DNA from: Bryobacteraceae bacterium
GTDB taxonomy: Bacteria; Acidobacteriota; Terriglobia; Bryobacterales; Bryobacteraceae
DNA: 64,000 nucleotides
NCBI GenBank assembly: GCA_026002875.1
Contig: BPGE01000001.1
Span: forward strand, 4,278,001-4,342,000
Reading direction: 5' to 3'
The notes under the pieces are model-generated. The model worked only from the letters and a program-made list of their open reading frames with translations. It was not told where the DNA came from and did not search any database. Shown here piece after piece: positions 1-64,000 of the stretch. The first letter of the stretch is position 1. Each line of letters starts with the position of its first letter. The translations under genes were made by a program, and so were the position numbers.

Positions 1-2
1 GC

Positions 3-512
3 GACACCATCATCGACCCGCCCGCCGGCCAGAAACCCGGGCTCCGCCAGCTGCTCGATGTGTTTGAGCAGGTCCGCTCCAGCATCGTCGCCGTCCACCG
101 CGTGCCCCGCGAGTGGGTCTCCCGCTACGGCGTCGTCGAAGGCGACCCCGAGCCGTTCGACGAAAATCTCCTCCGCCTGCGCCGGCTGGTCGAAAAGCCC
201 AAACCCGAGGAAGCGCCCAGCAACCTCGCCATCGCCGGCCGCTATGTGTTCACTCCCGAGATCTTCGACACGCTCGACTGCACGCCGCGCGGGGTCGGCG
301 GCGAGATCCAGCTCACCGACGCCATGAACCAGCTCGCCAGCGACGAGCCCGTCTTCGCCCTCGCCTGGCAGGCGCGCCGCTTCGACATTGGAAACCGGCT
401 GGAATACGCCAAGTGCTTCGTCGAGTTCGCCTTGCGCCGCGCCGACACGGGTCCCGAGCTCCGCGCCTACATTGGCAGCCTTCTGGCCGGCGGCGCGGGG
501 CCGCTGCTATAA
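3..512 (+). CDS. galU: UTP--glucose-1-phosphate uridylyltransferase, 3' part (partial)
   Basis: The reading frame is open from the left edge, so the N-terminal part with the nucleotide-binding loop lies outside the window. About 169 C-terminal residues of a roughly 290-residue family are present. Family landmarks are the VEKPKPE stretch, GGEIQLTDAM and FDIGNRLEYAK, which in GalU-type sugar nucleotidyltransferases line the sugar-phosphate pocket and the C-terminal helices. The enzyme makes UDP-glucose from UTP and glucose-1-phosphate in the cytoplasm, for envelope polysaccharides. It ends at TAA, just before a hairpin that separates it from ffh. A related uridylyltransferase cannot be fully excluded without the N-terminus. 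Confidence 0.9.
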   Translation, partial: DTIIDPPAGQKPGLRQLLDVFEQVRSSIVAVHRVPREWVSRYGVVEGDPEPFDENLLRLRRLVEKPKPEEAPSNLAIAGRYVFTPEIFDTLDCTPRGVGGEIQLTDAMNQLASDEPVFALAWQARRFDIGNRLEYAKCFVEFALRRADTGPELRAYIGSLLAGGAGPLL

Positions 513-518
513 TGAAAA

Positions 519-541
519 ACGTCCGTCCCAAGGGCGGACGT
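519..541 (+). terminator. Perfect hairpin after galU, possible terminator
   Basis: A 10-bp stem (one G-T pair) closes on a 3-nt CAA loop 6 nt after the galU stop codon. No T-run follows, so it is not a canonical intrinsic terminator. It could act as a Rho-independent-like pause, an mRNA 3'-end stabiliser or part of the ffh leader. The remaining 110 nt before ffh show no gene and no SRP-RNA signature. Confidence 0.45.
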
Positions 542-654
542 GTGTCGGCTCCTGCGTCTGCACGCGGCGTTCGCTGCGTGCTCCTGCACCCAGATCGATC
601 CGGTTTCCATGGGGCGGCGGAAAGCGCAGGCGTGTTTGCGCGGCGTTTGAACCA

Positions 655-2007
<1,353 letters not shown>

Positions 2008-2044
2008 CGGAGGACGGCGGAGAGATTTTCAGGAGAAAAACACG

Positions 2045-2305
2045 ATGTTGATGATCCGGCTGGCGCGATTCGGCGCCAAGAAAAAGCCCACCTACCGGGT
2101 AGTGGTGATCGAGAAGGACCGCGCCCGCGACTCGAAGGCCATTGAAGTCGTCGGCCATTACAACCCCGTGGCTGATCCGGCGGTGGTCGAGCTGAAGCAC
2201 GACCGCATCGAGCACTGGATCCGCTGCGGCGCCCAGCTTTCCGACACCGTCGCCCGGCTGCTGAAGAAGCATCCCGCCCCGGCTGCGGAACAGCCCGTCG
2301 CCTGA
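2045..2305 (+). CDS. rpsP: 30S ribosomal protein S16
   Basis: An 86-residue protein with the S16 start MLMIRLARFG, the basic KKKPTYRVVV segment and the YNP motif. S16 is needed for 30S assembly and binds 16S rRNA. An AGGAG ribosome-binding site sits about 9 nt before ATG 2045, which fixes the start. It lies 37 nt after ffh and 80 nt before khpA, in the conserved ribosome-maturation order. Confidence 0.97.
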   Translation: MLMIRLARFGAKKKPTYRVVVIEKDRARDSKAIEVVGHYNPVADPAVVELKHDRIEHWIRCGAQLSDTVARLLKKHPAPAAEQPVA

Positions 2306-2385
2306 GCCTCCTGCGGCCTGGCGCGGCGGCGGCTATCCCCTGAAATCCGTTCGTGCTAGGATCGAGGCAGAAAGAGGTCCTCGCG

Positions 2386-2625
2386 ATGGCTGGCATCAAG
2401 GAACTGGTCGAGGAAATTGCGAAAGCTCTGGTGGACAACCCGGACGAGGTGCGCGTTCGCGAGGTGCAGGGCGAGCAGGTGACTGTGCTCGAATTGCGGG
2501 TGGCGCCGGAAGATCTCGGCAAAGTCATCGGAAAACAGGGCCGCACGGCGCGTTCGATCCGCACCCTCCTGGGTGCTGCCGGGATGAAATTGAACCGGCG
2601 TTTTACGCTGGAAATTCTGGAATAA
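2386..2625 (+). CDS. khpA: KH-domain RNA-binding protein KhpA
   Basis: A 79-residue single KH-domain protein. The GxxG RNA-contact loop is seen as IGKQG at residues 49-53, between the expected helices, followed by ARSIRTLL. Families of this size between rpsP and rimM are KhpA (YlqC), an RNA chaperone that often partners KhpB. The start at ATG 2386 ([10 protein letters not shown]) is preceded by an AGAGG site about 10 nt upstream; an in-frame TTG at 2353 is less likely. The stop codon directly abuts the rimM start (TAA-ATG), which implies translational coupling. Confidence 0.93.
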
Positions 2626-3324
2626 ATGCGCGAATCCCGCGCGGATTCCTCTCGCTGGGTTTCCGTCGTCCGCTTCGGACGGCCCAGAGGGCTGCGCGGC
2701 GAAATCTTCGGCGACGTCTGGAATCCTCCGGAAACCTACGCCTGGCTGAAACGGGTCTGGATCCGGAACCGCGAGGGCGGGTTTCTGTCCGAGGGCAGGC
2801 CCGTCGAAGTGATCGAGGCGCGCCCGTTCCGCGGACGGCTGATTCTGCGGCTCGCCGGCATCGATTCGGTCGATGCTGCGCGCGAACTGTCCGGCTGCGA
2901 AGCCGTGGTTCCCCGCTCGGAACTCCCGCCGCTGCCGGAAGGCGAGTTTTACCTGTCGGATCTGACCGGCTGCGCGGTCTTCGACCGCCGCTCCGGCGCC
3001 CGCGTGGGCGCGGTGACCGGCTGGCAGGATTTCGGCGGGGCGATTTTGCTGGAAATGGAACCGGAGGGCGGCGCCCCGGCCGGTCCGGTCTGGATCCCGT
3101 TTACCCGGTCCATCTGCGTGGAAATCCAGCCGGAAATGGGCCGTCTGGTGATCGATCCTCCGGAGGGATTGCTGGAACTGAACCGGCCGGACGCCCCCGG
3201 CCCCGAGCCTGACGATGACCTTTCACGTGCTGACCATCTTCCCGGAGTTTTTCCGCGGCCCGTTCGAGCACGGCGTCGTCGCCCGGGCTCTCAAGGCCGG
3301 CCTCGTCGGAATCCGCATCCATAA
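2626..3324 (+). CDS. rimM: Ribosome maturation factor RimM with an odd C-terminal extension
   Basis: RimM binds S19 in the 30S head and assists late 16S maturation. Residues about 11-95 form the RimM N-terminal barrel (VVRFGRPRGLRGEI) and about 100-185 the PRC-barrel half ending in RLVIDPPEGLLEL. Normal RimM stops there at 170-185 residues. Here the frame continues to 232 residues and overlaps trmD by 110 nt in another frame, giving a Pro/Arg-rich tail. One extra base in the C5 run near 3194-3198 would place a TGA at 3210-3212, just ahead of the trmD start. The tail may therefore be an indel or a genuine long overlap. Confidence 0.9.
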   Translation: MRESRADSSRWVSVVRFGRPRGLRGEIFGDVWNPPETYAWLKRVWIRNREGGFLSEGRPVEVIEARPFRGRLILRLAGIDSVDAARELSGCEAVVPRSELPPLPEGEFYLSDLTGCAVFDRRSGARVGAVTGWQDFGGAILLEMEPEGGAPAGPVWIPFTRSICVEIQPEMGRLVIDPPEGLLELNRPDAPGPEPDDDLSRADHLPGVFPRPVRARRRRPGSQGRPRRNPHP

Positions 3325-4000
3325 CCTCCGGGACTGGACCCACGACTTCCACCGCACCGTCGACGACCGCCCCTTCGGCGGCGGCGCCGGCATGGTGCTG
3401 AAGCCGGAACCCCTGTTCGACGCCGTCGAGTCCATCTTCCCCGCCCGCGATCCCGCCCGCCACCGCGTCGTGCTCCTGTCGGCTCAGGGCCGCCTGTTCT
3501 CGCAGCCGGATGCCCGCCGGCTGGCCGGGTTCGACGAGGTTCTGCTCATCTGCGGCCGCTACGAAGGGGTGGACGAGCGCGTCAGCCAGCATCTGGCCGA
3601 CGAGGAGCTCTCGATCGGCAACTACGTTCTCAGCGGGGGCGAACTCGCCGCCGCGGTCGTCATCGACGCCGTGGCGCGCCTCGTCCCCGGCGTGCTCGGC
3701 AATGAAGAATCGCCCGAGATGGAATCGTTCTCCTCGCCGCAGGGCGAAGAGTTCCCCCTCGGCATCCTCGATTGCCCGCACTACACCCGCCCGGCCGTCT
3801 TCCGCGGCTGGCGCGTGCCCGATGTCCTCCTCGGCGGCAATCACGCCGAGATCCGCAGGTGGCGCCTCCAGGCCGCCCTGGAAAAGACCCGGCGGATGCG
3901 CCCGGATCTGCTGGAGAAACAGGCCTCAGCCCCGTTTTCCCGGCCGTCCGGCGGAGACCCTCCCGAATGTGACAACATAGAAAAAAGAAGCGAAGAGTAA
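3215..4000 (+). CDS. trmD: tRNA (guanine-N1)-methyltransferase TrmD
   Basis: This 261-residue SPOUT methyltransferase makes m1G37 in tRNAs with G36, using SAM, to prevent frameshifting. It begins MTFHVLTIFPEFF. The trefoil-knot SAM site shows CGRYEGVDERV (about 113-123) and SIGNYVLSGGE (about 134-144), where the usual SIGD Asp is Asn. The later DCPHYTRP element is intact. In the preceding [E]DSF element the usual Asp is Glu (MESF). Both are conservative changes I would not read as inactivating. It lies between rimM and rplS as in most bacteria, and its start lies inside the annotated rimM frame. Confidence 0.96.
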   Translation: MTFHVLTIFPEFFRGPFEHGVVARALKAGLVGIRIHNLRDWTHDFHRTVDDRPFGGGAGMVLKPEPLFDAVESIFPARDPARHRVVLLSAQGRLFSQPDARRLAGFDEVLLICGRYEGVDERVSQHLADEELSIGNYVLSGGELAAAVVIDAVARLVPGVLGNEESPEMESFSSPQGEEFPLGILDCPHYTRPAVFRGWRVPDVLLGGNHAEIRRWRLQAALEKTRRMRPDLLEKQASAPFSRPSGGDPPECDNIEKRSEE

Positions 4001-4012
4001 GGAATCCGTCCC

Positions 4013-4363
4013 ATGATCAGCCCGTACCTGAGCAAAGTCATCAACAAGTACAAGCGGACCGATCTGCCCGAGATCCGCATCGGCGACACCGTGCGCGTCC
4101 ACGTCAAGATCAAGGAAGGCGACAAGGAGCGTCTCCAGGCCTTCGAGGGCACCGTCATCGCGCGCAAGAACAGCGGCCTCGGCGAAACCATCACCGTCCG
4201 CAAGATCAGCTTCGGCCAGGGCGTCGAGCGCATCTTCCCCCTCAACGCGCCCGTCATCGACCACATCGACGTCGTCCGCAGCGGACGCGTCCGCCGGGCC
4301 AAGCTCTACTACCTGCGCAACCTCCGCGGCAAGGCCGCCCGCCTGCGCGAGCGCGAACAGTAA
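4013..4363 (+). CDS. rplS: 50S ribosomal protein L19
   Basis: A 116-residue protein with L19 hallmarks: the [18 protein letters not shown] barrel strand, [13 protein letters not shown] and the conserved [11 protein letters not shown] segment. L19 sits at the 30S-50S interface. The start ATG 4013 follows trmD by 12 nt, with a purine-rich AAGGAA site upstream. The basic C-terminal tail ([17 protein letters not shown]) is typical. Confidence 0.97.
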
Positions 4364-4381
4364 GGCCGGGGCTCGCCGCCC

Positions 4382-4996
4382 ATGCGCTGCACCACACAGC
4401 TGGAACAGCGCTTGCGGCGGGAAGGTTTCTCCTCCATCGCCGGCGTCGACGAAGCGGGCCGGGGATGCCTCTTCGGCCCCGTCTTCGCCGCCGCCGTCAT
4501 CCTCGATCCCGGCCGCCCCATCGAAGGTCTCGCCGACAGCAAGACCCTCTCTCCAGAGCGGCGCAGCGAATTGGCCGGGCTCATCCGCGAGCGCTCCATC
4601 TCCTGGTCCGTGGCCTCCGCCTCCGCCGAAGAAATCGACCGCATCAACATCCGCGAGGCCTCGCGCCTCGCCATGCGGCGGGCCGTCGCAGGGCTCTCTC
4701 CGCCGTGCGATTATCTTCTTGTGGATGCGTTGCAGATCGACTGGCCGGTCCCGCAGCAGGCCCTCATCAGAGGCGACGCCCGTGTGGCCTCCATCGCCGC
4801 CGCCTCCATCCTCGCCAAGACGGCTCGTGATGCCCTGATGACCGAGCTCGACGCCAGGTTTCCCGGCTACGGTCTCGCCCGCCACAAAGGCTACGGCACC
4901 GCCGAGCACCTCGACGCGTTGCGGCGCCTGGGACCGACGCCCCTCCACCGCCGCAGCTTCGCCCCGGTTCTGGAGGCTCTGCAGGGCGTTCTATGA
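4382..4996 (+). CDS. rnhB: Ribonuclease HII
   Basis: A 204-residue type 2 RNase H that nicks RNA in RNA-DNA hybrids and misincorporated ribonucleotides. The catalytic Asp-Glu pair is in GVDEAGRG (D23, E24), with further metal-ligand Asp candidates in LLVDAL and in the AKTARD segment. The [12 protein letters not shown] element near residue 165 is characteristic. It follows rplS by 18 nt and overlaps the next gene by 4 nt (ATGA), so the two are probably co-translated. Confidence 0.95.
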
Positions 4997-5295
4997 GCTC
5001 TCCCCAGCCCCTCCAGGCGTCCCAGTCCGCCCGCGGCAACGGGCTCTCCTGGTTCGACAAGTTCTCCTACGTCATCTTCTGCCTGTTCACCCTCGAAGTC
5101 GGCCTGTTCCTGCTCATCTACCCGTGGATGAACCCCATCTGGTCGCAGAACTTCCTTTTCCACCTCTCGCCGGAGCTGCATCCGCTCTTCATGAGCAACT
5201 ACTTCCGCGGCGCCGTCAGCGGCCTCGGCGTGCTCAACCTCTACATCAGCGCCGCCCACACGCTCCGCCTTCGGCAAGTGCTCTTCCGCCGCTGA
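4993..5295 (+). CDS. Small two-helix membrane protein, function unknown
   Basis: A 100-residue protein whose ATG overlaps the rnhB stop (ATGA). A short polar N-terminus is followed by a strongly hydrophobic helix at about 27-48 ([17 protein letters not shown]) and a second at about 71-88, ending in a basic tail (RLRQVLFRR). This predicts two membrane passes with a short loop. I recognise no named family. The position at the end of the ribosome-maturation operon suggests co-expression only, not a function. Confidence 0.8.
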
Positions 5296-5302
5296 GCCTG
5301 CC

Positions 5303-6346
5303 TCAGGCGGCCGTGTAACTGCCTGCCCCGGCTCTGAAGCACAGCCCGCGCCCCCCCTCGGCCGGCTCCACGCGCACCACTTCCCCCGGCCGCGCCAGCC
5401 GTTCCAGCACCACCCTTGCCAGCGGCTGGATCACGTGCCGGTGCATCGTCCGCTTCAGCTCCCGCGCCCCGTACTCGGCGCTCGTGCCCCGCTCCAGCAG
5501 AAACTGCCGCGCCTCCTCGGTCAGCGACAGCCGGAACGCCCCCTCTCCCAGCCGCCCCGCCAGATGCTGGTGCAGCTCCTCCAGCTGCAGATCCAGAATC
5601 CTCTCGAACGCCTCCCGGTCCAGCGGCCGGTAGGTCAGGATCCGGTCGATCCGGTTGACGAACTCCGGCGAGAACCGCTTCTTCACCGCGCCCAGAGCCA
5701 CCCGCTCCAGCCCCCGCCCGGCGTCCTGCAGCGGCGCCGCGCTCGCCAGCCCGAACCGCTGCCGCGTCTGCTTCGCCATCTCCCGCGCGCCCAGGTTCGA
5801 CGTCAGGAAGATCAGGCTCCGCTCGAAGTTCACCGTCGTGTTGTCTCCCAGCTTCAGCGTGGCCTTGTCGAGCACGCCCAGCAGCAGCCGTCCCAGCGAC
5901 GCCGCCGCCTTCTCGATCTCATCGAACAGGACGATCGACAGGTTCGACCGCTCGCTGGCCACCGCGTTCAGCTTCGTCTGCGTCAGCATCGGCTGCGTCT
6001 CGCGATGGCCGATGTAGCCCGGCGGCGCGCCGATCAGCCGCGCCGTCTCATGCTCGAGCTGAAACTCGCCGCAATCGATCCGGAGCACGTTCCGCTCGCT
6101 CCCGTGCAGCGCCTCGGCCAGCGCCTCCACCGTGCGCGTCTTCCCCGTCCCCGTCGGTCCCAGCAGCAGGAACACGCCCACCGGACGCCCTGCCGGCGCC
6201 AGTCCGGCCTCGAACAGCTCCACATAGGGGACAATGGCCCGGATCGCCTCCTCCTGCCCCACAATCCGCCGCAGCAGGCGGTGGGTCAGCTGACTCGGTT
6301 CAGCCGGCTGGATGTCCCTCCGGATTGGAACAACAGGGGCTCGCAT
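5303..6346 (-). CDS. Single-ring AAA+ ATPase of the ClpA/ClpB D2 type
   Basis: This 347-residue protein carries only the second ATPase module of ClpB. It has Walker A GPTGTGKT (63-70), a pore-loop GYIG (110-113) within IGAPPGYIGH, Walker B IVLFDEIEKA (138-147), a TSNLG sensor-1 region and an NRID arginine-finger segment. The C-terminal D2-small domain follows, with the GARELKR sensor-2 region. The Clp N-domain, D1 and coiled coil are absent, and the first 28 residues look like a short linker. ClpB-like rings remodel or disaggregate proteins; I see no ClpP-docking loop. A TATAGAAT-like -10 and a GGAGGTGAG site precede ATG 6346. Confidence 0.85.
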   Translation of the reverse strand: MRAPVVPIRRDIQPAEPSQLTHRLLRRIVGQEEAIRAIVPYVELFEAGLAPAGRPVGVFLLLGPTGTGKTRTVEALAEALHGSERNVLRIDCGEFQLEHETARLIGAPPGYIGHRETQPMLTQTKLNAVASERSNLSIVLFDEIEKAAASLGRLLLGVLDKATLKLGDNTTVNFERSLIFLTSNLGAREMAKQTRQRFGLASAAPLQDAGRGLERVALGAVKKRFSPEFVNRIDRILTYRPLDREAFERILDLQLEELHQHLAGRLGEGAFRLSLTEEARQFLLERGTSAEYGARELKRTMHRHVIQPLARVVLERLARPGEVVRVEPAEGGRGLCFRAGAGSYTAA

Positions 6347-6446
6347 GCGCGCCTCTCACCTCCGCGCGCATTCTATAGGCGCTCTCCAAGCGCGGGGCCT
6401 CGTTTTCCTCGCCGGAGCCAGGCCAGGCCGGACGCACCTGCCCGTG

Positions 6447-7568
6447 TCAAGTCTCCAGAAATGAATGAATTGCGTCCAGAATCCGCCCGCTCGCCCGCCC
6501 GTCGCCAAAAGGATTGCGAACTCGTGTGAACGCCTCCCGCGCTTCGGCCGAATCCAGCAGCCGCCCCGCCTCGGCCACAATCCTTTCCGGGTCCGTCCCC
6601 ACCAGCACCGCCGCTCCCGCTTCCACGGCTTCCTGCCGTTCCGTCTTCTCCCGCATCACCAGGATCGGCTTGCCGAACGACGGTCCCTCTTCCTGCACCC
6701 CGCCCGAGTCCGTCAGCAGGATGTCGGCACGCCGCATCAGGTCGACGAACGGAACGTAGTCCAGCGGCTTGATCAGCCGTACGCCATCCACCCCGGCGAG
6801 CATCCGTTCCACCACCCCCCGCACGTTGGGATTCGGGTGCACCGGATAGACGATCTCCACGTCTCCGCGCGCCGCCAGCCTCCGCACCGCCTCGCAGATC
6901 CGCACGAATCCTTCGCCGAAGCTCTCCCGCCGGTGCGCCGTCATCAGGATCAGCTTCCGTCCCGCCGCCGGAATCTCTCCATCGAAGCCCGCCCACTCGC
7001 CCTTCTCCAGCCGCTCCCGCACGTACAGCAGCGCATCGATCCCCGTGTTGCCCGTCACGAAGATCCGTTCCCCGGCCACGCCTTCCCGCCGCAGGTTCTC
7101 CGCCGCCCGCTCCGTCGGCGCGAAATGCAGCGCCGCCAGCCGCCCCGTCAGCACCCGGTTCATCTCCTCGGGAAACGGCTGCGCCACGTCCCCTGTCCGC
7201 AAGCCCGCCTCGACATGCCCCACGGGGATCCGCCGGTTGAATCCCGCCAGCGCGCCCGCGAACGTCGTGGTCGTGTCCCCCTGCACCAGGATGAAGTCCG
7301 GCTGTTCTTCGACGAGCACGGGATCCAGCCGCTCGAGAATCCGCGCCGCCAGCAGGCTCAGCGGCTGATTGGCCGCCATCACGTCCAGATCCCGGTCCGG
7401 CTCGATGCCGAACCGCTCGAGCATCGCGTCCAGCATCTCCCGGTGCTGCGCCGTCACGCACACGCGCGTGTCGAACTCCGCCCGCCGGCGCGCTTCCAGA
7501 ATCACCGGGCACAGCTTCACCGCCTCAGGCCGGGTCCCGAAAACGAAAAGAATCCTGGGTTTCTTCAT
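6447..7568 (-). CDS. wecB: UDP-N-acetylglucosamine 2-epimerase (non-hydrolysing)
   Basis: A 373-residue WecB/MnaA-family enzyme that interconverts UDP-GlcNAc and UDP-ManNAc for surface polysaccharides. Landmarks in order are FGTRPEAVKL at the N-terminus, VQGDTTTTF, HVEAGLRTGD, TAHRRESFGEG and TDSGGVQEEGPSFGKP followed by MREKTERQE, all diagnostic of this GT-B-fold epimerase. It lies 51 nt downstream of infA on the same strand and 100 nt before the AAA+ gene. Family membership is secure; the polysaccharide it feeds is not visible here. Confidence 0.95.
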   Translation of the reverse strand: MKKPRILFVFGTRPEAVKLCPVILEARRRAEFDTRVCVTAQHREMLDAMLERFGIEPDRDLDVMAANQPLSLLAARILERLDPVLVEEQPDFILVQGDTTTTFAGALAGFNRRIPVGHVEAGLRTGDVAQPFPEEMNRVLTGRLAALHFAPTERAAENLRREGVAGERIFVTGNTGIDALLYVRERLEKGEWAGFDGEIPAAGRKLILMTAHRRESFGEGFVRICEAVRRLAARGDVEIVYPVHPNPNVRGVVERMLAGVDGVRLIKPLDYVPFVDLMRRADILLTDSGGVQEEGPSFGKPILVMREKTERQEAVEAGAAVLVGTDPERIVAEAGRLLDSAEAREAFTRVRNPFGDGRASGRILDAIHSFLET

Positions 7569-7619
7569 GCGGGCAGCCGCGCGTCCCTGCGCGCGGCGGT
7601 TCAGGGCGGGGAGGAAGGT

Positions 7620-7844
7620 CTACTTGTGGCGGTACGTGATGCGCCCCTTGGTCAGGTCGTAAGGAGACATCTCCAGTGTCACCCGGTCGCCCGCCAGCAC
7701 CCGGATGCGGTTCCTTCTCAGCTTTCCTGCCAGATGGGCCAGAACCACCCGGCTCTGATCCTGATCGAGCTGCACGCTGAACAGCCCGCTCGGGAATTTC
7801 TCCACCACCGTGCCGGTCACTTCAATGCAATCTTCCTTGCTCAT
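7620..7844 (-). CDS. infA: Translation initiation factor IF-1
   Basis: A 74-residue OB-fold protein ([18 protein letters not shown]) with the IF-1 signature region [17 protein letters not shown] and the end GRITYRHK. It occupies the ribosomal A site during initiation. An AGGAGG site lies 5 nt before ATG 7844. It stands alone, outside any ribosomal protein operon, between a UbiD-family gene and wecB. Confidence 0.97.
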
Positions 7845-7903
7845 CGTCCTCCTGTCATGGGATGATCTGTGCGCGCGCCGCGCTTCACGCGCCGCGCATT
7901 CTC

Positions 7904-7909
7904 AGTATA
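7904..7909 (-). promoter_or_regulatory. Putative -10 box of infA
   Basis: Read on the minus strand this is TATACT, 59 nt before the infA start. No strong -35 is visible. The leader contains a tandem GCGCCGCGC repeat (two 9-nt copies separated by TTCAC), which could form alternative GC-rich hairpins. A promoter here is inferred only from the hexamer and the gap. Confidence 0.4.
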
Positions 7910-7948
7910 TCCCACGCCCATTTCAGGCTCATTTCCGCTTTCTTCCCT

Positions 7949-9397
7949 TCAACCGAGGCAGCGCCCCGGATCCGCGTCGTCGAACTCCGCCCGCCGGAAT
8001 TGCTCCTTCATCGCCCACGGCGCGGTGCAGTCGAAAATCGTCTTGCAGGAGATCCCCTCGCCGCGGATCGAAGGGCTGAACGCGGGCGATTGCGACGGAT
8101 CCAGCGGGTGGCACCGCACGCCCGGGATGAACACCGTGCTCGCGTCCCCCTGATAGCGCGTTGTCATCGCCCACAGCACCTCGTCCGTGTTGAACAGGTC
8201 CACGTCGTCGTCGACGAGGACGACGTGTTTCAGCTCCGGAAACGCCGCAAACGCCACCAGCGCCGCCTGCCGCTGCCGCCCCTCGTCGCGCGCCTCCGCT
8301 TTGCGGAATTGCAGAATCGCCAGATACTTCCCGCCTCCCGCCGGATGGCAGTACACGTTCCGCACCCGCCCCGGCATCGCCCGCTCCGCCATCTGCAGGA
8401 TGCTCGCTTCGGTTGGAATCCCCGCCAGTTGGCAGTGCTCCAGCCCCGGTCCCACGATCGTCTGCAGAATGGGCGCGCGCCGGTGCGTCACCGCCGTCAC
8501 CCGGATCACCGGCAGCGCCGCCTGCGCCCTGCCCATGTAGCCCGGAAACTCCGGCATGCTGTAGCCCGTGTTCGTCTGGATGTCCTCGCGAATCCGTTCG
8601 CCCGGCAGGATCTCCCCTTCGATCACGAATTCCGCATCCGCGATCGCCTCCACCGGCTGCGTCACGCACCGCGCCAGCCGCACGGGGCGTCCCCGCAGCC
8701 CGCCCGCGATCGCCAGCTCGTCAAAACCCAGCGGCGTCGCCGGCGGCTCGAAGCACGCCGCCAGATACACCGCCGGATCCATCCCGATGCTGATCGACAC
8801 CGGCAGCGCCTCTCCGCGGGCTTCCGCTCTGGCGCGGAACACGTCGATGTGCCGCCCTGGGGCGAAGTACACGCTCAGCCGGTCCGGCCCCTGCACGCAC
8901 AGACGGTGAATCGTGACGTCCGCCGCGCCCGTCTCCGGATCGTGCGCCCGCAGCAGGCCCATCGTGATGTACGGTCCCGCATCCAGCCGCGTGTTCGTCG
9001 GCGCAGGCACGATCCTGCGCAGATCGAGCGGCGCGCGGATCACCACTTCCTGGCAGGGCGCATCTGCAACTTCCACCGGTGCTTCAGGATGCTCCAGCGC
9101 TTCCAGCAGCCGGAACGCCACCCGCTCCGGCGCCGCGCCCAGCAGCAGCGCCACGCGCCTCCTCGTCCCCAGCACGCCCGCCACCACCGGCACGTCAAAC
9201 CCCTTCACGCGCTCAAACCGCATCGCCGGACCCGCCGGCGCCGGGGGCTGCACCGGCACGCCCGCGCCAACCTTGCGGTATACCGCCGCCAGCTCCGCCT
9301 CGGGATCCACCTCCGCGGACGTGGAAACAAGTTCCCCGGGAACTGTTTTCAGCAACTCCAGCGCCGTGCGCAGGTCCCTTACGTCTTCGGCTTTCAT
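7949..9397 (-). CDS. UbiD-family decarboxylase
   Basis: A 482-residue member of the prenylated-FMN-dependent UbiD family, which (de)carboxylates aromatic or unsaturated acids and needs a UbiX partner for the cofactor. Family features are the mid-region GGLRGRPV-LARCVT segment, EFVIEGEILPGER, the YCHPAGGGKYLAILQF stretch and KHVVLVDDDVDLF. The C-terminal GISCKTIFDCTAPW-type end resembles phenolic acid decarboxylase subgroups rather than the ubiquinone enzyme, as does the divergent context. No ubiX is visible in the window. Substrate unknown. A GAGGA site precedes ATG 9397. Confidence 0.88.
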   Translation of the reverse strand: MKAEDVRDLRTALELLKTVPGELVSTSAEVDPEAELAAVYRKVGAGVPVQPPAPAGPAMRFERVKGFDVPVVAGVLGTRRRVALLLGAAPERVAFRLLEALEHPEAPVEVADAPCQEVVIRAPLDLRRIVPAPTNTRLDAGPYITMGLLRAHDPETGAADVTIHRLCVQGPDRLSVYFAPGRHIDVFRARAEARGEALPVSISIGMDPAVYLAACFEPPATPLGFDELAIAGGLRGRPVRLARCVTQPVEAIADAEFVIEGEILPGERIREDIQTNTGYSMPEFPGYMGRAQAALPVIRVTAVTHRRAPILQTIVGPGLEHCQLAGIPTEASILQMAERAMPGRVRNVYCHPAGGGKYLAILQFRKAEARDEGRQRQAALVAFAAFPELKHVVLVDDDVDLFNTDEVLWAMTTRYQGDASTVFIPGVRCHPLDPSQSPAFSPSIRGEGISCKTIFDCTAPWAMKEQFRRAEFDDADPGRCLG

Positions 9398-9514
9398 TCC
9401 GTCCTCGTTTCCTGCCGCCCGCCTTCCGGCTTCCGGCCCGGATCAGCTCCCATCTTACGCCCTCCGGTCCCGCCCGCCGCCCGCGTAGAATTGTAGCGGT
9501 TCGACGCGTTTCCC

Positions 9515-11455
9515 ATGCGGAAAAAGCTCTTCTCGTTCATCCTCCTTTCAACTCTCGCCGCCGCCGGCCAACCGCTGCCTGGCACGGCCTCTCTGGAATT
9601 CCGCGGCGATCCCGCCGCCGCCATGGTGGAAGGAATCGGCCGCTACCTCGAACGCATCCGTCCCTACTACGCCGCCCGCCGCAACCCGGATCCCAACGAA
9701 CTGCGCCGCCTCATCGGCGCCATCGACCGCCGCGCCGAGCCGGTGCGGCTTGAGTTCGTCACCTCGCCCGGAGAGCCCGCCGTGCTCGCCTCCGGCGACA
9801 CCTTCGAGGTCTCCGCCGTCCGCTGGACGGTGCTCGACGGGCTGGAAGCGGAAGGCCTCTATCTGCGCCAGTTCGGCTCGCCGCGCCACCTTGTCATCTG
9901 CCTGCCCGAGACCAGCCGCGAGCCGGAAGAGGCGCTGGAAATCTTCGACTTCGCCGCCGCGGGCGCCGACGTGCTCGTTCCGCTGCTGCTCAGCAGCGCC
10001 CAGCCGCCTCCGCCCGCTCCCGGCGGCTGGGCGAAAAACCAGACCGAGCGCGAGTGGATCCTCCGCATGGGCTTCCCCGTCGGCCGCCACCCCATCGGCC
10101 TGGAAGTCCAGAAGGTGCTCGCCTTCATTGACTGGTGGAAGCAGCGCTTCCCCGGGCGCGACGTCGAAATCGCCGCCGCCGGCGACGGCGCCTGGGTCGC
10201 CTTCTTCGCCGCCGTCCTCGACCCCCGCATCGCGCTCGTCGAGGCCGGCTATCTCGGCATCGAGCCCCGCACCTACCGCGGCCAGCCGCTCTATCGGAAC
10301 ATTTTCGGCCTGGCGCGTTTTTTCAATGAAGAAGACCTGCGCGCCCTTCTGCGCGGCCGCCTCGGCAACGCCCCCCGCGCCATGCCGGTTCCCATGAAGA
10401 TCTCCGCCCGCGGCGCCGAGACCCGCCGCCTCCGCAACATCCGCCAGATGGAGAACTTTCTCCAGACCCTCGCCCGCCGCTCCCGCCGCGTCCGCGATGA
10501 ACTCTGGTCGAACATCCGCGGCGCAACGCCCGATGAATGGCGCCGCGCCGCCGCGCCTCTCGAACGCCGCATCCGGGAAGAAATGCTCGGCGAGCTGCCC
10601 CCGGAAGAGATCCCGCCTCAGCCCCGCACGCGTCCCCTGCCCGCCTCGCCCCGTTACCGCGGCTGGGAGGTCATGCTCGACGTCCGCCCCGAATTCTTCG
10701 CCTATGGAGTCCTGCTCGTTCCCGCCTCCATGCCCGAAGGACGCGTTCCGCTCGTCGTCGTCCAGCACGGACTCCAGGGCCGGCCGCAGGATCTCTTCGG
10801 CCAGAAGCCCGACTCGCGCGCCTTTGCCGTCTACCGCAACTGGGCCGAAACGCTGGTCCAGCAGGGCTGGGCGGTCTATCTGCCCCAGAACCTCTACACC
10901 GGAGATTTCCGCCATCTGATCCGCATGGCCCACCCGCTGGGGCTCACGCAGTACTCGTTCATCCGCGAACAGTACCGCGTGGCGCTCGACTGGCTCGCCA
11001 CGCTCCCTTTCATTGATCCCGACCGCATCGGCTTCTATGGCCTCTCCTACGGCGGCAAGACCGCGCTGCGCGTGCCGCCTTTCGACCCGCGCTTCCGCGC
11101 CGTCGTCTGCGCCGGCGACTTCAATGAGTGGGTCGGAAAGATGGTCTCCATCGAGGAGCCGTGGAGCTACATGTTCACCGAAGAATACGACATGCTCGAG
11201 TGGAACCTCGCCCATATCGCCAGCCACGCCGAGCTCGCCATGCTCATCGCCCCGCGCCCCTTCCTCGTGGAGCGCGGCCACCGGGATCAGGTCGGCATCG
11301 ACGAGTGGGTCCTCGCCGAATACGCCCGCGTCAGACGCTTCTACGACGAAATGGGCATCGGCGAGCGCACCGGCATCGCCCTGTTCAACGGCCCCCACCG
11401 CGTGGATGGCGAAGAGGCCCTGCGCTTCCTCAAGAAGTGGCTCACCGGTCCGTGA
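9515..11455 (+). CDS. Secreted alpha/beta-hydrolase (acetyl-xylan-esterase-like)
   Basis: A 646-residue exported protein with a Sec signal peptide (MRKKLFSFILLSTLAAAG). The C-terminal half is an alpha/beta-hydrolase: the oxyanion region VVVQHGLQGRP near 410, the nucleophile elbow GLSYGG with Ser511, and a likely catalytic His in NGPHRVDG near 627. The N-terminal half has a second hydrolase-like region (about 120-290) without an obvious nucleophile elbow, perhaps a degenerate duplicate. Such two-part hydrolases are common in Acidobacteriota and are usually assigned to carbohydrate or ester hydrolysis. It is transcribed divergently from the UbiD-family gene. Confidence 0.8.
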   Translation: MRKKLFSFILLSTLAAAGQPLPGTASLEFRGDPAAAMVEGIGRYLERIRPYYAARRNPDPNELRRLIGAIDRRAEPVRLEFVTSPGEPAVLASGDTFEVSAVRWTVLDGLEAEGLYLRQFGSPRHLVICLPETSREPEEALEIFDFAAAGADVLVPLLLSSAQPPPPAPGGWAKNQTEREWILRMGFPVGRHPIGLEVQKVLAFIDWWKQRFPGRDVEIAAAGDGAWVAFFAAVLDPRIALVEAGYLGIEPRTYRGQPLYRNIFGLARFFNEEDLRALLRGRLGNAPRAMPVPMKISARGAETRRLRNIRQMENFLQTLARRSRRVRDELWSNIRGATPDEWRRAAAPLERRIREEMLGELPPEEIPPQPRTRPLPASPRYRGWEVMLDVRPEFFAYGVLLVPASMPEGRVPLVVVQHGLQGRPQDLFGQKPDSRAFAVYRNWAETLVQQGWAVYLPQNLYTGDFRHLIRMAHPLGLTQYSFIREQYRVALDWLATLPFIDPDRIGFYGLSYGGKTALRVPPFDPRFRAVVCAGDFNEWVGKMVSIEEPWSYMFTEEYDMLEWNLAHIASHAELAMLIAPRPFLVERGHRDQVGIDEWVLAEYARVRRFYDEMGIGERTGIALFNGPHRVDGEEALRFLKKWLTGP

Positions 11456-11457
11456 GT

Positions 11458-11667
11458 CTACCCCCTCAGCTCCGCCGCCCACCGGAGGAACCGCCACAGA
11501 TCCCGCCAGTGTTCCCGGCAGAACCGCCAGAAGGCCCGCGCGTCGATCTCGGCCGCGTCAATCCCCCAGTACGTCTCGATCCGCCACCGCAGATAAGGGC
11601 TGCGCCATGGCGTCAGATGATAGCCGCGGCTCGCCGTCCACAGGAATCGCACGATCCGCCACAACAT
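11458..11667 (-). CDS. Small Trp/Arg-rich protein of unknown function
   Basis: A 69-residue protein rich in Trp and Arg (MLWRIVRFLWTASRGYHLTPW then RSPYLRWRIETYWG). It has no clear membrane helix but is amphipathic, so it may be membrane-peripheral. It follows the second VWFA gene by 10 nt on the same strand and is probably its operon partner. Its TAG lies 2 nt beyond the stop of the convergent esterase gene. The regular composition and operon position argue that it is real; I know no function. Confidence 0.65.
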   Translation of the reverse strand: MLWRIVRFLWTASRGYHLTPWRSPYLRWRIETYWGIDAAEIDARAFWRFCREHWRDLWRFLRWAAELRG

Positions 11668-11677
11668 GATTCAACCG

Positions 11678-12610
11678 CTAGCGGCTGGCGCGCTTTTGCG
11701 GCTCGGGCGTGGCGTAGTAGCCGCTGCGCGTGCGCACGCTGTAGCGCCCGTTGGCCGCCACCACGCGGATCGAGCGGAACGTGCCGTCCAGGTTCTGGTT
11801 CAGCGGAGAATAAGCGATCACGTACTGGTTGCGGATGTCGTGCGCCACCTGTTCGGCGATCTGCTCGACCTCGGAGGCCTCGCCCGGATAGTAGCTCGTC
11901 CCGCCCGAGGCGCGCGTCATCGCGTCGATCGCCCGCATCGCCCGCTTGCGGTCCCGCGCGTCCTCCCTGCCGAGAATGCCGATGCCGTACACCAGCACTT
12001 CGCTGCGGTGGATCTTCTCCACCAGCTTCTCCAGCGTGATGCCCGTCGATGCCGTGTCGTTGCCGTCGGTGATCACCAGCAGGACCTTCTTGTCCTTCTT
12101 GCCTTCCTGCTTGAGGTAATCGATCGACATCGACACCGCATCGCGCAGCGCCGTGCCGCCGCGGCTGTCGATGCGCGCCACGCCTTCTTCCAGCTTCGTG
12201 ATGTCGCTCGTGAACGGGACGTCGAGGTACGCTTCGTCGTTGAAATTCACGACGAACACCTCGTCCTGCGGGTTGGAAGCCTTCACCAGCCGGACCGCCG
12301 CAGCCTCCACCCGCGCCCGCTTGTCGCGCATGCTGCCGCTGTTGTCGATCACAATGCCCAGGCTCACGGGCACGTCTTCGCGCCGGAACAGCCGGATCGG
12401 CTGCTCCACCTTGTTCTCGTACACCTTGAACGCGCTCTGCGGCAGGTTTGTGATCAGTCCGCCTTTCTTGTCCACCACTGAGCAATGCAGCACCACCAGC
12501 CGCGTATCGACCCGGATCACGGTCTGATCGTCCGGCGTCAGCGGCGGCTGGCTGCTCCCGGCGAAACCTGTCAGCAGCAGCAGCGCCGCAGCTTTACTGA
12601 GTTGGTGCAT
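11678..12610 (-). CDS. Exported VWFA-domain protein
   Basis: A 310-residue protein with an N-terminal signal sequence and a von Willebrand A domain of the type abundant in Acidobacteriota. The MIDAS metal motif is intact (DNSGSM, 89-94), followed by TALRDAV and LLVITDGND, which supply further MIDAS residues. The C-terminal part ends with GTFRSIRV and a SGYYATPE segment typical of the subgroup. Such domains bind proteins in a metal-dependent way; the partner is unknown. Its start overlaps the end of the upstream VWFA gene by 17 nt, so the two are translationally linked. Confidence 0.88.
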   Translation of the reverse strand: MHQLSKAAALLLLTGFAGSSQPPLTPDDQTVIRVDTRLVVLHCSVVDKKGGLITNLPQSAFKVYENKVEQPIRLFRREDVPVSLGIVIDNSGSMRDKRARVEAAAVRLVKASNPQDEVFVVNFNDEAYLDVPFTSDITKLEEGVARIDSRGGTALRDAVSMSIDYLKQEGKKDKKVLLVITDGNDTASTGITLEKLVEKIHRSEVLVYGIGILGREDARDRKRAMRAIDAMTRASGGTSYYPGEASEVEQIAEQVAHDIRNQYVIAYSPLNQNLDGTFRSIRVVAANGRYSVRTRSGYYATPEPQKRASR

Positions 12611-13574
12611 AATAGCCCTGCCGGTGCAGCGCCCGGAGTGGCGGGAGACCGCGCGGCTGATTCAATTTTACCGTGATCCTCCGGTACTTCCCGTCCCGGT
12701 TCGGGTTCTTCGAGATGTAGCCCAGCACGTACTGGTTGCGCAGCTCCAGCCCGATCTTGGCCGCGATGTCCGGCAGGTCGTTCAGGTTGTCCACCGGGAA
12801 ATGACGCCCGCCCGTCATCTCCGCCAGGTCGCTGAGCAGCCCCGGCCCCGCCAGTTCTTCCGCCGTGCGCCCGCGCGCGCCGATCGGTTCGAAAATGCCG
12901 ATCGCGTACACCTGCGCATCGGCTTCTTTCAGCAGGTTGCGGATCTCCGTCTCGGTGTACCGGCTTGAATTGTCGCCGCCGTCGCTGATCACCAGCAGCG
13001 CCCGCCGCGGGTTTCGGCCCTTCTTCAGAGTCTGCATCGCCAGATACATGGCGTCGAGAAGGGCCGTTCGGCCCTTGGCCTGCGTGAACGTCAGCCGGTT
13101 CTGGATCTCTTCCACGTCGCGCGTGAACGGCACCACCAGTTGCGGCCGGTCGTTGAACTGGATGAGGAAAAACTCGTCTTCCGGGTTCGCCGTCTTGAAA
13201 AACGCCGCCGCCGCCTGCCGCGACTTCGTCAGCTTGTTGCCCATCGAGCCGCTGGCGTCGAACACCAGCCCGATCGAAATCGGCGCGTCGAAGCTGGCGA
13301 AATAGGTGATTTCCTGCTCCACCTTGTCCTCGAACAGGCGGAAATTCTCTTTTTCCATGCCGGTGACGATCTGGTTCAGAGGCGTCGTCACCGTGATCGG
13401 CACCAGCACCAGGTTCGTGTCCACGCGCAGATTGGGCGTGATCCGCTCGCTCTCCGGCGCCTCCGCCCGAGGCTTCACGCGCGGCGTGATCGAAGGCCGC
13501 GCCTCCTGCGCCCAAAGCTCTCCCACCGCCCCGCAGGCGAGACCAACCAGGCATGCCAGGATCCACCCTTTCAT
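12594..13574 (-). CDS. Exported VWFA-domain protein
   Basis: A 326-residue paralogue of the next gene, with a signal peptide cleaved near residue 22 (ELWAQ). The N-terminal beta-rich region NLRVDTNLVLVPITV precedes the VWFA domain. MIDAS residues are DASGSM (106-111), TALLDAM and LLVISDGGDNSS, so metal binding should be intact. It ends DGKYRRITV...GYYAPTQ, like its neighbour. A TATACT -10 box at 13601-13606 and an AAAGGAGA site serve ATG 13574. It is the first gene of a three-gene minus-strand operon and divergent from kdsB. Confidence 0.88.
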   Translation of the reverse strand: MKGWILACLVGLACGAVGELWAQEARPSITPRVKPRAEAPESERITPNLRVDTNLVLVPITVTTPLNQIVTGMEKENFRLFEDKVEQEITYFASFDAPISIGLVFDASGSMGNKLTKSRQAAAAFFKTANPEDEFFLIQFNDRPQLVVPFTRDVEEIQNRLTFTQAKGRTALLDAMYLAMQTLKKGRNPRRALLVISDGGDNSSRYTETEIRNLLKEADAQVYAIGIFEPIGARGRTAEELAGPGLLSDLAEMTGGRHFPVDNLNDLPDIAAKIGLELRNQYVLGYISKNPNRDGKYRRITVKLNQPRGLPPLRALHRQGYYAPTQ

Positions 13575-13600
13575 GGCCTGTCTCCTTTGCCCGCACCTTG

Positions 13601-13606
13601 AGTATA
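13601..13606 (-). promoter_or_regulatory. -10 box of the VWFA operon
   Basis: On the minus strand this reads TATACT, 26 nt before ATG 13574, with an AAAGGAGA ribosome-binding site in between. It lies in the 60-nt divergent gap shared with kdsB and just next to the 13606-13626 inverted repeat, so the two directions may be co-regulated. Confidence 0.5.
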
Positions 13607-13626
13607 TAGCACCCTTTTCGTGCTAT
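13606..13626. promoter_or_regulatory. Inverted repeat in the VWFA/kdsB divergent promoter region
   Basis: A perfect 7-bp inverted repeat (ATAGCAC, 7-nt spacer, GTGCTAT) lies between the two opposing -10 boxes and overlaps part of the TATGCT box of kdsB at 13624-13629. It could be an operator that controls both directions, or an RNA hairpin of the minus-strand transcript. The regulator is unknown. Confidence 0.4.
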
Positions 13627-13629
13627 GCT
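13624..13629 (+). promoter_or_regulatory. Putative -10 box of kdsB, leaderless arrangement
   Basis: TATGCT lies only 5 nt before the GTG at 13635. If used, transcription would begin at about the start codon, giving a leaderless mRNA; no Shine-Dalgarno sequence is present. No good -35 at 17 nt is visible. Confidence 0.4.
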
Positions 13630-13634
13630 CGATT

Positions 13635-14387
13635 GTGCCTCCCAAGATATTGGGTGTCATTCCAGCCCGGTTCGCTTCCAGCCGTTTTCCCGGAAAAGCC
13701 CTCGCCTCCATCTGGGGCAAACCCATGATCCAGCACGTCTGGGAGCGCGCGCGCCAGTGCCGGCTGCTGTCCCGCGTCGTCATCGCCACCGATGATGTGC
13801 GGATCGCGGACGCCGCGCGGGGGTTCGGCGCCGAGGCCGTCATGACCCGCCCGGAGCACGCTTCCGGCACCGACCGCGCCGCCGAGGTTGCCGCCGCCGC
13901 CGATGCCGAAGTAGTCGTCAACATCCAGGGGGATGAGCCTCTCATCGATCCCGCTGCCATCAGCCTCGCCATCTCTACCCTGTTAGACGACCCCGGCTGC
14001 CAGATGGCGACACTAAAACGGCGCATCACCCGCCCGGACGACGCCGGCAACCCCAACGTCGTCAAGGTCGTCGCCTCCCTTGACGGCTGGGCTCTGTACT
14101 TCTCCCGCTCCCCCATCCCGGCCAACCGGGGCGGCGGCGCGGTGTACTGGAAACACATCGGCCTCTACGTCTACCGCCGCGATCTGCTGCTCTCCTACAG
14201 CAGCCTGCCCCGCGGTCCGCTCGAAGAGGCCGAGAAACTCGAACAGCTCCGCGCTCTCGAAAACGGCATCGGCATCCGCGTCGCCGAGACGGACTACGAC
14301 ACCATCGGCGTCGACACCCCGGAAGACCTGGAAGCTGTGCTGAAATTGGGAAGATCGCGGCTCGACACGACCGAAAACCATGGCTAA
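13635..14387 (+). CDS. kdsB: 3-deoxy-manno-octulosonate cytidylyltransferase (CMP-KDO synthetase)
   Basis: A 250-residue enzyme that activates KDO with CTP for lipid A-core assembly. It shows [13 protein letters not shown] (CTP-binding N-terminus), [21 protein letters not shown] with the metal-binding Asp, the SRSPIP strand and HIGLYVYR. I chose GTG 13635 because the family begins just ahead of IPAR and a -10 box sits 5 nt upstream; an in-frame GTG at 13620 would add five residues. It overlaps pyrG, its CTP supplier, by 8 nt. The gene implies KDO-containing lipopolysaccharide, hence a Gram-negative envelope. Confidence 0.94.
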
Positions 14388-16026
14388 GTTCATCTTCGTC
14401 ACTGGAGGCGTCGTCTCATCCCTCGGCAAGGGGATCGCCGCCGCCTCCATCGGCTGCCTGCTGGAATCCCGCGGCCTCAAAATCACACTGCAGAAGTTCG
14501 ACCCCTACCTCAACGTCGACCCGGGCACGATGAGCCCGTTCCAGCACGGCGAGGTCTTCGTCACCGACGACGGCGCCGAAACCGACCTCGACCTCGGCCA
14601 CTACGAACGCTTCACCCACGCCCGCCTCACGCAAAACAACAACCTCACCTCCGGCCGCATCTACGAGCGCATCATCACCCGCGAGCGCCGCGGCGACTAC
14701 CTCGGCAAGACCGTCCAGGTCATCCCTCACGTCACCAACGAAATCAAGGCTGCCGCCTACAAGGTCAGCGACGGAGTCGACGTCGTCATCTGCGAAATCG
14801 GCGGCACCGTCGGCGACATCGAAAGCCAGCCCTTCACCGAGGCCATCCGCCAGATGCGCCACGAACTCGGCCGCCGCAACACCCTGTTCGTCCACGTCTC
14901 CTACGTCCCCTGGATCGCCGCCGCCCAGGAGCTCAAGACCAAGCCCACACAGCACTCCGTCAAGGAGCTCCGCTCGATGGGCATCCAGCCGGACATCCTC
15001 ATCTGCCGCTCCGAGCGCCCCCTGCCTCCTGATCAGCGCGACAAGATCGCCCTCTTCTGCGACGTCGACCGCAACGCCGTCATTAGCGCCTACGACGTCG
15101 ACACCGTCTATCAGGTCCCCGTCCTGTTCGCCGAACAGGGCGTCGACGATCTCGTCGTCCAGGCGCTCCAGCTCGACGCGGCCGGCCCCCGCGATCTCGC
15201 CTGCTGGCAGGCCATGCTCGACCGCATGCGCTCCCCTTCCGACGAGGTGGAAATCGCCCTCGTCGGCAAGTACGTCGAGTACGAAGACTCCTACAAGTCG
15301 CTCAAGGAGGCGCTCCTCCACGCCGGCATCCACCACCGCCTCCGGGTCCGCATGAGCTGGATCGAGTCCGAGTCCCTCGTCTACCCCGATTGCATCGAGC
15401 GGCTCAGCCATTACGACGGCATCCTCGTCCCCGGCGGCTTTGGCAAGCGCGGCGTCGAGGGAATGCTCGCGGCCATCCAATACGCCCGCCGGCACCATGT
15501 CCCTTACTTCGGCATCTGCCTCGGCATGCAGACCGCCGTCATCGAATTCGCCCGCAACGTCTGCGGTCTGGAAGGCGCCGACTCCACCGAGTTCGAGCCC
15601 GCCACCCCCTACCCCGTCATCTACAAGCTCCGCGACCTGCTCGGCGTCGAGGAGCTCGGCGGCACCATGCGCCTCGGCGCCTACGAGTGCCTGCTCGAAG
15701 ATGGCTCCTTCGCCCGCACAGCCTACGGCCAGGAAGTGATTAGCGAGCGCCACCGCCACCGTTACGAGTTCAACCGCGCCTTCGAGGACCGGCTGACCGC
15801 GGCGGGGCTCCGCATCACCGGCCGCTCGCGCGACGCGAAGTTCGTTGAAATTGTCGAGCTCCCGGACCACCCCTGGTTCCTCGGCTGCCAGTTCCACCCC
15901 GAATTCAAGTCGAAGCCCCTCGAGCCGCATCCGCTGTTCAAGGCCTTCATCGGCGCCTCGTACGAGTACCGTCAGAAACGCCTCCAGGTCGAGACCAACC
16001 CGCTGTTCGCCGATGAAGCCCGTTGA
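14380..16026 (+). CDS. pyrG: CTP synthase
   Basis: A 548-residue amidoligase that aminates UTP to CTP with glutamine. The N-terminal synthetase half starts [17 protein letters not shown] with the phosphate loop, followed by [13 protein letters not shown] and [15 protein letters not shown]. The C-terminal class I glutaminase half has the nucleophile in FGICLGMQ (near residue 382) and the His-Glu pair in CQFHPEFKS. The length is normal. Overlaps of 8 nt with kdsB and 14 nt with kdsA show a tight kdsB-pyrG-kdsA operon that couples nucleotide and KDO supply. Confidence 0.97.
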
Positions 16027-16840
16027 GATTGCTCCCGGCCTTGCCATCGGCGCCGGCCCGCTGGCCTTCATCTGCGGGCCCTGCGTCATTGAAAGCCTCG
16101 ACCACTGCCTCATGCTGGCCGCCGCCCTGCGCGAGGCCCTCGGCGCTCCGTTCATCTTCAAGGCGTCTTTCGACAAGGCCAACCGCACCAGCGTCCGCTC
16201 CTATCGCGGCCCCGGCCTGCGCGAGGGGCTCCGCATCCTCGCGGAAGTGAAGCGCCGCACCGGGCTGCCCGTCCTCGCCGACATCCATACGCCCGATCAG
16301 GCCGCTCCCGCCGCCGAAGCCGTGGACGTCCTGCAGATCCCCGCCTTCCTCTGCCGCCAGACGGATCTGCTCGTGGAAGCCGGCCGTACGGGGCGCGCCG
16401 TCAACATCAAGAAGGGCCAGTTTGTCGCTCCGCCCGATATGCGCCACGCCGTAGAGAAGGTCCTCTCCACAGGCAACACGCGCGTCTTCCTCACTGAACG
16501 CGGCGCCTGCTTCGGCTACAACAACCTCGTGGTCGACATGCGCGCCATCCCGCAGATGCGCTCGCTCGGCGTGCCAGTGGTGTTCGACGCCACTCACTCG
16601 GTCCAACTCCCTTCAGCTGCCGGCGCGGCCAGCGGCGGCGCGCCCGAGTTCATCGAGCCGCTCGCCTCGGCCGCCGTCGCCGCCGGCGCCGACGGCGTCT
16701 TCTTCGAAGTCCACGAGGCGCCCGAACGCGCCCTCTCCGACGGCCCCAACGCCCTCCGCCTCGATCTGGTGGCCCGCCTCGCCGGCCGGCTCCGCCGCCT
16801 GCGCGCCGTTCTGCACGAACCCGGCGCGCCAAGCGTCTAA
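16013..16840 (+). CDS. kdsA: 2-dehydro-3-deoxyphosphooctonate aldolase (KDO-8-P synthase)
   Basis: A 275-residue TIM-barrel enzyme that condenses PEP with arabinose-5-phosphate. Characteristic segments are [53 protein letters not shown] and NIKKGQF, plus DATHSVQLP. The start at ATG 16013 ([10 protein letters not shown]) overlaps the pyrG end by 14 nt and gives the usual family length. Residues that separate metal and non-metal KdsA subclasses were not resolved by eye. Confidence 0.96.
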
Positions 16841-16879
16841 CATAGGGGTAGGAATCTCTCCCGAGGAGAAGGAACTGTC

Positions 16880-17350
16880 ATGCCTTCCATCCGCCGCCGC
16901 AGCCGCCGGGGCTTCTCCCTCATCGAGCTGCTCATCGTCGTCGCCATCATCCTCGTCATCGCCGCCATCGCCGTGCCCAAGCTCAACAGCGCCCGCATGC
17001 AGTCGCAGGAGATGGCCGCCATCCGCCAGATCAACACCATCCACACGGCCCAGACGATGTACATGAGCCAGTTCCAGAAGTTCGCCGAAAACCTCCAGCA
17101 GCTCGGCCCGCCGGCTTCCGGCGCGCCCGGTCCTGCCGCCGCCGATCTCATCCCCGGCGACCTCGCCGCCGGCGAAAAGACCGGCTACGTCTTCTCGCTC
17201 AGCGCCACCAAGGACGGCTATGTTGTCACCGCCGTCCCCAAGGTCTTCAACAGCACGGGCCGCCGCACCTTTTACTCGGATCAGACCCTCGTGATCCGCG
17301 AAAACTGGGGCCCCGAACCCGCCACCGCCCAGAGCCCCGAGATCAAGTAG
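16880..17350 (+). CDS. Type IV pilin-like protein (prepilin N-terminal methylation motif)
   Basis: A 156-residue prepilin. The leader MPSIRRRSRRG is followed by FSLIELLIVVAIILVIAAIA. The prepilin peptidase would cut G11-F12, leaving N-methyl-Phe and the assembly Glu (E16, mature E5). The helical spine then runs into a small soluble head with no cysteines. It could be a major or minor pilin or a type II secretion pseudopilin; no pilus assembly genes are nearby. An AGGAGAAGG site lies just ahead of ATG 16880. Its relation to the KDO genes 39 nt upstream is unclear. Confidence 0.9.
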   Translation: MPSIRRRSRRGFSLIELLIVVAIILVIAAIAVPKLNSARMQSQEMAAIRQINTIHTAQTMYMSQFQKFAENLQQLGPPASGAPGPAAADLIPGDLAAGEKTGYVFSLSATKDGYVVTAVPKVFNSTGRRTFYSDQTLVIRENWGPEPATAQSPEIK

Positions 17351-17439
17351 CCGCGCGCTGCCGGACACGACCGCCCTTTCCTTGAGCCTTTCAATCCGGT
17401 TACAGTAGTGGCATCGTCTGACTCTGGGATCGTCTCCGT

Positions 17440-18180
17440 ATGCGGCCGCCTGTCCGAAATCTGCGCGTTGCAGCTGCTCTCCGTCTTGCGCCCCTCCTCC
17501 TGCGCGCCGCGGCCGTCGTCTCCATGGGACATCCCGCCGCCGCGCAGACGGACGCCAACTTCCACGGCTGGCTGCAATATTTCGGCAACCACGGCCTCGG
17601 CCGCTCGAAAGCCGCGGTGCATCTGGAAGCCCAGGTCCGCCGTCACGACCTGGCCCGTTCCTGGCAAAACGTCCTGCTGCGGCCCGCCCTTCAGTGGAGG
17701 CTTCATCCGAAGTTCGACGTCACCGCCGGCTACGGCTTCATCTCGCATCACCGGTACGGCGACTGGCCCATACGGCGCGCCTGGAACGAGCACCGGATCT
17801 TCCAGGACGCGCGCCTGCATCACGCCGCCGGACGCATCCGCCTGCTGCACCGCTTCCGGTTCGAGAACCGCTGGCTCGAGAACCGCCAGTTCGAAAACCG
17901 CTTCCGCTACATGGCCCGCGCCACGGTGCCGCTGCGCGGTCCGTACTCTCTGGCGCTCTGGAATGAGGTTTTCCTGCCCGTGAAGCCCGAGCGCTTCCCG
18001 GGCGTGTTAGACCAGAACCGCGCTTCCGTGCTGCTCGGCAAGCGCCTGTCGGATCACGTCCGCGTCGAGGCCGGCTACATGCTGCAGACGGTCTGGCAGC
18101 GCAATGGCCGCGTGCGCGAAGACAATCACACGCTGGTGTTCGCCATCAGCAGCACGCTGCCTTTCTTCAGCGGGCGTTGA
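17440..18180 (+). CDS. DUF2490-type outer-membrane beta-barrel protein
   Basis: A 246-residue protein with an Arg-rich N-terminus and a signal peptide ending near MGHPAAAQ (residue 36). The mature part shows alternating-residue beta strands with Arg/Trp/Tyr pairs (YGFISHHRYG, HRFRFENRW, FENRFRYMAR) and ends in aromatic strands (TLPFFSGR), as in DUF2490 barrels predicted to lie in the outer membrane. Function unknown. A TACAGT -10-like box lies at 17401-17406, with a TTTCCT -35-like element 18 nt upstream, in an 89-nt gap after the pilin gene. Confidence 0.78.
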   Translation: MRPPVRNLRVAAALRLAPLLLRAAAVVSMGHPAAAQTDANFHGWLQYFGNHGLGRSKAAVHLEAQVRRHDLARSWQNVLLRPALQWRLHPKFDVTAGYGFISHHRYGDWPIRRAWNEHRIFQDARLHHAAGRIRLLHRFRFENRWLENRQFENRFRYMARATVPLRGPYSLALWNEVFLPVKPERFPGVLDQNRASVLLGKRLSDHVRVEAGYMLQTVWQRNGRVREDNHTLVFAISSTLPFFSGR

Positions 18181-18188
18181 GCCGCCTC

Positions 18189-20189
<2,001 letters not shown>

Positions 20190-20265
20190 GGTCACGTCTC
20201 TCAAGATACGGGTTTTGGCGCGGCGTCTGCCTGCCAGCCCGGTGGCGCCGCGCGCACAGTCTGCG

Positions 20266-21042
20266 ATGATGGAATCCGTGATCGACCTGCACGCGCACAT
20301 CCTGCACGGGATGGACGACGGTCCGGCCACGCTCGAGCAGAGCCTGGACATGGTTCGTCTGGCGGCGCACGCGGGCACGGCGGAGATTGTCGCGGCCGTG
20401 CATGCCAGCCGCGCCTGGCCCTTCGATCCGGCTCTGGCGCACCGGCGCTGGGAGGAGCTGCAGCATCTGGCCCGCGATCTGATCCGCATTCACCGCGCCT
20501 GCGAGGTCGAGCTGACGGACGAGCTCGTGCGGAAGGTTCTGGCCCAGCCGGCGCGCTACACCATCGCCGGCGCCCGGTATCTGCTCGTGGAGCTGCCGGA
20601 CGACGCGGAGGCGCAGGAGATCGGCGGGCTGATCATGGAACTGATTGGCGCAGGGCTCCGGCCTGTCATCGCCCATCCCGAGCTGCACCCCGGGTTGAGC
20701 CGCAGCCCGAGGGCCCTCGCCCGTTGGGTGAACAGCGGCGCGCTGATCCAGTTGTCCGCCGGCAGCCTGATGGGGGTGTTCGGCTCGAGAGCTGCGAAAA
20801 CGGCTGCGGGATTTCTCAGGCGCGGCCTCGCCCACTTCGTCGCCTCCAGCGCGCACGACCTCGTGAAGCGCCCGCCCAGGCTCGACGCCGTCCGGCTCCA
20901 GCTGCTGGCGGCATACCCGCCGGAGTTCGTCGACCTGCTGCTGGTAGAGCACCCGCGCGCCGCCGTGGAGGGCAGGGAACTGGAGCCGGGGCTGCTGCGC
21001 GCGCCCTTCCTGAAAACTCACTGGTTCCAGATCTGGCGGTAG
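20266..21042 (+). CDS. PHP-domain protein, CpsB/YwqE-like phosphatase
   Basis: A 258-residue PHP metallohydrolase. The N-terminal metal motif DLHAHILHGMDDGP matches the CpsB/CapC manganese-dependent tyrosine-phosphatase group (HCHILPGVDDG in relatives). Further ligands are in RPVIAHPELH and SSAHDLVKRPP. In polysaccharide loci this family dephosphorylates BY-kinases, but no Wzc or Wza gene is nearby. The start is ATG 20266 or the adjacent ATG 20269; extending further upstream would run into the opposite M3 gene. It lies 129 nt before the HU-like gene, and a functional link to it is only positional. Confidence 0.8.
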   Translation: MMESVIDLHAHILHGMDDGPATLEQSLDMVRLAAHAGTAEIVAAVHASRAWPFDPALAHRRWEELQHLARDLIRIHRACEVELTDELVRKVLAQPARYTIAGARYLLVELPDDAEAQEIGGLIMELIGAGLRPVIAHPELHPGLSRSPRALARWVNSGALIQLSAGSLMGVFGSRAAKTAAGFLRRGLAHFVASSAHDLVKRPPRLDAVRLQLLAAYPPEFVDLLLVEHPRAAVEGRELEPGLLRAPFLKTHWFQIWR

Positions 21043-21171
21043 AGGACGGCTCCGTCACAGCAGGAGCAAAAGAATTGCTGCCCCGTATCTGGCCCGGCAT
21101 CAGTGAGTTGCAGGCCGTCCCGGCGGCGGAGGCCCCTGCGCCGGCCAGGCCTGTGCTAGGACGTTTGCGGA

Positions 21172-21387
21172 ATGAAACCGCCTGAAATTCTCGACCTGCT
21201 GAAGCAGCAGGACAAGGGCGAGGAAGCCGCTGACGCCCTGGCCAGAGCCGTCGAATCGATCCTGAAACGCCTGAAACGCGGCGAATCCGTGTCTCTTCCC
21301 GGCCTCGGCAGGCTCGTGCCCGAGGGCGGGCGGCAGGTGCGGCTCGAGCCGGCGCCGAAACGCGGAGGCCGCCGTGAGCCGCGGTGA
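21172..21387 (+). CDS. Small HU/IHF-like protein
   Basis: A 71-residue protein with the helical and first-strand part of the HU fold: a two-helix segment with alternating Ala/Leu (EEAADALARAVESILKRL), then KRGESVSLPGLGRLVPEGG, matching the HU pattern GE-V-L-G-G-F. The DNA-wrapping beta-arm is very short, and a basic tail (APKRGGRREPR) follows. It overlaps the HU-TIR gene by 14 nt, so both are translated together. It might bind DNA or heteromerise with the HU part of its neighbour. A TAGGAC -10-like box sits 9 nt before ATG 21172. Confidence 0.7.
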   Translation: MKPPEILDLLKQQDKGEEAADALARAVESILKRLKRGESVSLPGLGRLVPEGGRQVRLEPAPKRGGRREPR

Positions 21388-21943
21388 CACCGCCTCCGTC
21401 CGGGAGCTCTCGCGGCTGCTGCGCCAGTGCCTCCGCGAGGGCCGCGCCGTCCATGTCGAGCGCCTGGGCACGTTCCGGCCCGCGCAGAACGGCGGATTCC
21501 TGTTTGAAACGGATTCCAAGCCGCGCGTTTTTCTCGCCTATGCCGCCGAAGACGCGGCGCGGGTGGAACAGCTCTACGATCTGCTCGAGCACGCCGGTTG
21601 CGCGCCCTGGATGGACCGCCGCAAGCTCCTGCCCGGTCAGAACTGGCCGCGGGCCATCGAGGGCGCCATCGAGACGTCGGACTTCTTCGTCGCCTGCTTT
21701 TCGCGCCTCTCCGTGCGCAAGCGGGGCAATTTCCAGAGCGAGCTCCGTTACGCGCTCGACTGCGCCCGGCTGGCCCCCGTCGGAGATGTCTTCCTGATTC
21801 CTGTCCGTCTGGACGATTGCCGCCTGCCGGAGGAGATCCGCAGGCAGTGGCATTACGTGGATCTCTTCCCCTCGTTCGAAGAGGGCGCGAAAAAGCTGGT
21901 GCAGATGATCCGGCGCGAGATGCGGCGGCGCGCCGCCGCATGA
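21374..21943 (+). CDS. HU-like/TIR-domain fusion protein
   Basis: A 189-residue protein starting at GTG 21374 inside the previous gene. Residues about 8-45 repeat the HU-like pattern of its neighbour (SRLLRQCLREGRAVHVERLGTF). Residues about 50-175 form a bacterial TIR domain: RVFLAYAAEDAARVEQL (box 1), the DRRKLLPGQNW loop, the SDFFVACFS strand, KRGNFQSELRYALD with the putative catalytic Glu123, then LIPVRLDDC and YVDLF. TIR domains with this Glu often hydrolyse NAD+ or make signalling nucleotides in bacterial immunity. The HU fusion suggests nucleic-acid sensing, which is inference. Confidence 0.82.
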   Translation: MSRGDTASVRELSRLLRQCLREGRAVHVERLGTFRPAQNGGFLFETDSKPRVFLAYAAEDAARVEQLYDLLEHAGCAPWMDRRKLLPGQNWPRAIEGAIETSDFFVACFSRLSVRKRGNFQSELRYALDCARLAPVGDVFLIPVRLDDCRLPEEIRRQWHYVDLFPSFEEGAKKLVQMIRREMRRRAAA

Positions 21944-21949
21944 CCGCGC

Positions 21950-22402
21950 CTACGGAGTCCCGGGTTTCGCCGCGGCGGGAGCGGGGAATTTCTGGATCCT
22001 GCGCCGCACGCCGGCCGAGTCCCGCGAGTCCGGCGCGAGCTCGAGGAACTTCTCGTACGCCTCCCTCGCGCCCGCCAGGTCCTTCATTTTCTCCCGGGCC
22101 TGTCCCAGCAGCAGGAACGCTTCCGCCGATTGCGGATTCCAACGCGTGGCCTCTTCGAACCGCCCCGCGGCGGCTTTCCAGCGGCCGCGCCTCATGTAAA
22201 ACCGGCCTACCCGGATCTCGTTTTCCGCCTGAATTGGATTGAATTCGTACGTGCGTTCCTTCGCCGTGACGTCTTCTTCTTCAGGCTCGGCCGGAGGCGG
22301 CGCGGCGGGCGGCGGCTGAGGCAGGAGAAATGCCGCGAGAACGAGCGCCGGCAGCATGCATGCCACAATCAAAGTATAGGGCGTCCCTCCCATGTCCCGC
22401 AT
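21950..22402 (-). CDS. Membrane-anchored TPR protein
   Basis: A 150-residue protein with one N-terminal hydrophobic segment (YTLIVACMLPALVLAAFLL), a Pro-rich linker, an acidic patch (PEEEDV) and about two TPR-like repeats (RFYMRRGRWKAAAGRFEEA, LLLGQAREKMKDLAGAREAYEKF). It is probably anchored facing the periplasm. The start is uncertain. ATG 22402 or 22393 gives a full membrane helix, and the latter shares CATG with the uvrC start. A TATACT box at 22373-22378 would instead favour ATG 22357. It converges on the TIR gene with 6 nt between stops. Confidence 0.7.
   Translation of the reverse strand: MRDMGGTPYTLIVACMLPALVLAAFLLPQPPPAAPPPAEPEEEDVTAKERTYEFNPIQAENEIRVGRFYMRRGRWKAAAGRFEEATRWNPQSAEAFLLLGQAREKMKDLAGAREAYEKFLELAPDSRDSAGVRRRIQKFPAPAAAKPGTP
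22373..22380. promoter_or_regulatory. Overlapping divergent -10 boxes between the TPR gene and uvrC
   Basis: AGTATAGG reads TATACT on the minus strand (22378 to 22373) and TATAGG on the plus strand (22375-22380, 11 nt before the uvrC ATG). Two promoters sharing these bases would compete. No convincing -35 elements are visible. Confidence 0.4.
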
Positions 22403-24218
22403 CGACGAGCTGCGCGAGAAGGCGGCCGAGCTGCCCCAGGGCCCCGGCGTCTACATCTACCGCGGTCCGGATGGCGAGGTCCTGTACGTCGGGAAGGCGA
22501 AGAACCTCCGCGCCCGCGTCCGCAGCTACTTCAGCTCCGAGCGCCTCGCCGAGGCGAAAACCGGCAGGCTGATCCACGCCGCCTGCGACCTCGAGCACAT
22601 CCTCCTCGATAACGAAAAGGAGGCCCTTGCGCTCGAGAACCTTCTGATCAAGCAGCACAAGCCCCGCTTCAATGTCCTGCTGCGCGACGACAAGACCTAT
22701 CCCTACATCAAGCTCACCAGCGAAAAATGGCCCCGCGTCTACGTCACGCGCCGCATCCGGAAAGACGGCCAGTATTTCGGCCCGTATTTCCCCGGAAATC
22801 TCGCTCACCGGCTGGTGAAATTCATCCACAAGCATTTCCAGATCCCTTCCTGCAACGTCGATCTGAGCCGCCCGCACGCCCAGCCCTGCCTCGAGTACCA
22901 CATCCGCCGCTGCCTCGGCCCCTGCGTGCCCGGACTCGTGACGGAAGCCGCGTATGCGGAGCGCGTGAAGGACGTCCGCGCCTTCCTCGACGGCAGGGTC
23001 CGCGAGCTCGCCGCCAGCCTGCGCGCGCGCATGGCTGAAGCCTCCGAGTCGCTCGAGTTCGAGCGCGCCGCCTCGCTCCGCGACCTGCTCCGCACGGTGG
23101 AAGAGCTGGAGGAGCGCCAGAAGATGGCCGCCGCCTCCGGCGATGACGCCGATTTCTACGGCGTGCACGCCGAGCCCCCCCATGTCGCCGTCAACATCTT
23201 CCATGTCCGCAACGGCCGCGTCGTCGACCGCCGCGAGCTGTTCTGGGAGGATCTGCACGAATTCGACGGGCAGGACTTTTTCTCCTCCCTGCTGATGCAG
23301 ATTTACAGCGAAGGCCAGCCTGTCCCGGCGCAGATCCATCTGCCCGTCGAGCTGGAAGACCGCGAAATCCTCGAGGAGCTGCTCGCCGAAACGCGCGGGC
23401 GCAAAGTCGCCATCCACACGCCGATGCGGGGCGTGAAGAAAGCGCTGCTGAACCTGGTGGAGACGAATGCGAAGCAGAGTTTCGAGCAGCGCTTCCGCGT
23501 CCGCAGGCCGCGGGCGGAGGAGATCGCCTCGGCGCTCGAAGAGGCGCTCGATCTGCCGGAGCCGCCGCGCCGCATCGAGTGCTTCGACATCTCGCACATC
23601 CAGGGCTCGGAGAAAGTGGCCAGCATGGTCGTCTGGGAAGACGGGCGGATGAAGAAGTCCGACTACCGGAAGTTCATCATCCGCACCGTCGAGGGCAGCG
23701 ACGACTTCGCCTCCATGCACGAAGCCGTTTCGCGCCGCTACCGCCGGCTGAAAGAAGAGGGCAAGCCGATGCCCGGGCTCGTGCTTGTGGACGGCGGCAT
23801 CGGGCAGCTGCACGCCGCGGCCGCCGCTCTGGAAGAGCTCGGCGCGCTCAACCAGCCTCTGGCGGCGATCGCCAAGCGCGAAGAGATCCTCTACGTGCTG
23901 GGGCGCGAGGACGAACCGGTGATCCTGGACCGCACGTCGCCCGTGCTGCACCTGGTGCAGATGATCCGCGATGAAGCGCACCGGTTCGCCGTCGCCTTCC
24001 ACCGTCAGCGGCGCGACGCGCGCACGCTGAAAAGCGAGCTGCTGCAGATTCCGGGGATCGGGCCGAAAACCGCGGAAAAGCTCCTCAAAGAGATCGGCAG
24101 CCTGGCCGCGGTGCGCGCCGCCACGGAAGAACAGCTGGCAGGGATCATCGGCAAGTCCGCCGCGCGGAAACTCCGGCAGGCGCTCGGCCCCGCCGGGGCC
24201 TCAACGGCCGAACGCTAG
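22392..24218 (+). CDS. uvrC: UvrABC excinuclease subunit C
   Basis: A 608-residue nucleotide-excision-repair nuclease that makes both incisions around the lesion after UvrA/UvrB. The GIY-YIG endonuclease domain is at about 14-95 (GPGVYIYRGPDG, LYVGKAKNLRAR). The UVR helix for UvrB contact lies near 205-240. The RNase-H-like 5' nuclease region covers about 370-530 (IECFDISHIQG, LVLVDGGIGQL). Tandem helix-hairpin-helix motifs follow at the C-terminus (IPGIGPKTAEKLLKEIG, GIIGKSAARKL). The Cys-rich patch is present (QPCLEYHIRRCLGPC), so the Fe-S cluster site is probably intact. Confidence 0.96.
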   Translation: MSRIDELREKAAELPQGPGVYIYRGPDGEVLYVGKAKNLRARVRSYFSSERLAEAKTGRLIHAACDLEHILLDNEKEALALENLLIKQHKPRFNVLLRDDKTYPYIKLTSEKWPRVYVTRRIRKDGQYFGPYFPGNLAHRLVKFIHKHFQIPSCNVDLSRPHAQPCLEYHIRRCLGPCVPGLVTEAAYAERVKDVRAFLDGRVRELAASLRARMAEASESLEFERAASLRDLLRTVEELEERQKMAAASGDDADFYGVHAEPPHVAVNIFHVRNGRVVDRRELFWEDLHEFDGQDFFSSLLMQIYSEGQPVPAQIHLPVELEDREILEELLAETRGRKVAIHTPMRGVKKALLNLVETNAKQSFEQRFRVRRPRAEEIASALEEALDLPEPPRRIECFDISHIQGSEKVASMVVWEDGRMKKSDYRKFIIRTVEGSDDFASMHEAVSRRYRRLKEEGKPMPGLVLVDGGIGQLHAAAAALEELGALNQPLAAIAKREEILYVLGREDEPVILDRTSPVLHLVQMIRDEAHRFAVAFHRQRRDARTLKSELLQIPGIGPKTAEKLLKEIGSLAAVRAATEEQLAGIIGKSAARKLRQALGPAGASTAER

Positions 24219-24941
24219 CCGGATGGCCAGGTGCTCCGGCAGCCCCGCATCCAGTATCCGTTTCTGCGCCGCCTCGACGTTGTATTCGACCCGCCGGAAG
24301 GCCAGCGTCCGCCCTTCCACGTCCCACAGCGCATACGCCGCGCGCGGGTCGCGGTCGCGCGGCTGGCCGACCGAGCCCGGATTCACCAGCCACTGAGCAT
24401 CTTCTTCCAGCTCGTAGACGACCTCCGTCTCGCTGAACCTCGGCCGGCGCAGATCCAGCAGACCCCCGCGCGTCCACATCCAGCCGCCCTGCAGATGCGT
24501 GTGGCCGAAGAAGCAGAGGCTCGAGTGCAGCGCCTCCTCCATGGCCAGCGCTTCGTTGCGGTCCACAACGTACTCGTCCTCGTCGTAGGGCGAGCCGTGC
24601 ACCAGCTCGTATCCTTCCAGCACCAGCGGCCCCGCCGGGAGGCTGCGCAGCCAGGCAAGCTGCTGCGGGCTCAGCTGCGCGTGCGTCCAGCGCGCGGCCT
24701 CGAGCGCGTAGTGATTGAAGTCGTTGGGCTCTTCGATGAACGCGCACACGCGGTCGTGGTTGCCGCGCACCACCTGCGCCAGCGACTTCATGGCCCAGGC
24801 GACCACTTCTTTCGGACACGCGTTGTACCCCACCAGGTCGCCGCAGCAGACGATCTCGTCATACTGCCCGGCGGCGTCCCTCAGCACGGCTTCCAGCGCG
24901 TCCCGGTTCGAGTGGATGTCGCTCAGGATCAGCCGGCGCAT
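24201..24941 (-). CDS. Cytosolic metallophosphoesterase
   Basis: A 246-residue calcineurin-like phosphoesterase of the YfcE type with all metal motifs: LILSDIHSN (D, H), CCGDLVGYN (D), VVRGNHDR (N, H), LVHGSP (H) and FGHTHLQ (H-x-H). No signal peptide or membrane helix, so a cytoplasmic phosphodiesterase or phosphatase with unknown substrate. Its stop overlaps the convergent uvrC by 18 nt and its start overlaps the upstream metallophosphoesterase by 13 nt, so the two phosphoesterases form an operon. Confidence 0.87.
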   Translation of the reverse strand: MRRLILSDIHSNRDALEAVLRDAAGQYDEIVCCGDLVGYNACPKEVVAWAMKSLAQVVRGNHDRVCAFIEEPNDFNHYALEAARWTHAQLSPQQLAWLRSLPAGPLVLEGYELVHGSPYDEDEYVVDRNEALAMEEALHSSLCFFGHTHLQGGWMWTRGGLLDLRRPRFSETEVVYELEEDAQWLVNPGSVGQPRDRDPRAAYALWDVEGRTLAFRRVEYNVEAAQKRILDAGLPEHLAIRLAFGR

Positions 24942-26074
24942 AGTCGGATCAAGCTTACCTCAGGCGGGGCCCCCAGGCGCACGGGCACGCCCACCGTGCC
25001 CAGGCCGCAGGAGACGTAAAGGCGGCTCGATCCGAGCTCGTACAGTCCGCGGACGTACTGCGTGAAGGCTCGCGCGACGTTGATGTTTTCACTCAGCACG
25101 GGCAGATTCACCTGGCCCCCGTGCGTGTGGCCGGCCAGCATCAGATCGAAGCCCGCCTGCGCGGCTGCGGGGAAATGCGCCGGATTGTGCTGCAGCAGGA
25201 TGTTCCAGGCGCTCCGGTTCGCAAGCGGCGCAATGAATGGAAACATGCCCGTCCCGGTTCCGTAATATTCGGTGCCGCTCAGGTTCAGGCGCGCCGAACC
25301 AAACTGCAGCAGCGCCGATCCGCCCTCCAGCGCGATGATGCCATGGCGGCGCATGAGCCGCGTGGCCTTTTCCGTCACCCTGGCGTATTTCTCGTGATTG
25401 CCATGGCACGCGAATACGCCCGCTTCGGCGCGCAGGCGTTTGAGCAGTTCCAGGCAGCCTTCCAGATCATCGCCGGCCCGCGTGATCAGGTCGCCGGTCA
25501 GCACGGCGATATGCGCCCGCGTCTCGTTGGCCATGTCCACGGCGCGCCGCAGCTCCGCCGCGCCGAAGAACGGGCCGAAATGGATGTCGGTCAGCTGCAC
25601 GATCCGCAGCCCTTCCAGATCGCGCGGCAAACCAGGAATGGCAACGTCCTGCTCGACAACGGAAAGCCCGTACCGCGCCAGCACGATGCCGAAGCCCGCG
25701 CCTCCCAGAGGCGCCGCGGCGGCCGGAAGGGCGAGCGCCAGCATCCGCCGCCGCCCGGGATCGAACGCCGCGGGCCGCACCGATTTCATCCAGAACAGCA
25801 GGATCAGCGAGGCCAGCACCCAGAACAGCGACAGCGCCAGCGCCCACGCGATGAAATCCGCCGGCAGCCACGCAAAGCTGTGCGCCGTCAGCATCGGCAC
25901 GGCCAGCGCCATCCATGCAGACATCCCCAGAAGAAAGAACCGTGTGACGCGGAGCCGCCGCGGGTCCCTGCGCATCAGCGGCATCCCCGACAGCTCGCGC
26001 CACAGCCCGCGGTGCACAAGCAGCGTGATCAGGACAATGATGGCGATGGGCGCCCAGCGGCGGAGGAATTCCAT
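24929..26074 (-). CDS. Membrane metallophosphoesterase (YkuE/YaeI-like)
   Basis: A 381-residue protein with about three N-terminal membrane helices (AIIVLITLLVHRG, FFLLGMSAWMALAVPML, FIAWALALSLFWVLASLILLF), a fourth hydrophobic stretch, then a calcineurin-like domain: LTDIHFGP, LTGDLIT, CHGNHEKY, LQHNPAHF and LAGHTHGGQ. This matches YkuE/YaeI-type enzymes, some of which act on lipid headgroups such as UDP-diacylglucosamine. The start ATG 26074 has an AAGGA site 7 nt upstream; ATG 26089 is in frame but lacks one. A lipid substrate is inferred from relatives only. Confidence 0.85.
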   Translation of the reverse strand: MEFLRRWAPIAIIVLITLLVHRGLWRELSGMPLMRRDPRRLRVTRFFLLGMSAWMALAVPMLTAHSFAWLPADFIAWALALSLFWVLASLILLFWMKSVRPAAFDPGRRRMLALALPAAAAPLGGAGFGIVLARYGLSVVEQDVAIPGLPRDLEGLRIVQLTDIHFGPFFGAAELRRAVDMANETRAHIAVLTGDLITRAGDDLEGCLELLKRLRAEAGVFACHGNHEKYARVTEKATRLMRRHGIIALEGGSALLQFGSARLNLSGTEYYGTGTGMFPFIAPLANRSAWNILLQHNPAHFPAAAQAGFDLMLAGHTHGGQVNLPVLSENINVARAFTQYVRGLYELGSSRLYVSCGLGTVGVPVRLGAPPEVSLIRLCAG

Positions 26075-26136
26075 GAGCCCTTCCTTCATTCTACGGGGCC
26101 CGGCTTTCCGGCCCGGGAGGCGGCAGGCCCGGCCGC

Positions 26137-26142
26137 TACAAT
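26137..26142 (+). promoter_or_regulatory. Putative -10 box of the PfkB kinase gene, leaderless arrangement
   Basis: TACAAT ends 7 nt before ATG 26150. It overlaps an alternative in-frame ATG at 26141, so if used it makes 26150 the start and the mRNA leaderless. No -35 match is visible. Confidence 0.42.
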
Positions 26143-26149
26143 GAAAACA

Positions 26150-27061
26150 ATGTCCCTGGTTGTTGTTGGATCCGTGGCCTACGATGGCGTCGCGACGCCT
26201 GCCGGCAAGGTGGACCGCATGCTGGGCGGCGCCTGCACCTACATCTCGCTGGCGGCCAGCTTCTTCACGCCCGTCTCCATCGTGGCGGTGGTCGGCGAGG
26301 ACTTCGCGCAGGAGGACGCCGACCTGCTCGCCTCCCGCGGCATCGATCTGGAAGGGCTCCAGCGCGCGCCCGGCAAGACCTTCTTCTGGGCCGGCGTCTA
26401 CAGCGAAGACATGAACGACCGCGAGACGCTGACCACTGAACTCAACGTCTTCGCCGATTTCCGCCCGCAGCTGCCGGAGTCGTACCGCGAGAAGCCCTAC
26501 CTGATGCTCGGCAACATCCAGCCCTCGCTCCAGCGCAGCGTGCGCGAGCAGATGAGCGGCGCGCTCCTCGCCGGCGGCGACACGATGAACTTCTGGATCG
26601 AAGGCCATCGCGACGAGCTGTTGCGCACCATCGCCGGCTGGGATTTCCTGCTGATCAATGACAGCGAGGCGCGCCTGCTGAGCGGCGAGCGCAACCTGAA
26701 GCGCGCCGCAGCCGCCATCCGCGCACTCGGGCCGAAAATCCTCGTCATCAAGCGCGGCGAGTATGGCGCCACCCTGTTCCACGAGCACGGCGCCTTCAGC
26801 CTGCCCGGCTATCTGCTGGACACGCTCAAGGACCCCACCGGAGCAGGCGACTGCTTCGCGGGAGGCTTCATCGGCTCGCTGGCCGAGCGGGGCGTCACGG
26901 CGGCGACCGCGACCGCCGCGGATCTGGCGCGCGCCGTCGTCTACGGCTCCGTCATGGGCAGCTTCTGCTGCGAGGACTTCGGCGTCGGCCGCTTCCGCAC
27001 GCTCACACGGGATGACATTGAGCGCCGCTACCAGGAATTCCGCCAGCTCACGGCTTTCTAG
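26150..27061 (+). CDS. PfkB-family carbohydrate kinase
   Basis: A 303-residue ribokinase-fold sugar kinase. Landmarks are the N-terminal VVVGSVAYDGV strand, the GGACTYISLAA substrate region, LLINDSEARLL, LVIKRGEYGA and the C-terminal anion hole with catalytic Asp in DPTGAGDCFAGGF. The sugar is not determined. It begins a plus-strand run with a membrane glycosyltransferase (50-nt overlap at the chosen start) and dapF. ATG 26150 was chosen over 26141 because the -10 box covers 26141. Confidence 0.88.
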   Translation: MSLVVVGSVAYDGVATPAGKVDRMLGGACTYISLAASFFTPVSIVAVVGEDFAQEDADLLASRGIDLEGLQRAPGKTFFWAGVYSEDMNDRETLTTELNVFADFRPQLPESYREKPYLMLGNIQPSLQRSVREQMSGALLAGGDTMNFWIEGHRDELLRTIAGWDFLLINDSEARLLSGERNLKRAAAAIRALGPKILVIKRGEYGATLFHEHGAFSLPGYLLDTLKDPTGAGDCFAGGFIGSLAERGVTAATATAADLARAVVYGSVMGSFCCEDFGVGRFRTLTRDDIERRYQEFRQLTAF

Positions 27062-28574
27062 CTCTGCCGCCGCGCTGGCGGTGATGCTGGCCCTGGCGTT
27101 GCTGGGCGGCTCGGCGGCGGCGTGGGTGCGCGCCAATGGCTGGACGCTTTACTACGGCGACGCGGAAGCCCATCTGAACATCGCCCGGCGGCTCGTCGAT
27201 TCGCGCACCTCGGGTCCGCACCAGATCGGCACGGTCTGGCTGCCGCTGCCCCACCTGCTGGCCGCGCCGCTGGCGCGCCGCGATGACCTCTGGCAGAGCG
27301 GCATGGCGGGCGTGATCCCTTCTGTCGCCGCGTTCACGCTCGCGGGAGTGTTTCTCTTCCTCGCGCTGCGCAGGCTTTCGGGCTCGGCGGCTGCGGCTCT
27401 GGCGGGCACGGCTGCGCTGGCGCTGAATCCCAACCTGCTCTATCTGCAGTCGGTCCCGATGACCGAGCCGCTGGCGCTCGCCTGCCTGTGCGGGCTGCTG
27501 TGCTTCCTCGCCCGGTTCCACGATTCCCGGAGCGCGGCGGACGCCGCCCTGGCGGGGCTCTGCGGGCTGGCTGGAACGCTCACGCGCTACGAGCTTTGGT
27601 TCGTGCTGCCGTTCGCCGCCCTGTACCTGCTCGCGCGCGGCGGCGCGCGGCGGTGGCGCAGCGCGTTTGTGTTTTCGGTGATCGCCGGCGCGGGACCGCT
27701 GTGGTGGCTCGCCCACAACTGGTATTTCTTTGGCGACCCGCTGGAATTCTGGCGCGGCGAGTGGTCGGCGCGCGCCATCTATCAGCGCTCGCTGGACCGC
27801 GGCATGGCGCGCTATCCCGGCGATGGCGACTGGAGCCAGGCTGCGCGGTACTACCTCGAAGCGGCGCGGCTGTGCTGCGGCGCGCCCCTGTTCTGGCTGA
27901 GCCTTCTGGGGCTGGCGGCGGCGTTGAAGCGCTACTGGGCCGCAGCCGTGTTCACTTTGCTCGCGCCGGCGTTTTACATCCTGAGCCTGCACTCTTCGGG
28001 CACGCCCATCTTCGTGCCTCACCTCTGGCCGTTCAGTTACTACAACACGCGCTACGGCATCCCGTGGCTGCTGGCAGCCGCCGCCGGCTGCGCGGCGCTG
28101 ACAGCGCTGGCCCCGCGGCGCTGGAGAGCCCTGGCGGCGGTTGCGGTGACGGCTGCCGCCGTTTCTCCATGGCTGATGAAGCCGCGGCCGGAGGCGTGGA
28201 TCTGCTGGAAAGAATCCGAGGTGAATTCCGTCTCCCGCCGCCGCATGGCCGCCGAGGCCGCCGCGTACCTGGCCCCGCGCTACCGGCCTGGTTCAGGCAT
28301 TCTGCTCAGTTTCGGCGATCTCACCGCCGTGCTGCGGCAGGCGGGCATCCCCTTGCGCGAATCGCTCCATGTGGATGATGGACTCGAGTTCCACGCCGCC
28401 GTGGCGCGGCCGGATCTGTCTCTCCAGGAGGAGTGGGTGCTGTGCTCGCCCGGCGACCGCGTCTGCCGCGCCGCTGCGCGCCTGCAGCTTGGCCCGCGGC
28501 GCTATGAGTGTGTCAGAATTCTTGCAGCGAAAGACGCGCCGGGCATCGAGATCTGGCGCCGCATCGGGCAGTAG
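27012..28574 (+). CDS. Multi-spanning membrane glycosyltransferase, GT39-like
   Basis: A 520-residue protein with about ten hydrophobic helices. A first-loop acidic motif (YYGDAEAHLNIAR) corresponds to the catalytic loop of GT-C enzymes that use polyprenyl-phosphate sugars, and VWLPLPHLL, LNPNLLYLQSVPMTEPL and TRYELWFVLP follow. The C-terminal about 130 residues are soluble and probably periplasmic. The start is uncertain: ATG 27012 overlaps the kinase end by 50 nt, while GTG 27081 or ATG 27084 would leave a 20-nt gap and begin at the first helix. The acceptor (protein or lipid) is unknown. Confidence 0.75.
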   Translation: MTLSAATRNSASSRLSSSAAALAVMLALALLGGSAAAWVRANGWTLYYGDAEAHLNIARRLVDSRTSGPHQIGTVWLPLPHLLAAPLARRDDLWQSGMAGVIPSVAAFTLAGVFLFLALRRLSGSAAAALAGTAALALNPNLLYLQSVPMTEPLALACLCGLLCFLARFHDSRSAADAALAGLCGLAGTLTRYELWFVLPFAALYLLARGGARRWRSAFVFSVIAGAGPLWWLAHNWYFFGDPLEFWRGEWSARAIYQRSLDRGMARYPGDGDWSQAARYYLEAARLCCGAPLFWLSLLGLAAALKRYWAAAVFTLLAPAFYILSLHSSGTPIFVPHLWPFSYYNTRYGIPWLLAAAAGCAALTALAPRRWRALAAVAVTAAAVSPWLMKPRPEAWICWKESEVNSVSRRRMAAEAAAYLAPRYRPGSGILLSFGDLTAVLRQAGIPLRESLHVDDGLEFHAAVARPDLSLQEEWVLCSPGDRVCRAAARLQLGPRRYECVRILAAKDAPGIEIWRRIGQ

Positions 28575-28580
28575 TCAGAG

Positions 28581-29405
28581 ATGATTCCTTTCACGAAAGC
28601 GCACGGAGCGAGAAACGATTTTCTGCTGACCTGGGCGCATGAAGCGCCCGCGGAGAGCTTCTGGCCGAGCGCGGCCATCGCCCTCTGCGACCGCCACGCG
28701 GGCGTGGGCGCCGACGGCTGGCTGCTGGTCAGGCCGGCGTCGCAGGGCGCGCCCGCCTCCATCCGCCTGTTCAACCCCGACGGCAGCGAAGCCGAGATCA
28801 GCGGCAACGGCACGCGCTGCGCGGCCGCCTTCCTCTGCGACGCCGGCCTCGCCGGACCGGAGATCGAAATTCTCACCGGCGCCGGCCTGAAGCGCCTCCG
28901 CCTGCTCGACCGCCGCGGGCTGCGCTTCGAGTTCGAAATGGACATGGGCGAAGCGCGCATTCAGCCCGATGAATTGCGCGTTACCCTGGAAGTTCATGGC
29001 CGCGCGCTCGACTGCACCCTGGTCTGGCCCGGCAACCCGCAGTGCGCCGTGTTCGCAGAAGAGATCCCGGAAGACTGGATCGCTCTGGGCGCTGCGCTGG
29101 AGCGCCACCCGCGCTTCCCCAACCGCACCAACGTCAGCTTCGTGAAAGTGCAAAACGAAGCGAATCTCGAAGTCCGCTTCTACGAGCGCGGCGCGGGGGT
29201 GACCCTGTCGAGCGGCACCGGCTCGACGGGCGCCTTCGCCGCCGCGCGGGCGCGCGGGCTCGTCGGACCCCGGGCCACTGTGCATACGCCCGCGGGTCCG
29301 CTGGCGCTGCGCGAAGAAGGCGGCGTGATTCTGCTGGCCGGGCCGGCCGAAATCGTCGCCGGAGGCGAATTCTACTTCTCCGGCGCTGCTGCGAACCAGC
29401 GGTAG
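28581..29405 (+). CDS. dapF: Diaminopimelate epimerase-like protein with Ser for both catalytic Cys
   Basis: A 274-residue DapF-fold protein: FTKAHGARNDFLL, HAGVGADGWLL, FNPDGSEAEISGNGTRC, FPNRTNVSFV and YERGAGVTLSSGTGSTGA. Authentic DapF converts LL- to meso-diaminopimelate with two cysteines, in CGNG and ACGTG. Here both positions are serine (SGNG and SSGTG), confirmed from the codons AGC. The enzyme could be a serine-based variant or have changed chemistry. It is the only dapF-like gene in the window. It follows the glycosyltransferase by 6 nt and overlaps the convergent beta-lactamase-like gene by 34 nt. Confidence 0.85.
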   Translation: MIPFTKAHGARNDFLLTWAHEAPAESFWPSAAIALCDRHAGVGADGWLLVRPASQGAPASIRLFNPDGSEAEISGNGTRCAAAFLCDAGLAGPEIEILTGAGLKRLRLLDRRGLRFEFEMDMGEARIQPDELRVTLEVHGRALDCTLVWPGNPQCAVFAEEIPEDWIALGAALERHPRFPNRTNVSFVKVQNEANLEVRFYERGAGVTLSSGTGSTGAFAAARARGLVGPRATVHTPAGPLALREEGGVILLAGPAEIVAGGEFYFSGAAANQR

Positions 29406-30280
29406 AGCGCGCCCGCCGCGGAGGCCAGCGCGCGCTCGCGCTGCGTCAGGTCGCGCTCGGTCCCCTTCAGAAACAGGGCCAGCGCCAGCTTTCCGCGCCC
29501 GCCGGGCAGATCCGCCACGCCCGCCACGCTCATGCCGACGTTCCTGCCGTCCCAGAACGGCGTCGTGCCGGACTTGTGGTAGAGGAGCGCATCGCCGAGC
29601 CCTGGCCGGATGCGCTCGGCTCCGTGCGGCGTCTCGCGCAGCCACCCGCGCAGCCGCTCGTGGCTTGCCGCGTGCAGCAGCTGTCCGCCCTCGACCGCCG
29701 ACATCAGCATCACCAGAGCCTCGGGCGTGCACGTGTCGCGCTCGTCCATCAGGAACCGTTCCCGCGACGCCGATAGCCGGAACGCCGCATCCAGCCCGGC
29801 CAGCGGCCGGTCCACGCGCAGCCCCTCGCCGAACCAGCGCGCCATGCGCTTCTGCACGGCTTCCGCTCCGCCGCCGAGATCCAGCAGAACATCCGAGGCG
29901 CTCGCGTCGTTGTCGCGCACCGCCGCTTCCAGCAGCTGCCCGACCGTGACCACCGCCCCCTTCGGATAGCGGTCCCGCAGCGGACTGTGTCCGGGGCTGT
30001 ACGAACCGGGCTCGACCCAGACCATCTTCCGGAAGGGCAGCTCGCCGAGTTCCATCATGGCGAACACGTGCAGCGCCACCGGCAGCTGCACCATCTCCAG
30101 CAGCGGAAACCGGTCTTTCGAGCGCCAGCCCGCCAGCTTTCCGCTCTTCAGCTCGAGCGCCGCGGCGCCCAGCAGCCCGTCCACCGAAGTCTCGATGTCC
30201 CGCATGGCCGCCGCAAACGCCGGCGGATCCTGCGCCGCCAGGCGCGCGCACGCGAGCAGCAGTGCGTCGCGGCGGGTCAT
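29372..30280 (-). CDS. Class A beta-lactamase-fold protein lacking the catalytic Ser and Lys
   Basis: A 302-residue exported protein with a Tat-like start (MTRRDALLLACARL). The class A serine beta-lactamase fold is recognisable: FPLLEMVQLPVALHVF aligns with the S-x-x-K helix but has Glu and Gln instead of Ser and Lys. RDND replaces SDN, while the KSGTTPFW beta-3 element is kept. It therefore should not hydrolyse beta-lactams by the normal mechanism. It may bind a ligand or act on something else. It is the last gene of an eight-gene minus-strand run, with an ATGA overlap to the cupin gene. Confidence 0.8.
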   Translation of the reverse strand: MTRRDALLLACARLAAQDPPAFAAAMRDIETSVDGLLGAAALELKSGKLAGWRSKDRFPLLEMVQLPVALHVFAMMELGELPFRKMVWVEPGSYSPGHSPLRDRYPKGAVVTVGQLLEAAVRDNDASASDVLLDLGGGAEAVQKRMARWFGEGLRVDRPLAGLDAAFRLSASRERFLMDERDTCTPEALVMLMSAVEGGQLLHAASHERLRGWLRETPHGAERIRPGLGDALLYHKSGTTPFWDGRNVGMSVAGVADLPGGRGKLALALFLKGTERDLTQRERALASAAGALYRWFAAAPEK

Positions 30281-30606
30281 GACTTCTGCGGCGGCGGAGG
30301 CGCGAACACGACCAGCGCCACCAGCGGTTCGAGCCCCGTGTTCTTCAGTCCGTGTTCCACGCCCGCCGGCGCCAGAATCAGATCTCCCTGCGCGACTTCG
30401 TGCGTTTCCTCGCCCACCCGCGCCTCGCCGCTGCCGGCCATGATGTAGTACAGCTTGTCCTGATCGGCGTGCACGTGCGCCGCGTGCTCCTGCCCGGGCA
30501 GAAAACAGTTCAGCCCGGCGTAGAGCCGCCCCCCTGCCGCCAGCGTGACCTTCCGCATCCGGTCCGCGTCGAACTCCGCCAGCCGCCCGATATGTCTCAG
30601 AACCAT
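30277..30606 (-). CDS. Small cupin-domain protein
   Basis: A 109-residue single-cupin protein. Motif 1 is recognisable in FLPGQEHAAHVHADQDKLYYIMAG (His, His, Glu/Asp candidates) and motif 2 in GDLILAPAGVEHGLKNTG, where the final His would complete the metal site. No transport signal. Its role is unknown. It overlaps the downstream beta-lactamase-like gene by 4 nt (ATGA) and lies 30 nt after bshB1, so it belongs to the same transcript. Confidence 0.85.
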   Translation of the reverse strand: MVLRHIGRLAEFDADRMRKVTLAAGGRLYAGLNCFLPGQEHAAHVHADQDKLYYIMAGSGEARVGEETHEVAQGDLILAPAGVEHGLKNTGLEPLVALVVFAPPPPQKS

Positions 30607-30636
30607 GACGTCTCAGCCCTCCTCTTGGCCACGATT

Positions 30637-31383
30637 TCAGAATGTCCGCACGCCCATGGTGACGAGATCGTCCACCCGCATGGTCTCCTTCACCACGTAA
30701 GGCTCGCCATACTTGACCCCGATCAGGTTGCCATAGAAGCGCGCGATCGAACGGAGCCGGTCGTGGATCTCCTCCCGCCGCGGAAACAGTCCTGCCCCCT
30801 CGGGCGATTCCCCGTACTGCGATTCGTAAGCGAACAGCGATTCCATCCGCCGCTCGAACTGCGCCGTGATGTCCACGACGAACGTGGGCGGCACATTCGC
30901 GTACATCGACGCATAGACGACTTTGAACGGACGGTGCGGCTCGGACTGATCGTCGAGCTTGCGGATGCCCGCCAGAAAGGAAGCTTCAAACCCGAGGATC
31001 GACGCGTAGTAGTGATCCGGGTGCCGCGCTTCCCAGTAGGGAAGGATCACCACGCGCGGCTTCAGCCGCCGTATCACGGCCATCAGCGTCAGGCGCAGGC
31101 TGATGTTGTTCTCGAGCCGCGCGTCGGGCATGCGGAGATTCTCGCGGAACGCCAGGCCAAGGATGCGGGCAGCCGCCTTCGATTCCTCGATGCGCCGCTC
31201 CGGCGTGCCGCGCGTGCCCATGTCGCCGGCGGTCAGATCGAGCGCGCCCGTGCGGTAGCCCATCGCGGCCATCTTCAGCAGCGCGCCGCCGCAGGTCTGT
31301 TCGATGTCATCGGGATGCGCCGCGATGGCCAGCACGTCCAGCGGCTGCACATTGTCCAGGTCGAGAGCAGGCGGATAAAACAT
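30637..31383 (-). CDS. bshB1: Bacillithiol biosynthesis deacetylase BshB1
   Basis: A 248-residue PIG-L-fold zinc deacetylase that removes acetate from GlcNAc-malate in bacillithiol synthesis. The zinc motif AHPDDIEQTCGG is near the N-terminus, with LTAGDMGTRGTPERRIEES, FRENLRMPDARL and RHPDHYYAS downstream, all matching BshB1 rather than general LmbE proteins. BshA and BshC are not in the window. It starts directly after the rhomboid stop (TGA-ATG). Bacillithiol occurs in Acidobacteriota, which fits the assignment. Confidence 0.92.
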   Translation of the reverse strand: MFYPPALDLDNVQPLDVLAIAAHPDDIEQTCGGALLKMAAMGYRTGALDLTAGDMGTRGTPERRIEESKAAARILGLAFRENLRMPDARLENNISLRLTLMAVIRRLKPRVVILPYWEARHPDHYYASILGFEASFLAGIRKLDDQSEPHRPFKVVYASMYANVPPTFVVDITAQFERRMESLFAYESQYGESPEGAGLFPRREEIHDRLRSIARFYGNLIGVKYGEPYVVKETMRVDDLVTMGVRTF

Positions 31384-32049
31384 TCACCACACCAGGTCGC
31401 GGCGCAACCGGTAACGGTCGCGCGTCCGGAAGACATGAATGAGCGCCAGCCCGGCCAGAAATCCGGCCGCGTGCGCCATGAACGCCACGCCGCCGCGCTG
31501 CGCCGCAGCCTCGGCGATCGTGCCGATGCCGCTGAACAGCTGCACGACGAACCAGTACAGCAGGACGACATACGCGGGCAGCTCGAACGTGAAGACGAAC
31601 AGGAACCAGCCGATCATGACGATGCGCGAGTGCGGGAACTTGACCAGATACGCGCCCATCACGCCGGCGATGGCGCCGCTCGCGCCCACCATCGGGATCC
31701 GCGAATCCGGATTGATCGCGTACTGGCCCAGCGCCGCCGCCGCGCCGCACAGCAGATAGAACAGCAGAAACTTCCCGTGGCCGAGGATGTCCTCCACGTT
31801 GTCGCCAAACACCCATAGGAACAGCATGTTCCCGATCAGATGCATCCACCCGCCGTGCAGGAACATCGATGTCAGCACGTTGAACCACGAAAACCGCTCC
31901 GGCACCAGCCCGAAAGCGAACAGAAAATCGTTCCGCGTGTAAGGATCCAGCGACACCTGGAACAGGAAAATGAGCGTGTTCGTGACGATCAGCGCCACCG
32001 TCGCCAGCGGCGGCGAAAGGCTCTTCTGCGAATCGTGGATCGGGATCAT
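31384..32049 (-). CDS. Rhomboid-family intramembrane serine protease
   Basis: A 221-residue six-helix rhomboid. The catalytic serine is in VGASGAIAGVMG, the oxyanion-side FLHGGWMHLIGNMLFLWVFG precedes it, and the catalytic His lies in AFMAHAAGFLAGL. Loop 1 contains the usual hydrophobic WFNVLTSMF segment. Rhomboids cleave membrane-protein helices; the substrate is unknown. The start ATG 32049 overlaps the stop of the sugar kinase by 4 nt (ATGA), and its stop is immediately followed by bshB1. Confidence 0.93.
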   Translation of the reverse strand: MIPIHDSQKSLSPPLATVALIVTNTLIFLFQVSLDPYTRNDFLFAFGLVPERFSWFNVLTSMFLHGGWMHLIGNMLFLWVFGDNVEDILGHGKFLLFYLLCGAAAALGQYAINPDSRIPMVGASGAIAGVMGAYLVKFPHSRIVMIGWFLFVFTFELPAYVVLLYWFVVQLFSGIGTIAEAAAQRGGVAFMAHAAGFLAGLALIHVFRTRDRYRLRRDLVW

Positions 32050-33005
32050 CGCGCCGCCGTCCAGAACTGGCGGAATTCCGCCTTCACGCGCCGTTCGCCG
32101 CGCGCGATGAGGGCGCGCGCTTCGTCCAGGGTTGCGATGCGGCCCCGCGCGCCCAGCGCCGTGCAGTTGAGCGCCGCCATGGCATTGGAAAATTCGAGCG
32201 CGGCGTCCAGGCCGTAACCCTCGAGCACCGCGTAACAGAATGCCCCGTGGAAGATATCTCCTGCGCCGGTCGTGTCCACGCAGTTCACGACGAATGCCGG
32301 CGAATAATGGAATCGCCCTTCCGCGCGGGCCAGCGCGCCATGAGCGCCCAGCGTCATCGCCGCAACCCGCATTCCGTAGGTTTCCTGGATCAGCGTCAGC
32401 GCGCGCAGCGGGTCGCTCTCGCCGGTCCACCGTTCGGGAAACTCGCTGGACGTGATCAGGTAGTCCACGTTCGGCAGCACGTCCTCGAAGCCCTTGTAGA
32501 TGGTGTCGACGTCAACCGTCACCGGAATGCCGTGCTGGCGCGCGATGCGCGCCGCATGCGCCACCGCCGGCGTGTCGTGCCCGTCGATGTGCAGCAGCCG
32601 CGCGCAGGCGATCTGGTCGGGCGTAATCTGCTCCGGCGTGATCTTCAGGGCCTCGGGGCGGTGCCAGAATACGGTGCGCTCGCCCGTGCTCTGGTCGATC
32701 AGGATGTAAGCGGACTGGTTGGGCGTGTTCACGCGCCTCTGCACATGATCGAGATTCACGCCGCATCCCTGCAGGCTCTCCCACTGGATGCGGCCGCGCT
32801 CGTCGTCGCCGATCGTGCCGATGTACTTGACGCGCAGTCCGAGCTTCGCGCAGCAGACCATTGCGCTGGCCACCTGTCCGCCGGGGCTCATCACTTCTTC
32901 GATGAAAGGAACCTTGCCGCCGTAGGCGGGAAAGTGCGGAATCAGAATCATCGTGTCGGTAGCGTTGAGGCCCACTCCGACCACGTCGAACAGAGGCTCG
33001 GTCAC
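32046..33005 (-). CDS. PfkB-family carbohydrate kinase
   Basis: A 319-residue ribokinase-like kinase: GVGLNATDTMILIPHFPAYGGK at the N-terminus (substrate lid), MSPGGQVASAM, GDDERGR, LITSSEFPERWTG and the catalytic DTTGAGDIFHGAF. The GTG start at 33005 overlaps the upstream gene's stop as GTGA, which decides the start, and its own stop overlaps the rhomboid ATG. It is only distantly similar to the kinase at 26150. Substrate not determined. Confidence 0.87.
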   Translation of the reverse strand: MTEPLFDVVGVGLNATDTMILIPHFPAYGGKVPFIEEVMSPGGQVASAMVCCAKLGLRVKYIGTIGDDERGRIQWESLQGCGVNLDHVQRRVNTPNQSAYILIDQSTGERTVFWHRPEALKITPEQITPDQIACARLLHIDGHDTPAVAHAARIARQHGIPVTVDVDTIYKGFEDVLPNVDYLITSSEFPERWTGESDPLRALTLIQETYGMRVAAMTLGAHGALARAEGRFHYSPAFVVNCVDTTGAGDIFHGAFCYAVLEGYGLDAALEFSNAMAALNCTALGARGRIATLDEARALIARGERRVKAEFRQFWTAAR

Positions 33006-34939
33006 TGCAATGCTCCAAGAAACTCGAGAATCGCGGCCGCCGTGGCGTCCCCCGGCCTGACGATGCTGGTCATCTCCGAGATGTGGTTTTCGCGCTCGAC
33101 ATAAACGAGCCGGCTGCGCGCGCCCGCCCGCACGAGCGCTTCGTGAAAGCGCCGCGCCTGCTGCGGCAGCGTCAGGTAGTCCCACTGGCAGTACGTGATC
33201 AGGTGCGGCGGCAGCCCGTCGCGCACGTGGAACAGCGGCGACGCCTCGCGCCGCACCGCCGGATCGTTGCCGAACACGCGCGCGCCCGCCTCGCCCGTCA
33301 CATCGGGCACTCCGCTCAGCGAAATCACGCCGCGGATCGCCCGCGCGTCCAGCCCGTGCGCGCGCAGGTACTTCTCATTCGCGGCCAGCAACGCCGCCAG
33401 ATGCCCGCCGGCCGAGTGCCCGGCAATCACGATGCGCGCAGGATCGCCGCCATGGTCCGCAACGTGGCGCACCGTCCACGCGAACGCTGCGGCCACGTCT
33501 TCGATCTGCGCCGGATGCGGATGCTTCGGCGCCAGCCGGTAGCTGGGCACGACGACTACATAGCCCGCTTTCGCAAAGTGATTCCCGAAGAACGGATACT
33601 GCTTGCGGTCCCCGCGCACCCACGCGCCGCCATGCACGAAGAACAGCACGGGCCGCCTCGCCGCGCCCTTCGGACGGTACACGTCCAGCCTGTGCTTCTC
33701 CGCGTCCTCGGCTGCTCCCTGTGCGTACTCGATGTCATTCACCGCTTCCACGGATGCGTCGAGCTGCTGCGACGGCAGCGCCATCAGGCTCGCGTCAGGT
33801 CGCGCCAGCCGGATCGCGTTCGAATAGATCCACGGACGCTGCTCGCCATCGATGTCGAGCCACGCCTCGACGCGGTACGCGCCGGGCTCCTGCGCCTGCC
33901 ACGTGACGGTGTCGCCCGTCGCCTCGTGCACCAGCTTTCCCCCGCGGATGAACCGCCACCGCGCCGCCACGGGCGCGCGCGCCACCAGCCGCGTCGATCC
34001 CGCCATCGGAACCGTGTCGCCCGTTTCGTACACGCCCAGCGTGTTGATGGCAAGAAACGCAAAACCGCGGGGATCGCACAGCCAGTCGTGCGACACGTAC
34101 GCGCGCCCTTCGCGCAGCGAGCGCGCCAGCGCCTCGTGCGTCAGCTCGCGCGCCAGAATGTGCGTCACCGTATTGCGGAACGCTGCTTCGTACGGATCCA
34201 GCAGCACCTTGCCGCCCAGCCGCGCGTTCTGATGCGCGTCGATGGCGCCGATCCCGGTGAAGAAGCGCGATTCGAGCACGCGGTCCCAGTGCTCGAACAG
34301 CTGCGGCCAGTAGTCGGCCCCCGCGGCGTAAATCTCGTCCGGATACTGCCGCGCCAGCCGCGCCAGCTCCTCCAGCTTCCGCGGATCGCCTGCGGCGCTC
34401 TTCAGATGCTCGATCAGATCCGTGTCGTCTTCGTGATCCGCGTGGCGGTTGTAAATCTCCATGCCGTCCCAGCCCTCGGGCGGCGCGTCGGGATCGGATT
34501 CCGGATGCGAGTGGAAGCGCAGCGGCGGCGCGGGGCGGGGAAAGATCAGCTCGTGCTTCGATCCGTTCTCGGCGCCGGCAAAGAACAGCACGCCGTCCCG
34601 TTCGCCGTGCCACGTGGCTGCATGCGGACCGCCGTGATCGCTGAAGAACACGGCCCGGATCCCGGTCTTCTTCGCAGCCGCCAGAACCTCCGCGCGCGTG
34701 CCCATCGTGTGCGCCGAGTCTTCCGCGTGCACATGGATCACGGCGGGAAAATCCTCGTACACGCCCACGGGCTCGGGCGTCTTCCGCTGCGCCGCCAGCT
34801 TCTGCCGCGCCTCCTGCACGGCGGCCAGGCGCTCCGGAGCCAGCCGCTCCACGGACGTGTATTTCCGGCCAGGCTTGAGTCCCGTCTGCGCGGCTGCCAG
34901 CGCCGCCAGGCACACGAACCCGGCAATTCGTGCCGTCAT
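33002..34939 (-). CDS. Secreted fusion: PHP-like metal domain plus alpha/beta-hydrolase
   Basis: A 645-residue exported protein (signal MTARIAGFVCLAALAAAQ). Residues about 50-300 resemble a PHP phosphoesterase: VIHVHAEDSAHTMGTRAEVL, FFSDHGGPH, the IYNRHADHE region and IGAIDAHQN supply His/Asp ligands. A beta-rich stretch follows (about 300-400). Residues about 405-645 form a BD-FAE-type esterase: FFVHGGAWVRGD (oxyanion HGGAW), IAGHSAGGHLAAL (nucleophile Ser) and a likely His in RENHISEM. The fusion suggests coupled removal of a phosphate or other group and an ester from one substrate, which is inference. Confidence 0.82.
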   Translation of the reverse strand: MTARIAGFVCLAALAAAQTGLKPGRKYTSVERLAPERLAAVQEARQKLAAQRKTPEPVGVYEDFPAVIHVHAEDSAHTMGTRAEVLAAAKKTGIRAVFFSDHGGPHAATWHGERDGVLFFAGAENGSKHELIFPRPAPPLRFHSHPESDPDAPPEGWDGMEIYNRHADHEDDTDLIEHLKSAAGDPRKLEELARLARQYPDEIYAAGADYWPQLFEHWDRVLESRFFTGIGAIDAHQNARLGGKVLLDPYEAAFRNTVTHILARELTHEALARSLREGRAYVSHDWLCDPRGFAFLAINTLGVYETGDTVPMAGSTRLVARAPVAARWRFIRGGKLVHEATGDTVTWQAQEPGAYRVEAWLDIDGEQRPWIYSNAIRLARPDASLMALPSQQLDASVEAVNDIEYAQGAAEDAEKHRLDVYRPKGAARRPVLFFVHGGAWVRGDRKQYPFFGNHFAKAGYVVVVPSYRLAPKHPHPAQIEDVAAAFAWTVRHVADHGGDPARIVIAGHSAGGHLAALLAANEKYLRAHGLDARAIRGVISLSGVPDVTGEAGARVFGNDPAVRREASPLFHVRDGLPPHLITYCQWDYLTLPQQARRFHEALVRAGARSRLVYVERENHISEMTSIVRPGDATAAAILEFLGALQ

Positions 34940-34969
34940 GTTACGAGGATATCGTGCCGGGGATTCCGC

Positions 34970-35551
34970 CTATTTCTGCGGCCACTGGTAGAGGTAAATC
35001 GTGTAGGGATGCCGGTGCGCTTCCACCTTCTCCACGCGCGCGGGCTTCCAGCCCTTGATGCGGAACTCCAGCGACACGACGCGGGCGCCCGGCTTCAGCT
35101 CTTTTTCCAGCTTGGGCCGCAGCTGCTCGTTCGCTTCCGTGAGCAGATACAGGGCCACCACGTCGGCGCCGGACAGGTCCACGGCCATCATGTCGCCTTC
35201 GATGATCTTCACCTGCTGCTGCAGCCCCAGGCTCTCCACCGCCTCCCTGGCGCGCTTCGCCAGAGCAGGACTCAGTTCGACTCCCACGGCTTTCGCCCCG
35301 AACTCTTTGGCCGCCGTGGCCACGATGCGCCCGTCTCCGCAGCCGAGGTCGAACAGCGTTTCGCCGCTCTTCAGGCCGGCGATCTCCAGCATCTTGACGA
35401 CAATGGGCTGCGGCGAACTGACGTACGGCGCCAGCTTCTGCGGCTGGATGCCCTGTTTGGTCTGGCCTGCGGCTGCGCCCGCCGACAGCACGGACGCGAG
35501 CAGAATCGCACTACTGCGGCGGAACCAGGTGAGAACCCCTGATGGAAGCAT
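34970..35551 (-). CDS. Predicted exported SAM-dependent methyltransferase
   Basis: A 193-residue class I methyltransferase fold with SAM motif I LFDLGCGDGRIVATA, an acidic VGVELS strand end, and IIEGDMMAVDLSGADVVALYLL. It is preceded by a convincing signal sequence (RRSSAILLASVLSAGAAAGQ) and the PYVSSPQPIVVKML segment typical of this family. SAM is normally absent from the periplasm, so either export is not real, the true start is internal, or the fold has another role. It overlaps the upstream gene by 41 nt. Confidence 0.8.
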   Translation of the reverse strand: MLPSGVLTWFRRSSAILLASVLSAGAAAGQTKQGIQPQKLAPYVSSPQPIVVKMLEIAGLKSGETLFDLGCGDGRIVATAAKEFGAKAVGVELSPALAKRAREAVESLGLQQQVKIIEGDMMAVDLSGADVVALYLLTEANEQLRPKLEKELKPGARVVSLEFRIKGWKPARVEKVEAHRHPYTIYLYQWPQK

Positions 35552-36782
35552 CGGCCGGCCGCCTCCCTGATTTCCATTTTACGATCCGCGCCACCACCTC
35601 TGTCACGGCCGACCAGAGCTCCCTGGGGCGGCTGATCGTGAACTCGGTTCCCTTGAAATAGCGCACGGCCTGGCTGATGGAGTCCCGCCACGGGTTCATT
35701 TGCGGCGTCAGGTTGTAGTTGAGATAGAAGACCGGGTATTCCGTTTCGCCCACTTCGCGCAGGGCGTCGGCGGGAACGCCGGATGGCAGCATGACCTTGG
35801 GCCCGGCGATGATCAGCCCGTCCGGCGCGGGCGCGCCGTCCTGCACCTTGAACTCGTTCTGGATCAGCGCGCCCAGAAACTCGGCATCGCTGTTGCGGTT
35901 CTGGAGCCGCGCGAAGTCGACGCGTCCCAGCTGCAGCCCTTTCAGCGCTTCGCCGATCGCCTGGAAATCGATGCGGTCGCTGAACTCCTGCCTGTACAGG
36001 ATGCGCTGCTCCTGCAGATTGAACGCGACAACCGAGAAACGCGCGATGCGCGGATCGCGGTGGATCGTGCGCAGGATCGACACCAGAGCGGCTGTATCGG
36101 CGCGCTGCAGCATGGCTGCGCCGCTGTTCTGCGGGGCGAAGTTCACCAGCACCTTCACCGAAAGAGGAGAGCCGCTGTAGTCCTTCTCGCCGGGCTGTTC
36201 GTCGGCAAACTCGTCTTCATCGGCGGGCGCCGCCGTGCCAGGGGGCAGGGCAAGCGCCAGATCCTTCTCTTTGGCCGACAGCACCGCCTCGGCGCGCCAG
36301 AAGCTGGCGCACACCCTCTCGGCGCGGTCGCGCATCAGCCAGTCCACCTGATAAACGCCTTCGCCCAGATCGAACGCGCCCTGAAGGTAGGCGTCTCCTT
36401 TGGCGTCCGCCTCGATCGACGGCACGCGGATCTTCTGCGAGAAGTATTTCGCCCGGTCCGGCGCTCCTTCCGGGGTCACGCGGAAGATGACGGTCAGCGT
36501 GTTCTCCAGTCCTGCCAGCTCCCTCATGGGCAGGGAAACTTCGTAACCGGCGTGGAATTTCAGGTCGAATCCGACCGCCGGCTTCAGCGGGGTCAGACGG
36601 CAGGGCAGATCGTCGCGTGGTTCGCGGGCTTCCAGCACCGCCAGATCGGTTCCGCTCAGCGCCCTGCCGGGATCCGCCTCAATCAGGTTCTGACCGCACA
36701 CCCGCGGTGCGGAGGCGGCCAGCAGCGCCGCCAGCGCGCCTGCCGCCTGAAGAGAAGAAAAAGTCCGCCGCTTTTCCCTCAT
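35511..36782 (-). CDS. Exported protein with degenerate VWFA-like region
   Basis: A 423-residue protein starting MREKRRTFSSLQ, with a signal sequence ending near SAPRVCGQ. The N-terminal half is beta-rich (FDLKFHAGYEVSLP, YLQGAFDLGEGVYQVDWLM). The C-terminal half has a VWFA-like alternation of strands and helices (SVKVLVNFAP, FSVVAFNLQEQRILY, GLIIAGPKVMLPS), but no DxSxS MIDAS motif, so metal-dependent binding is unlikely. It resembles other acidobacterial exported proteins of unknown function. It heads the eight-gene minus-strand run that ends at 29372. Confidence 0.72.
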   Translation of the reverse strand: MREKRRTFSSLQAAGALAALLAASAPRVCGQNLIEADPGRALSGTDLAVLEAREPRDDLPCRLTPLKPAVGFDLKFHAGYEVSLPMRELAGLENTLTVIFRVTPEGAPDRAKYFSQKIRVPSIEADAKGDAYLQGAFDLGEGVYQVDWLMRDRAERVCASFWRAEAVLSAKEKDLALALPPGTAAPADEDEFADEQPGEKDYSGSPLSVKVLVNFAPQNSGAAMLQRADTAALVSILRTIHRDPRIARFSVVAFNLQEQRILYRQEFSDRIDFQAIGEALKGLQLGRVDFARLQNRNSDAEFLGALIQNEFKVQDGAPAPDGLIIAGPKVMLPSGVPADALREVGETEYPVFYLNYNLTPQMNPWRDSISQAVRYFKGTEFTISRPRELWSAVTEVVARIVKWKSGRRPADASIRGSHLVPPQ

Positions 36783-36921
36783 GCCGCCGCTTTCTGGTTG
36801 AAATTCTACTGCCGCCCCGGCCCGCCGTAAAGCGCCCTGGGCGGCCGGGGATATACATGGGATCTTCTCCGATCCCGCGGAAAAGCGCAAGCCCCCGGCC
36901 GGACCGCAGGGAAGACTCGTT

Positions 36922-36927
36922 TATAAT
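36922..36927 (+). promoter_or_regulatory. Consensus -10 box of greA
   Basis: A perfect TATAAT lies 29 nt before ATG 36957. No -35 consensus is seen 17 nt upstream, so an activator or extended contacts may be needed. It sits in the 174-nt divergent gap between the degenerate VWFA gene and greA. Confidence 0.55.
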
Positions 36928-36956
36928 TGTCGGTGGGGCCGCACCTCTTTTCTCCG

Positions 36957-37427
36957 ATGGAAGACATCAAGAAGAAGCTGCAAGAAGAGATCGCCGCGCT
37001 GGAATACGAGTTGCGCACCCAGCTGCCGAAGGAGATCCTCAAGGCCCGCGCCCACGGCGACCTCCGCGAAAACGCCGAATTCCATGCGGCCAAGGAACGC
37101 CAGCGGTTCGTCGATGCACGCCTGGCGCAGCTGAAAAAGCGGCTTGCCGAGTTCTCCATGATCGACCTGTCCCGGATCCCGCGCGACCGCGTGGGCCTCG
37201 GCTCCACCGTCGTCGTGCTCGATCTCGACAGGAACGAAGAGTTGACCTACAAGCTGGTGGTCAGCGAAGAGGCCGACGCGGCCAAAGGGCTCATTTCCAC
37301 CACGTCCCCCATCGGCCGCGGGCTGGTGGGCAAGAAGGTGGGCGATGAAGTCACCATCCCCAGCCCGGGCGGCACCCGGCGGCTCGAGATCCTCCAGCTC
37401 ACCACCATCCACGACGCGGCCAGCTAG
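36957..37427 (+). CDS. greA: Transcription elongation factor GreA
   Basis: A 156-residue GreA/GreB-family factor that rescues backtracked RNA polymerase. The N-terminal coiled coil carries the acidic tip in KARAHGDLRENAEFHAAKERQ, with the catalytic Asp-Glu pair DLREN. The C-terminal FKBP-like domain has TTSPIGRGLVGKKVGDEVTI. Starting at ATG 36957 (MEDIKKKLQEE) gives the normal length; an upstream in-frame GTG would lie next to the -10 box. It is followed by the phosphatidyltransferase gene after 18 nt. Confidence 0.96.
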   Translation: MEDIKKKLQEEIAALEYELRTQLPKEILKARAHGDLRENAEFHAAKERQRFVDARLAQLKKRLAEFSMIDLSRIPRDRVGLGSTVVVLDLDRNEELTYKLVVSEEADAAKGLISTTSPIGRGLVGKKVGDEVTIPSPGGTRRLEILQLTTIHDAAS

Positions 37428-37445
37428 ACTGGTCTGGTCGAGACC

Positions 37446-38087
37446 ATGACGTTCACGCGTGCCATCGGCGTCGGGGCCGGGAAGATCCTTTTCTGGATCG
37501 TCCGCGCCCTGGCCCTGTCGCGCATCCACCCGAACGTTCTCACCTTCATCGGACTCCTCATCAACATCGGCGCCGCCTGGCTGCTGGCTCAGGGCCGCTT
37601 CTTCCATGCAGGGCTCGTCATCATCGGCGCCGGGCTGTTCGACATGGTCGACGGCCGCGTGGCTCGCGAGACGCGCCAGGTCACCCGCTTCGGCGCCTTC
37701 TTCGATTCCGTCGTCGACCGCTATTCCGACCTCGCCCTTCTGATGGGCCTGCTGGTCTACTACGCCAACATCAACCGGAACTTCTACGTGGTCCTCACGG
37801 CCGTCGTCATGACCGCCTCGGTGATGATCAGCTACACGCGCGCCCGCGCCGAAAACGTCATCCCCTCGTGCAAGGTCGGCTTCCTCGAGCGGCCCGAGCG
37901 CATCGTGCTCCTCATCATCGGAGCGCTGTTCGACCGGATGGCCGCCGTGCTATGGGTGATCGCCGTGCTCGGCAACCTCACCGTCATCCACCGCATGTGG
38001 CACGTCTGGGAAGTGACGCGCGAGATGGACAGGATCCCCTCCGAGCCCGCCCCCGTCCAGCCCGAAGAGGTCCGCCAGCCCCGCTGA
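37446..38087 (+). CDS. CDP-alcohol phosphatidyltransferase
   Basis: A 213-residue membrane enzyme with the full family signature D-x2-D-G-x2-A-R-x8-G-x3-D-x3-D seen from DMVDGRVARE to FGAFFDSVVD (about residues 66-91). About six hydrophobic helices follow, with RARAENV and LERPERI as in inositol-phosphate or glycerol-phosphate synthases. It moves a phosphatidyl group from CDP-diacylglycerol to an alcohol; which alcohol cannot be told from sequence. It converges on acpS with 7 nt between stops. Confidence 0.9.
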   Translation: MTFTRAIGVGAGKILFWIVRALALSRIHPNVLTFIGLLINIGAAWLLAQGRFFHAGLVIIGAGLFDMVDGRVARETRQVTRFGAFFDSVVDRYSDLALLMGLLVYYANINRNFYVVLTAVVMTASVMISYTRARAENVIPSCKVGFLERPERIVLLIIGALFDRMAAVLWVIAVLGNLTVIHRMWHVWEVTREMDRIPSEPAPVQPEEVRQPR

Positions 38088-38094
38088 GAGCGCC

Positions 38095-38481
38095 CTATCC
38101 GCCTTCCCCCTCCAGGATCACGAACGCCTGAGCCACGGTCTCCGTATGCGTCAGCGACAGGTGGATCCGCTCGACGCCCATCCGCCGCGCCACCTCCGCC
38201 GCCACCCCGTGCAGCAGCAGCTCCGGCCGCCCCGAACGCCGGTTCCTCACTTCGAAATCCTGCCACCGCACGCCGCCCCTCCAGCCCGTCCCGATCGCTT
38301 TCATCCCGGCTTCTTTGGCCGCGAAGCGCGCCGCATAGCGCTCGAAGCGGTTCGCCTTGGTCTCGACGTAGGCGATCTCGCCGGGCGTGAACACCCGCTC
38401 CAGAAAACGCGTCCCGTACCTCTCCACGGCCTCGCGGATCCGCGCCACTTCCGCCAGATCGATGCCGGTGCCCAGAATCAC
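38095..38481 (-). CDS. acpS: Holo-[acyl-carrier-protein] synthase
   Basis: A 128-residue phosphopantetheinyl transferase that moves 4'-phosphopantetheine from CoA to ACP. It begins MILGTGIDLAEVARI with the magnesium-ligand Asp8, has FAAKEAGMKAIGTGW with the second acidic ligand (Glu) and ends with HLSLTHTETVAQAFVILEG. The length is normal. It lies 13 nt downstream of purU on the same strand, so the two are probably co-transcribed. Confidence 0.95.
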   Translation of the reverse strand: MILGTGIDLAEVARIREAVERYGTRFLERVFTPGEIAYVETKANRFERYAARFAAKEAGMKAIGTGWRGGVRWQDFEVRNRRSGRPELLLHGVAAEVARRMGVERIHLSLTHTETVAQAFVILEGEGG

Positions 38482-38494
38482 CGCCGCCCCTCCC

Positions 38495-39358
38495 TCACAC
38501 GAACACCACGGTCCTGCGCCCGTCCAGCAGCACCCGGTGCTCGAGATGCCACCGCACCGCCCGCGCCAGCGCCAGCCGCTCCGCGTCGCGGCCTTTCTCG
38601 ATCATGTCCGCCAATTGGTCCCGGTGCGACACCCGCACCACCTCCTGCTCGATGATCGGCCCGTCGTCGAGCACGTCGGTCACGTAGTGCGCCGTCGCGC
38701 CGATCAGCTTCACTCCCCGCTCGAACGCCGCATGATACGGCCGCGCCCCGCTGAACGCCGGCAGGAACGAGTGATGCACGTTGATGATCCGCGCCGGGTA
38801 GCGCTCCACAAACTCCGGCGACAGCACCTGCATGTAGCGCGCCAGCACCACCAGGTCGATCCGTTCCGCTTCGAGCAGCTCCAGCTGCCTCCGCTCGGCG
38901 TCCCGCTTCCCCTCCGGCGTCACCGGCACATGATGGAACGGCAGCCCGTAAAAACCCGCCATCGCCGCCGCGTCCTCGTGGTTGCTGACCACCATGCGGA
39001 TGTCGGCCCGCAGCTCGCCTTCGCGGTGCCGGTGCAGCAGATCACTCAGACAGTGCAGGTATTTCGACACGAACAGCGCCACGCGCATCCGCTCGCGCGA
39101 ATACGCCACGCGCCACTGCATGCCGAACCGCCGCGCCACCGCGCCATCGAACGCCCGCGCGAACTCTTCGCGCCCCAGCCCGAAGCCGTCCAGGTCCCAT
39201 TCGACGCGCATCAGGAACTGCCCCGATTCGTCGTCGCGGTGTTCGTCCGTGGACAGGATGTTCGCCCCGTGATCGTAAAGAAACCCGGACACGCCTGCCA
39301 CAAGGCCTTTCGCATCCGGGCAGCGGATCAACAGAATCGCGGTGTCGCGCTCGGCCAT
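38495..39358 (-). CDS. purU: Formyltetrahydrofolate deformylase
   Basis: A 287-residue enzyme that hydrolyses 10-formyl-THF to formate and THF. The N-terminal ACT domain (ILLIRCPDAKGLVAGVSGFL) is followed by a formyltransferase fold: VALFVSKYLHCLSDLL, MVVSNHEDAA, VLARYMQVLSPEF, and the catalytic INVHHSFLPAFSGARPY and GATAHYVTDVLDDGPII, with the Asn/His/Asp set present. A TACGAT box is 13 nt before ATG 39358 in a 73-nt divergent gap shared with cbiM. Confidence 0.94.
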   Translation of the reverse strand: MAERDTAILLIRCPDAKGLVAGVSGFLYDHGANILSTDEHRDDESGQFLMRVEWDLDGFGLGREEFARAFDGAVARRFGMQWRVAYSRERMRVALFVSKYLHCLSDLLHRHREGELRADIRMVVSNHEDAAAMAGFYGLPFHHVPVTPEGKRDAERRQLELLEAERIDLVVLARYMQVLSPEFVERYPARIINVHHSFLPAFSGARPYHAAFERGVKLIGATAHYVTDVLDDGPIIEQEVVRVSHRDQLADMIEKGRDAERLALARAVRWHLEHRVLLDGRRTVVFV

Positions 39359-39392
39359 GCGTCAGACCTTCATCGTAGCGTGGCGGACGCGG

Positions 39393-39419
39393 GTAGCACA
39401 CTCCTCTGCGGTTTGCTAC
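39393..39419. promoter_or_regulatory. Inverted repeat upstream of cbiM, candidate metal-regulator operator
   Basis: A perfect 6-bp inverted repeat GTAGCA-N15-TGCTAC. The half-sites are 21 bp apart, two helical turns, on the same face of the helix. It overlaps the likely -10 (TACTGT, 39417-39422) of cbiM and lies near the purU promoter. The spacing resembles the NikR operator GTATGA-N16-TCATAC. A nickel or cobalt sensor is plausible but not shown. Confidence 0.45.
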
Positions 39420-39431
39420 TGTGGTGGCGTC

Positions 39432-40340
39432 ATGCACATCCCCGACGGGTATCTGTCACCGGCGGTGTTGGGCGTTCTCGGCGCGGCGAGCCTCGCCGGC
39501 GCGGGCGCCGCGGCGCGCAGGGCGTCGCAGGCGCTGGAAGAATCCCGCGTGCCGCTGATGGGCATGGCCGGCGCGTTCGTCTTCGCCGCCCAGATGATCA
39601 ACTTCCCCGTGGCTGCAGGCGCCAGCGGGCATCTCCTCGGCAGCGCGCTTCTGGCCATCACGCTGGGCGCTGCGCCCGCTGTGGTCGTCATGACGGCGAT
39701 CCTCGCCATCCAGGCGCTGCTGTTTCAGGACGGCGGCGTGCTGGCGCTGGGCGCCAACGTGTTCAACATGGCTCTCGCGGGCGTGGCTGCGGGAGGCTGG
39801 GCATGGCAGGCCTTCGGAAGCCTGCGCCGCCGCCGCACGGCCGCTTTCGCCGCGGGCGCGCTGAGCGCCTTCGTGGCCGCCTGTCTCGCGCTGGCGGAGC
39901 TGGCGCTGTCCGGCATCCGGATTCCGCCCCCAGCCCTTGCGGTGGCGCTGGGCGTCTTCGGGCTGACGGCTCTTCTGGAGGGCGCGATCACAGCCGCCGT
40001 GGTGGCCGCGCTTGAGTCCGTGCAGCCCGGTCTCCTCGAGCGCGCGCACGGCTCGCCGCGCCGCGCGCTTTCGGGCCTCCTTCTGGCCAGCCTCCTTCTC
40101 GCCGCGGCAGGCTTCCTCGTCGCGTCCTCGCTGCCCGACGGGCTGGAACATCTCGCCGAAACCCTCGGCATCACGGAACTCGAACGCACCGTGCTTGCCT
40201 CTCCCATGCCGGACTATGAAGCGAAGTGGCTCCCCTCGGACTGGCTCCAGAAGGCCGGCGCGGGACTGCTCGGACTGGCTGTGACCGCCGCCGTCTGCTG
40301 GGCGGCGGGAAGATGGATCTCGCGGTGGCGCAGCGCATAG
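39432..40340 (+). CDS. cbiM: ECF transporter S component CbiM with fused CbiN/PDGLE-like domain
   Basis: A 302-residue Co(II)/Ni(II) ECF substrate-binding component. It starts exactly MHIPDGYLSP, where the amino terminus and the following His/Asp bind the metal, so ATG 39432 is well supported. About seven helices of CbiM follow (QMINFPVAAGASGHLLGS, NVFNMALAG). The last about 90 residues contain ASSLPDGLEHLAE, the PDGLE segment otherwise found in CbiN or NikN, so both functions are in one chain. It overlaps cbiQ by 28 nt. No cobalamin riboswitch fits the short upstream gap. Confidence 0.92.
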   Translation: MHIPDGYLSPAVLGVLGAASLAGAGAAARRASQALEESRVPLMGMAGAFVFAAQMINFPVAAGASGHLLGSALLAITLGAAPAVVVMTAILAIQALLFQDGGVLALGANVFNMALAGVAAGGWAWQAFGSLRRRRTAAFAAGALSAFVAACLALAELALSGIRIPPPALAVALGVFGLTALLEGAITAAVVAALESVQPGLLERAHGSPRRALSGLLLASLLLAAAGFLVASSLPDGLEHLAETLGITELERTVLASPMPDYEAKWLPSDWLQKAGAGLLGLAVTAAVCWAAGRWISRWRSA

Positions 40341-40933
40341 GGCCCCGGCATTTCGTGTTCGACGAGTGGAGCCGCGGAAGCTCGTGGCTGCACCGTCTGG
40401 ACCCGCGCTGGAAGCTGGCCGCAACACTGGCCGCCATCCTGTTCACGTCGCTCCGCCCGGAAGCCTGGATCGCCGCTCCTTTCGCCATCCTGCTTGCGAT
40501 CTCCGCGCGCCTGCCCGCCGGCCCGATCGCCTGGCGCGCCGCCGCCGTGCTGCCCTTCTCGGCCGTGTTCGCCCTGATGAGCTGGCATGCGGGCGACACT
40601 GCGCGCGCGGTCCTGCTGCTCTGGAAACCCTATGTCTCCGCGCTGTGGGCGGCGCTGCTGATGGCCGTCACGCCCCTTGAGGAAGTCCTTGCCGCGGCTG
40701 CGCGGTTCGGCGCTCCGCGGCTGATTCTGGAAGTGATGCACTTCATCTGGCGCTACCTGGGGGTGTTGAGCGAACAGGCTTGGCGCATGCGCACGGCGGC
40801 CGCAGCCCGCGGCGCGGATCGCTCCTTTGAAGTATCGGCGGCCAGCCTCGCCGTCCTGTTCGCCGCATCCTATCAGCGCGCCGTGCGCGTCCACCGCGCC
40901 CAGCTGGCGCGCGGCGGCGGAGGGCTGCGATGA
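40313..40933 (+). CDS. cbiQ: ECF transporter T component CbiQ
   Basis: A 206-residue membrane protein. The N-terminal WSRGSSWLHRLDPRWKLAATLAAI region is typical of EcfT/CbiQ, and the cytoplasmic coupling helices contain the A-R-G-like motif AAARGADRS near 170. About four to five membrane helices are seen. It links the CbiM S component to the CbiO ATPase. The start ATG 40313 overlaps cbiM by 28 nt and its stop overlaps cbiO by 4 nt, so cbiMQO is one transcript. Confidence 0.9.
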   Translation: MDLAVAQRIGPRHFVFDEWSRGSSWLHRLDPRWKLAATLAAILFTSLRPEAWIAAPFAILLAISARLPAGPIAWRAAAVLPFSAVFALMSWHAGDTARAVLLLWKPYVSALWAALLMAVTPLEEVLAAAARFGAPRLILEVMHFIWRYLGVLSEQAWRMRTAAAARGADRSFEVSAASLAVLFAASYQRAVRVHRAQLARGGGGLR

Positions 40934-41652
40934 GCTGCATCGTCCATGCCCGCGGACTGCGCTTTTCGTACCAGCCAGGCCGCGAAATCCTCCGCGGCGT
41001 CGATTTCCAGCTGCACCGCGGCGAAAACGTCGCCGTGTTCGGCCGCAACGGCTCCGGCAAGACGACGTTCCTGCTGCATCTGAATGGCATCCTGCGCGGC
41101 GAAGGCCATCTCCGCGTCTGCGACCTGCCCCTCGATCCCCCGCACCTGAAGGTGATCCGCCGCAAGATCGGCTTCCTCTTCCAGGATCCCGAAGACCAGC
41201 TTTTCCGCCCCACCATTCTCGACGACGTCGCCTTCGGCCCCCTGCAGGCAGGGCTCTCGCGTGAAGAAGCCGAGCGGCGCGCCCGCCACGCTCTGGCCCT
41301 GGTCGGCATCGAGGAAGATCTCGACCGCGCCCCCTACCACCTGAGCAGCGGCGAGAAGCAGCGCGTGGCTCTGGCCGGCATTCTCGCCGTCGAGCCGGAA
41401 GTGCTGATTCTCGACGAACCCACCACGCACCTCGATCCCCCCGCCCGCCGCGCTCTGCTCGAACTGCTCAAAGAGCTGCCCCAGGCCAAACTCGTCGTCA
41501 CCCACGACGCCGCCTTCGCCCGCGCCCTCTGCCCGCGCGCCGTCTTCTTCGACCACGGCCGCATCGTGGCCGACGGCCCCATCGACGACCTCATCCGCCG
41601 CTTCGGCTGGGATCTCGGCTCTCCACCAGAAACGTCACCGGCCCCTCGTTGA
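40930..41652 (+). CDS. cbiO: ECF transporter ATPase CbiO
   Basis: A 240-residue ABC ATPase: Walker [10 protein letters not shown] (about 37-45), Q-loop [11 protein letters not shown], signature [15 protein letters not shown], Walker [13 protein letters not shown] and H-loop VTHDAAF. The signature LSSGEKQR and the PEDQLF Q-loop are typical of ECF/CbiO ATPases. It powers cobalt or nickel uptake with CbiM and CbiQ. A single ATPase gene implies a homodimer. Its 3' end overlaps the convergent dtd gene by 62 nt, an unusually long tail-to-tail overlap. Confidence 0.94.
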
Positions 41653-42052
41653 CCAGGCTCACCGACATCATCGCCTGAAAGACCCCCGTCTCCACCGGCA
41701 CGCCCTCGGCGCGCGCCGCTTCCACGAACTTCTCGTACAGCCGCCGCGCCTCCTCCGGCGGCGCCGCCAGATCGAAGCTCGGCCGCCGGCCCTTGCGCGT
41801 ATCCCCGCACAGCGTGAACTGCGACACCACCAGCAGCGCGCCCCCCGTGTCTTTGACGCTCAGGTTCATCTTCCCTGCGTCATCCTGGAACACACGCAGT
41901 TCGACAATCTTCCGTGCCAGCATCGCGGCGTCCTGCTCCGTGTCCCCCTTGGCGACGCCGAGCAGCACCAGCAGCCCCGGACCGATCCGTCCGACGGTTG
42001 TCCCGCCCACCGTCACGCTGGCGCTCGAAACCCGTTGAATCACCGCTCTCAT
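41591..42052 (-). CDS. dtd: D-aminoacyl-tRNA deacylase
   Basis: A 153-residue DTD enzyme that frees D-amino acids from tRNA. It begins [15 protein letters not shown] and has [22 protein letters not shown] with the conserved SQFTL. The cross-subunit Gly-cisPro motif appears as VNEGPVTF, with [16 protein letters not shown] matching the family. The C-terminal tail is coded antisense to the end of cbiO. It appears monocistronic. Confidence 0.94.
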
Positions 42053-42190
42053 GGCCGACGTTTCCCAAAGTAGCCGAACCGCGCCGCCCGCCGCACCTCC
42101 TCGCAGGGCGGAGGGGCCGGCGCGGGGTGCCGCCTAAGGAAAAAACCTGATGGCAGCCGGGCCGGTTCGAGCCGATAATTAGACTGGGCT

Positions 42191-42475
42191 ATGATCTACC
42201 GGCGAAGGCGAGCCAACTCGGGCGTCAAGAGCGGATTTCTCCACTTCCACGACAGCTCCAACCGGGTTGTTGCGGGACCAGGAGACGGGGACTACATCCA
42301 CCTGAGGGATGAATTCGGCAACGAGTGGCGGGGCGTCGCCGAGCGGCAGCCCGATGACACCATCCGCTACCGCTTCCGGTCCTCCAACGGCGATTACATC
42401 ACGGGCGTGTCGGACGGCTACGGCGTCATCCTGAGAGACCAGAAGGGCAACACCTGGCGCGGCTTCATCGACTGA
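42191..42475 (+). CDS. Small protein with two tandem beta repeats, function unknown
   Basis: A 94-residue protein without a signal peptide. It contains two similar units, YIHLRDEFGNEWRGVAE and GVILRDQKGNTWRGFID, sharing L-R-D-x2-G-N-x-W-R-G, which suggests a small duplicated beta-sheet fold. The N-terminus is basic (MIYRRRRANSG). TAGACT at 42180-42185 lies 5 nt before the ATG and could give a leaderless mRNA. I recognise no family. It borders the repeat-rich non-coding region. Confidence 0.6.
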   Translation: MIYRRRRANSGVKSGFLHFHDSSNRVVAGPGDGDYIHLRDEFGNEWRGVAERQPDDTIRYRFRSSNGDYITGVSDGYGVILRDQKGNTWRGFID

Positions 42476-42497
42476 CCCACGCAGCATAGAACGGATT

Positions 42498-42595
42498 CAG
42501 AGCCGCGCGGGAGCAGCCCGGAGGGCTGCGACCAAGCGGTTATCCAACCTCCCCAACCCTTCGATACCTCCGTATCGCGCCGCAGGCGCGACCAT
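42498..42595. repeat. Direct repeat copy 1
   Basis: About 98 nt beginning CAGAGCCGCGCG, repeated with a 106-nt period at 42604. It contains two small palindromes, GCAGCCC-GGA-GGGCTGC and CGCGCC-GCA-GGCGCG, joined by a pyrimidine-rich stretch with CCTCCCCAACCCTTCGATAC. The element could fold as two hairpins. Confidence 0.8.
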
Positions 42596-42603
42596 CACTC
42601 AAA

Positions 42604-42697
42604 CAGAGCCGCGCGAGAGCAGCCCGGAGGGCTGCGACCAAGCGGTTATCCAACCTCCCCAACCCTTCGATACCCCCCCTCGCGCCGCAGGCGCGGC
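42604..42697. repeat. Direct repeat copy 2
   Basis: Nearly identical to copy 1 for the first about 70 nt (one substitution, GAGAG for GGGAG), then slightly shorter before the CGCGCCGCAGGCGCG palindrome. The high identity suggests recent duplication. Confidence 0.8.
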
Positions 42698-42771
42698 CAG
42701 TCCGTCGCCAGCTCCGCACCTCATGTCAGGGCAACTCTCGAGGCAGCGTTTCTCCACCCGTGCCGCCCGCG

Positions 42772-42870
42772 CCCTCCCCAACGGGTTTCCCGCCGCCCTT
42801 GGGCGGCGGCTGCATCCCAACCGTGCCCCCTCCCGCAAACCCTTGCCCCGCAACACCCCTACAAACCCGA
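42772..42870. repeat. Diverged repeat copy (third unit in the array)
   Basis: It shares the pattern GGCTGC, then CCAA, then CCTCCC-AACCCTT with copies 1 and 2, and includes the strong CCGCCGCCC/GGGCGGCGG hairpin at 42790-42809 where the copies have GCAGCCC/GGGCTGC. The similarity is partial, so the boundaries are approximate. Confidence 0.4.
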
Positions 42871-42915
42871 AAAAACGATTTTGCGAAACGAACCGAAACC
42901 CGCCCCGCGCAAACC

Positions 42916-43010
42916 GGGCCGCGCGGCACCCGCCCGCGGGGCTGCAACCGGACGGTTCAATCGCCATCGCCCCAGCCCTTCGAGTCCCCGCGCGCACGCG
43001 GCGCCCGACC
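42916..43010. repeat. Diverged repeat copy (fourth unit in the array)
   Basis: It aligns along nearly its full length with copy 1: GGGCCGCGCGG at the start, GGGGCTGCAACC for GAGGGCTGCGACC, a CGGTT, CCCCAGCCCTTCGAG for CCCCAACCCTTCGAT, then a GC palindrome. Preserved order with many substitutions indicates an older duplicate. Confidence 0.55.
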
Positions 43011-43200
43011 GTGCCGCGCGGGCACGGCACCCGATGCGCGATCAAGTCCCCGTGACCCGGCCGGACTTCCGCTACCGTGAAAAATCCCTGCGGGTTCACA
43101 GCGGGTTCGCAACCGCGTGCGAAACGGCCGCAGGCCGCGCGAGAACAGGCGCCCCCCTGCTCGGCCGCACTTCTGGAGTTCCGGCGCCGCGGGGCAAGTC

Positions 43201-43206
43201 TACAAT
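43201..43206 (+). promoter_or_regulatory. Putative -10 box of the S55 peptidase operon, leaderless arrangement
   Basis: TACAAT ends 6 nt before GTG 43213, and no Shine-Dalgarno sequence precedes that codon. Initiation at or near the GTG would give a leaderless transcript. It is the same hexamer and nearly the same spacing as before the kinase at 26150. Confidence 0.42.
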
Positions 43207-43212
43207 GAAAGC

Positions 43213-44949
43213 GTGCCGCGGCTTCGGGGAATCTTCGCGCTCCTGCTTCTCGCCGCCGCCGTGCCGGCTGCGCCGCCGGGCATCCTGCCTCTCAGGGAAG
43301 TCCGGAAAGGCATGGCTTGCACCGGGAAAACGGTCTTCGACGGCGCGAAAGTCGAGGAATTCCGCTGCGAAATCCTTGGTGTTCTCGAAAACGCCGGCCC
43401 GAAACAATCCATCATCCTCGCCCGGCTCAGCGGCGGCCCCCTCGAAGAAACCGGCGTGATGCAGGGCATGAGCGGCAGCCCGGTGTACGTGAACGGCAAG
43501 CTCATCGGCGCGGTGGCCTACTCGTTTCCGTTTTCGAAAGCCCCCATCGCTGGCATCCGTCCCATAGAGGAGATGCTTGGTCCGCCCGTGCCTGCCCGGG
43601 CGGCCCGCATGCCATCCGATCCTCTGGATTTCGCCGCGGGTCTGCCGACGCGGCAGGAGATCGAAGTCGGTGCCTCGCGCCTCGTGGAGATCTCGACCCC
43701 CCTCTGGCTGAGCGGCTTCACACGGAGCACGATCGAACAGTTCGCGCCTCGCCTCCGCGCTGCCGGGCTCGAACCCGTCCAGGGGCTCGGCGGCGGCCGC
43801 GCGGCCCCGTCCGCCACTGCTCCTGCGCCTCCGCAGCCGGGTGAAATGATCAGCGTGCAGCTCATGACCGGCGACATGAGCGTCGGCGCGGACGGCACGG
43901 TCACGCATGTCGACGGGCGCCGCGTCTACGCCTTCGGCCACCGCTTTCTCGGCGCCGGGGAAACCGAGATGCCCTTCGCCCGCGCCGAAGTGCTGGCCCT
44001 CCTGCCCAGCCTGAATTCGTCGTTCAAGATCTCCAACCCGCGCGAGTGGCTGGGCGCGATCCTGCTCGATCACTCGGCTGCCGTCGCTGGCGAACTCAAC
44101 CGCAAGGCCCGCATGCTGCCCGTGAAAATCCGCGTCGCCAGCGCCCCGCCCTCGCGCCGCGCTTCTTCTTACCAGCTCGAGATGGTGGACGACCGTCTGC
44201 TGACGCCGATTCTCGTGCAGATGGCCGTGTTCTCGGCGCTCGAGGCCACCGAGCGCACCGCCGGCGTCTCCACCATCACGGTCCGGGGCCGGATGCTCGT
44301 GCGCGGCGGCGAGCCCATCCCCATCCACAACGTGTTTGCCGCCGAGCTGGGCACGCCCACTCTCGTGTCGGCCTCGGCCGCCGCGCCTGTGGCGGCGCTG
44401 TTGCAGAGCGGATTCGACTCGCTCCGCTTCGGCGGTCTCGAGCTGGATCTGGAAGTCAGCAACGAAAAGCGCCAGCTCCAGCTCGACGGCGTCTGGAGTT
44501 CCAGGCGCACCGTGCGCCCCGGAGAGAGCGTGGACATCACCGCGCTCTTCCAGGGCGAAAGCGGCGTGGAGCTGGCCCGCACGGCCACCTACCGCGTCCC
44601 CGTCGGCGCGCCCGCTGGCCCTCTGTATTTCACGGTCACTGACGGCCCCTCGGCCAACCTGCTCGAGTTCCGCCAGTTCCTGCTGTCGCCGCCGCGCTCC
44701 CCCGACCAGCTCCGCGCGTTTCTCACGCGCCTCCATCCGAACGACCGGCCCTATCTCCGCGTCTGGCGCTCCGCCCCGACGCTCCAGGTCCAGGGCGAGA
44801 ATCTCCCCCTGCTGCCGCCGTCCATGAACACCGCTCTGCTGCAGAGCGCATCCCAGCAGGCCAACTCCCTGATTGCCGAGATCCGCATGGATCCTGCGCC
44901 GTATCTGTTTTCCGGCTCCCGCACCATTCAGGTGGAAGTGAAAGAATGA
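43213..44949 (+). CDS. SpoIVB-type S55 peptidase domain protein
   Basis: A 578-residue exported protein starting at GTG 43213, which gives a clean signal peptide (LRGIFALLLLAAAVPAAPPG). The S55 serine motif GMSGSPVYVNGKLIGA has Ser89, and the His element is YAFGHRFLGAG with His243. In Bacillus SpoIVB the His precedes the Ser, so the order here is reversed. The C-terminal about 280 residues are beta-rich, without PDZ hallmarks. The organism is not a sporulator as far as this window shows, so a periplasmic proteolytic or processing role is more likely. It overlaps the next gene by 4 nt (ATGA). Confidence 0.83.
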   Translation: MPRLRGIFALLLLAAAVPAAPPGILPLREVRKGMACTGKTVFDGAKVEEFRCEILGVLENAGPKQSIILARLSGGPLEETGVMQGMSGSPVYVNGKLIGAVAYSFPFSKAPIAGIRPIEEMLGPPVPARAARMPSDPLDFAAGLPTRQEIEVGASRLVEISTPLWLSGFTRSTIEQFAPRLRAAGLEPVQGLGGGRAAPSATAPAPPQPGEMISVQLMTGDMSVGADGTVTHVDGRRVYAFGHRFLGAGETEMPFARAEVLALLPSLNSSFKISNPREWLGAILLDHSAAVAGELNRKARMLPVKIRVASAPPSRRASSYQLEMVDDRLLTPILVQMAVFSALEATERTAGVSTITVRGRMLVRGGEPIPIHNVFAAELGTPTLVSASAAAPVAALLQSGFDSLRFGGLELDLEVSNEKRQLQLDGVWSSRRTVRPGESVDITALFQGESGVELARTATYRVPVGAPAGPLYFTVTDGPSANLLEFRQFLLSPPRSPDQLRAFLTRLHPNDRPYLRVWRSAPTLQVQGENLPLLPPSMNTALLQSASQQANSLIAEIRMDPAPYLFSGSRTIQVEVKE

Positions 44950-47180
44950 AGCTCTCCCCCCGCTGTCTCGCTCTCGTCTCCGGCGCCGCGCTGCTCTGTT
45001 CCGCGGGCAGCTCCAGCGTCTGGGAGAGCAACACGTACAACGACTTCCTCAAGGGCCGCTTCCTCGGCGTCTCGCTCACGCGCGACGGCAAGCTCACGCT
45101 CGCCCCCCGGCTCGAGACGGCCGCCGAAACCGGCGAAGCCGGCGTCTGGAGCCTGGTGGTGGCCCCCGGCGGCACGGTCTATTTCTCCACGGGGCACCGC
45201 GGCCGCGTCTACCAGATGAAACCGGGCGACAAACCCGCCGTCCTGTGGTCCGCTCCGCAGCCGGAAGTGTTCGCGCTCGCCGTGGATGCGCGCGGCGTTG
45301 TCTATGCAGGATCTTCCCCCGACGGCAAGATCTGGAAAATCGAGAACGGCAAGGCCGCTGAATTCTTCGACCCCGGCGAGAAATACATCTGGGCGCTCGC
45401 CGCCGCTCCGGATGGCTCGCTCTTCGCGGGCACGGGCCAGAACGGCCGCATCTGGCGCGTCTCCCCGAACGGCCAGGGCGAAATCTGGTACGAAACCGGC
45501 CAGACCCACGTCATGGCCCTCGCCTTCGACGCGAAAGGCCGGCTGCTCGCCGGCACCGAGCCCAACGGCATCCTCTATCGCATCGAGGGCAGGAACCGCG
45601 CCTTTGTCCTCTACGATTCCAGCCTTCCCGAGATCCGCTCCATCGTCCCCGCTCCTGACGGCTCCGTCTACGTGGCCGCCATGGGCGGCGCGTACGCCCG
45701 CCGCCAGGCGCAGACCGCCAGCTCCGCCGCCGCGTCGCAGTCCGCCGGCATCGTCACCACCACCATCACCGTCTCTGCCGATGCCGACGCCGCACAGCGC
45801 GGCATCGACCTCCAGCCGAAGCCGGAGCAGCCCAAACCTGCCGCGGCGGCGCCGGAAACTCCCCCGCCGGCCCCGGCCATCGACCTCAGCGCCGAAAAGT
45901 CCGCTCTGTATCGCATCCATCCCGACAACCTCGTCGAAAGCCTCTGGTCGAGCCGCGAAGAGAACGTCTACGACCTGATCGTCCGCGGCAACGACCTGTA
46001 TTTCTCCACGGACTCCCACGGCCGCATCTACCGGCTCTCGCCCGATCTCAAGGCCGCTCTGCTCGTCGAAACCCGCGAGGGCGAAACCACCCGCCTCGCT
46101 GAGTCTGCCGGATCCATCTACGCCGCCACCAGCAACCAGGGCAAGCTGTACCGGCTCAACGGCGCCGAGGCGCAGACCGGCATCTACGAGTCCCCGGTGC
46201 ACGACGCCGGCAACGCCGCCCGCTGGGGCCGCCTCGAGTGGCGCGCCGAGCTGAATTCCGGCAAACTCTCTTTCCGCACCCGTTCTGGCAACTCCGCCCG
46301 CCCGGACCCGACCTGGAGCGACTGGTCCGAACCCATCTCCGACCCGGCGCGCAACGCCATCTCCAGCCCCAATGCGCGCTACATCCAGTGGCGCGTCGAA
46401 ATCTCCCCCGGCAACGGTCCCGCCCCCGTCATCGATTCCGTGGCCGTCAGCTATCAGCCGCAGAACGGCCGCCCTGTCGTCCGCAGCATCCAGGTGACGC
46501 CGCAGTGGGCCGCCGCCCAGCCCAAGCCTACCGCGCCCGCCCAGCAGTCTTCGGTCGCCTATTCGATTACCGTCACCGACACCGGCGACACCGGCCAGTC
46601 CACCAGCAGCGGCACGCCCACGCAGACCGTCAGCCGCACCGGCATGCAGCAGCTCTACCTCTCCTGGCAGGCCGACGATCCCGACGGCGACACGCTCATC
46701 TACACGCTTTACTACCGCGGCGAAGAGGAACGGGAGTGGAAGCTGCTCAAGGCCGACCTCCGCGAAAACACCTTCCAGCAGGACGGCGAGGTCTTCGCCG
46801 ACGGCCGCTACTTTTTCCGCGTCGTCGCCTCGGACCGGCTCGCCAACAGCCCCCAGGCCGCCCGCGAGTCCGATCTCGTCAGCCCGCCGGTCCTCATCGA
46901 CCAGACACCGCCGCGCGTCCGCATCCTCGAGCCCAGCCGCCAGGGTCAGGAGTGGGTTCTGGAAGTGCGCGTCGAGGACGCCGCCTCCGCGATCCGCCGC
47001 GCCGAATACTCCGTCAACGCCGGCCCGTGGACCGTCCTCGAAGCCGCCGACGGCATCACCGACAGCCGCGAAGAGGCGTTCTCCCTCCGCCTGCCTGTGG
47101 AAGGCGGCGAGCGCTCCGTTGTCGTCCGCGCCTTCGACGCCGCCGGCAATCCGGGGCTGGCCCGCGTCGTGCTCCGCTGA
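44946..47180 (+). CDS. Exported beta-propeller protein with C-terminal Ig/Fn3-like region
   Basis: A 744-residue protein with a signal peptide ending near CSAGSSS. From about residue 50 to 400, repeated blades end in short motifs such as VYFSTGHRGRVYQM, VYAGSSPDGKIWKI, LFAGTGQNGRIWRV, LLAGTEPNGILYRI and LYFSTDSHGRIYRL. A low-complexity Ala/Pro linker interrupts the propeller at about 255-320. The C-terminal 300 residues have Fn3/Ig-like strands (LYLSWQADDPDGDTLIYTLYYRG). It probably binds a partner in the periplasm. ATGA coupling to the S55 peptidase suggests they act together; the S55 protein could process it. Confidence 0.75.
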   Translation: MKLSPRCLALVSGAALLCSAGSSSVWESNTYNDFLKGRFLGVSLTRDGKLTLAPRLETAAETGEAGVWSLVVAPGGTVYFSTGHRGRVYQMKPGDKPAVLWSAPQPEVFALAVDARGVVYAGSSPDGKIWKIENGKAAEFFDPGEKYIWALAAAPDGSLFAGTGQNGRIWRVSPNGQGEIWYETGQTHVMALAFDAKGRLLAGTEPNGILYRIEGRNRAFVLYDSSLPEIRSIVPAPDGSVYVAAMGGAYARRQAQTASSAAASQSAGIVTTTITVSADADAAQRGIDLQPKPEQPKPAAAAPETPPPAPAIDLSAEKSALYRIHPDNLVESLWSSREENVYDLIVRGNDLYFSTDSHGRIYRLSPDLKAALLVETREGETTRLAESAGSIYAATSNQGKLYRLNGAEAQTGIYESPVHDAGNAARWGRLEWRAELNSGKLSFRTRSGNSARPDPTWSDWSEPISDPARNAISSPNARYIQWRVEISPGNGPAPVIDSVAVSYQPQNGRPVVRSIQVTPQWAAAQPKPTAPAQQSSVAYSITVTDTGDTGQSTSSGTPTQTVSRTGMQQLYLSWQADDPDGDTLIYTLYYRGEEEREWKLLKADLRENTFQQDGEVFADGRYFFRVVASDRLANSPQAARESDLVSPPVLIDQTPPRVRILEPSRQGQEWVLEVRVEDAASAIRRAEYSVNAGPWTVLEAADGITDSREEAFSLRLPVEGGERSVVVRAFDAAGNPGLARVVLR

Positions 47181-47255
47181 TTCCGCTCCGCTCTGTGACT
47201 CCAGTCATGGAACAGGACGCCGCTCTCCTTTACTCTGGCCCGTGAGGAGAATCGT

Positions 47256-48512
47256 TTGAGCGAAATCATCGACAACCGCGCGCAGCGCGTCCGCCAGCTG
47301 AAAACCATCATCCAGCGGCTGCACCAGGGCGAAGCGCCCGAGACCGTCAAAGACCAGCTCCGCACCATCGTCCGCGAGACCGATTATTCGGAAATCGTCG
47401 CCATGGAGCAGGAGCTCATGGCCGAGGGCATGCCCGCCGAAGAGATCATGTCCATGTGCGACCTGCACTCGCAGCTCACGCGCGAAGTGCTCGTCCAGCT
47501 CCCCGCCCGCACCGTGCCTCCCGGCCATCCTGTTGACACGATGCGGCGCGAAAACCAGGCCCTGCGCGAAACCCTGACCCGCATGCGCCAGGCCATGGAG
47601 GCGATCCTCGCCCTCGACGACGAAGCGCAGCTCGCCCCGCACCTGATGGCGTGGCGCCAGTGCGCCAACGAGCTGATGGACGTCGAAAAGCATTACCAGC
47701 GCAAGGAGCACCTCTTCTTCTCGCGGCTCGAAAGCCACGGCATCACCGGCCCCTCGAAGGTCATGTGGGGCAAGGACGACGAAGTCCGCGCCATGCTCAG
47801 GAGCCTGCAGCAGGCCCTCTCCGCGCAGGACGCCGTGCTGGCGGATTTCAAGCTCGCCGTCTGCACCATCGGCGCCAGCGTCACCGCGGCCGTCGAAGAG
47901 ATGATCCACAAGGAAGAGAACATCCTGCTGCCGCTTTGCCTCGATGTCTTCACGGAAGACGACTGGGCGCAGATCTGGGCCGATTCGCCCAGCTACGGCT
48001 GGTGCCTGGTCGAGCCGCGCGACGGCTACACGCCCCCCGAAAGCGTCCTCCGCGAGGGTATCCGACTCCGGAGCGAAGAGGCCGTGCAACTGCCCACCGG
48101 CAGCCTGACTCTCCAGCAGCTCCTCGCCATCTTCCGCACGCTGCCCGTGGATCTCACGTTCGTCGACGCCGACGACCGCGTGGCCTTCTACAGCGAAGGC
48201 CCGGACCGCATCTTCGCCCGCTCCCGCGCCATCCTCGGCCGCAAGGTCCAGCACTGCCACCCGCCCCGCAGCGTCCACGTCGTCGATCAGATCCTCGATG
48301 ACTTCCGCTCCGGACGTCACAGCGTCGCCGAGTTCTGGATCCCCTTCCACGGACGCTTCGTACACATCCGTTACTTCGCCGTCCGCGATGACCAGGGCCG
48401 GTACCTCGGCACCCTTGAAGTCACCCAGGACGTCACCCGCATCCGCGCGCTCGAAGGCGAGCGCCGCCTGCTTCAGTACGACGAACCCGCCACGGAAGGA
48501 GCCGCCCGATGA
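47256..48512 (+). CDS. DUF438-hemerythrin-PAS protein
   Basis: A 418-residue cytoplasmic protein starting at TTG 47256, supported by a GAGGAG site 7 nt upstream. Residues about 1-85 match DUF438 (QLKTIIQRLHQGE, MEQELMAEGM). About 130-260 form an HHE hemerythrin-like bundle with candidate iron ligands (VEKHYQRKEHLFF, MIHKEENILLPL). About 290-415 are a PAS domain (LTFVDADDRVAFYSEG, GTLEVTQDVTRI). Such proteins pair with DUF1858 proteins and are thought to sense or handle oxygen, NO or metal. Here the DUF1858 gene follows with an ATGA overlap. Confidence 0.87.
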   Translation: MSEIIDNRAQRVRQLKTIIQRLHQGEAPETVKDQLRTIVRETDYSEIVAMEQELMAEGMPAEEIMSMCDLHSQLTREVLVQLPARTVPPGHPVDTMRRENQALRETLTRMRQAMEAILALDDEAQLAPHLMAWRQCANELMDVEKHYQRKEHLFFSRLESHGITGPSKVMWGKDDEVRAMLRSLQQALSAQDAVLADFKLAVCTIGASVTAAVEEMIHKEENILLPLCLDVFTEDDWAQIWADSPSYGWCLVEPRDGYTPPESVLREGIRLRSEEAVQLPTGSLTLQQLLAIFRTLPVDLTFVDADDRVAFYSEGPDRIFARSRAILGRKVQHCHPPRSVHVVDQILDDFRSGRHSVAEFWIPFHGRFVHIRYFAVRDDQGRYLGTLEVTQDVTRIRALEGERRLLQYDEPATEGAAR

Positions 48513-49063
48513 ATCTCCGCATTCAGCCCGAAACCCGCCTGTCCGTCCTGCTCGCCGCCCATCCGGAGCTCGAGCCGCGCCTGATGACCGCGCTGCCCGC
48601 CTTCGCCACTGTGCGCAGCGAAGCCATGCGCCGCAGCCTGCTGGAGGGCACGACTCTCGAACAGGCCGCGCGTCTCGCCGGTCTGCCGGCGCCCGAGTTT
48701 GTTGCCACGGTGCGATCCTGGGCCGGCGAGGAAGAGCAGGAAGCCGCCTGCGGCCCCGGCGGCCACGTCCCCCTTCCACCGGCGCCCCGGCCGGACTGGG
48801 CGGCGCAGTTCACGCCCCGTTTCCGCGTCGACGCCGACGGGATGCTCGCCACGGGCGTTCATCCCGCCGGCAAGGTCAGAGAGTGCGCCTCTCTGCTCGG
48901 CCCTGACGAAATGGTGGTCTTGTCGAGCAGCTTCTGCCCCTCGCCGCTGATCCAGATGATGCGCCAGGCCGGCTTCGAGGCCTGGACCGGCGAAATCGCC
49001 CCCGGCCGCTGGGAGTCCTGCTTCCGACGCGCCGCCGCCTCAGACGGGTTCACAGGCTCTTGA
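48509..49063 (+). CDS. DUF1858/DUF2249-type protein
   Basis: A 184-residue protein in two parts. Residues about 1-70 are a DUF1858 helical domain (NLRIQPETRLSVLLAAHPEL, TLEQAARLAGL) and about 95-175 a TusA/DUF2249-like fold (KVRECASLLGPDEMVVLSSSFCPSPLIQMM). A Cys sits at CPSPLI and another near the end (ESCFRR). It is translationally coupled to the DUF438 protein and probably its partner in a redox or NO-related response. Its 3' end overlaps the convergent Rpe-like gene by 14 nt. Confidence 0.82.
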   Translation: MNLRIQPETRLSVLLAAHPELEPRLMTALPAFATVRSEAMRRSLLEGTTLEQAARLAGLPAPEFVATVRSWAGEEEQEAACGPGGHVPLPPAPRPDWAAQFTPRFRVDADGMLATGVHPAGKVRECASLLGPDEMVVLSSSFCPSPLIQMMRQAGFEAWTGEIAPGRWESCFRRAAASDGFTGS

Positions 49064-49712
49064 GCCACTCGTGGACGGCCGCCGGATCCTCCGCGCTGCA
49101 CAGCAGCGAGCCCGGTACGATGCCCTGCGCCCCGGAGGCGCGCAGCAGCGGAACCGTCTCCTGCCGGATCCCGCCATCGGCCAGCAGCAGAACTTTCGTG
49201 CCCTCCAGATACGCGGACGCCTCGGCCATCCGGTCGCAGGCGCGCTCGTCCAGCCCACACCCCTTGACGCCGGAAGGGGTGCCCATCAGCACGACATGCT
49301 GCACGCGCTGCCGCAGCCCCCGCACGAGCTCGACCGGCGTCTCCAGCTCCAGGCTGACGCCTGCCCGGCAGCCCCGCCCCTGCGCCCATTCGAGGACCTG
49401 CCAGACGCGCTTGCCCGTCTCCAGCGGCACCGTCAGCCAGTCCGCCCCGGCATCCACAAACAGCGGCGCCAGATCCATGGGGCGCGTGGCGAACAGGTGG
49501 ACGTGCAGCGGCCTGGACGTGATCTGGCGGATCCGCGCCACCAGGTCGGGGAAGAACAGCAGGTTCCTCACCGCGTGCCCGTCGGCTGCGTCCAGATGGA
49601 AGGAGTCGGCGAACGGCTCCAGGCGCCGGATGTCGCGCTCCAGGTTCGCGAGATCGGCCGACCAGAGGCTGACATCCAGCCAGAGCGGCCCAGCGAGCGG
49701 ATCGAGCTTCAC
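49050..49712 (-). CDS. Ribulose-phosphate 3-epimerase-like protein
   Basis: A 220-residue TIM-barrel protein of the Rpe superfamily. FHLDAADGHAVRNLLFFPD replaces the canonical HxDVMDGHFVPN strand but keeps the two Asp, HVHLFATRP supplies a His, and LLLADGGIRQET the last Asp. The usual N-terminal PSIL strand is altered (LWLDVSLWSADLANL). Sequence-level activity as D-ribulose-5-phosphate 3-epimerase is plausible but uncertain; allulose-6-phosphate or unknown substrates are alternatives. It is divergent from the parvulin gene. Confidence 0.75.
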   Translation of the reverse strand: MKLDPLAGPLWLDVSLWSADLANLERDIRRLEPFADSFHLDAADGHAVRNLLFFPDLVARIRQITSRPLHVHLFATRPMDLAPLFVDAGADWLTVPLETGKRVWQVLEWAQGRGCRAGVSLELETPVELVRGLRQRVQHVVLMGTPSGVKGCGLDERACDRMAEASAYLEGTKVLLLADGGIRQETVPLLRASGAQGIVPGSLLCSAEDPAAVHEWLKSL

Positions 49713-49781
49713 GACCGCCTCCGGGCGCTTGGCTGCGCCGGGCTGATGCTGAAAACGCGCATGCTATCTTGAGGATAGACA

Positions 49782-50678
49782 ATGATTCACCCCCTCCGTC
49801 CGTACCCCGCTGTTCTCGCCTTTGCCGCCATCTTTGCCGCCGCGGCGCAGGTTCCTGCGCCCGCTGACGATCCTGTCGTCGTCGTGCTGGACGGGAAGGA
49901 GTGGCGGAGAAACGAACTCGAGTCGATGATCCGCTCCCTGCCCCCGGATGTCGCCCGGAACTTCTTTCTGAACAAGGAAGCGTTTCTCCGGCAGTACGGC
50001 CTGGTCACTCGGCTGGCGCAGCTTGCCGAAGAGCGGAAAGTGCCCGAGCAGGAGCCCCACAAGACCCGTCTCGCTTACAACCGCATGGTGTACCTGGCCC
50101 AGGCGATGACGGAACTGGCGGCGCTGGAAATCATCGTGAAGCCGGAGGAGCAGGAGAAGTACTTCGCTGAGCACAAGGACGAGTTCTCCCGCGCGCACGT
50201 GAAGGTGATTTACATCAGCTTCAACGATAATCCCCTGCCCTCGCGCGATCCGAAAGCGAAGCGCCCGCGCACGAGCGCCGAGGCCGAAAAGCTGGCCCGC
50301 GAGCTGACGGCCAAAGCGCGGGCCGGGGCCGATTTTGCCGAGCTCGCGCGCAAGTTCTCCGACGACGAAGAGACGCGTGAAAAAGGCGGCGACTACCGGC
50401 CTCTGCAGCCCTATGACAAGAGCCTGCCCCCCGAGATCCGCACCGCCATCTTCTCTCTGCGCCCCGGACAGGTCTCCGACCCCGTGCGGCAGTCCGGGGG
50501 CTTCTGGATTTTCCGCCTGACGGATTTCGTCACGCCTCCTCTGGACGACGTGCGCAACGAAGTCTACGAAGCCGTGCGCGAGGCCAGATTCCGGGAATGG
50601 ATCGAAGGCATTCAGAAGAGCGTGCAGCTGGAAGCGCGGGATCCGCAATACCTGCAGTCCGGCTCGCCGAAGCCATAG
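49782..50678 (+). CDS. Exported parvulin-type peptidyl-prolyl isomerase
   Basis: A 298-residue SurA/PrsA-like foldase with a signal peptide (PAVLAFAAIFAAAAQ). An N-terminal helical chaperone-like segment is followed by the parvulin core at about 140-255: VKVIYISFN, FAELARKFSDDEETREKGGDY, the LQPYDKSLPPEI loop, IFSLRPGQVSDPV and GFWIFRLTDF. It assists folding of periplasmic or outer-membrane proteins. A GAGGAT site lies 5 nt before ATG 49782 and a TATCTT -10-like box just upstream. It is the first of four genes, including two thiol-redox proteins. Confidence 0.88.
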   Translation: MIHPLRPYPAVLAFAAIFAAAAQVPAPADDPVVVVLDGKEWRRNELESMIRSLPPDVARNFFLNKEAFLRQYGLVTRLAQLAEERKVPEQEPHKTRLAYNRMVYLAQAMTELAALEIIVKPEEQEKYFAEHKDEFSRAHVKVIYISFNDNPLPSRDPKAKRPRTSAEAEKLARELTAKARAGADFAELARKFSDDEETREKGGDYRPLQPYDKSLPPEIRTAIFSLRPGQVSDPVRQSGGFWIFRLTDFVTPPLDDVRNEVYEAVREARFREWIEGIQKSVQLEARDPQYLQSGSPKP

Positions 50679-50680
50679 GC

Positions 50681-51217
50681 GTGCGGACGCGCGAGCCAGT
50701 GCGCTTCGAGGGAGCGCCCGTGCGCGTGGAGTGGGCAAACGACCTCCGCGCCTGGCGCGGCAGGCTCCGCTTCGGCCCCGGGCCGGGCGAGGAGGTTCAC
50801 GCGGCCAGCTTCCTTCGCGAGCGGCGGATGGTGCTGGATGAAGCGCTGAGGCACGATCCCGGCGAACTGTCCCGGATCGCCCTCCACGAGCTGTTTCACT
50901 TCGTCTGGGTCCGGCTGGGCAATCCGGTCCGGCGGCAGTGGGAGGAACTGTTGCGGGAGCAGGTGCGGCAGGGAGCGGCAGGCGAGCTCGGCTGGTCCGC
51001 CGAACAGCGGCTGCGCGCGCTGCGTCCATTCGATGTAGCCGGCGGGACGCGCCGCTGGCGCGAATACGTCTGCGAAAGCTTCTGCGACGGCGCCGCCTCG
51101 GCTTTCGGCATTCTCCAGTCTCATGACGAGTTCAGCCTCGAACCCCGGCTGCGGCGGCGGCGCCTCCGCTGGTTTGCCGATTTCAGGCGTCACCGCGGAG
51201 GGGTGTTCCCCATCTAA
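50681..51217 (+). CDS. Small putative zinc metalloprotein (HExxH)
   Basis: A 178-residue protein from GTG 50681, 2 nt after the parvulin stop. It contains IALHELFHFVW, a perfect HExxH (H69, E70, H73). A later WREYVCESFCDGAA segment (about 130-145) could supply the third ligand as a gluzincin-type Glu. No signal peptide is seen. It matches no family I can name; it could be a peptidase or a non-catalytic zinc protein. The operon position is between a foldase and a TlpA-like protein. Confidence 0.72.
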   Translation: MRTREPVRFEGAPVRVEWANDLRAWRGRLRFGPGPGEEVHAASFLRERRMVLDEALRHDPGELSRIALHELFHFVWVRLGNPVRRQWEELLREQVRQGAAGELGWSAEQRLRALRPFDVAGGTRRWREYVCESFCDGAASAFGILQSHDEFSLEPRLRRRRLRWFADFRRHRGGVFPI

Positions 51218-51251
51218 CCTGATAGAATCCCCGATAGGATCTTCCCCAGGA

Positions 51252-51788
51252 ATGCACCGTCTCTTGATGTCCATTGCTTCTCTTGTGCTGGCCTCCAGCC
51301 TTTTGCTGACCGGCTGCGCTTCCCAGATCTCCAAAGGCGAGCCCTCTTCCCGCCGCGGCGCGGACGCGTCCGCCCGCAAGGCTGCGCCGGACTTCGAACT
51401 GAAGGACATGAACGGGAAGACCATCCGCCTGTCCGATTACCGCGGGCAGGTCGTGCTGCTCAACTTCTGGGCCACGTGGTGCGGACCCTGCAAGATCGAG
51501 ATCCCCTGGTTCGTCGAGTTCCAGCGCACCTTCAAAGACCGCGGTTTCACCGTCATCGGCGTCAGCGTGGATGAAGACGGCTGGGAAGCGGTGCGGCCTT
51601 TCCTGGCATCCCGCCAGGTCAACTACCCGGTCGTCATCAGCACGATGGAAGTGGAGCAGAAATACGGCGGCGTGGAAGCTTTGCCTGTTTCTTTCCTCAT
51701 CGACCGCGAGGGACGCATCGCCGGCACTCACGTCGGCCTGGTGACGAAGAAGACCTATGAAGAAGAAATCCGCCAGCTTCTGGATTAG
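51252..51788 (+). CDS. TlpA-like thioredoxin lipoprotein
   Basis: A 178-residue lipoprotein with lipobox LLLTGC (Cys22). It is followed by a disordered linker and a thioredoxin fold of the TlpA/ResA type: APDFELKDMNGKTIRLSDYRG, LNFWATWCGPC with the redox pair Cys77/Cys80, and a cis-Pro in VEALPVSFLIDREG. It should reduce periplasmic disulfides, for example in cytochrome c maturation or rescue of oxidised proteins. A CCAGG segment precedes ATG 51252. It overlaps the DsbD-alpha-like gene by 32 nt. Confidence 0.92.
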   Translation: MHRLLMSIASLVLASSLLLTGCASQISKGEPSSRRGADASARKAAPDFELKDMNGKTIRLSDYRGQVVLLNFWATWCGPCKIEIPWFVEFQRTFKDRGFTVIGVSVDEDGWEAVRPFLASRQVNYPVVISTMEVEQKYGGVEALPVSFLIDREGRIAGTHVGLVTKKTYEEEIRQLLD

Positions 51789-52233
51789 CGCGCTGGCCGC
51801 CCTCGCGCCGCCCCTCTCCGCCCAGGCGCCCCAGATTCTGTCGCTGCAGGAGCCCCAGAAGGTGGTCGTGCCGCGCCAGGGCGAGGTGCAGGTGCCGCTG
51901 AAGCTCAGCATGCGCCCCGGCTATCACGCCAATTCCGACAAACCCTCGGAAGACTACCTCATCCCGCTCCGCCTGGCGTGGGAGTCGAAGGCGCCGCTCG
52001 AACCGGTGGAAATCGTCTATCCGAAGGCGAAGCTCGAGAAATTCGAGTTCACCGAGAAGCCGATCTCCGTCGTCGACGGCGATTTCGAGATCGTCACCCG
52101 CTTCCGCCGGACGCCCAACGCCATGCCCGGTCCGGCTTTCCTCTCCGGCAAGCTCCGCTACCAGGCCTGCAACGAGAAGATGTGCTTCCCGCCACGCACC
52201 ATCGATGTCAAAGTGCCCCTGCTTGTGCAGTAG
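51757..52233 (+). CDS. Exported DsbD N-terminal (alpha) domain protein
   Basis: A 158-residue exported protein (signal ending PPLSAQ). It is the Ig-like alpha domain of DsbD alone: GYHANSDKP, LSGKLRYQACNEKMCFPP with the redox pair C-x4-C (about residues 135 and 140), and TIDVKVPLLV. In DsbD this domain passes electrons from the membrane beta domain to substrates. Here no DsbD/CcdA membrane domain is present, so it may receive electrons from the coupled TlpA protein or an unlinked CcdA. Confidence 0.88.
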   Translation: MKKKSASFWISALAALAPPLSAQAPQILSLQEPQKVVVPRQGEVQVPLKLSMRPGYHANSDKPSEDYLIPLRLAWESKAPLEPVEIVYPKAKLEKFEFTEKPISVVDGDFEIVTRFRRTPNAMPGPAFLSGKLRYQACNEKMCFPPRTIDVKVPLLVQ

Positions 52234-52270
52234 GGGCGGCAGCCTGAGAGCCGGCAGGGAGTCGTTTCCT

Positions 52271-52309
52271 TTGCCGCCATGCGGCAACGGCGCCGGACTC
52301 CGCCGGCGC
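52271..52309. terminator. Double hairpin between convergent genes, possible bidirectional terminator
   Basis: Two hairpins fill the 108-nt gap between dsbD-alpha and the Rid gene: TTGCCGC-CAT-GCGGCAA (7-bp stem, 52271-52287) and a 7-bp GC stem with a 6-nt loop (52290-52309). Neither has a U-tract, so termination is inferred from placement only. Confidence 0.4.
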
Positions 52310-52341
52310 GCCAGCCGTCCCTCAGGCCCCGCTTGCCGCGC

Positions 52342-52833
52342 CTACTCCGCGGCTTCCGGTTTGCGGAAGATGGCGATGGCTTCGATTTCGACGAGCAGCT
52401 CCGGGCGGCACAGGATGGCCTGGATGCCGGTGGAAGCAGGCAGCGGGTCGAGGCCCTGCTCCTGATAAAAGCGCGTGCGCTCCTCGTTGAAGGCCTCGTA
52501 ATCGCGCTCGATGTCGCGCAGGTAGCACGTGGTCCGCACGATGTCCTTCCAGGTAGCGCCTTCGCTTTCGAGCAGACCGGTGATGTTGTGGAATGTGCGG
52601 CGCACCTGCGCACGGAAGTCGCCGATGTGCACGGAGCGGCCGTGTTCGTCGATGGAAGCCGTGCCGCTGATCAGCAGGACGACGATGTTGCCGAATTCGA
52701 GCCGCAGGCCGCGCGAAAACGAGCTGGGCTTGGCGTAGCAATAGGCCTCGTTGAGCACGCGGGGATTCGAAATCGCCTTCTTTTCGATGGAAACGGCCCT
52801 TGCGGCTTCGGCCAGGGCTTCTTCGAGCCTCAT
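52342..52833 (-). CDS. Rid-family protein lacking the signature arginine
   Basis: A 163-residue RidA/YjgF-type trimeric fold: YAKPSSFSRGL, LLISGTASIDEHGRSVHIGDF, FHNITGLLESEGATW, IVRTTCYLRD and LVEIEAIAIFR. Active RidA imine deaminases have Arg in a P-A-R segment; here it is LPASTGIQA, so the deaminase activity is doubtful and it may belong to another Rid subgroup. No signal peptide. It is the last gene of the seven-gene redox operon, overlapping the binding-protein stop by 4 nt. Confidence 0.85.
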   Translation of the reverse strand: MRLEEALAEAARAVSIEKKAISNPRVLNEAYCYAKPSSFSRGLRLEFGNIVVLLISGTASIDEHGRSVHIGDFRAQVRRTFHNITGLLESEGATWKDIVRTTCYLRDIERDYEAFNEERTRFYQEQGLDPLPASTGIQAILCRPELLVEIEAIAIFRKPEAAE

Positions 52834-53843
52834 GATGGAGAGACCTCCTCTAGGATGACGGATGAAATCGCCCGCCTGCCGTTGGGCGCGAAGCGCGAAG
52901 CAAGCCGCCCGCGCACGGCAGAACGGTTTGGCCCTGCTGACTGAATGCATTCTAACAGCAGGGCGGTGGACTCGTAGGCAAGCTGCAGGAAGACATCGCC
53001 GGCAGCCTGAAAGCGGGCCTCGGCGGCCCGGAGCAGTTCGGGACGGGGTGTTTCCAGCACGGGCGCCATCACCGGGCGCGCGAGCCGGCCGCGGCAGGCG
53101 CGGGACCAGGCCGTAGGGCCGCAGATGACTCTGCAGTCCCGCGGCAGCCTCGAGAGGACGGCGCACAGCGCGGAAGGCGGCGCAAAAACAACGACCGCAT
53201 CGTGCGCAGGCTCCGGCGGCAGATTGGGCGGCTGGAAGTCGTGCCGCTCGGCCGGCTGCGCCATGCGCGCGAGCACGCGCGCCAGCTGCCGCGAGCCGTG
53301 ATCGGTGGCGGCCAGCAGCGTATATTTGGCGCCGCCGAGACCGTCGCGGATGGCGCGGGCAAGGACGGAGTCGCCCGGCGCCCAGCTGAAGATCCAGGGA
53401 ACGAACGCCGCATTGGCCGTTTCGTCGGTCGAGACCGGATCCAGCAGCGGGAACAGCGCCTTGGCGGCCACCTGCTCCGCCAGATGCGTGGAGGCGCTGT
53501 CGATGCCGCCGATGACGGCGACGGCGCGGTCTTCTTTGGCCAGCCGCACCACGGCCGAGGCCCCGGCCCGCCACGGATCGTCCGACCAGCGGCAGAACAG
53601 GCGGAAGGGTTTCTGTTCTTCGCCCGCGCGGGCGTTGGCGTGCTCGAGGGCGAGCTGCACGCCCATGAACACCGCGCCCCCGGCTTCATGCTTCGGATCG
53701 TCCGGTCCGAAGAAGCCGACGGGCACGAAGGGCAGATCGTCGATGTCCGGCGAAGGCGCTTCGCCCGGCTGCAGGGGCGCGGCGCGCCTGTCGAGATAGG
53801 GCGCCGCCGCCTGCACGGCCAGGAAATGCCTCCGCGTCATCAT
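52830..53843 (-). CDS. Periplasmic binding protein, branched-chain-amino-acid type (Tat-like signal)
   Basis: A 337-residue type I periplasmic binding protein with a Tat-like leader (MMTRRHFLAVQAAA). The core shows VPVGFFGPDD, GVQLALEHANA, VAVIGGIDSASTHLAEQVA, FPLLDPVSTDE and YTLLAATDHGSR. It is a paralogue of the following gene; both have an I-D-S-A-S/N-x-H element. No permease or ATPase is in the operon, so it may be a sensor or shuttle rather than part of an ABC importer. Confidence 0.83.
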   Translation of the reverse strand: MMTRRHFLAVQAAAPYLDRRAAPLQPGEAPSPDIDDLPFVPVGFFGPDDPKHEAGGAVFMGVQLALEHANARAGEEQKPFRLFCRWSDDPWRAGASAVVRLAKEDRAVAVIGGIDSASTHLAEQVAAKALFPLLDPVSTDETANAAFVPWIFSWAPGDSVLARAIRDGLGGAKYTLLAATDHGSRQLARVLARMAQPAERHDFQPPNLPPEPAHDAVVVFAPPSALCAVLSRLPRDCRVICGPTAWSRACRGRLARPVMAPVLETPRPELLRAAEARFQAAGDVFLQLAYESTALLLECIQSAGPNRSAVRGRLASRFAPNGRRAISSVILEEVSPS

Positions 53844-53847
53844 CGCG

Positions 53848-55323
53848 TCACTTCGTCTCCGCCTGCGTCAGCAGCTCGCGCGCGGTGCGCTCGCGCATGG
53901 GCACATAGCCGCGCGGGATCTGGAGATCCTCGCGCGAGTAATAGCGCCAGCGGCCGTTTTCGAACCGGGCGAGATAGACTTCGCCGGCGTCGTCGAGAAC
54001 AGCCGAAAACGGGATGTCGCCGGTCACTCCGGGCCACGGCTTGATGCGCGTGGCGAGGATGTCGCGGATCTTGGCGCGGTTCAGTCCGGCCACCTGGATG
54101 GCCCAGATCAGCATGTTCATGCCGTCGTAGGCGTGGGCGGCGTACGTGTCCGGCTCGTCGTTGAAGCGTTTCCTGAACCGCTCGCGGAACTCGGCATAGC
54201 GCGGATTCGGCGCATCGGGGTTCCAGGGGTAGCCGGCGATGACGCCCTCGGCGTGCTCGCCGGCGATCTGGAGGAATTCCTTCGTCACCGCACGGTCGGA
54301 CGTGAGGAAGGGCTGCTTCATGCCGCGCTCGCGGATCTGCTTCAGGATGATGGCCGCCTCGCGCGCGTCGCCCCAGTGGACGATGACATCCGGCTTGACG
54401 TCGGCGATCCGGTCGATCTGCAGCGAGTAATCGTCCTGTCCCAGCTTGTACGCCATCTCGATGACCACCGGACGGCCAAGGCGGCGCGCGGAATCGCGGA
54501 TCTCGCGCACGCCGAAGCGCCCGTAGCGGTTGGAGGCGCGGATGATGGCGATCCGCTTGTAATCCATCTTGCGGATCATGTAATCCACCATCAGGTAGCC
54601 CATCTGACGGTCGTCCCCGATGCAGCGCATCGTCCACGGGATGTTGGTCTCGATGTAGGTGGGATCGGTGTCGCCCGTGTTCATGACGACGATCTCGCCC
54701 TTCAGCGCCACGCGGATGGCGATGTGGGAGTTGGCCGAGTCGATGGTGCCGAGGATGGCCCAGACGGGGTTGCGGTACAGGAAGTTGGCCACTTCGTTCC
54801 CCGTGGAGCCCCAGAGGCCGTTGTCATTGGTGACAACCAGTTCGAAGGGGACTTTGCGGCGCAGGTAGCCGCCTTTCGCGTTGGCCTCCTCGATGGCCAG
54901 GCGCGCTCCCTGCAGCATCTTGATGCCGAGCGGCTCTTCGTGGCTCGCCCCGCCGGTGGCGATGCTGACCGTGCTCATGATGGGCCCGATGAAGCCGATC
55001 TTGACGGTCTTGACATCCTCCGGCTCCGGAATGGCGCGGCCCGGGCCGTTGTACTGCATCTGCTCGAGGAAATGTTCCTTGTAGGGCTTGATCTTGCCGA
55101 AGGGCTCGTAGTCGACGGGAGTCTTCGCATAGGAAGTCTCGCGGCGCAGCCGGATGTCGGGCACTTCATACGGGCCGACAGAATTGATTCGCCGCAGCAC
55201 CTCCAGCGTGTGATCGTCCACTTCGATGCCGGGCGGCACGAGCGGCTCGCTCGAGGCCGGCTTCTTCGCCTCGTCCGAGGCCAGCAGGACGGCGCAGGCA
55301 AGGAAAGGCAGCAGCCGTTTCAT
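53848..55323 (-). CDS. Periplasmic binding protein, branched-chain-amino-acid type
   Basis: A 491-residue type I periplasmic binding protein with a Sec signal (LLPFLACAVLLAS) and about 100 extra N-terminal residues before the core (VKIGFIGPIM). Core elements are LGIKMLQGARLAIEEANAKGG, LGTIDSANSHIAIRVAL, MNTGDTDPTYIETN, IAIIRASNRYGRFGVREI and VIVHWGDAREAA. The ligand is unknown. Its start overlaps the upstream propeller gene by 4 nt, and a 4-nt gap separates it from the paralogue. Confidence 0.87.
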   Translation of the reverse strand: MKRLLPFLACAVLLASDEAKKPASSEPLVPPGIEVDDHTLEVLRRINSVGPYEVPDIRLRRETSYAKTPVDYEPFGKIKPYKEHFLEQMQYNGPGRAIPEPEDVKTVKIGFIGPIMSTVSIATGGASHEEPLGIKMLQGARLAIEEANAKGGYLRRKVPFELVVTNDNGLWGSTGNEVANFLYRNPVWAILGTIDSANSHIAIRVALKGEIVVMNTGDTDPTYIETNIPWTMRCIGDDRQMGYLMVDYMIRKMDYKRIAIIRASNRYGRFGVREIRDSARRLGRPVVIEMAYKLGQDDYSLQIDRIADVKPDVIVHWGDAREAAIILKQIRERGMKQPFLTSDRAVTKEFLQIAGEHAEGVIAGYPWNPDAPNPRYAEFRERFRKRFNDEPDTYAAHAYDGMNMLIWAIQVAGLNRAKIRDILATRIKPWPGVTGDIPFSAVLDDAGEVYLARFENGRWRYYSREDLQIPRGYVPMRERTARELLTQAETK

Positions 55324-56474
55324 TTCTCGTCCCTCCTGTTTTCGGCCAGCATGCGCGGCCTCTCGCGCAGGCCGGAATAGTAGCCTTCGCCGATGCCCCA
55401 GGCGAGCCCTTTCGCCGTCGCCACGAAGACGTCTTTGTCATCGACATCGATGGCGATGATGAAGTTGTGGGGCACGTTCAGGCCCATTTCGATGGTTTCG
55501 AGCACCGTCTTGTCGCGCATCACGACGGCCTTGCCTGAATCCGACTTCGGATCGCGCGTGTAGGCCACCCACGTGTTGGTTTCGGCGTCCATGATGGCGC
55601 CGAGCCCCTTGTCGGAAGCGAACCACGCCTCGCGCCCGCTGCGCGCCCGCAGGTTGTTGTTGAAGTCCGAGGGCAGGCCGGAGTCCATGTTGTAAAAGCC
55701 CCGCCAGTTGCGGCCGTCGTAGCGGCAGACGCCGAAATAGGACGACACCCAGAGCACGTTGTCGACATAGTTGGCGCCAGTGGTGATCACATGGACGATG
55801 CCGTCGTCGCGGTACAGGTCGATCTCCATTTCGCCGTCGGGATCGAGATAGTCCTTCCAGCGGTTGGTCTTGACGTCATACTCGAGCACGCCGGAGCCCC
55901 AGACGGCGAGATGGACCTTGCCGTCGCGGTAGTGGACGCCGTAGTTCCAGATCTCTTCCATCGGCGCGTTCTTCTCGGTGAAGATGGTCCACTCGCCGGT
56001 GACCGTGTTGTAGCGGGAAGCGCCCGCGGTGGTGGCGGCCCAGACGTTGTCATTCTCCACCGCCACGCCGTAGACAACGTCGTTCACAAGACCGGAATTC
56101 AGCTGGTGCCAGTGGTCGAACCGGCCGCCGCTGAGGCGCGCCAGCCCGCCGCCGAACAGCGCCAGCCAGACGTCTCCCGTCTTCGGGTCGACGTCGATGC
56201 CCGTGATTGAGGGCCACGGCAGGCCGTCCTTCTCCGTCCACACCCGGACCACTTTGGCCGTGCGCTTGTCGATCAGGGCAAGACCGTGATCCGTGCCCAC
56301 CCAGATGCGGTGGCCGTCGCTTTTCACCGCGTAAATGTGATCGTCGGGCAGGCCGTCCTTGACCGTAAACTGCTTCCACTTCGTGTAGACAAAGGGGAGC
56401 TTTTCAGCGCCCGGCTCGGCAGCCAGGGCGGAACTCATCATCCCGATGGCGAGCAGAATGGCGGCAGGTTTCAT
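55320..56474 (-). CDS. Exported beta-propeller protein (two-component-regulator propeller-like)
   Basis: A 384-residue exported protein (signal AAILLAIGMMSSALAAEP). Its blades resemble the Reg_prop repeats of sensor kinases: FTVKDGLPDDHIYAVKSDGHRIWVGT, GLALIDKRT, GLPWPSITGIDVDPKTGDVWLALFG, DNVWAATTAG and DNVLWVSSYFGVCRYDGRNW. There is no kinase or membrane part, so it is a free propeller. It may scaffold the binding proteins and the multiheme protein encoded next to it. ATGA overlaps occur at both ends. Confidence 0.8.
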   Translation of the reverse strand: MKPAAILLAIGMMSSALAAEPGAEKLPFVYTKWKQFTVKDGLPDDHIYAVKSDGHRIWVGTDHGLALIDKRTAKVVRVWTEKDGLPWPSITGIDVDPKTGDVWLALFGGGLARLSGGRFDHWHQLNSGLVNDVVYGVAVENDNVWAATTAGASRYNTVTGEWTIFTEKNAPMEEIWNYGVHYRDGKVHLAVWGSGVLEYDVKTNRWKDYLDPDGEMEIDLYRDDGIVHVITTGANYVDNVLWVSSYFGVCRYDGRNWRGFYNMDSGLPSDFNNNLRARSGREAWFASDKGLGAIMDAETNTWVAYTRDPKSDSGKAVVMRDKTVLETIEMGLNVPHNFIIAIDVDDKDVFVATAKGLAWGIGEGYYSGLRERPRMLAENRRDEK

Positions 56475-59272
56475 AGCGTTTTCAGGAACTCGATCAGATC
56501 GTTCAGTTGATCCTTGGTCATGTCGTTCGTGTACCCGTGCCTGTCGTACGGGTTGTACACGGTCCAGATCTCTTCCAGCGTCTTCGCCATGCCGTTGTGG
56601 AGGTATGGCGCGGAATCATAGATGTTGTTCAGGTGCGGCACGTCGAACAGCCCGGTGCGGTCCAGCGCCTGCCGGGTGCCGACGTCGAAGCGGCGGCGGT
56701 TGGTGTAGTACGGCGGCGGATGGCAGAACACGCAGCGGCCCTCGGGCGGAATGATGCGCCCGTCATTGGTGCGCGTGCGCTCGAACAGCTCCTTGCCGCG
56801 GCGCTGCGCGGGGGTGTAACGCGTGCCGGGCGTGTAATAGCGGTTCGGCGGACGGCGGATGGTGGAGATGTAGTAGTCCACCGCGTTCAGCTCTTCGGGC
56901 GTGAAGGGGAGATTCCGGGTGAAGAACACCGAGAGCCGCGCGCCGCACTGCCGCTGCAGGGAAGGATTGGTTCCCTCCCACTTGAACGGCGCGGTGTCGC
57001 CAATGCCGCGCAGCGTGCGGTTGTCGACGGGCGAGACGCCGATGCCGTCGGGCTCGATGTCATACGTGATGCCGTCGACATGGCCGTCCGGATGGCAGGA
57101 ATGGCACGAATACTGGTAGCGGAACGTGACGCGGGCGTTGTGGAAAAGCTTCTCGCCCCGGCGCTGTTTCGTGATCTCCTGCGGCCCCCCGAGCGGGATC
57201 TTCCCGGCGGGTTCGAAGCGGGTCAGGTCAATGATGCCGATGGAGTCGTCAAGGCAGTTGGCGACGTAAGCGCGCCTTCCGTCGGCCGAGATCAGCAGTC
57301 CGCGCGGGCTGTCTTCCGCCGGAATGGTCTTGACCAGGAACTCGGCGGCCTTGCCCAGGTGGTTGGGCAGGACGCGGCGGCGCTCTTCGTCCGTGGCGAT
57401 CTCCAGCACGCGCAGCATCTTCCCGACGTCCAGCACGGCCACGCGGTTCGTGCCGGAGCTGGTGACCAGCGCGAAGCGGCCGTCGGGCGTGATCCTGACG
57501 TCGGTGGCGTCGGCGAAGCCAAGGCCGGGCTGATCGAGCAGCAGCTGGTCGATGCGGCCATCCGCCCAGATGATGGCGATGCCGTTGGTGATCGTCCAGC
57601 CCTGCAGCAGCCGCGTCATCGGCACCAGTCCCTTGGTGCGGTTCATCGTGGCCAGGGCGAAGCGGCCGGACGGATGCCAGTCGACGCCCATCATGAGATT
57701 GGTGCCCTCGACGAGCCAGCGTTCCTCGACGCGGGCCGAGGCGGCGTCGATCACGGTCAGCTCGCTCGCCAGCGGCTGGCGGAAACCTGTCAGGTTCGAG
57801 TACATGTTGGTGACGAACAGGCGCGTCCCGTCGGGGCTGAGCGCCAGCTCCCAGGGGCCGCGGCCGGCGGCGAGCTTCTTCTCGAAGGCGAGCGTCAGCG
57901 GGTGATAGACGTGAATGTCCCCGCTCGAGGTGTTGAGGACGAGGACGTGCCGGTCGCCCGGCGTGACAAGGACGCCATGCGGTTCATCGCCGGCGGGGAG
58001 CTTCTTCTCCACCCTGCGCGCGGCCGCATCGATGACGGCGACCGTGTCCTCTTCGCGGTTGGTGACGAAGGCGCGCCGGCCGTCGCTCGTGAAGGCGACC
58101 CCAGTCGCAGCGCCGCCGGTAGGGATCTCCGCGAGCACGCGGCGCGTGCGCAGGTCGATGACAGCCACGCCATCGGCGGCCTCAAGCGTCACCCACATCT
58201 CGCTCGTGCCTGGCCGGAACGCCATGCGGAGGGGGTTCTTGTACTTCACCTCGGCGGCGCGCGGCGGGAGCGTGGAGGGATGCGCAATCTTCTTCCACGC
58301 TTCGGCGGCGTTGAACGTCCTGCCGTGGGCCGGATTGTGGCAGCGGGCGCAGTCGTCGAGAGAGACGGGCCTCAGGCCGGCGGCGCGCGCGGCGGCCGGA
58401 TCGCGCATGATGGCGTCCGTGGAATACTTCCTGCCCGCGCCGTGGCAGGCTTCGCAGCCGACGCCTTCATCCGCGTGCGGTCCCGGAGCGTGGCACTTCA
58501 GGCACGCCTGGCTCTGCTGCGGATCTCCGCTGACATTCATTTCGCGGGCCAGCTCGAGCGCGCGCGGCGTGGACAGCACGGCCCAGGCGCGCGCATGGGG
58601 ACCGCGCCGCCAGACATCGTACTGATGGCCGTGATCGGGGCCGCGGTGGCAGGCGCCGCAGGCGGCCGCGCCGGTGAAATCGCCCGGATCGGACTCCTTC
58701 AGGCCGCCCATCTTCGACGGTTTCGGCAGCGGGTGGGCGATCTGTTTCCACGCCTCGTCGATGTTGACCGTGGGCTTGGGCAGGACGGCGATGTGCGAGC
58801 CTTTCTCGAGATGGCAGACGAGGCAATCGTCTTTTGTGGGCATGCGCAGGCCCGCCATCATGGCCGCCTTGCGGTCGCGCATCACGGCCTCCGTGGCGTA
58901 CTCGCTCCCCGGTCCGTGGCAGCCCTCGCATTGCAGGCCGTCTTCGCGCCGGAACGTTTCGCGGTCCACTTCGCGCTCATCGGCGTTGAACGCCGTGGAA
59001 TGGCAGCCCAGGCAGATGGCCGCCTCCCACGGGGCTTCGCGCAGGCCGCTGATCTTGGCGATCTCCCACGACTCGGGCCTGGAAAGCGCCGCGTAGGCCT
59101 GCGCATGCTTCGACAGCAGCCACTTGCTGTACTGGTGGCCCATGCCGGGGCCGTCATGGCAGGAGGCGCAGACCTTCGAGCCGACATACACAGGCTTGGC
59201 GGGCGCGCCGCGGGAAACGAACACGAGCGGCGCCAGCGCCGCCGCAGCCAGAATCCAAGCGAGCCTCTTCAC
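56471..59272 (-). CDS. Decaheme fusion: two tetraheme repeats, YVTN propeller, MauG/CCP-like diheme domain
   Basis: A 933-residue exported protein from GTG 59272 (signal LAWILAAAALAPLVFVSRG). It has ten CxxCH motifs: CASCH, CLGCH, CEGCH, CLVCH, then CGACH, CLKCH, CEACH, CARCH, and later CHSCH and CVFCH. Residues about 30-190 and 195-345 are two copies of a tetraheme cytochrome c554-like module. About 350-690 form a YVTN propeller (VAVIDLRTRRVLAEIPTGG, RAFVTNREEDTVAVIDAAA). About 690-933 resemble diheme cytochrome c peroxidase/MauG. The start GTG overlaps the upstream stop (GTGA). A periplasmic electron-transfer or peroxidase role is likely; the substrate is unknown. Confidence 0.87.
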   Translation of the reverse strand: MKRLAWILAAAALAPLVFVSRGAPAKPVYVGSKVCASCHDGPGMGHQYSKWLLSKHAQAYAALSRPESWEIAKISGLREAPWEAAICLGCHSTAFNADEREVDRETFRREDGLQCEGCHGPGSEYATEAVMRDRKAAMMAGLRMPTKDDCLVCHLEKGSHIAVLPKPTVNIDEAWKQIAHPLPKPSKMGGLKESDPGDFTGAAACGACHRGPDHGHQYDVWRRGPHARAWAVLSTPRALELAREMNVSGDPQQSQACLKCHAPGPHADEGVGCEACHGAGRKYSTDAIMRDPAAARAAGLRPVSLDDCARCHNPAHGRTFNAAEAWKKIAHPSTLPPRAAEVKYKNPLRMAFRPGTSEMWVTLEAADGVAVIDLRTRRVLAEIPTGGAATGVAFTSDGRRAFVTNREEDTVAVIDAAARRVEKKLPAGDEPHGVLVTPGDRHVLVLNTSSGDIHVYHPLTLAFEKKLAAGRGPWELALSPDGTRLFVTNMYSNLTGFRQPLASELTVIDAASARVEERWLVEGTNLMMGVDWHPSGRFALATMNRTKGLVPMTRLLQGWTITNGIAIIWADGRIDQLLLDQPGLGFADATDVRITPDGRFALVTSSGTNRVAVLDVGKMLRVLEIATDEERRRVLPNHLGKAAEFLVKTIPAEDSPRGLLISADGRRAYVANCLDDSIGIIDLTRFEPAGKIPLGGPQEITKQRRGEKLFHNARVTFRYQYSCHSCHPDGHVDGITYDIEPDGIGVSPVDNRTLRGIGDTAPFKWEGTNPSLQRQCGARLSVFFTRNLPFTPEELNAVDYYISTIRRPPNRYYTPGTRYTPAQRRGKELFERTRTNDGRIIPPEGRCVFCHPPPYYTNRRRFDVGTRQALDRTGLFDVPHLNNIYDSAPYLHNGMAKTLEEIWTVYNPYDRHGYTNDMTKDQLNDLIEFLKTL

Positions 59273-60912
59273 TGCCCTTTCCTCCGCACTTCCGCCTTGT
59301 GACGGAGCGTAAGCACCTGGTTCGCCTTCACTCCAGGGAACTTCTCCACCGCGCCGTCCGGCCAGCGGATCTCGACATCGCACGTCTGCGCTCCGCCGAG
59401 GCCGAAATGAAGCCGCGGGTCGTTCTGGCCCAGATAGCCGCGCACGGGATTGACGTCCTCCACCATGCGCAGTCCGTTGGCCGTCACCGTGACGCGCGCG
59501 CCCACCGCGGTGCGCGAGCCGGCGGGGAAATCGAGCCGCGCGTCGACCATCAGCCACGGGCGCGCGTTGCCGCCTTCGTTGCGCAGCAGCACCGGCGTAT
59601 CGTTCAGGTTGACGATCAGCAGGTCGACATCGCCGTCGTTGTCGATGTCGGCCCAGGCGGCGCCGCGGCCCACGCGCTTGGTATTGAAATACTCGCCGGC
59701 CTCGCGCGAGACATCCTCGAACGTCCCGTCCCCCTTGTTCCGCGTCAGGCTGTCTTCCTGGACGTACTCATGGTGCGCATGCCCGTGCACGGTGAACAGG
59801 TCGAGCCAGCCGTCGTGGTCCCAGTCGAACATGATCGGGCCCCATCCCGCGTACTGGCCCAGCAGCGGCGACAGCCCGGCGGCGTCGTTCAGGTTCTCGA
59901 AAAACTTCTTCTTCGGGTTGTAGACGAACAGCGAAACGTACTGCAGATTGGGCACGAACAGATCCAGCCAGCCGTCGCGGTTGACGTCGCCATAAAACGG
60001 GCCCATGGAAGCCACGCCCTGGCCGTGTTCGCTGAAAGCCAGCTCGAACTCGAGGCCGCTTTCCACGAACGTGCCGTCGCCCCGGTTCAGGAAGAAGTAG
60101 TTCTCCATCGCGTCGTTCGACGTGAACACGTCGATGAGGCCGTCGTTGTTGAAGTCGGCGGCGGTGACGCTCATGGCGCGCCCGCCCGGTTTCCACATGC
60201 CGGCTTCTTTGGTCACGTCGGTGAACGTGCCGTCGCCGTTATTGCGGTACAGGATGCTCGGCAGGCCCTGATAGCTCAGGGGTCCGGGATAGCCCTGGGC
60301 CGGGTAGAAATCGCGGAACTTGCCGTCGTCGTACAGCAGATAGTTGGCGACGTAAACGTCCAGCAGGCCGTCGTTGTTGTAATCGAACCACACGGCGTGG
60401 ATCGACCAGCGCGCGTCGTCCAGGCCGGACTCCTTCGAGATGTCTGTAAACGTGCCGTCGCCGTTGTTCCGGTAGAAGCCATTCGGGCCGTAATTCAGGA
60501 CGTACAGATCCACGTCCCCGTCGTTGTCGAAGTCGGCGGCCGAGCAGCCGGAGCCGAACACCTTGCTGGCCACGCCCGCTCTGCCGGTGACGTCCTCGAA
60601 CCGGCCGTTGCCGAGGTTCCTGTACAGCCGGTTGGAGAGCTTGCCGCGCAGGTCGCGGCCGTCATTGTCGCTGACGCCTTTCGTCCAGACTCCGGTGACG
60701 AAGTAGATATCCTGCAGGCCGTCGTTGTCGTAGTCGAAGAAACAGGCGCCGGCGCCCGTGCCCTCGACGATGTTGTCGAGCTTGTGATCGCCGATGCTGT
60801 GCCGGAACGTGATGCCGGCCTGCTTCGTGATATCGGTGAACACCGGGCCGCGTGCGCCGGTCGCGGCGGCCAGCGCCAGCGCGGCCGCGGCGGCCGCGAG
60901 TCCGTTTCTCAT
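59269..60912 (-). CDS. Exported FG-GAP/VCBS propeller with ASPIC/UnbV domain (CRTAC1-like)
   Basis: A 547-residue exported protein with many calcium-binding FG-GAP repeats, recognisable by DxDxDG-type loops: FFDYDNDGLQDIYF, ADFDNDGDVDLYVLN, FDYNNDGLLDVYVAN, ADFNNDGLIDVFTSN, GDVNRDGWLDLFVPN and ADIDNDGDVDLLIVN. The C-terminal ASPIC/UnbV segment ends VEIRWPDGAVEKFPGVKANQ. It is likely periplasmic or cell-surface and calcium-dependent. ATGA coupling upstream and GTGA downstream. Confidence 0.9.
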   Translation of the reverse strand: MRNGLAAAAAALALAAATGARGPVFTDITKQAGITFRHSIGDHKLDNIVEGTGAGACFFDYDNDGLQDIYFVTGVWTKGVSDNDGRDLRGKLSNRLYRNLGNGRFEDVTGRAGVASKVFGSGCSAADFDNDGDVDLYVLNYGPNGFYRNNGDGTFTDISKESGLDDARWSIHAVWFDYNNDGLLDVYVANYLLYDDGKFRDFYPAQGYPGPLSYQGLPSILYRNNGDGTFTDVTKEAGMWKPGGRAMSVTAADFNNDGLIDVFTSNDAMENYFFLNRGDGTFVESGLEFELAFSEHGQGVASMGPFYGDVNRDGWLDLFVPNLQYVSLFVYNPKKKFFENLNDAAGLSPLLGQYAGWGPIMFDWDHDGWLDLFTVHGHAHHEYVQEDSLTRNKGDGTFEDVSREAGEYFNTKRVGRGAAWADIDNDGDVDLLIVNLNDTPVLLRNEGGNARPWLMVDARLDFPAGSRTAVGARVTVTANGLRMVEDVNPVRGYLGQNDPRLHFGLGGAQTCDVEIRWPDGAVEKFPGVKANQVLTLRHKAEVRRKGQ

Positions 60913-62246
60913 CGCGAACCTCCGTTGGTGAGAATGGCGGGGGCGGCGAGCTTCACCGGCTTCTTGATCACGGCCTTCGCCTCGCGGTTTTCCGGCGTCA
61001 GTTCGGGGTCCTCGTGGCAGCCGATGCAGCCGCGGTTCTCCTTCGGCCGCGTGTAGACCCACGAGGACGCGCGGACCACCTTGCCGTCGCGGTTCACCAG
61101 CTCCATCTTCAGCGGCGTGTTCGGAGGCACGTCGAGATGGAACGAACCGTCATCCTCGATGCGCAGGTCGCCGATTTTCAGGGGATTCGACGGCGAGCCG
61201 GCATAGACGCGAAGCCGCCACGGCTGGCCGGGCCGGATGAGGTCAGGCCGGTCGGTGGTGAAGACGCTCAGGCAGTACAGGCGGCTCCAGCCGGCGTCCT
61301 CGTCGACCACCGACCCGCGCCCCTCGGGGACGCGCCGGGGAAACACGCCGCGCGGCTGCGTGGCCGAGACGCCCGGCTTCACGTACACGGGAACTCTCGT
61401 CCCGTTCGCCGGATTGAACCGGTAAATGCCGGCAGGCGAGGCAGAGTCCTTCTGCCACGCCACCAGAAGGCGCCCGTCCGGCAGCGGCGAGGGCGACGAA
61501 TAGATGCCGTCGCCAGGCCTGGTCAGTGTGCGTTTCGTATACAGCGGGCGCACCAGATCGACGGATGCCAGCGCGCCATCCCCCTCGACGAAAACGAGCC
61601 TGCCGTCCAGCGTGGCAGCCGGCTCGCGCGGGCGGTCGCCCGGCACATACAGCGAGTAGTCCGTGCCGTCGAGGTTGACGGCCATCAGGTGCGTGCGCGA
61701 GCCCTGTTTCGAAGAGAACACCATCATGCCGTCGGGCAGCATCACGGGGCTGGACTCCTCCCACGGCGTGAAGGTGATCCGTTGCCGCAGCGTTCCATCG
61801 AACTTCACCGTGTAGAGCGCCCCGCCGGAAATGAAGGCTGCCTGCGGCCACGGATCAGGGATGTCCAGGCTGAAGATTTTCGATTGATAGGCAGGCTGCC
61901 GGCAGTCCGCGCTCATGCGCGTCAGCTGGCGGACGGCGCCGGTGGCCAGGGTCATCTCGTAAATCTGCCAGGGCTCGCCCGCGGTCTTCCTGCCGGCGAA
62001 CAGAACGTGCTTCGCATCCCACGAAACCTGCGGGTCGGCGGCAGCGTAAAAACCCTGCGACAGAACGCGGGCGGCGCCGCCCGGAACGGCCAGAACCAGC
62101 CGCGGCTGCCCTCCGGCGGGCGTTTCCGTCAGGACAACCGGCGTCCGCGCCGCGGCGGTCCGGTCCGGCTGCGCGGACAGCCCCTGCAGACAGAGCAGAC
62201 CCGTCAGAAACAAACAGGATCTGAAACTCCCCTTTGCATTCCGCAC
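60909..62246 (-). CDS. Exported TolB/hydrazine-synthase-alpha-like monoheme protein
   Basis: A 445-residue exported protein starting at GTG 62246 (signal FLTGLLCLQGLSAQ). The propeller part has TolB-like blades (DPQVSWDAKHVLFAGRK, SSPVMLPDGMMVFSSKQ, YSSPSPLPDGRLLVAWQ). The C-terminal WVYTRPKENRGCIGCHEDPE carries one CxxCH. This arrangement resembles HZS-alpha-type middle domains found in many non-anammox bacteria. It is the first gene of the seven-gene operon and probably delivers or accepts electrons with the decaheme protein. There is no evidence for hydrazine synthesis here. Confidence 0.78.
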   Translation of the reverse strand: MRNAKGSFRSCLFLTGLLCLQGLSAQPDRTAAARTPVVLTETPAGGQPRLVLAVPGGAARVLSQGFYAAADPQVSWDAKHVLFAGRKTAGEPWQIYEMTLATGAVRQLTRMSADCRQPAYQSKIFSLDIPDPWPQAAFISGGALYTVKFDGTLRQRITFTPWEESSPVMLPDGMMVFSSKQGSRTHLMAVNLDGTDYSLYVPGDRPREPAATLDGRLVFVEGDGALASVDLVRPLYTKRTLTRPGDGIYSSPSPLPDGRLLVAWQKDSASPAGIYRFNPANGTRVPVYVKPGVSATQPRGVFPRRVPEGRGSVVDEDAGWSRLYCLSVFTTDRPDLIRPGQPWRLRVYAGSPSNPLKIGDLRIEDDGSFHLDVPPNTPLKMELVNRDGKVVRASSWVYTRPKENRGCIGCHEDPELTPENREAKAVIKKPVKLAAPAILTNGGSR

Positions 62247-62254
62247 TGAGTGAT

Positions 62255-62283
62255 AGTCTATGGGGAAAGCCCCGGGAATCCAA
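62255..62283 (-). promoter_or_regulatory. Promoter of the seven-gene redox operon, leaderless arrangement
   Basis: On the minus strand TTGGAT and TAGACT are separated by exactly 17 nt, the best sigma-70-like pair in the window. The -10 ends 8 nt before GTG 62246, and no Shine-Dalgarno lies between, so the first mRNA codon may be the start codon. Confidence 0.55.
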
Positions 62284-62366
62284 TACGGGCGGGATGTTAC
62301 TGCAAACCGATTAGAAAGACGTGCGCGGGATTGTGGAAACCCTCCGCAGGCCAGCCGCGCAAGGGC

Positions 62367-63362
62367 TCAGTAGGCGCCGCACTCCATCAGGGCGCGGACT
62401 TCCGCCGGATCGCTGGTCCTGCCCAGAATCAATGCCAGCCGGATGCGCGCCTTGGCGGCGTTCAGCGTGCCGGCGAACAGCACGCCGCGCTGCCGGAGAT
62501 CGTGGCCGCTGCCTTTGTAGCCGTAGATGTCGAGCACCCGGCCATGCGCGCAACGGGTGGCGATGACGACGGGAATTCCGGCGTCAATGGCGCGCTGGAT
62601 GGCGGGTACCGCCTGCGGCGTCACGTTGCCCCGGCCCGTTCCTTCCACGACGATGCCCCGCGCGCCGCTTTCGCGGGCGAAATCAATGAAGCGGCCGTCC
62701 GCTCCGGCGCACATCGTCACCAGATCCACCCGCGTTTCAATCCGCGGCGCCTCGATGACGATGCGGTCGATCAGGCGGCGGCCGAAGATGACCCGGTCCA
62801 CGTCGACGAGGCCGAGCGGCCCGAAAACGGGGCTCTGGAACGTCTCGAGCTGCTGGGTGTCGGTCTTGGTGGCTTCGCTGGCGGCATGGATCATCTGGTT
62901 CAGGACGACGAAAACCCCCTGGCCGCAGGCCTGGGGGCTGAGCACGGTGCGGATGGCGGCGGAGAGGTTGGCGGGGCCGTCGAAGCCGGGTTCGCTGACC
63001 GTGCGCATGGCGCCAACCACCGCCACCGGCTTCGGCGAGGTATGGCGCAGATCGAGCAGGTAGGCGGTCTCTTCCAGCGTGTCGGTGCCATGCGTGGCCA
63101 CGGCGCCGGCGATCTCCTCGCGGGCCAGCTCCCGCCGCAGGATTTCGCTCACTTCCCACATCCGCTCCAGCGTCATATGGGGGCCGGGGTACTGGCCGTA
63201 TTCGAAGACTTCAAGCTCGGCCAGGGATTGCAGCGCCGGGTCGTGCTCCAGCAGCTCCCGCGCGCCGAGAGCCGGCACGGCGGCGCCGACAGCCGGGTCG
63301 TAGCGCATCCCGATGGTTCCTCCGGTGAACAGGACGAGCACGCGGGCCATGGCACCTCCCAT
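62367..63362 (-). CDS. L-asparaginase (type I/II family)
   Basis: A 331-residue amidohydrolase: VLFTGGTIGMRYD with the first catalytic Thr, VATHGTDTLEETAY with the second Thr and Asp, GAMRTVSEPGFDGPANL and IVVEGTGRGNVTP. No signal peptide, so a cytoplasmic asparaginase is likely. Start ATG 63362 has a GGAGG site at good spacing; ATG 63350 (MARVLVLF) is also in frame, but its GGAGGT lies only 3 nt away. Its stop is 120 nt from the operon promoter at 62255, so it is a separate unit. Confidence 0.9.
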   Translation of the reverse strand: MGGAMARVLVLFTGGTIGMRYDPAVGAAVPALGARELLEHDPALQSLAELEVFEYGQYPGPHMTLERMWEVSEILRRELAREEIAGAVATHGTDTLEETAYLLDLRHTSPKPVAVVGAMRTVSEPGFDGPANLSAAIRTVLSPQACGQGVFVVLNQMIHAASEATKTDTQQLETFQSPVFGPLGLVDVDRVIFGRRLIDRIVIEAPRIETRVDLVTMCAGADGRFIDFARESGARGIVVEGTGRGNVTPQAVPAIQRAIDAGIPVVIATRCAHGRVLDIYGYKGSGHDLRQRGVLFAGTLNAAKARIRLALILGRTSDPAEVRALMECGAY

Positions 63363-63427
63363 TGTCCTCCTCCGGATGCGAGTGCGAAGAGTGAGAATCC
63401 TCGTGCCGTGGCGGCACTAAATGTGCG

Positions 63428-63688
63428 ATGGCAGCTCCCCTCCGCATGGCGGAGCCTGAACCGCCGGGCTTGCTGGCGCGGCTGGCACGGGCCGCCTGCC
63501 CCGCCTGCGGCAGCCCGAGAGCGGTCCGCTCGCAGCGCAGGACGGCCGCGGATCACCTGCTGGGCGTGCTTGGCCTGAGGCCTTTTCGATGCCAGTCCTG
63601 CCGCTGGCGGTTCCATGCGTGGCCATCCCTGCGGCTGCTGGCTGGACCCTTGCCGGACGGCAGAAGCCGCGCCCGATACCCCCGATAA
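63428..63688 (+). CDS. Small zinc-ribbon protein
   Basis: An 86-residue protein with two Cys pairs, CPACGS near residue 24 and CQSC near 55, separated by a basic and hydrophobic region (RAVRSQRRTAADHLLGVLGLRPFR). This forms a probable zinc ribbon; the intervening hydrophobic LLGVLGL is common in similar small acidobacterial proteins. Function unknown. It is divergent from the asparaginase gene. The start could also be at the internal ATG six codons in. Confidence 0.65.
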   Translation: MAAPLRMAEPEPPGLLARLARAACPACGSPRAVRSQRRTAADHLLGVLGLRPFRCQSCRWRFHAWPSLRLLAGPLPDGRSRARYPR

Positions 63689-63699
63689 AAAATATCGAT

Positions 63700-63728
63700 T
63701 TGTCTTGAGTCCAGACAGGCCGCATAAT
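63700..63728 (+). promoter_or_regulatory. Promoter of the last, partial gene
   Basis: TTGTCT and CATAAT are separated by 17 nt. The leader to ATG 63867 is then about 130 nt and holds several GC hairpins (for example CCCGC-CTGA-GCGGG near 63756 and a second inverted repeat around GCCCG-AAC-GGCGGGC near 63825). I could not assign it to a riboswitch class. Confidence 0.45.
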
Positions 63729-63866
63729 TCCTTCAAGTCTGGAACTCACCCCGCCTGAGCGGGACAACGTGCTTTAGTCCCGCATCCTCCGGACCTCAGC
63801 CCGCCTGGCCAGCAGTGTTGCCCGAACGGCGGGCGGCATCCCACTCCGAAATCAGAGGTACAACCG

Positions 63867-64000
63867 ATGCGGCAGACGTGTGTCTTCCTGTTCTTTGTCT
63901 CCTGCTGCCTGCCGGCGCAGACACCCGCTCCCGAGCCAGCGGCCGGAACGGCGCAGCCGCCCAATGCTTTTGGCTGGAAGCGGCTCCAGTTCAGCGGCTA
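63867..64000 (+). CDS. Secreted protein, 5' end only (partial)
   Basis: The first 44 codons of a gene that runs off the window. ATG 63867 is preceded by AGAGGT 7 nt upstream. The product begins MRQTCVFLFFVSCCLPAQ, a good Sec signal, followed by a Pro/Ala-rich stretch and NAFGWKRLQFSGY. A Cys near the cleavage site could allow lipidation but no lipobox is clear. No family can be named from this fragment. Confidence 0.7.
   Translation, partial: MRQTCVFLFFVSCCLPAQTPAPEPAAGTAQPPNAFGWKRLQFSG

Follow-up and report, generated by a model that had tools for sequence, protein, structure and literature searches.

The locus described here consists of seven open reading frames, all confirmed on the minus strand and running from 62246 to 52342 of the window, i.e. 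the whole 64-kb stretch of DNA that was analysed. The genes (g1 to g7, in that direction), the features inside them and one neighbour are as follows.

63362-62367, minus strand: L-asparaginase gene, 120 nt upstream of g1
60909..62246, minus strand: g1, hydrazine synthase (HZS) alpha-like protein, 445 aa (PF18582, NF052339)
61014..61028, minus strand: CIGCH of g1 (residues 407-411), equivalent of the heme alphaI motif
59269..60912, minus strand: g2, FG-GAP/UnbV_ASPIC protein with a signal-like start (family search)
56471..59272, minus strand: g3, decaheme fusion, 933 aa (profile and PDB sequence searches)
58244..59272, minus strand: g3 residues 1-343, two cytochrome c554-type stretches with eight CxxCH (PF13435)
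57221..58243, minus strand: g3 residues 344-684, HZS-beta-like propeller (NF052340, 5c2v_B)
56474..57220, minus strand: g3 residues 685-933, HZS-gamma-like di-heme module of the CcP/MauG superfamily (5c2v_C)
56978..56980, minus strand: g3 Trp765, at the place of HZS gamma His144
56945..56947, minus strand: g3 Cys776, corresponding to HZS gamma Cys165 (extra heme cross-link)
56936..56938, minus strand: g3 Arg779, at the place of HZS gamma Asp168 (correspondence from the 5c2v_C alignment)
55320..56474, minus strand: g4, free Reg_prop-type propeller with a signal-like start (PF07494)
53848..55323, minus strand: g5, type I periplasmic binding protein (Peripla_BP_6, family search)
52830..53843, minus strand: g6, second, divergent Peripla_BP_6 protein (family search)
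52342..52833, minus strand: g7, Rid-fold protein (Ribonuc_L-PSP), 163 aa, no signal seen
52423..52440, minus strand: PASTGI of g7 (132-137), resembling PAATGI of the Hyg5 N-domain
52387..52410, minus strand: CRPELLVE of g7 (142-149), resembling Hyg5 Cys327...Glu334

From g1 to g7 the junctions are ATGA, GTGA, ATGA, ATGA, a 4-nt gap and ATGA. An earlier note on this DNA had described a tightly coupled seven-gene set, and its coordinates, the five 4-nt overlaps and the gap are all borne out. Its family calls match our profile results (HZS_alpha, FG-GAP, c554/propeller/di-heme, Reg_prop, Peripla_BP_6 and Ribonuc_L-PSP), and ten CxxCH motifs do lie in one protein, g3, with a single one in g1. The note also had every product but the last exported. 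This holds in so far as most members of this multiheme redox set are exported, and is unsure for g6, with its twin-Arg-like start and weak hydrophobic stretch; we judged export by eye, from hydrophobicity.

No promoter-like site was found at the operon, the eight terminator-like sites are no excess over a shuffle mean of 8.1, and Rfam at gathering scores gave zero matches between 50000 and 64000. The transcript may start upstream of g1, because the L-asparaginase gene precedes it so closely on the same strand. This gene is also found upstream of g1 in 4/4 same-genus genomes; tblastn gave no match in the other 13 relative stretches, and we keep it as genus-level context only. Next to the operon (51123-52233) lie ResA and DsbD_N genes, which we considered as cytochrome-c maturation partners. 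They were rejected as module members, since a tblastn search of 17 relative neighbourhoods, including those of the same genus, detected neither.

The earlier note could name no known pathway that uses this set of genes. In fact g1 and g3 hold homologues of all three HZS subunits, alpha, beta and gamma, as seen in NCBIfam and PDB sequence searches and, for g1, in the fold. The earlier call of an HZS-alpha-like protein is right for g1, and had overlooked the beta and gamma modules inside g3. The g1 protein is made up of a propeller, the HZS_alpha middle domain and a single CxxCH. It scores 59.2 bits with PF18582 (HZS_alpha, cut-off 26.6), is co-linear with 5c2v_A by sequence comparison, and its model matches 5c2v_D with Z 32.1 and rmsd 2.8 over 397 residues (28% identity). 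For g3 the family search gave cytochrome c554, propeller and weak di-heme matches. Its beta region matches NF052340 (E 2.4e-35) and 5c2v_B (E 1.9e-30), and its gamma region matches 5c2v_C, with E 1.5e-18 alone and 9e-42 with profile A1; weaker gamma matches are the 'Di-heme enzyme' 6e1c (6.4e-15) and MauG chains (2e-6 at best). The NCBIfam equivalog scores all fall below their cut-offs (alpha 91 vs 800 bits, beta 122 vs 560, gamma 75 vs 625), and the HZS-related NCBIfam scores overall range over 75-170 against cut-offs of 560-1250. In the whole genome g3 alone matches PF13447 (HAO-type multiheme).

In HZS alpha the heme ligand Tyr591 lies four residues after His587; at His+4 of its CIGCH g1 carries Glu, not Tyr. 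Of 84 alpha sequences examined, 83 have a CxxCH, and four residues past the His of the first such motif Tyr stands in 0/83 and Glu in 72. The heme alphaII domain is absent from g1, whose sequence stops 34 residues after its only CxxCH. Some places carry two ids (e.g. L024 and L039), so the 96 aligned gamma sequences are not fully independent. At heme gammaI, the His144 position is Trp in 95/96, the Asp168 position is Arg in 96/96, and the Cys165 equivalent is Cys in 93/96, the window included. That the cross-link Cys is kept points to catalysis, and the gamma heme is probably still cross-linked to it.

The g4 propeller scores 24.4 bits with Reg_prop (PF07494, cut-off 20.4) and matches 4a2l_A at E 7.2e-22, and the solved chains that score best against g5 carry names of amino-acid binders.

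All seven genes are present in unchanged order in 4/4 same-genus genomes. Further afield we chose loci by their gamma module alone and analysed the best 80 of 523 relatives (588 stretches matched a pattern). Where these 80 had enough flank, alpha was found in 54/55, the FG-GAP gene in 64/66, a Reg_prop relative in 74/74 and a binding-protein gene in 62/62. The 80 loci span at least five phyla, with labels assigned by hand from record titles and loci without a listing set to Acidobacteriota. The grouping is more than chance, because this gene set comes back in phyla far apart, and this shows that HZS homologues form a near-constant multi-gene module. Gene order had been named beforehand as the test of the earlier claim of one functional unit; the order is kept and the homologues co-occur across phyla, so the claim stands. 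The octaheme arm was undetected in 40/80 of the best loci, with most other genes kept and at least two of these loci (L072 and L076) cut by a contig end. In a quick gamma tree, which took in 5 of the 16 loci of the first set, the window falls in a mostly armed clade of 44 rows (SH-aLRT 99). One locus at a contig end (L030) was left out of profile building, and L023, L024, L030, L035, L037 and L038 are not in every alignment.

The last gene, g7, had been taken for a Rid protein; by its active-site residues it is not a standard imine deaminase of that kind. Ser134 sits at the place of the catalytic Arg of RidA (RidA 105/107), and across the g7 family this position is Ser in 57/58 sequences and Ala in 1/58. 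According to extracts of PMC4433059, approximately 10% of RidA proteins have Ser at the Arg position, and Rid subfamilies without the Arg are most likely not imine hydrolases. On the other hand, C142 and E149, the equivalents of Hyg5 Cys327 and Glu334, are found in 58/58 sequences; only the Cys is telling for chorismatase likeness, because the Glu also occurs in RidA types. With TIGR04444 (FkbO/Hyg5) g7 scores 32.4 bits vs a cut-off of 325, and the two-domain architecture is absent. Its overall alignment score is 136 to a RidA-type protein vs 61 to Hyg5, at identities of 33% and 34%, and it is 33% identical to PH0854 over 97 residues. The model of g7 (mean pLDDT 84.6) is best matched by single-domain Rid proteins, e.g. 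TdcF (Z 15.2, rmsd 2.1, 126 residues), with no chorismatase chain in the best 50 structure matches of either list; this predicted fold would neither support nor exclude a chorismatase role.

The g7 family co-occurs with the gamma module. Among 396 genomes of the phylum the g7 family is found in 22, gamma in 24 and both in 13 (Fisher p 1.3e-12, kinship ignored). Still, g7 is not needed everywhere, because the family is found in just 1/16 of the armed planctomycete loci with enough downstream flank (best 80) and is missing from some unarmed acidobacterial clusters (L079, L083, L089 and L096).

A further gene, for DAHP synthase, recurs in the clusters. It is found at various positions in 20/80 of the best clusters and in 22/96 of the loci scanned, where Rid and DAHP synthase genes were counted anywhere in the stretch; the DAHP synthase of L066 and the Rid gene of L081 are on the opposite strand. 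The one DAHP synthase that was checked passes NF006421. Where a g7 gene lies outside a recognisable cluster, DAHP synthase adjoins it in 4/13 stretches, on the same strand and at 0-157 nt; we left L121 out of the 13 because its contig end probably truncates a cluster there, with an alpha fragment following DAHP synthase. On the gamma tree the presence of DAHP synthase takes at least 5 changes, and with only 4 usable pairs an independent-pairs test could not demonstrate joint change of Rid and DAHP synthase on independent branches. In the window itself the cluster lacks a DAHP synthase; the genome does have two DAHP-synthase-like genes, both outside the cluster and with only distant similarity. 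A PF00793 gene in the window (15845-16840) was considered as a partner and rejected because it is KdsA-like and sits beside KdsB-like and PyrG-like genes (named by eye).

HZS homologues, clade I among them, were published in December 2025 (PMC12758564). The main text of that paper makes no mention of Rid or RidA, endoribonuclease, two-component regulator or deaminase, and mentions binding proteins for clade III. Among the open-access papers listed by our searches we found no account that ties HZS homologues to DAHP synthase or to a chorismatase-like Rid protein; of those listed for such a tie, PMC12758564 alone contains the term 'hydrazine synthase'. New here are the lack of the RidA Arg in g7, its chorismatase motifs, its co-occurrence with gamma and the DAHP synthase linkage.

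On balance we lean, by a little, towards an exported cytochrome complex of HZS fold that is not HZS and is tied to a chorismate-derived aromatic, with a chemistry that we infer. The core would most likely be of HZS type, formed by the one-heme, alpha-like g1 and by g3 with its octaheme wire, beta propeller and catalytic gamma di-heme module. The gamma heme, with a MauG/CcP-like Trp and the invariant Arg beside it, would be the site of redox chemistry with a small molecule, and the c554-type hemes, eight in number, would exchange electrons with an outside partner. Accessory roles in assembly, docking and substrate capture may fall to the FG-GAP protein, the Reg_prop propeller and the two binding proteins. 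The cytoplasmic g7, together with the DAHP synthase of many related clusters, could supply or handle the aromatic, which may be substrate, product or mediator of the complex. The link to a small molecule that the earlier note had proposed is supported.

Several other readings need to be weighed. Hydrazine synthesis is suggested by the three subunit homologues and the conserved Cys165, and was rejected because the equivalents of Tyr591, His144 and Asp168 are replaced and the genome has no PF13447 match apart from g3. Together with NCBIfam scores below the cut-offs, this makes a true or incipient hydrazine synthase with anammox-type N-N bond formation very improbable, and on sequence grounds the complex almost certainly has a different job. 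It is unlikely, too, that g3 simply passes respiratory electrons outward as part of an extracellular electron-transfer complex, with the aromatic as shuttle and no HZS-like chemistry. The eight c554-type hemes are weakly like MtrC/MtrF and DmsE-type proteins, and for some records the title points to a sample of peat, groundwater or sediment; yet half of the best loci keep most other genes with no arm detected, none of the seven proteins matches a porin family, and the gamma cross-link Cys is kept. The same module could instead oxidise residues of a partner protein (e.g. g2 or g4) into a protein-derived cofactor, as in MauG-like maturation. The Trp at the MauG/CcP position, whose meaning we take from PMC12758564, and weak matches to MbnH-family and MauG-like models fit such a role, but the match to HZS gamma is far better than those to 6e1c or MauG, and fused beta-gamma alongside a partner alpha is how HZS is built, so that we consider this rather unlikely.

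A sensor or surface-binding complex, in which a ligand is sensed by the Reg_prop, FG-GAP and binding proteins and the hemes serve in signalling, would account for the two binding proteins without a permease and for the solved relatives of g4, which are sensor-kinase ectodomains. An NtrC-type regulator in 7/80 and a sigma-70-like factor in 6/80 of the best loci (named by eye) agree with this. These regulators are, however, on either strand and in few loci, as opposed to the near-constant module genes, and in our judgement ten hemes seem excessive for a sensor; we regard a sensor as quite improbable. Finally, a view of g7 alone, which overlaps with the others, is that it is an ordinary Rid imine deaminase guarding against imines from an amine- or amino-acid-oxidising complex. 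Its fold, its higher overall score to the RidA type than to Hyg5 and an amino-acid-type binding protein in g5 speak for this, and the replaced Arg, the statement on Arg-less subfamilies in those extracts of PMC4433059 and the DAHP synthase linkage speak against it, which leaves it with a small chance.

For lack of homologues, a de novo origin had been assumed for HZS (PMC12758564). DAHP synthase and a Rid protein with chorismatase motifs now offer a metabolic hook to the function of the HZS relatives and to the origin of HZS. It is a long shot, but this family of HZS architecture, in at least five phyla, might use the two-heme, tunnel-linked design for something other than hydrazine formation, coupling a reactive intermediate produced at a cross-linked heme gammaI to a chorismate-derived aromatic. 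As part of the same speculative reading, the aromatic would come from a dedicated DAHP synthase and from g7, as a new single-domain enzyme that acts on chorismate. If this were true, hydrazine synthase would have branched off from a redox system linked to shikimate.

Among known systems, g7 shares its fold with the RidA/YjgF imine deaminases, and differs in the catalytic Arg, which is Ser. With the FkbO/Hyg5 chorismatases (FkbO, 4bps; Hyg5, which we take to be 5ag3) it shares SGTAS, H-x-GD, CR-x-x-LLVEIE and PA-x-TGI. The likeness is by motifs only, as g7 is a single Rid domain that scores far below the TIGR04444 cut-off. The HZS-like genes of Phycisphaerae UBA1845 MAGs, whose authors allow possible anammox, are like the window in that hzsA adjoins a fused hzsBC (PMC10732223). 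Three of these MAGs (OFTM321, OFTM5 and OFTM286) are among our loci as L077, L078 and L081, and differ from the window in having alpha immediately before beta-gamma, without an intervening FG-GAP gene, and 6 CxxCH in the beta-gamma ORF.

The HZS of Kuenenia stuttgartiensis (5c2v) shares with g1 the alpha propeller, middle domain and heme-alphaI CxxCH, and with g3 the beta propeller, the gamma di-heme module and the Cys165 equivalent; a beta-gamma fusion is also reported for Scalindua (PMC12758564). Unlike this enzyme, the window lacks the Tyr591, His144 and Asp168 equivalents and the alphaII domain, carries eight extra hemes on beta-gamma, has the alpha gene first with FG-GAP in between, and adds Reg_prop, binding-protein and Rid-type genes. 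The window also resembles clade I of the HZS homologues, which includes Paludibaculum fermentans and Syntrophobacter fumaroxidans (PMC12758564). The single heme motif of the g1 alpha is a difference from the clade, reported also for Opitutus terrae in the same paper, where the g2-type FG-GAP protein is called the CRTAC1 family. The window shares with clade I the order alpha, FG-GAP, beta-gamma, the 8 additional CxxCH at the N-terminus, and the gamma residues Cys (position 165) and Trp (position 144), and by gene order and heme count the g1-g2-g3 core appears to fit this clade.

The seven genes of the operon, g1 to g7, are tightly packed on the minus strand, and the coordinates and overlapping junctions claimed for them in the earlier note are borne out.

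62246-60909, minus strand: g1, hydrazine synthase (HZS)-alpha-like protein
60912-59269, minus strand: g2, FG-GAP protein
59272-56471, minus strand: g3, decaheme fusion
56474-55320, minus strand: g4, Reg_prop protein
55323-53848, minus strand: g5, binding protein
53843-52830, minus strand: g6, second binding protein
52833-52342, minus strand: g7, Rid-fold protein

From g1 to g7 the junctions are ATGA, GTGA, ATGA, ATGA, a 4-nt gap and ATGA. The claimed ten CxxCH motifs of g3 are found: residues 1-343 contain eight, and the final 250 the other two. One more is in g1. Export of all products but the last had also been proposed. Judged by eye, g1 to g5 do start with a signal-like hydrophobic stretch and g7 does not; the case of g6 is weak, its twin-Arg-like N-terminus (MTRRHFL) being of weak hydrophobicity.

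An L-asparaginase gene (62367-63362, minus strand) lies 120 nt upstream of g1, as it does in all four same-genus genomes. It may share a transcript with g1, and the enzyme would release ammonia. ResA-like and DsbD N-domain genes (51123-51788 and 51757-52233, plus strand), of kinds that usually belong to the thiol chemistry of cytochrome c, run convergently toward the operon 3′ end; neither was found in the neighbourhoods of 17 relatives. Further away, by eye, are a protein resembling the DUF438/hemerythrin/PAS group (47256-48512, plus strand, 4 kb from the operon end) and CbiM/CbiQ/CbiO-like genes of a cobalt or nickel ECF transporter (39342-41652, plus strand).

The HZS-alpha-like assignment of g1 stands, and NCBIfam and PDB searches add beta and gamma parts in g3 that had escaped the earlier note. 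The g1 protein matches HZS alpha (NF052339) with E 4.4e-26 and chain 5c2v_A of the Kuenenia stuttgartiensis structure with E 2.2e-19 overall, in three co-linear stretches (E 4.7e-6, 1.7e-4 and 0.11), the third of which ends at the heme-alphaI CxxCH. Its AlphaFold2 model (mean pLDDT 78.8, confidence low from residue 411 onward) aligns to 5c2v_D over 397 residues (Z 32.1, rmsd 2.8); the next-best fold match, TolB (Z 28.5), covers 258 residues in the propeller part. The protein ends 34 residues past the heme-alphaI motif, therefore the heme-alphaII domain is missing. In g3, the stretch from residue 345 to 682 matches HZS beta (E 2.4e-35), and the final 250 residues match HZS gamma (5c2v_C; E 9e-42 when a 14-row profile is used). 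Together g1 and g3 therefore contain homologues of each of the three HZS subunits, beta and gamma being fused, with an octaheme c554-type arm in front.

That this is hydrazine synthase itself is very unlikely in view of replaced residues, sub-threshold NCBIfam scores and the lack of a separate PF13447 match. Aligned with 5c2v_C, in the numbering where the first gammaI Cys is Cys102 (PMC12758564), gamma Cys165 corresponds to g3 Cys776, His144 to Trp765 and Asp168 to Arg779. Among 96 aligned gamma sequences these positions hold Cys in 93 (exceptions L033, L036 and L038, our locus numbers), Trp in 95 (not L038) and Arg in all 96. A CxxCH is found in 83/84 alpha sequences, and none of these 83 has a Tyr at His+4 of the first. 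PMC12607021 associates Tyr591 with heme alphaI, and Asp168 with the delivery of protons for NO reduction. The window proteins score far under the NCBIfam HZS equivalog cut-offs, and the only PF13447 match in the window genome (one contig, 100% completeness) is g3 itself, therefore that model finds no separate HAO-type partner. L038 (G025:C298) is a divergent cluster without equivalents of gamma Cys165 and the Trp; it has beta-gamma, an 820-codon alpha ORF (three CxxCH) and, on the opposite strand, a g7-family gene.

Gene-order conservation was checked, as suggested in the earlier note: all seven genes, in the same order and with the L-asparaginase upstream, are found in 4/4 same-genus genomes, and module genes recur across phyla. 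Within the phylum the module is patchy, with gamma in 24/396 genomes. All seven genes are also present in genome G031 and in one G032 copy, with the Rid gene relocated upstream of alpha. Of the two armed copies in G019, one is without the second binding protein. L031-L034 and L036 have no arm, and in them the Rid gene is flanked by Reg_prop and the binding-protein gene; in L037 there is no Rid gene, in L035 only alpha and FG-GAP occur, and L030 has an alpha fragment only, at a contig end.

A gamma-profile scan of a species-genome collection returned at least 523 related stretches. The best 80 of these were kept, selected by gamma alone, and partners were counted only at loci with enough flank. 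In this set, alpha is found in 54/55 loci (absent from L045), FG-GAP in 64/66 (absent from L081 and L086), Reg_prop in 74/74 and a binding protein in 62/62; the arm is detected in 40 and not detected in 40, at least L072 and L076 being cut by contig ends. By record title, these loci fall in Acidobacteriota, Planctomycetota, Verrucomicrobiota, Bacteroidota and Omnitrophota. In a quick 87-row gamma tree the window lies in a mostly armed 44-row clade (SH-aLRT 99) where planctomycete and acidobacterial sequences are mixed. Five planctomycete loci (L050, L056, L063, L070, L071) have extra FG-GAP-type genes just after the cluster on the opposite strand, and an NtrC-type response-regulator-like gene (by eye) occurs on either strand in the L042, L043, L073, L093, L100, L114 and L116 stretches.

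Among distant relatives the best conserved gene is g7 (69-97% identity, 12 compared). The RidA Arg position is Ser in 57/58 family members and Ala in one. Both domains of the chorismatase Hyg5 have motifs in common with g7: PA-x-TGI in the N-domain, and SGTAS, H-x-GD and CR-x-x-LLVEIE in the C-domain. Among the shared residues are the Hyg5-type Cys and a Glu described as essential in PMC7170507. Against a chorismatase count the overall alignment score (136 to a RidA-type protein vs 61 to Hyg5), the plain Rid fold and a score far under the chorismatase profile cut-off. A role as an AroH-type chorismate mutase, whose fold presumably resembles that of g7, is conceivable. Where the HZS-like complex is absent, a 2OG-Fe(II) oxygenase adjoins g7 in L119 (7914-8699, minus strand; Pfam match) and L120 (6446-7243, minus strand; same BLAST cluster).

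The gene g7 also tends to keep company with gamma. Of the 396 genomes, 24 have gamma (E 1e-20 or better) and 22 have the g7 family (E 1e-30 or better); 13 have both, vs 1.3 expected (Fisher p 1.3e-12, uncorrected for kinship). Among the best 80 of at least 523 loci, 57 have at least 4.5 kb downstream, and 33 of these hold a g7-family gene (24/29 unarmed, 9/28 armed). The most frequent extra gene is a DAHP synthase of the shikimate pathway, in 20 of these 80 clusters and 22/96 loci scanned. Its place varies: it can follow Rid, precede alpha, stand between the binding-protein genes or come last. The one protein checked is above the NF006421 cut-off, and the presence of the gene on the gamma tree needs at least five changes. 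Sixteen stretches were sampled around g7; the cluster is present in L128 and L134, and L121, where the Rid-DAHP synthase pair is followed by an alpha fragment, is probably a cut cluster and was set aside. In four of the 13 counted (L123, L124, L127, L133) g7 has a DAHP synthase gene next to it in the same orientation, 0-157 nt away by tblastn ends; nine, several of them short contigs, have no adjoining one, and L126 shows a weak gamma-like frame. Upstream of alpha, L059, L066, L071 and L073 encode a protein (376-421 codons) with a weak likeness to chorismatases, the match extending into the N-terminal half of the profile. Against a shikimate link count the window cluster, which has no DAHP synthase, and the armed planctomycete loci, where g7 is found in 1/16 (best 80 of at least 523). 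An 834-854-codon protein adjoins g7 or its DAHP synthase in L123, L125 and L133, two of which have a DAHP synthase; the L123 copy, the one scanned, contains PD40-propeller and TPR repeats.

The homology, the gene order and the residue replacements are observed; how the subunits assemble, which way electrons flow, what the substrate is and what g7 does we infer. The products would form an exported redox complex of HZS fold, not a hydrazine maker, in which the gamma heme would act on a small molecule and the c554 arm could serve as an electron wire. The complex may be tied to a chorismate-derived aromatic, a part of the proposal to which we give roughly even chances. The earlier observation stands, while its interpretation, a periplasmic complex that oxidises or senses a receptor-bound small molecule, is kept in part only.

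The earlier view that no known pathway uses this set has to be revised, as the core belongs to a published group of HZS homologues. PMC12758564 sorts these into clades I-IV. In clade I, which includes Paludibaculum fermentans, the genes run alpha, FG-GAP (CRTAC1), beta-gamma; gamma 165 is a Cys, and there are eight additional CxxCH at the N-terminus. The window g1-g2-g3 fits this clade, and its one-heme alpha is as reported there for Opitutus terrae. PMC10732223 had described HZS-like genes of Phycisphaerae and had already suggested that the family is broader and acts on other substrates. Given this fit and precedent, the core is therefore a further member of the published group. The main text of PMC12758564 makes no mention of RidA, endoribonuclease, two-component regulator or deaminase. 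What is new relative to the published work is the wider conserved gene set around the clade-I HZS-like core and a metabolic lead, through which the functions of HZS relatives become testable.
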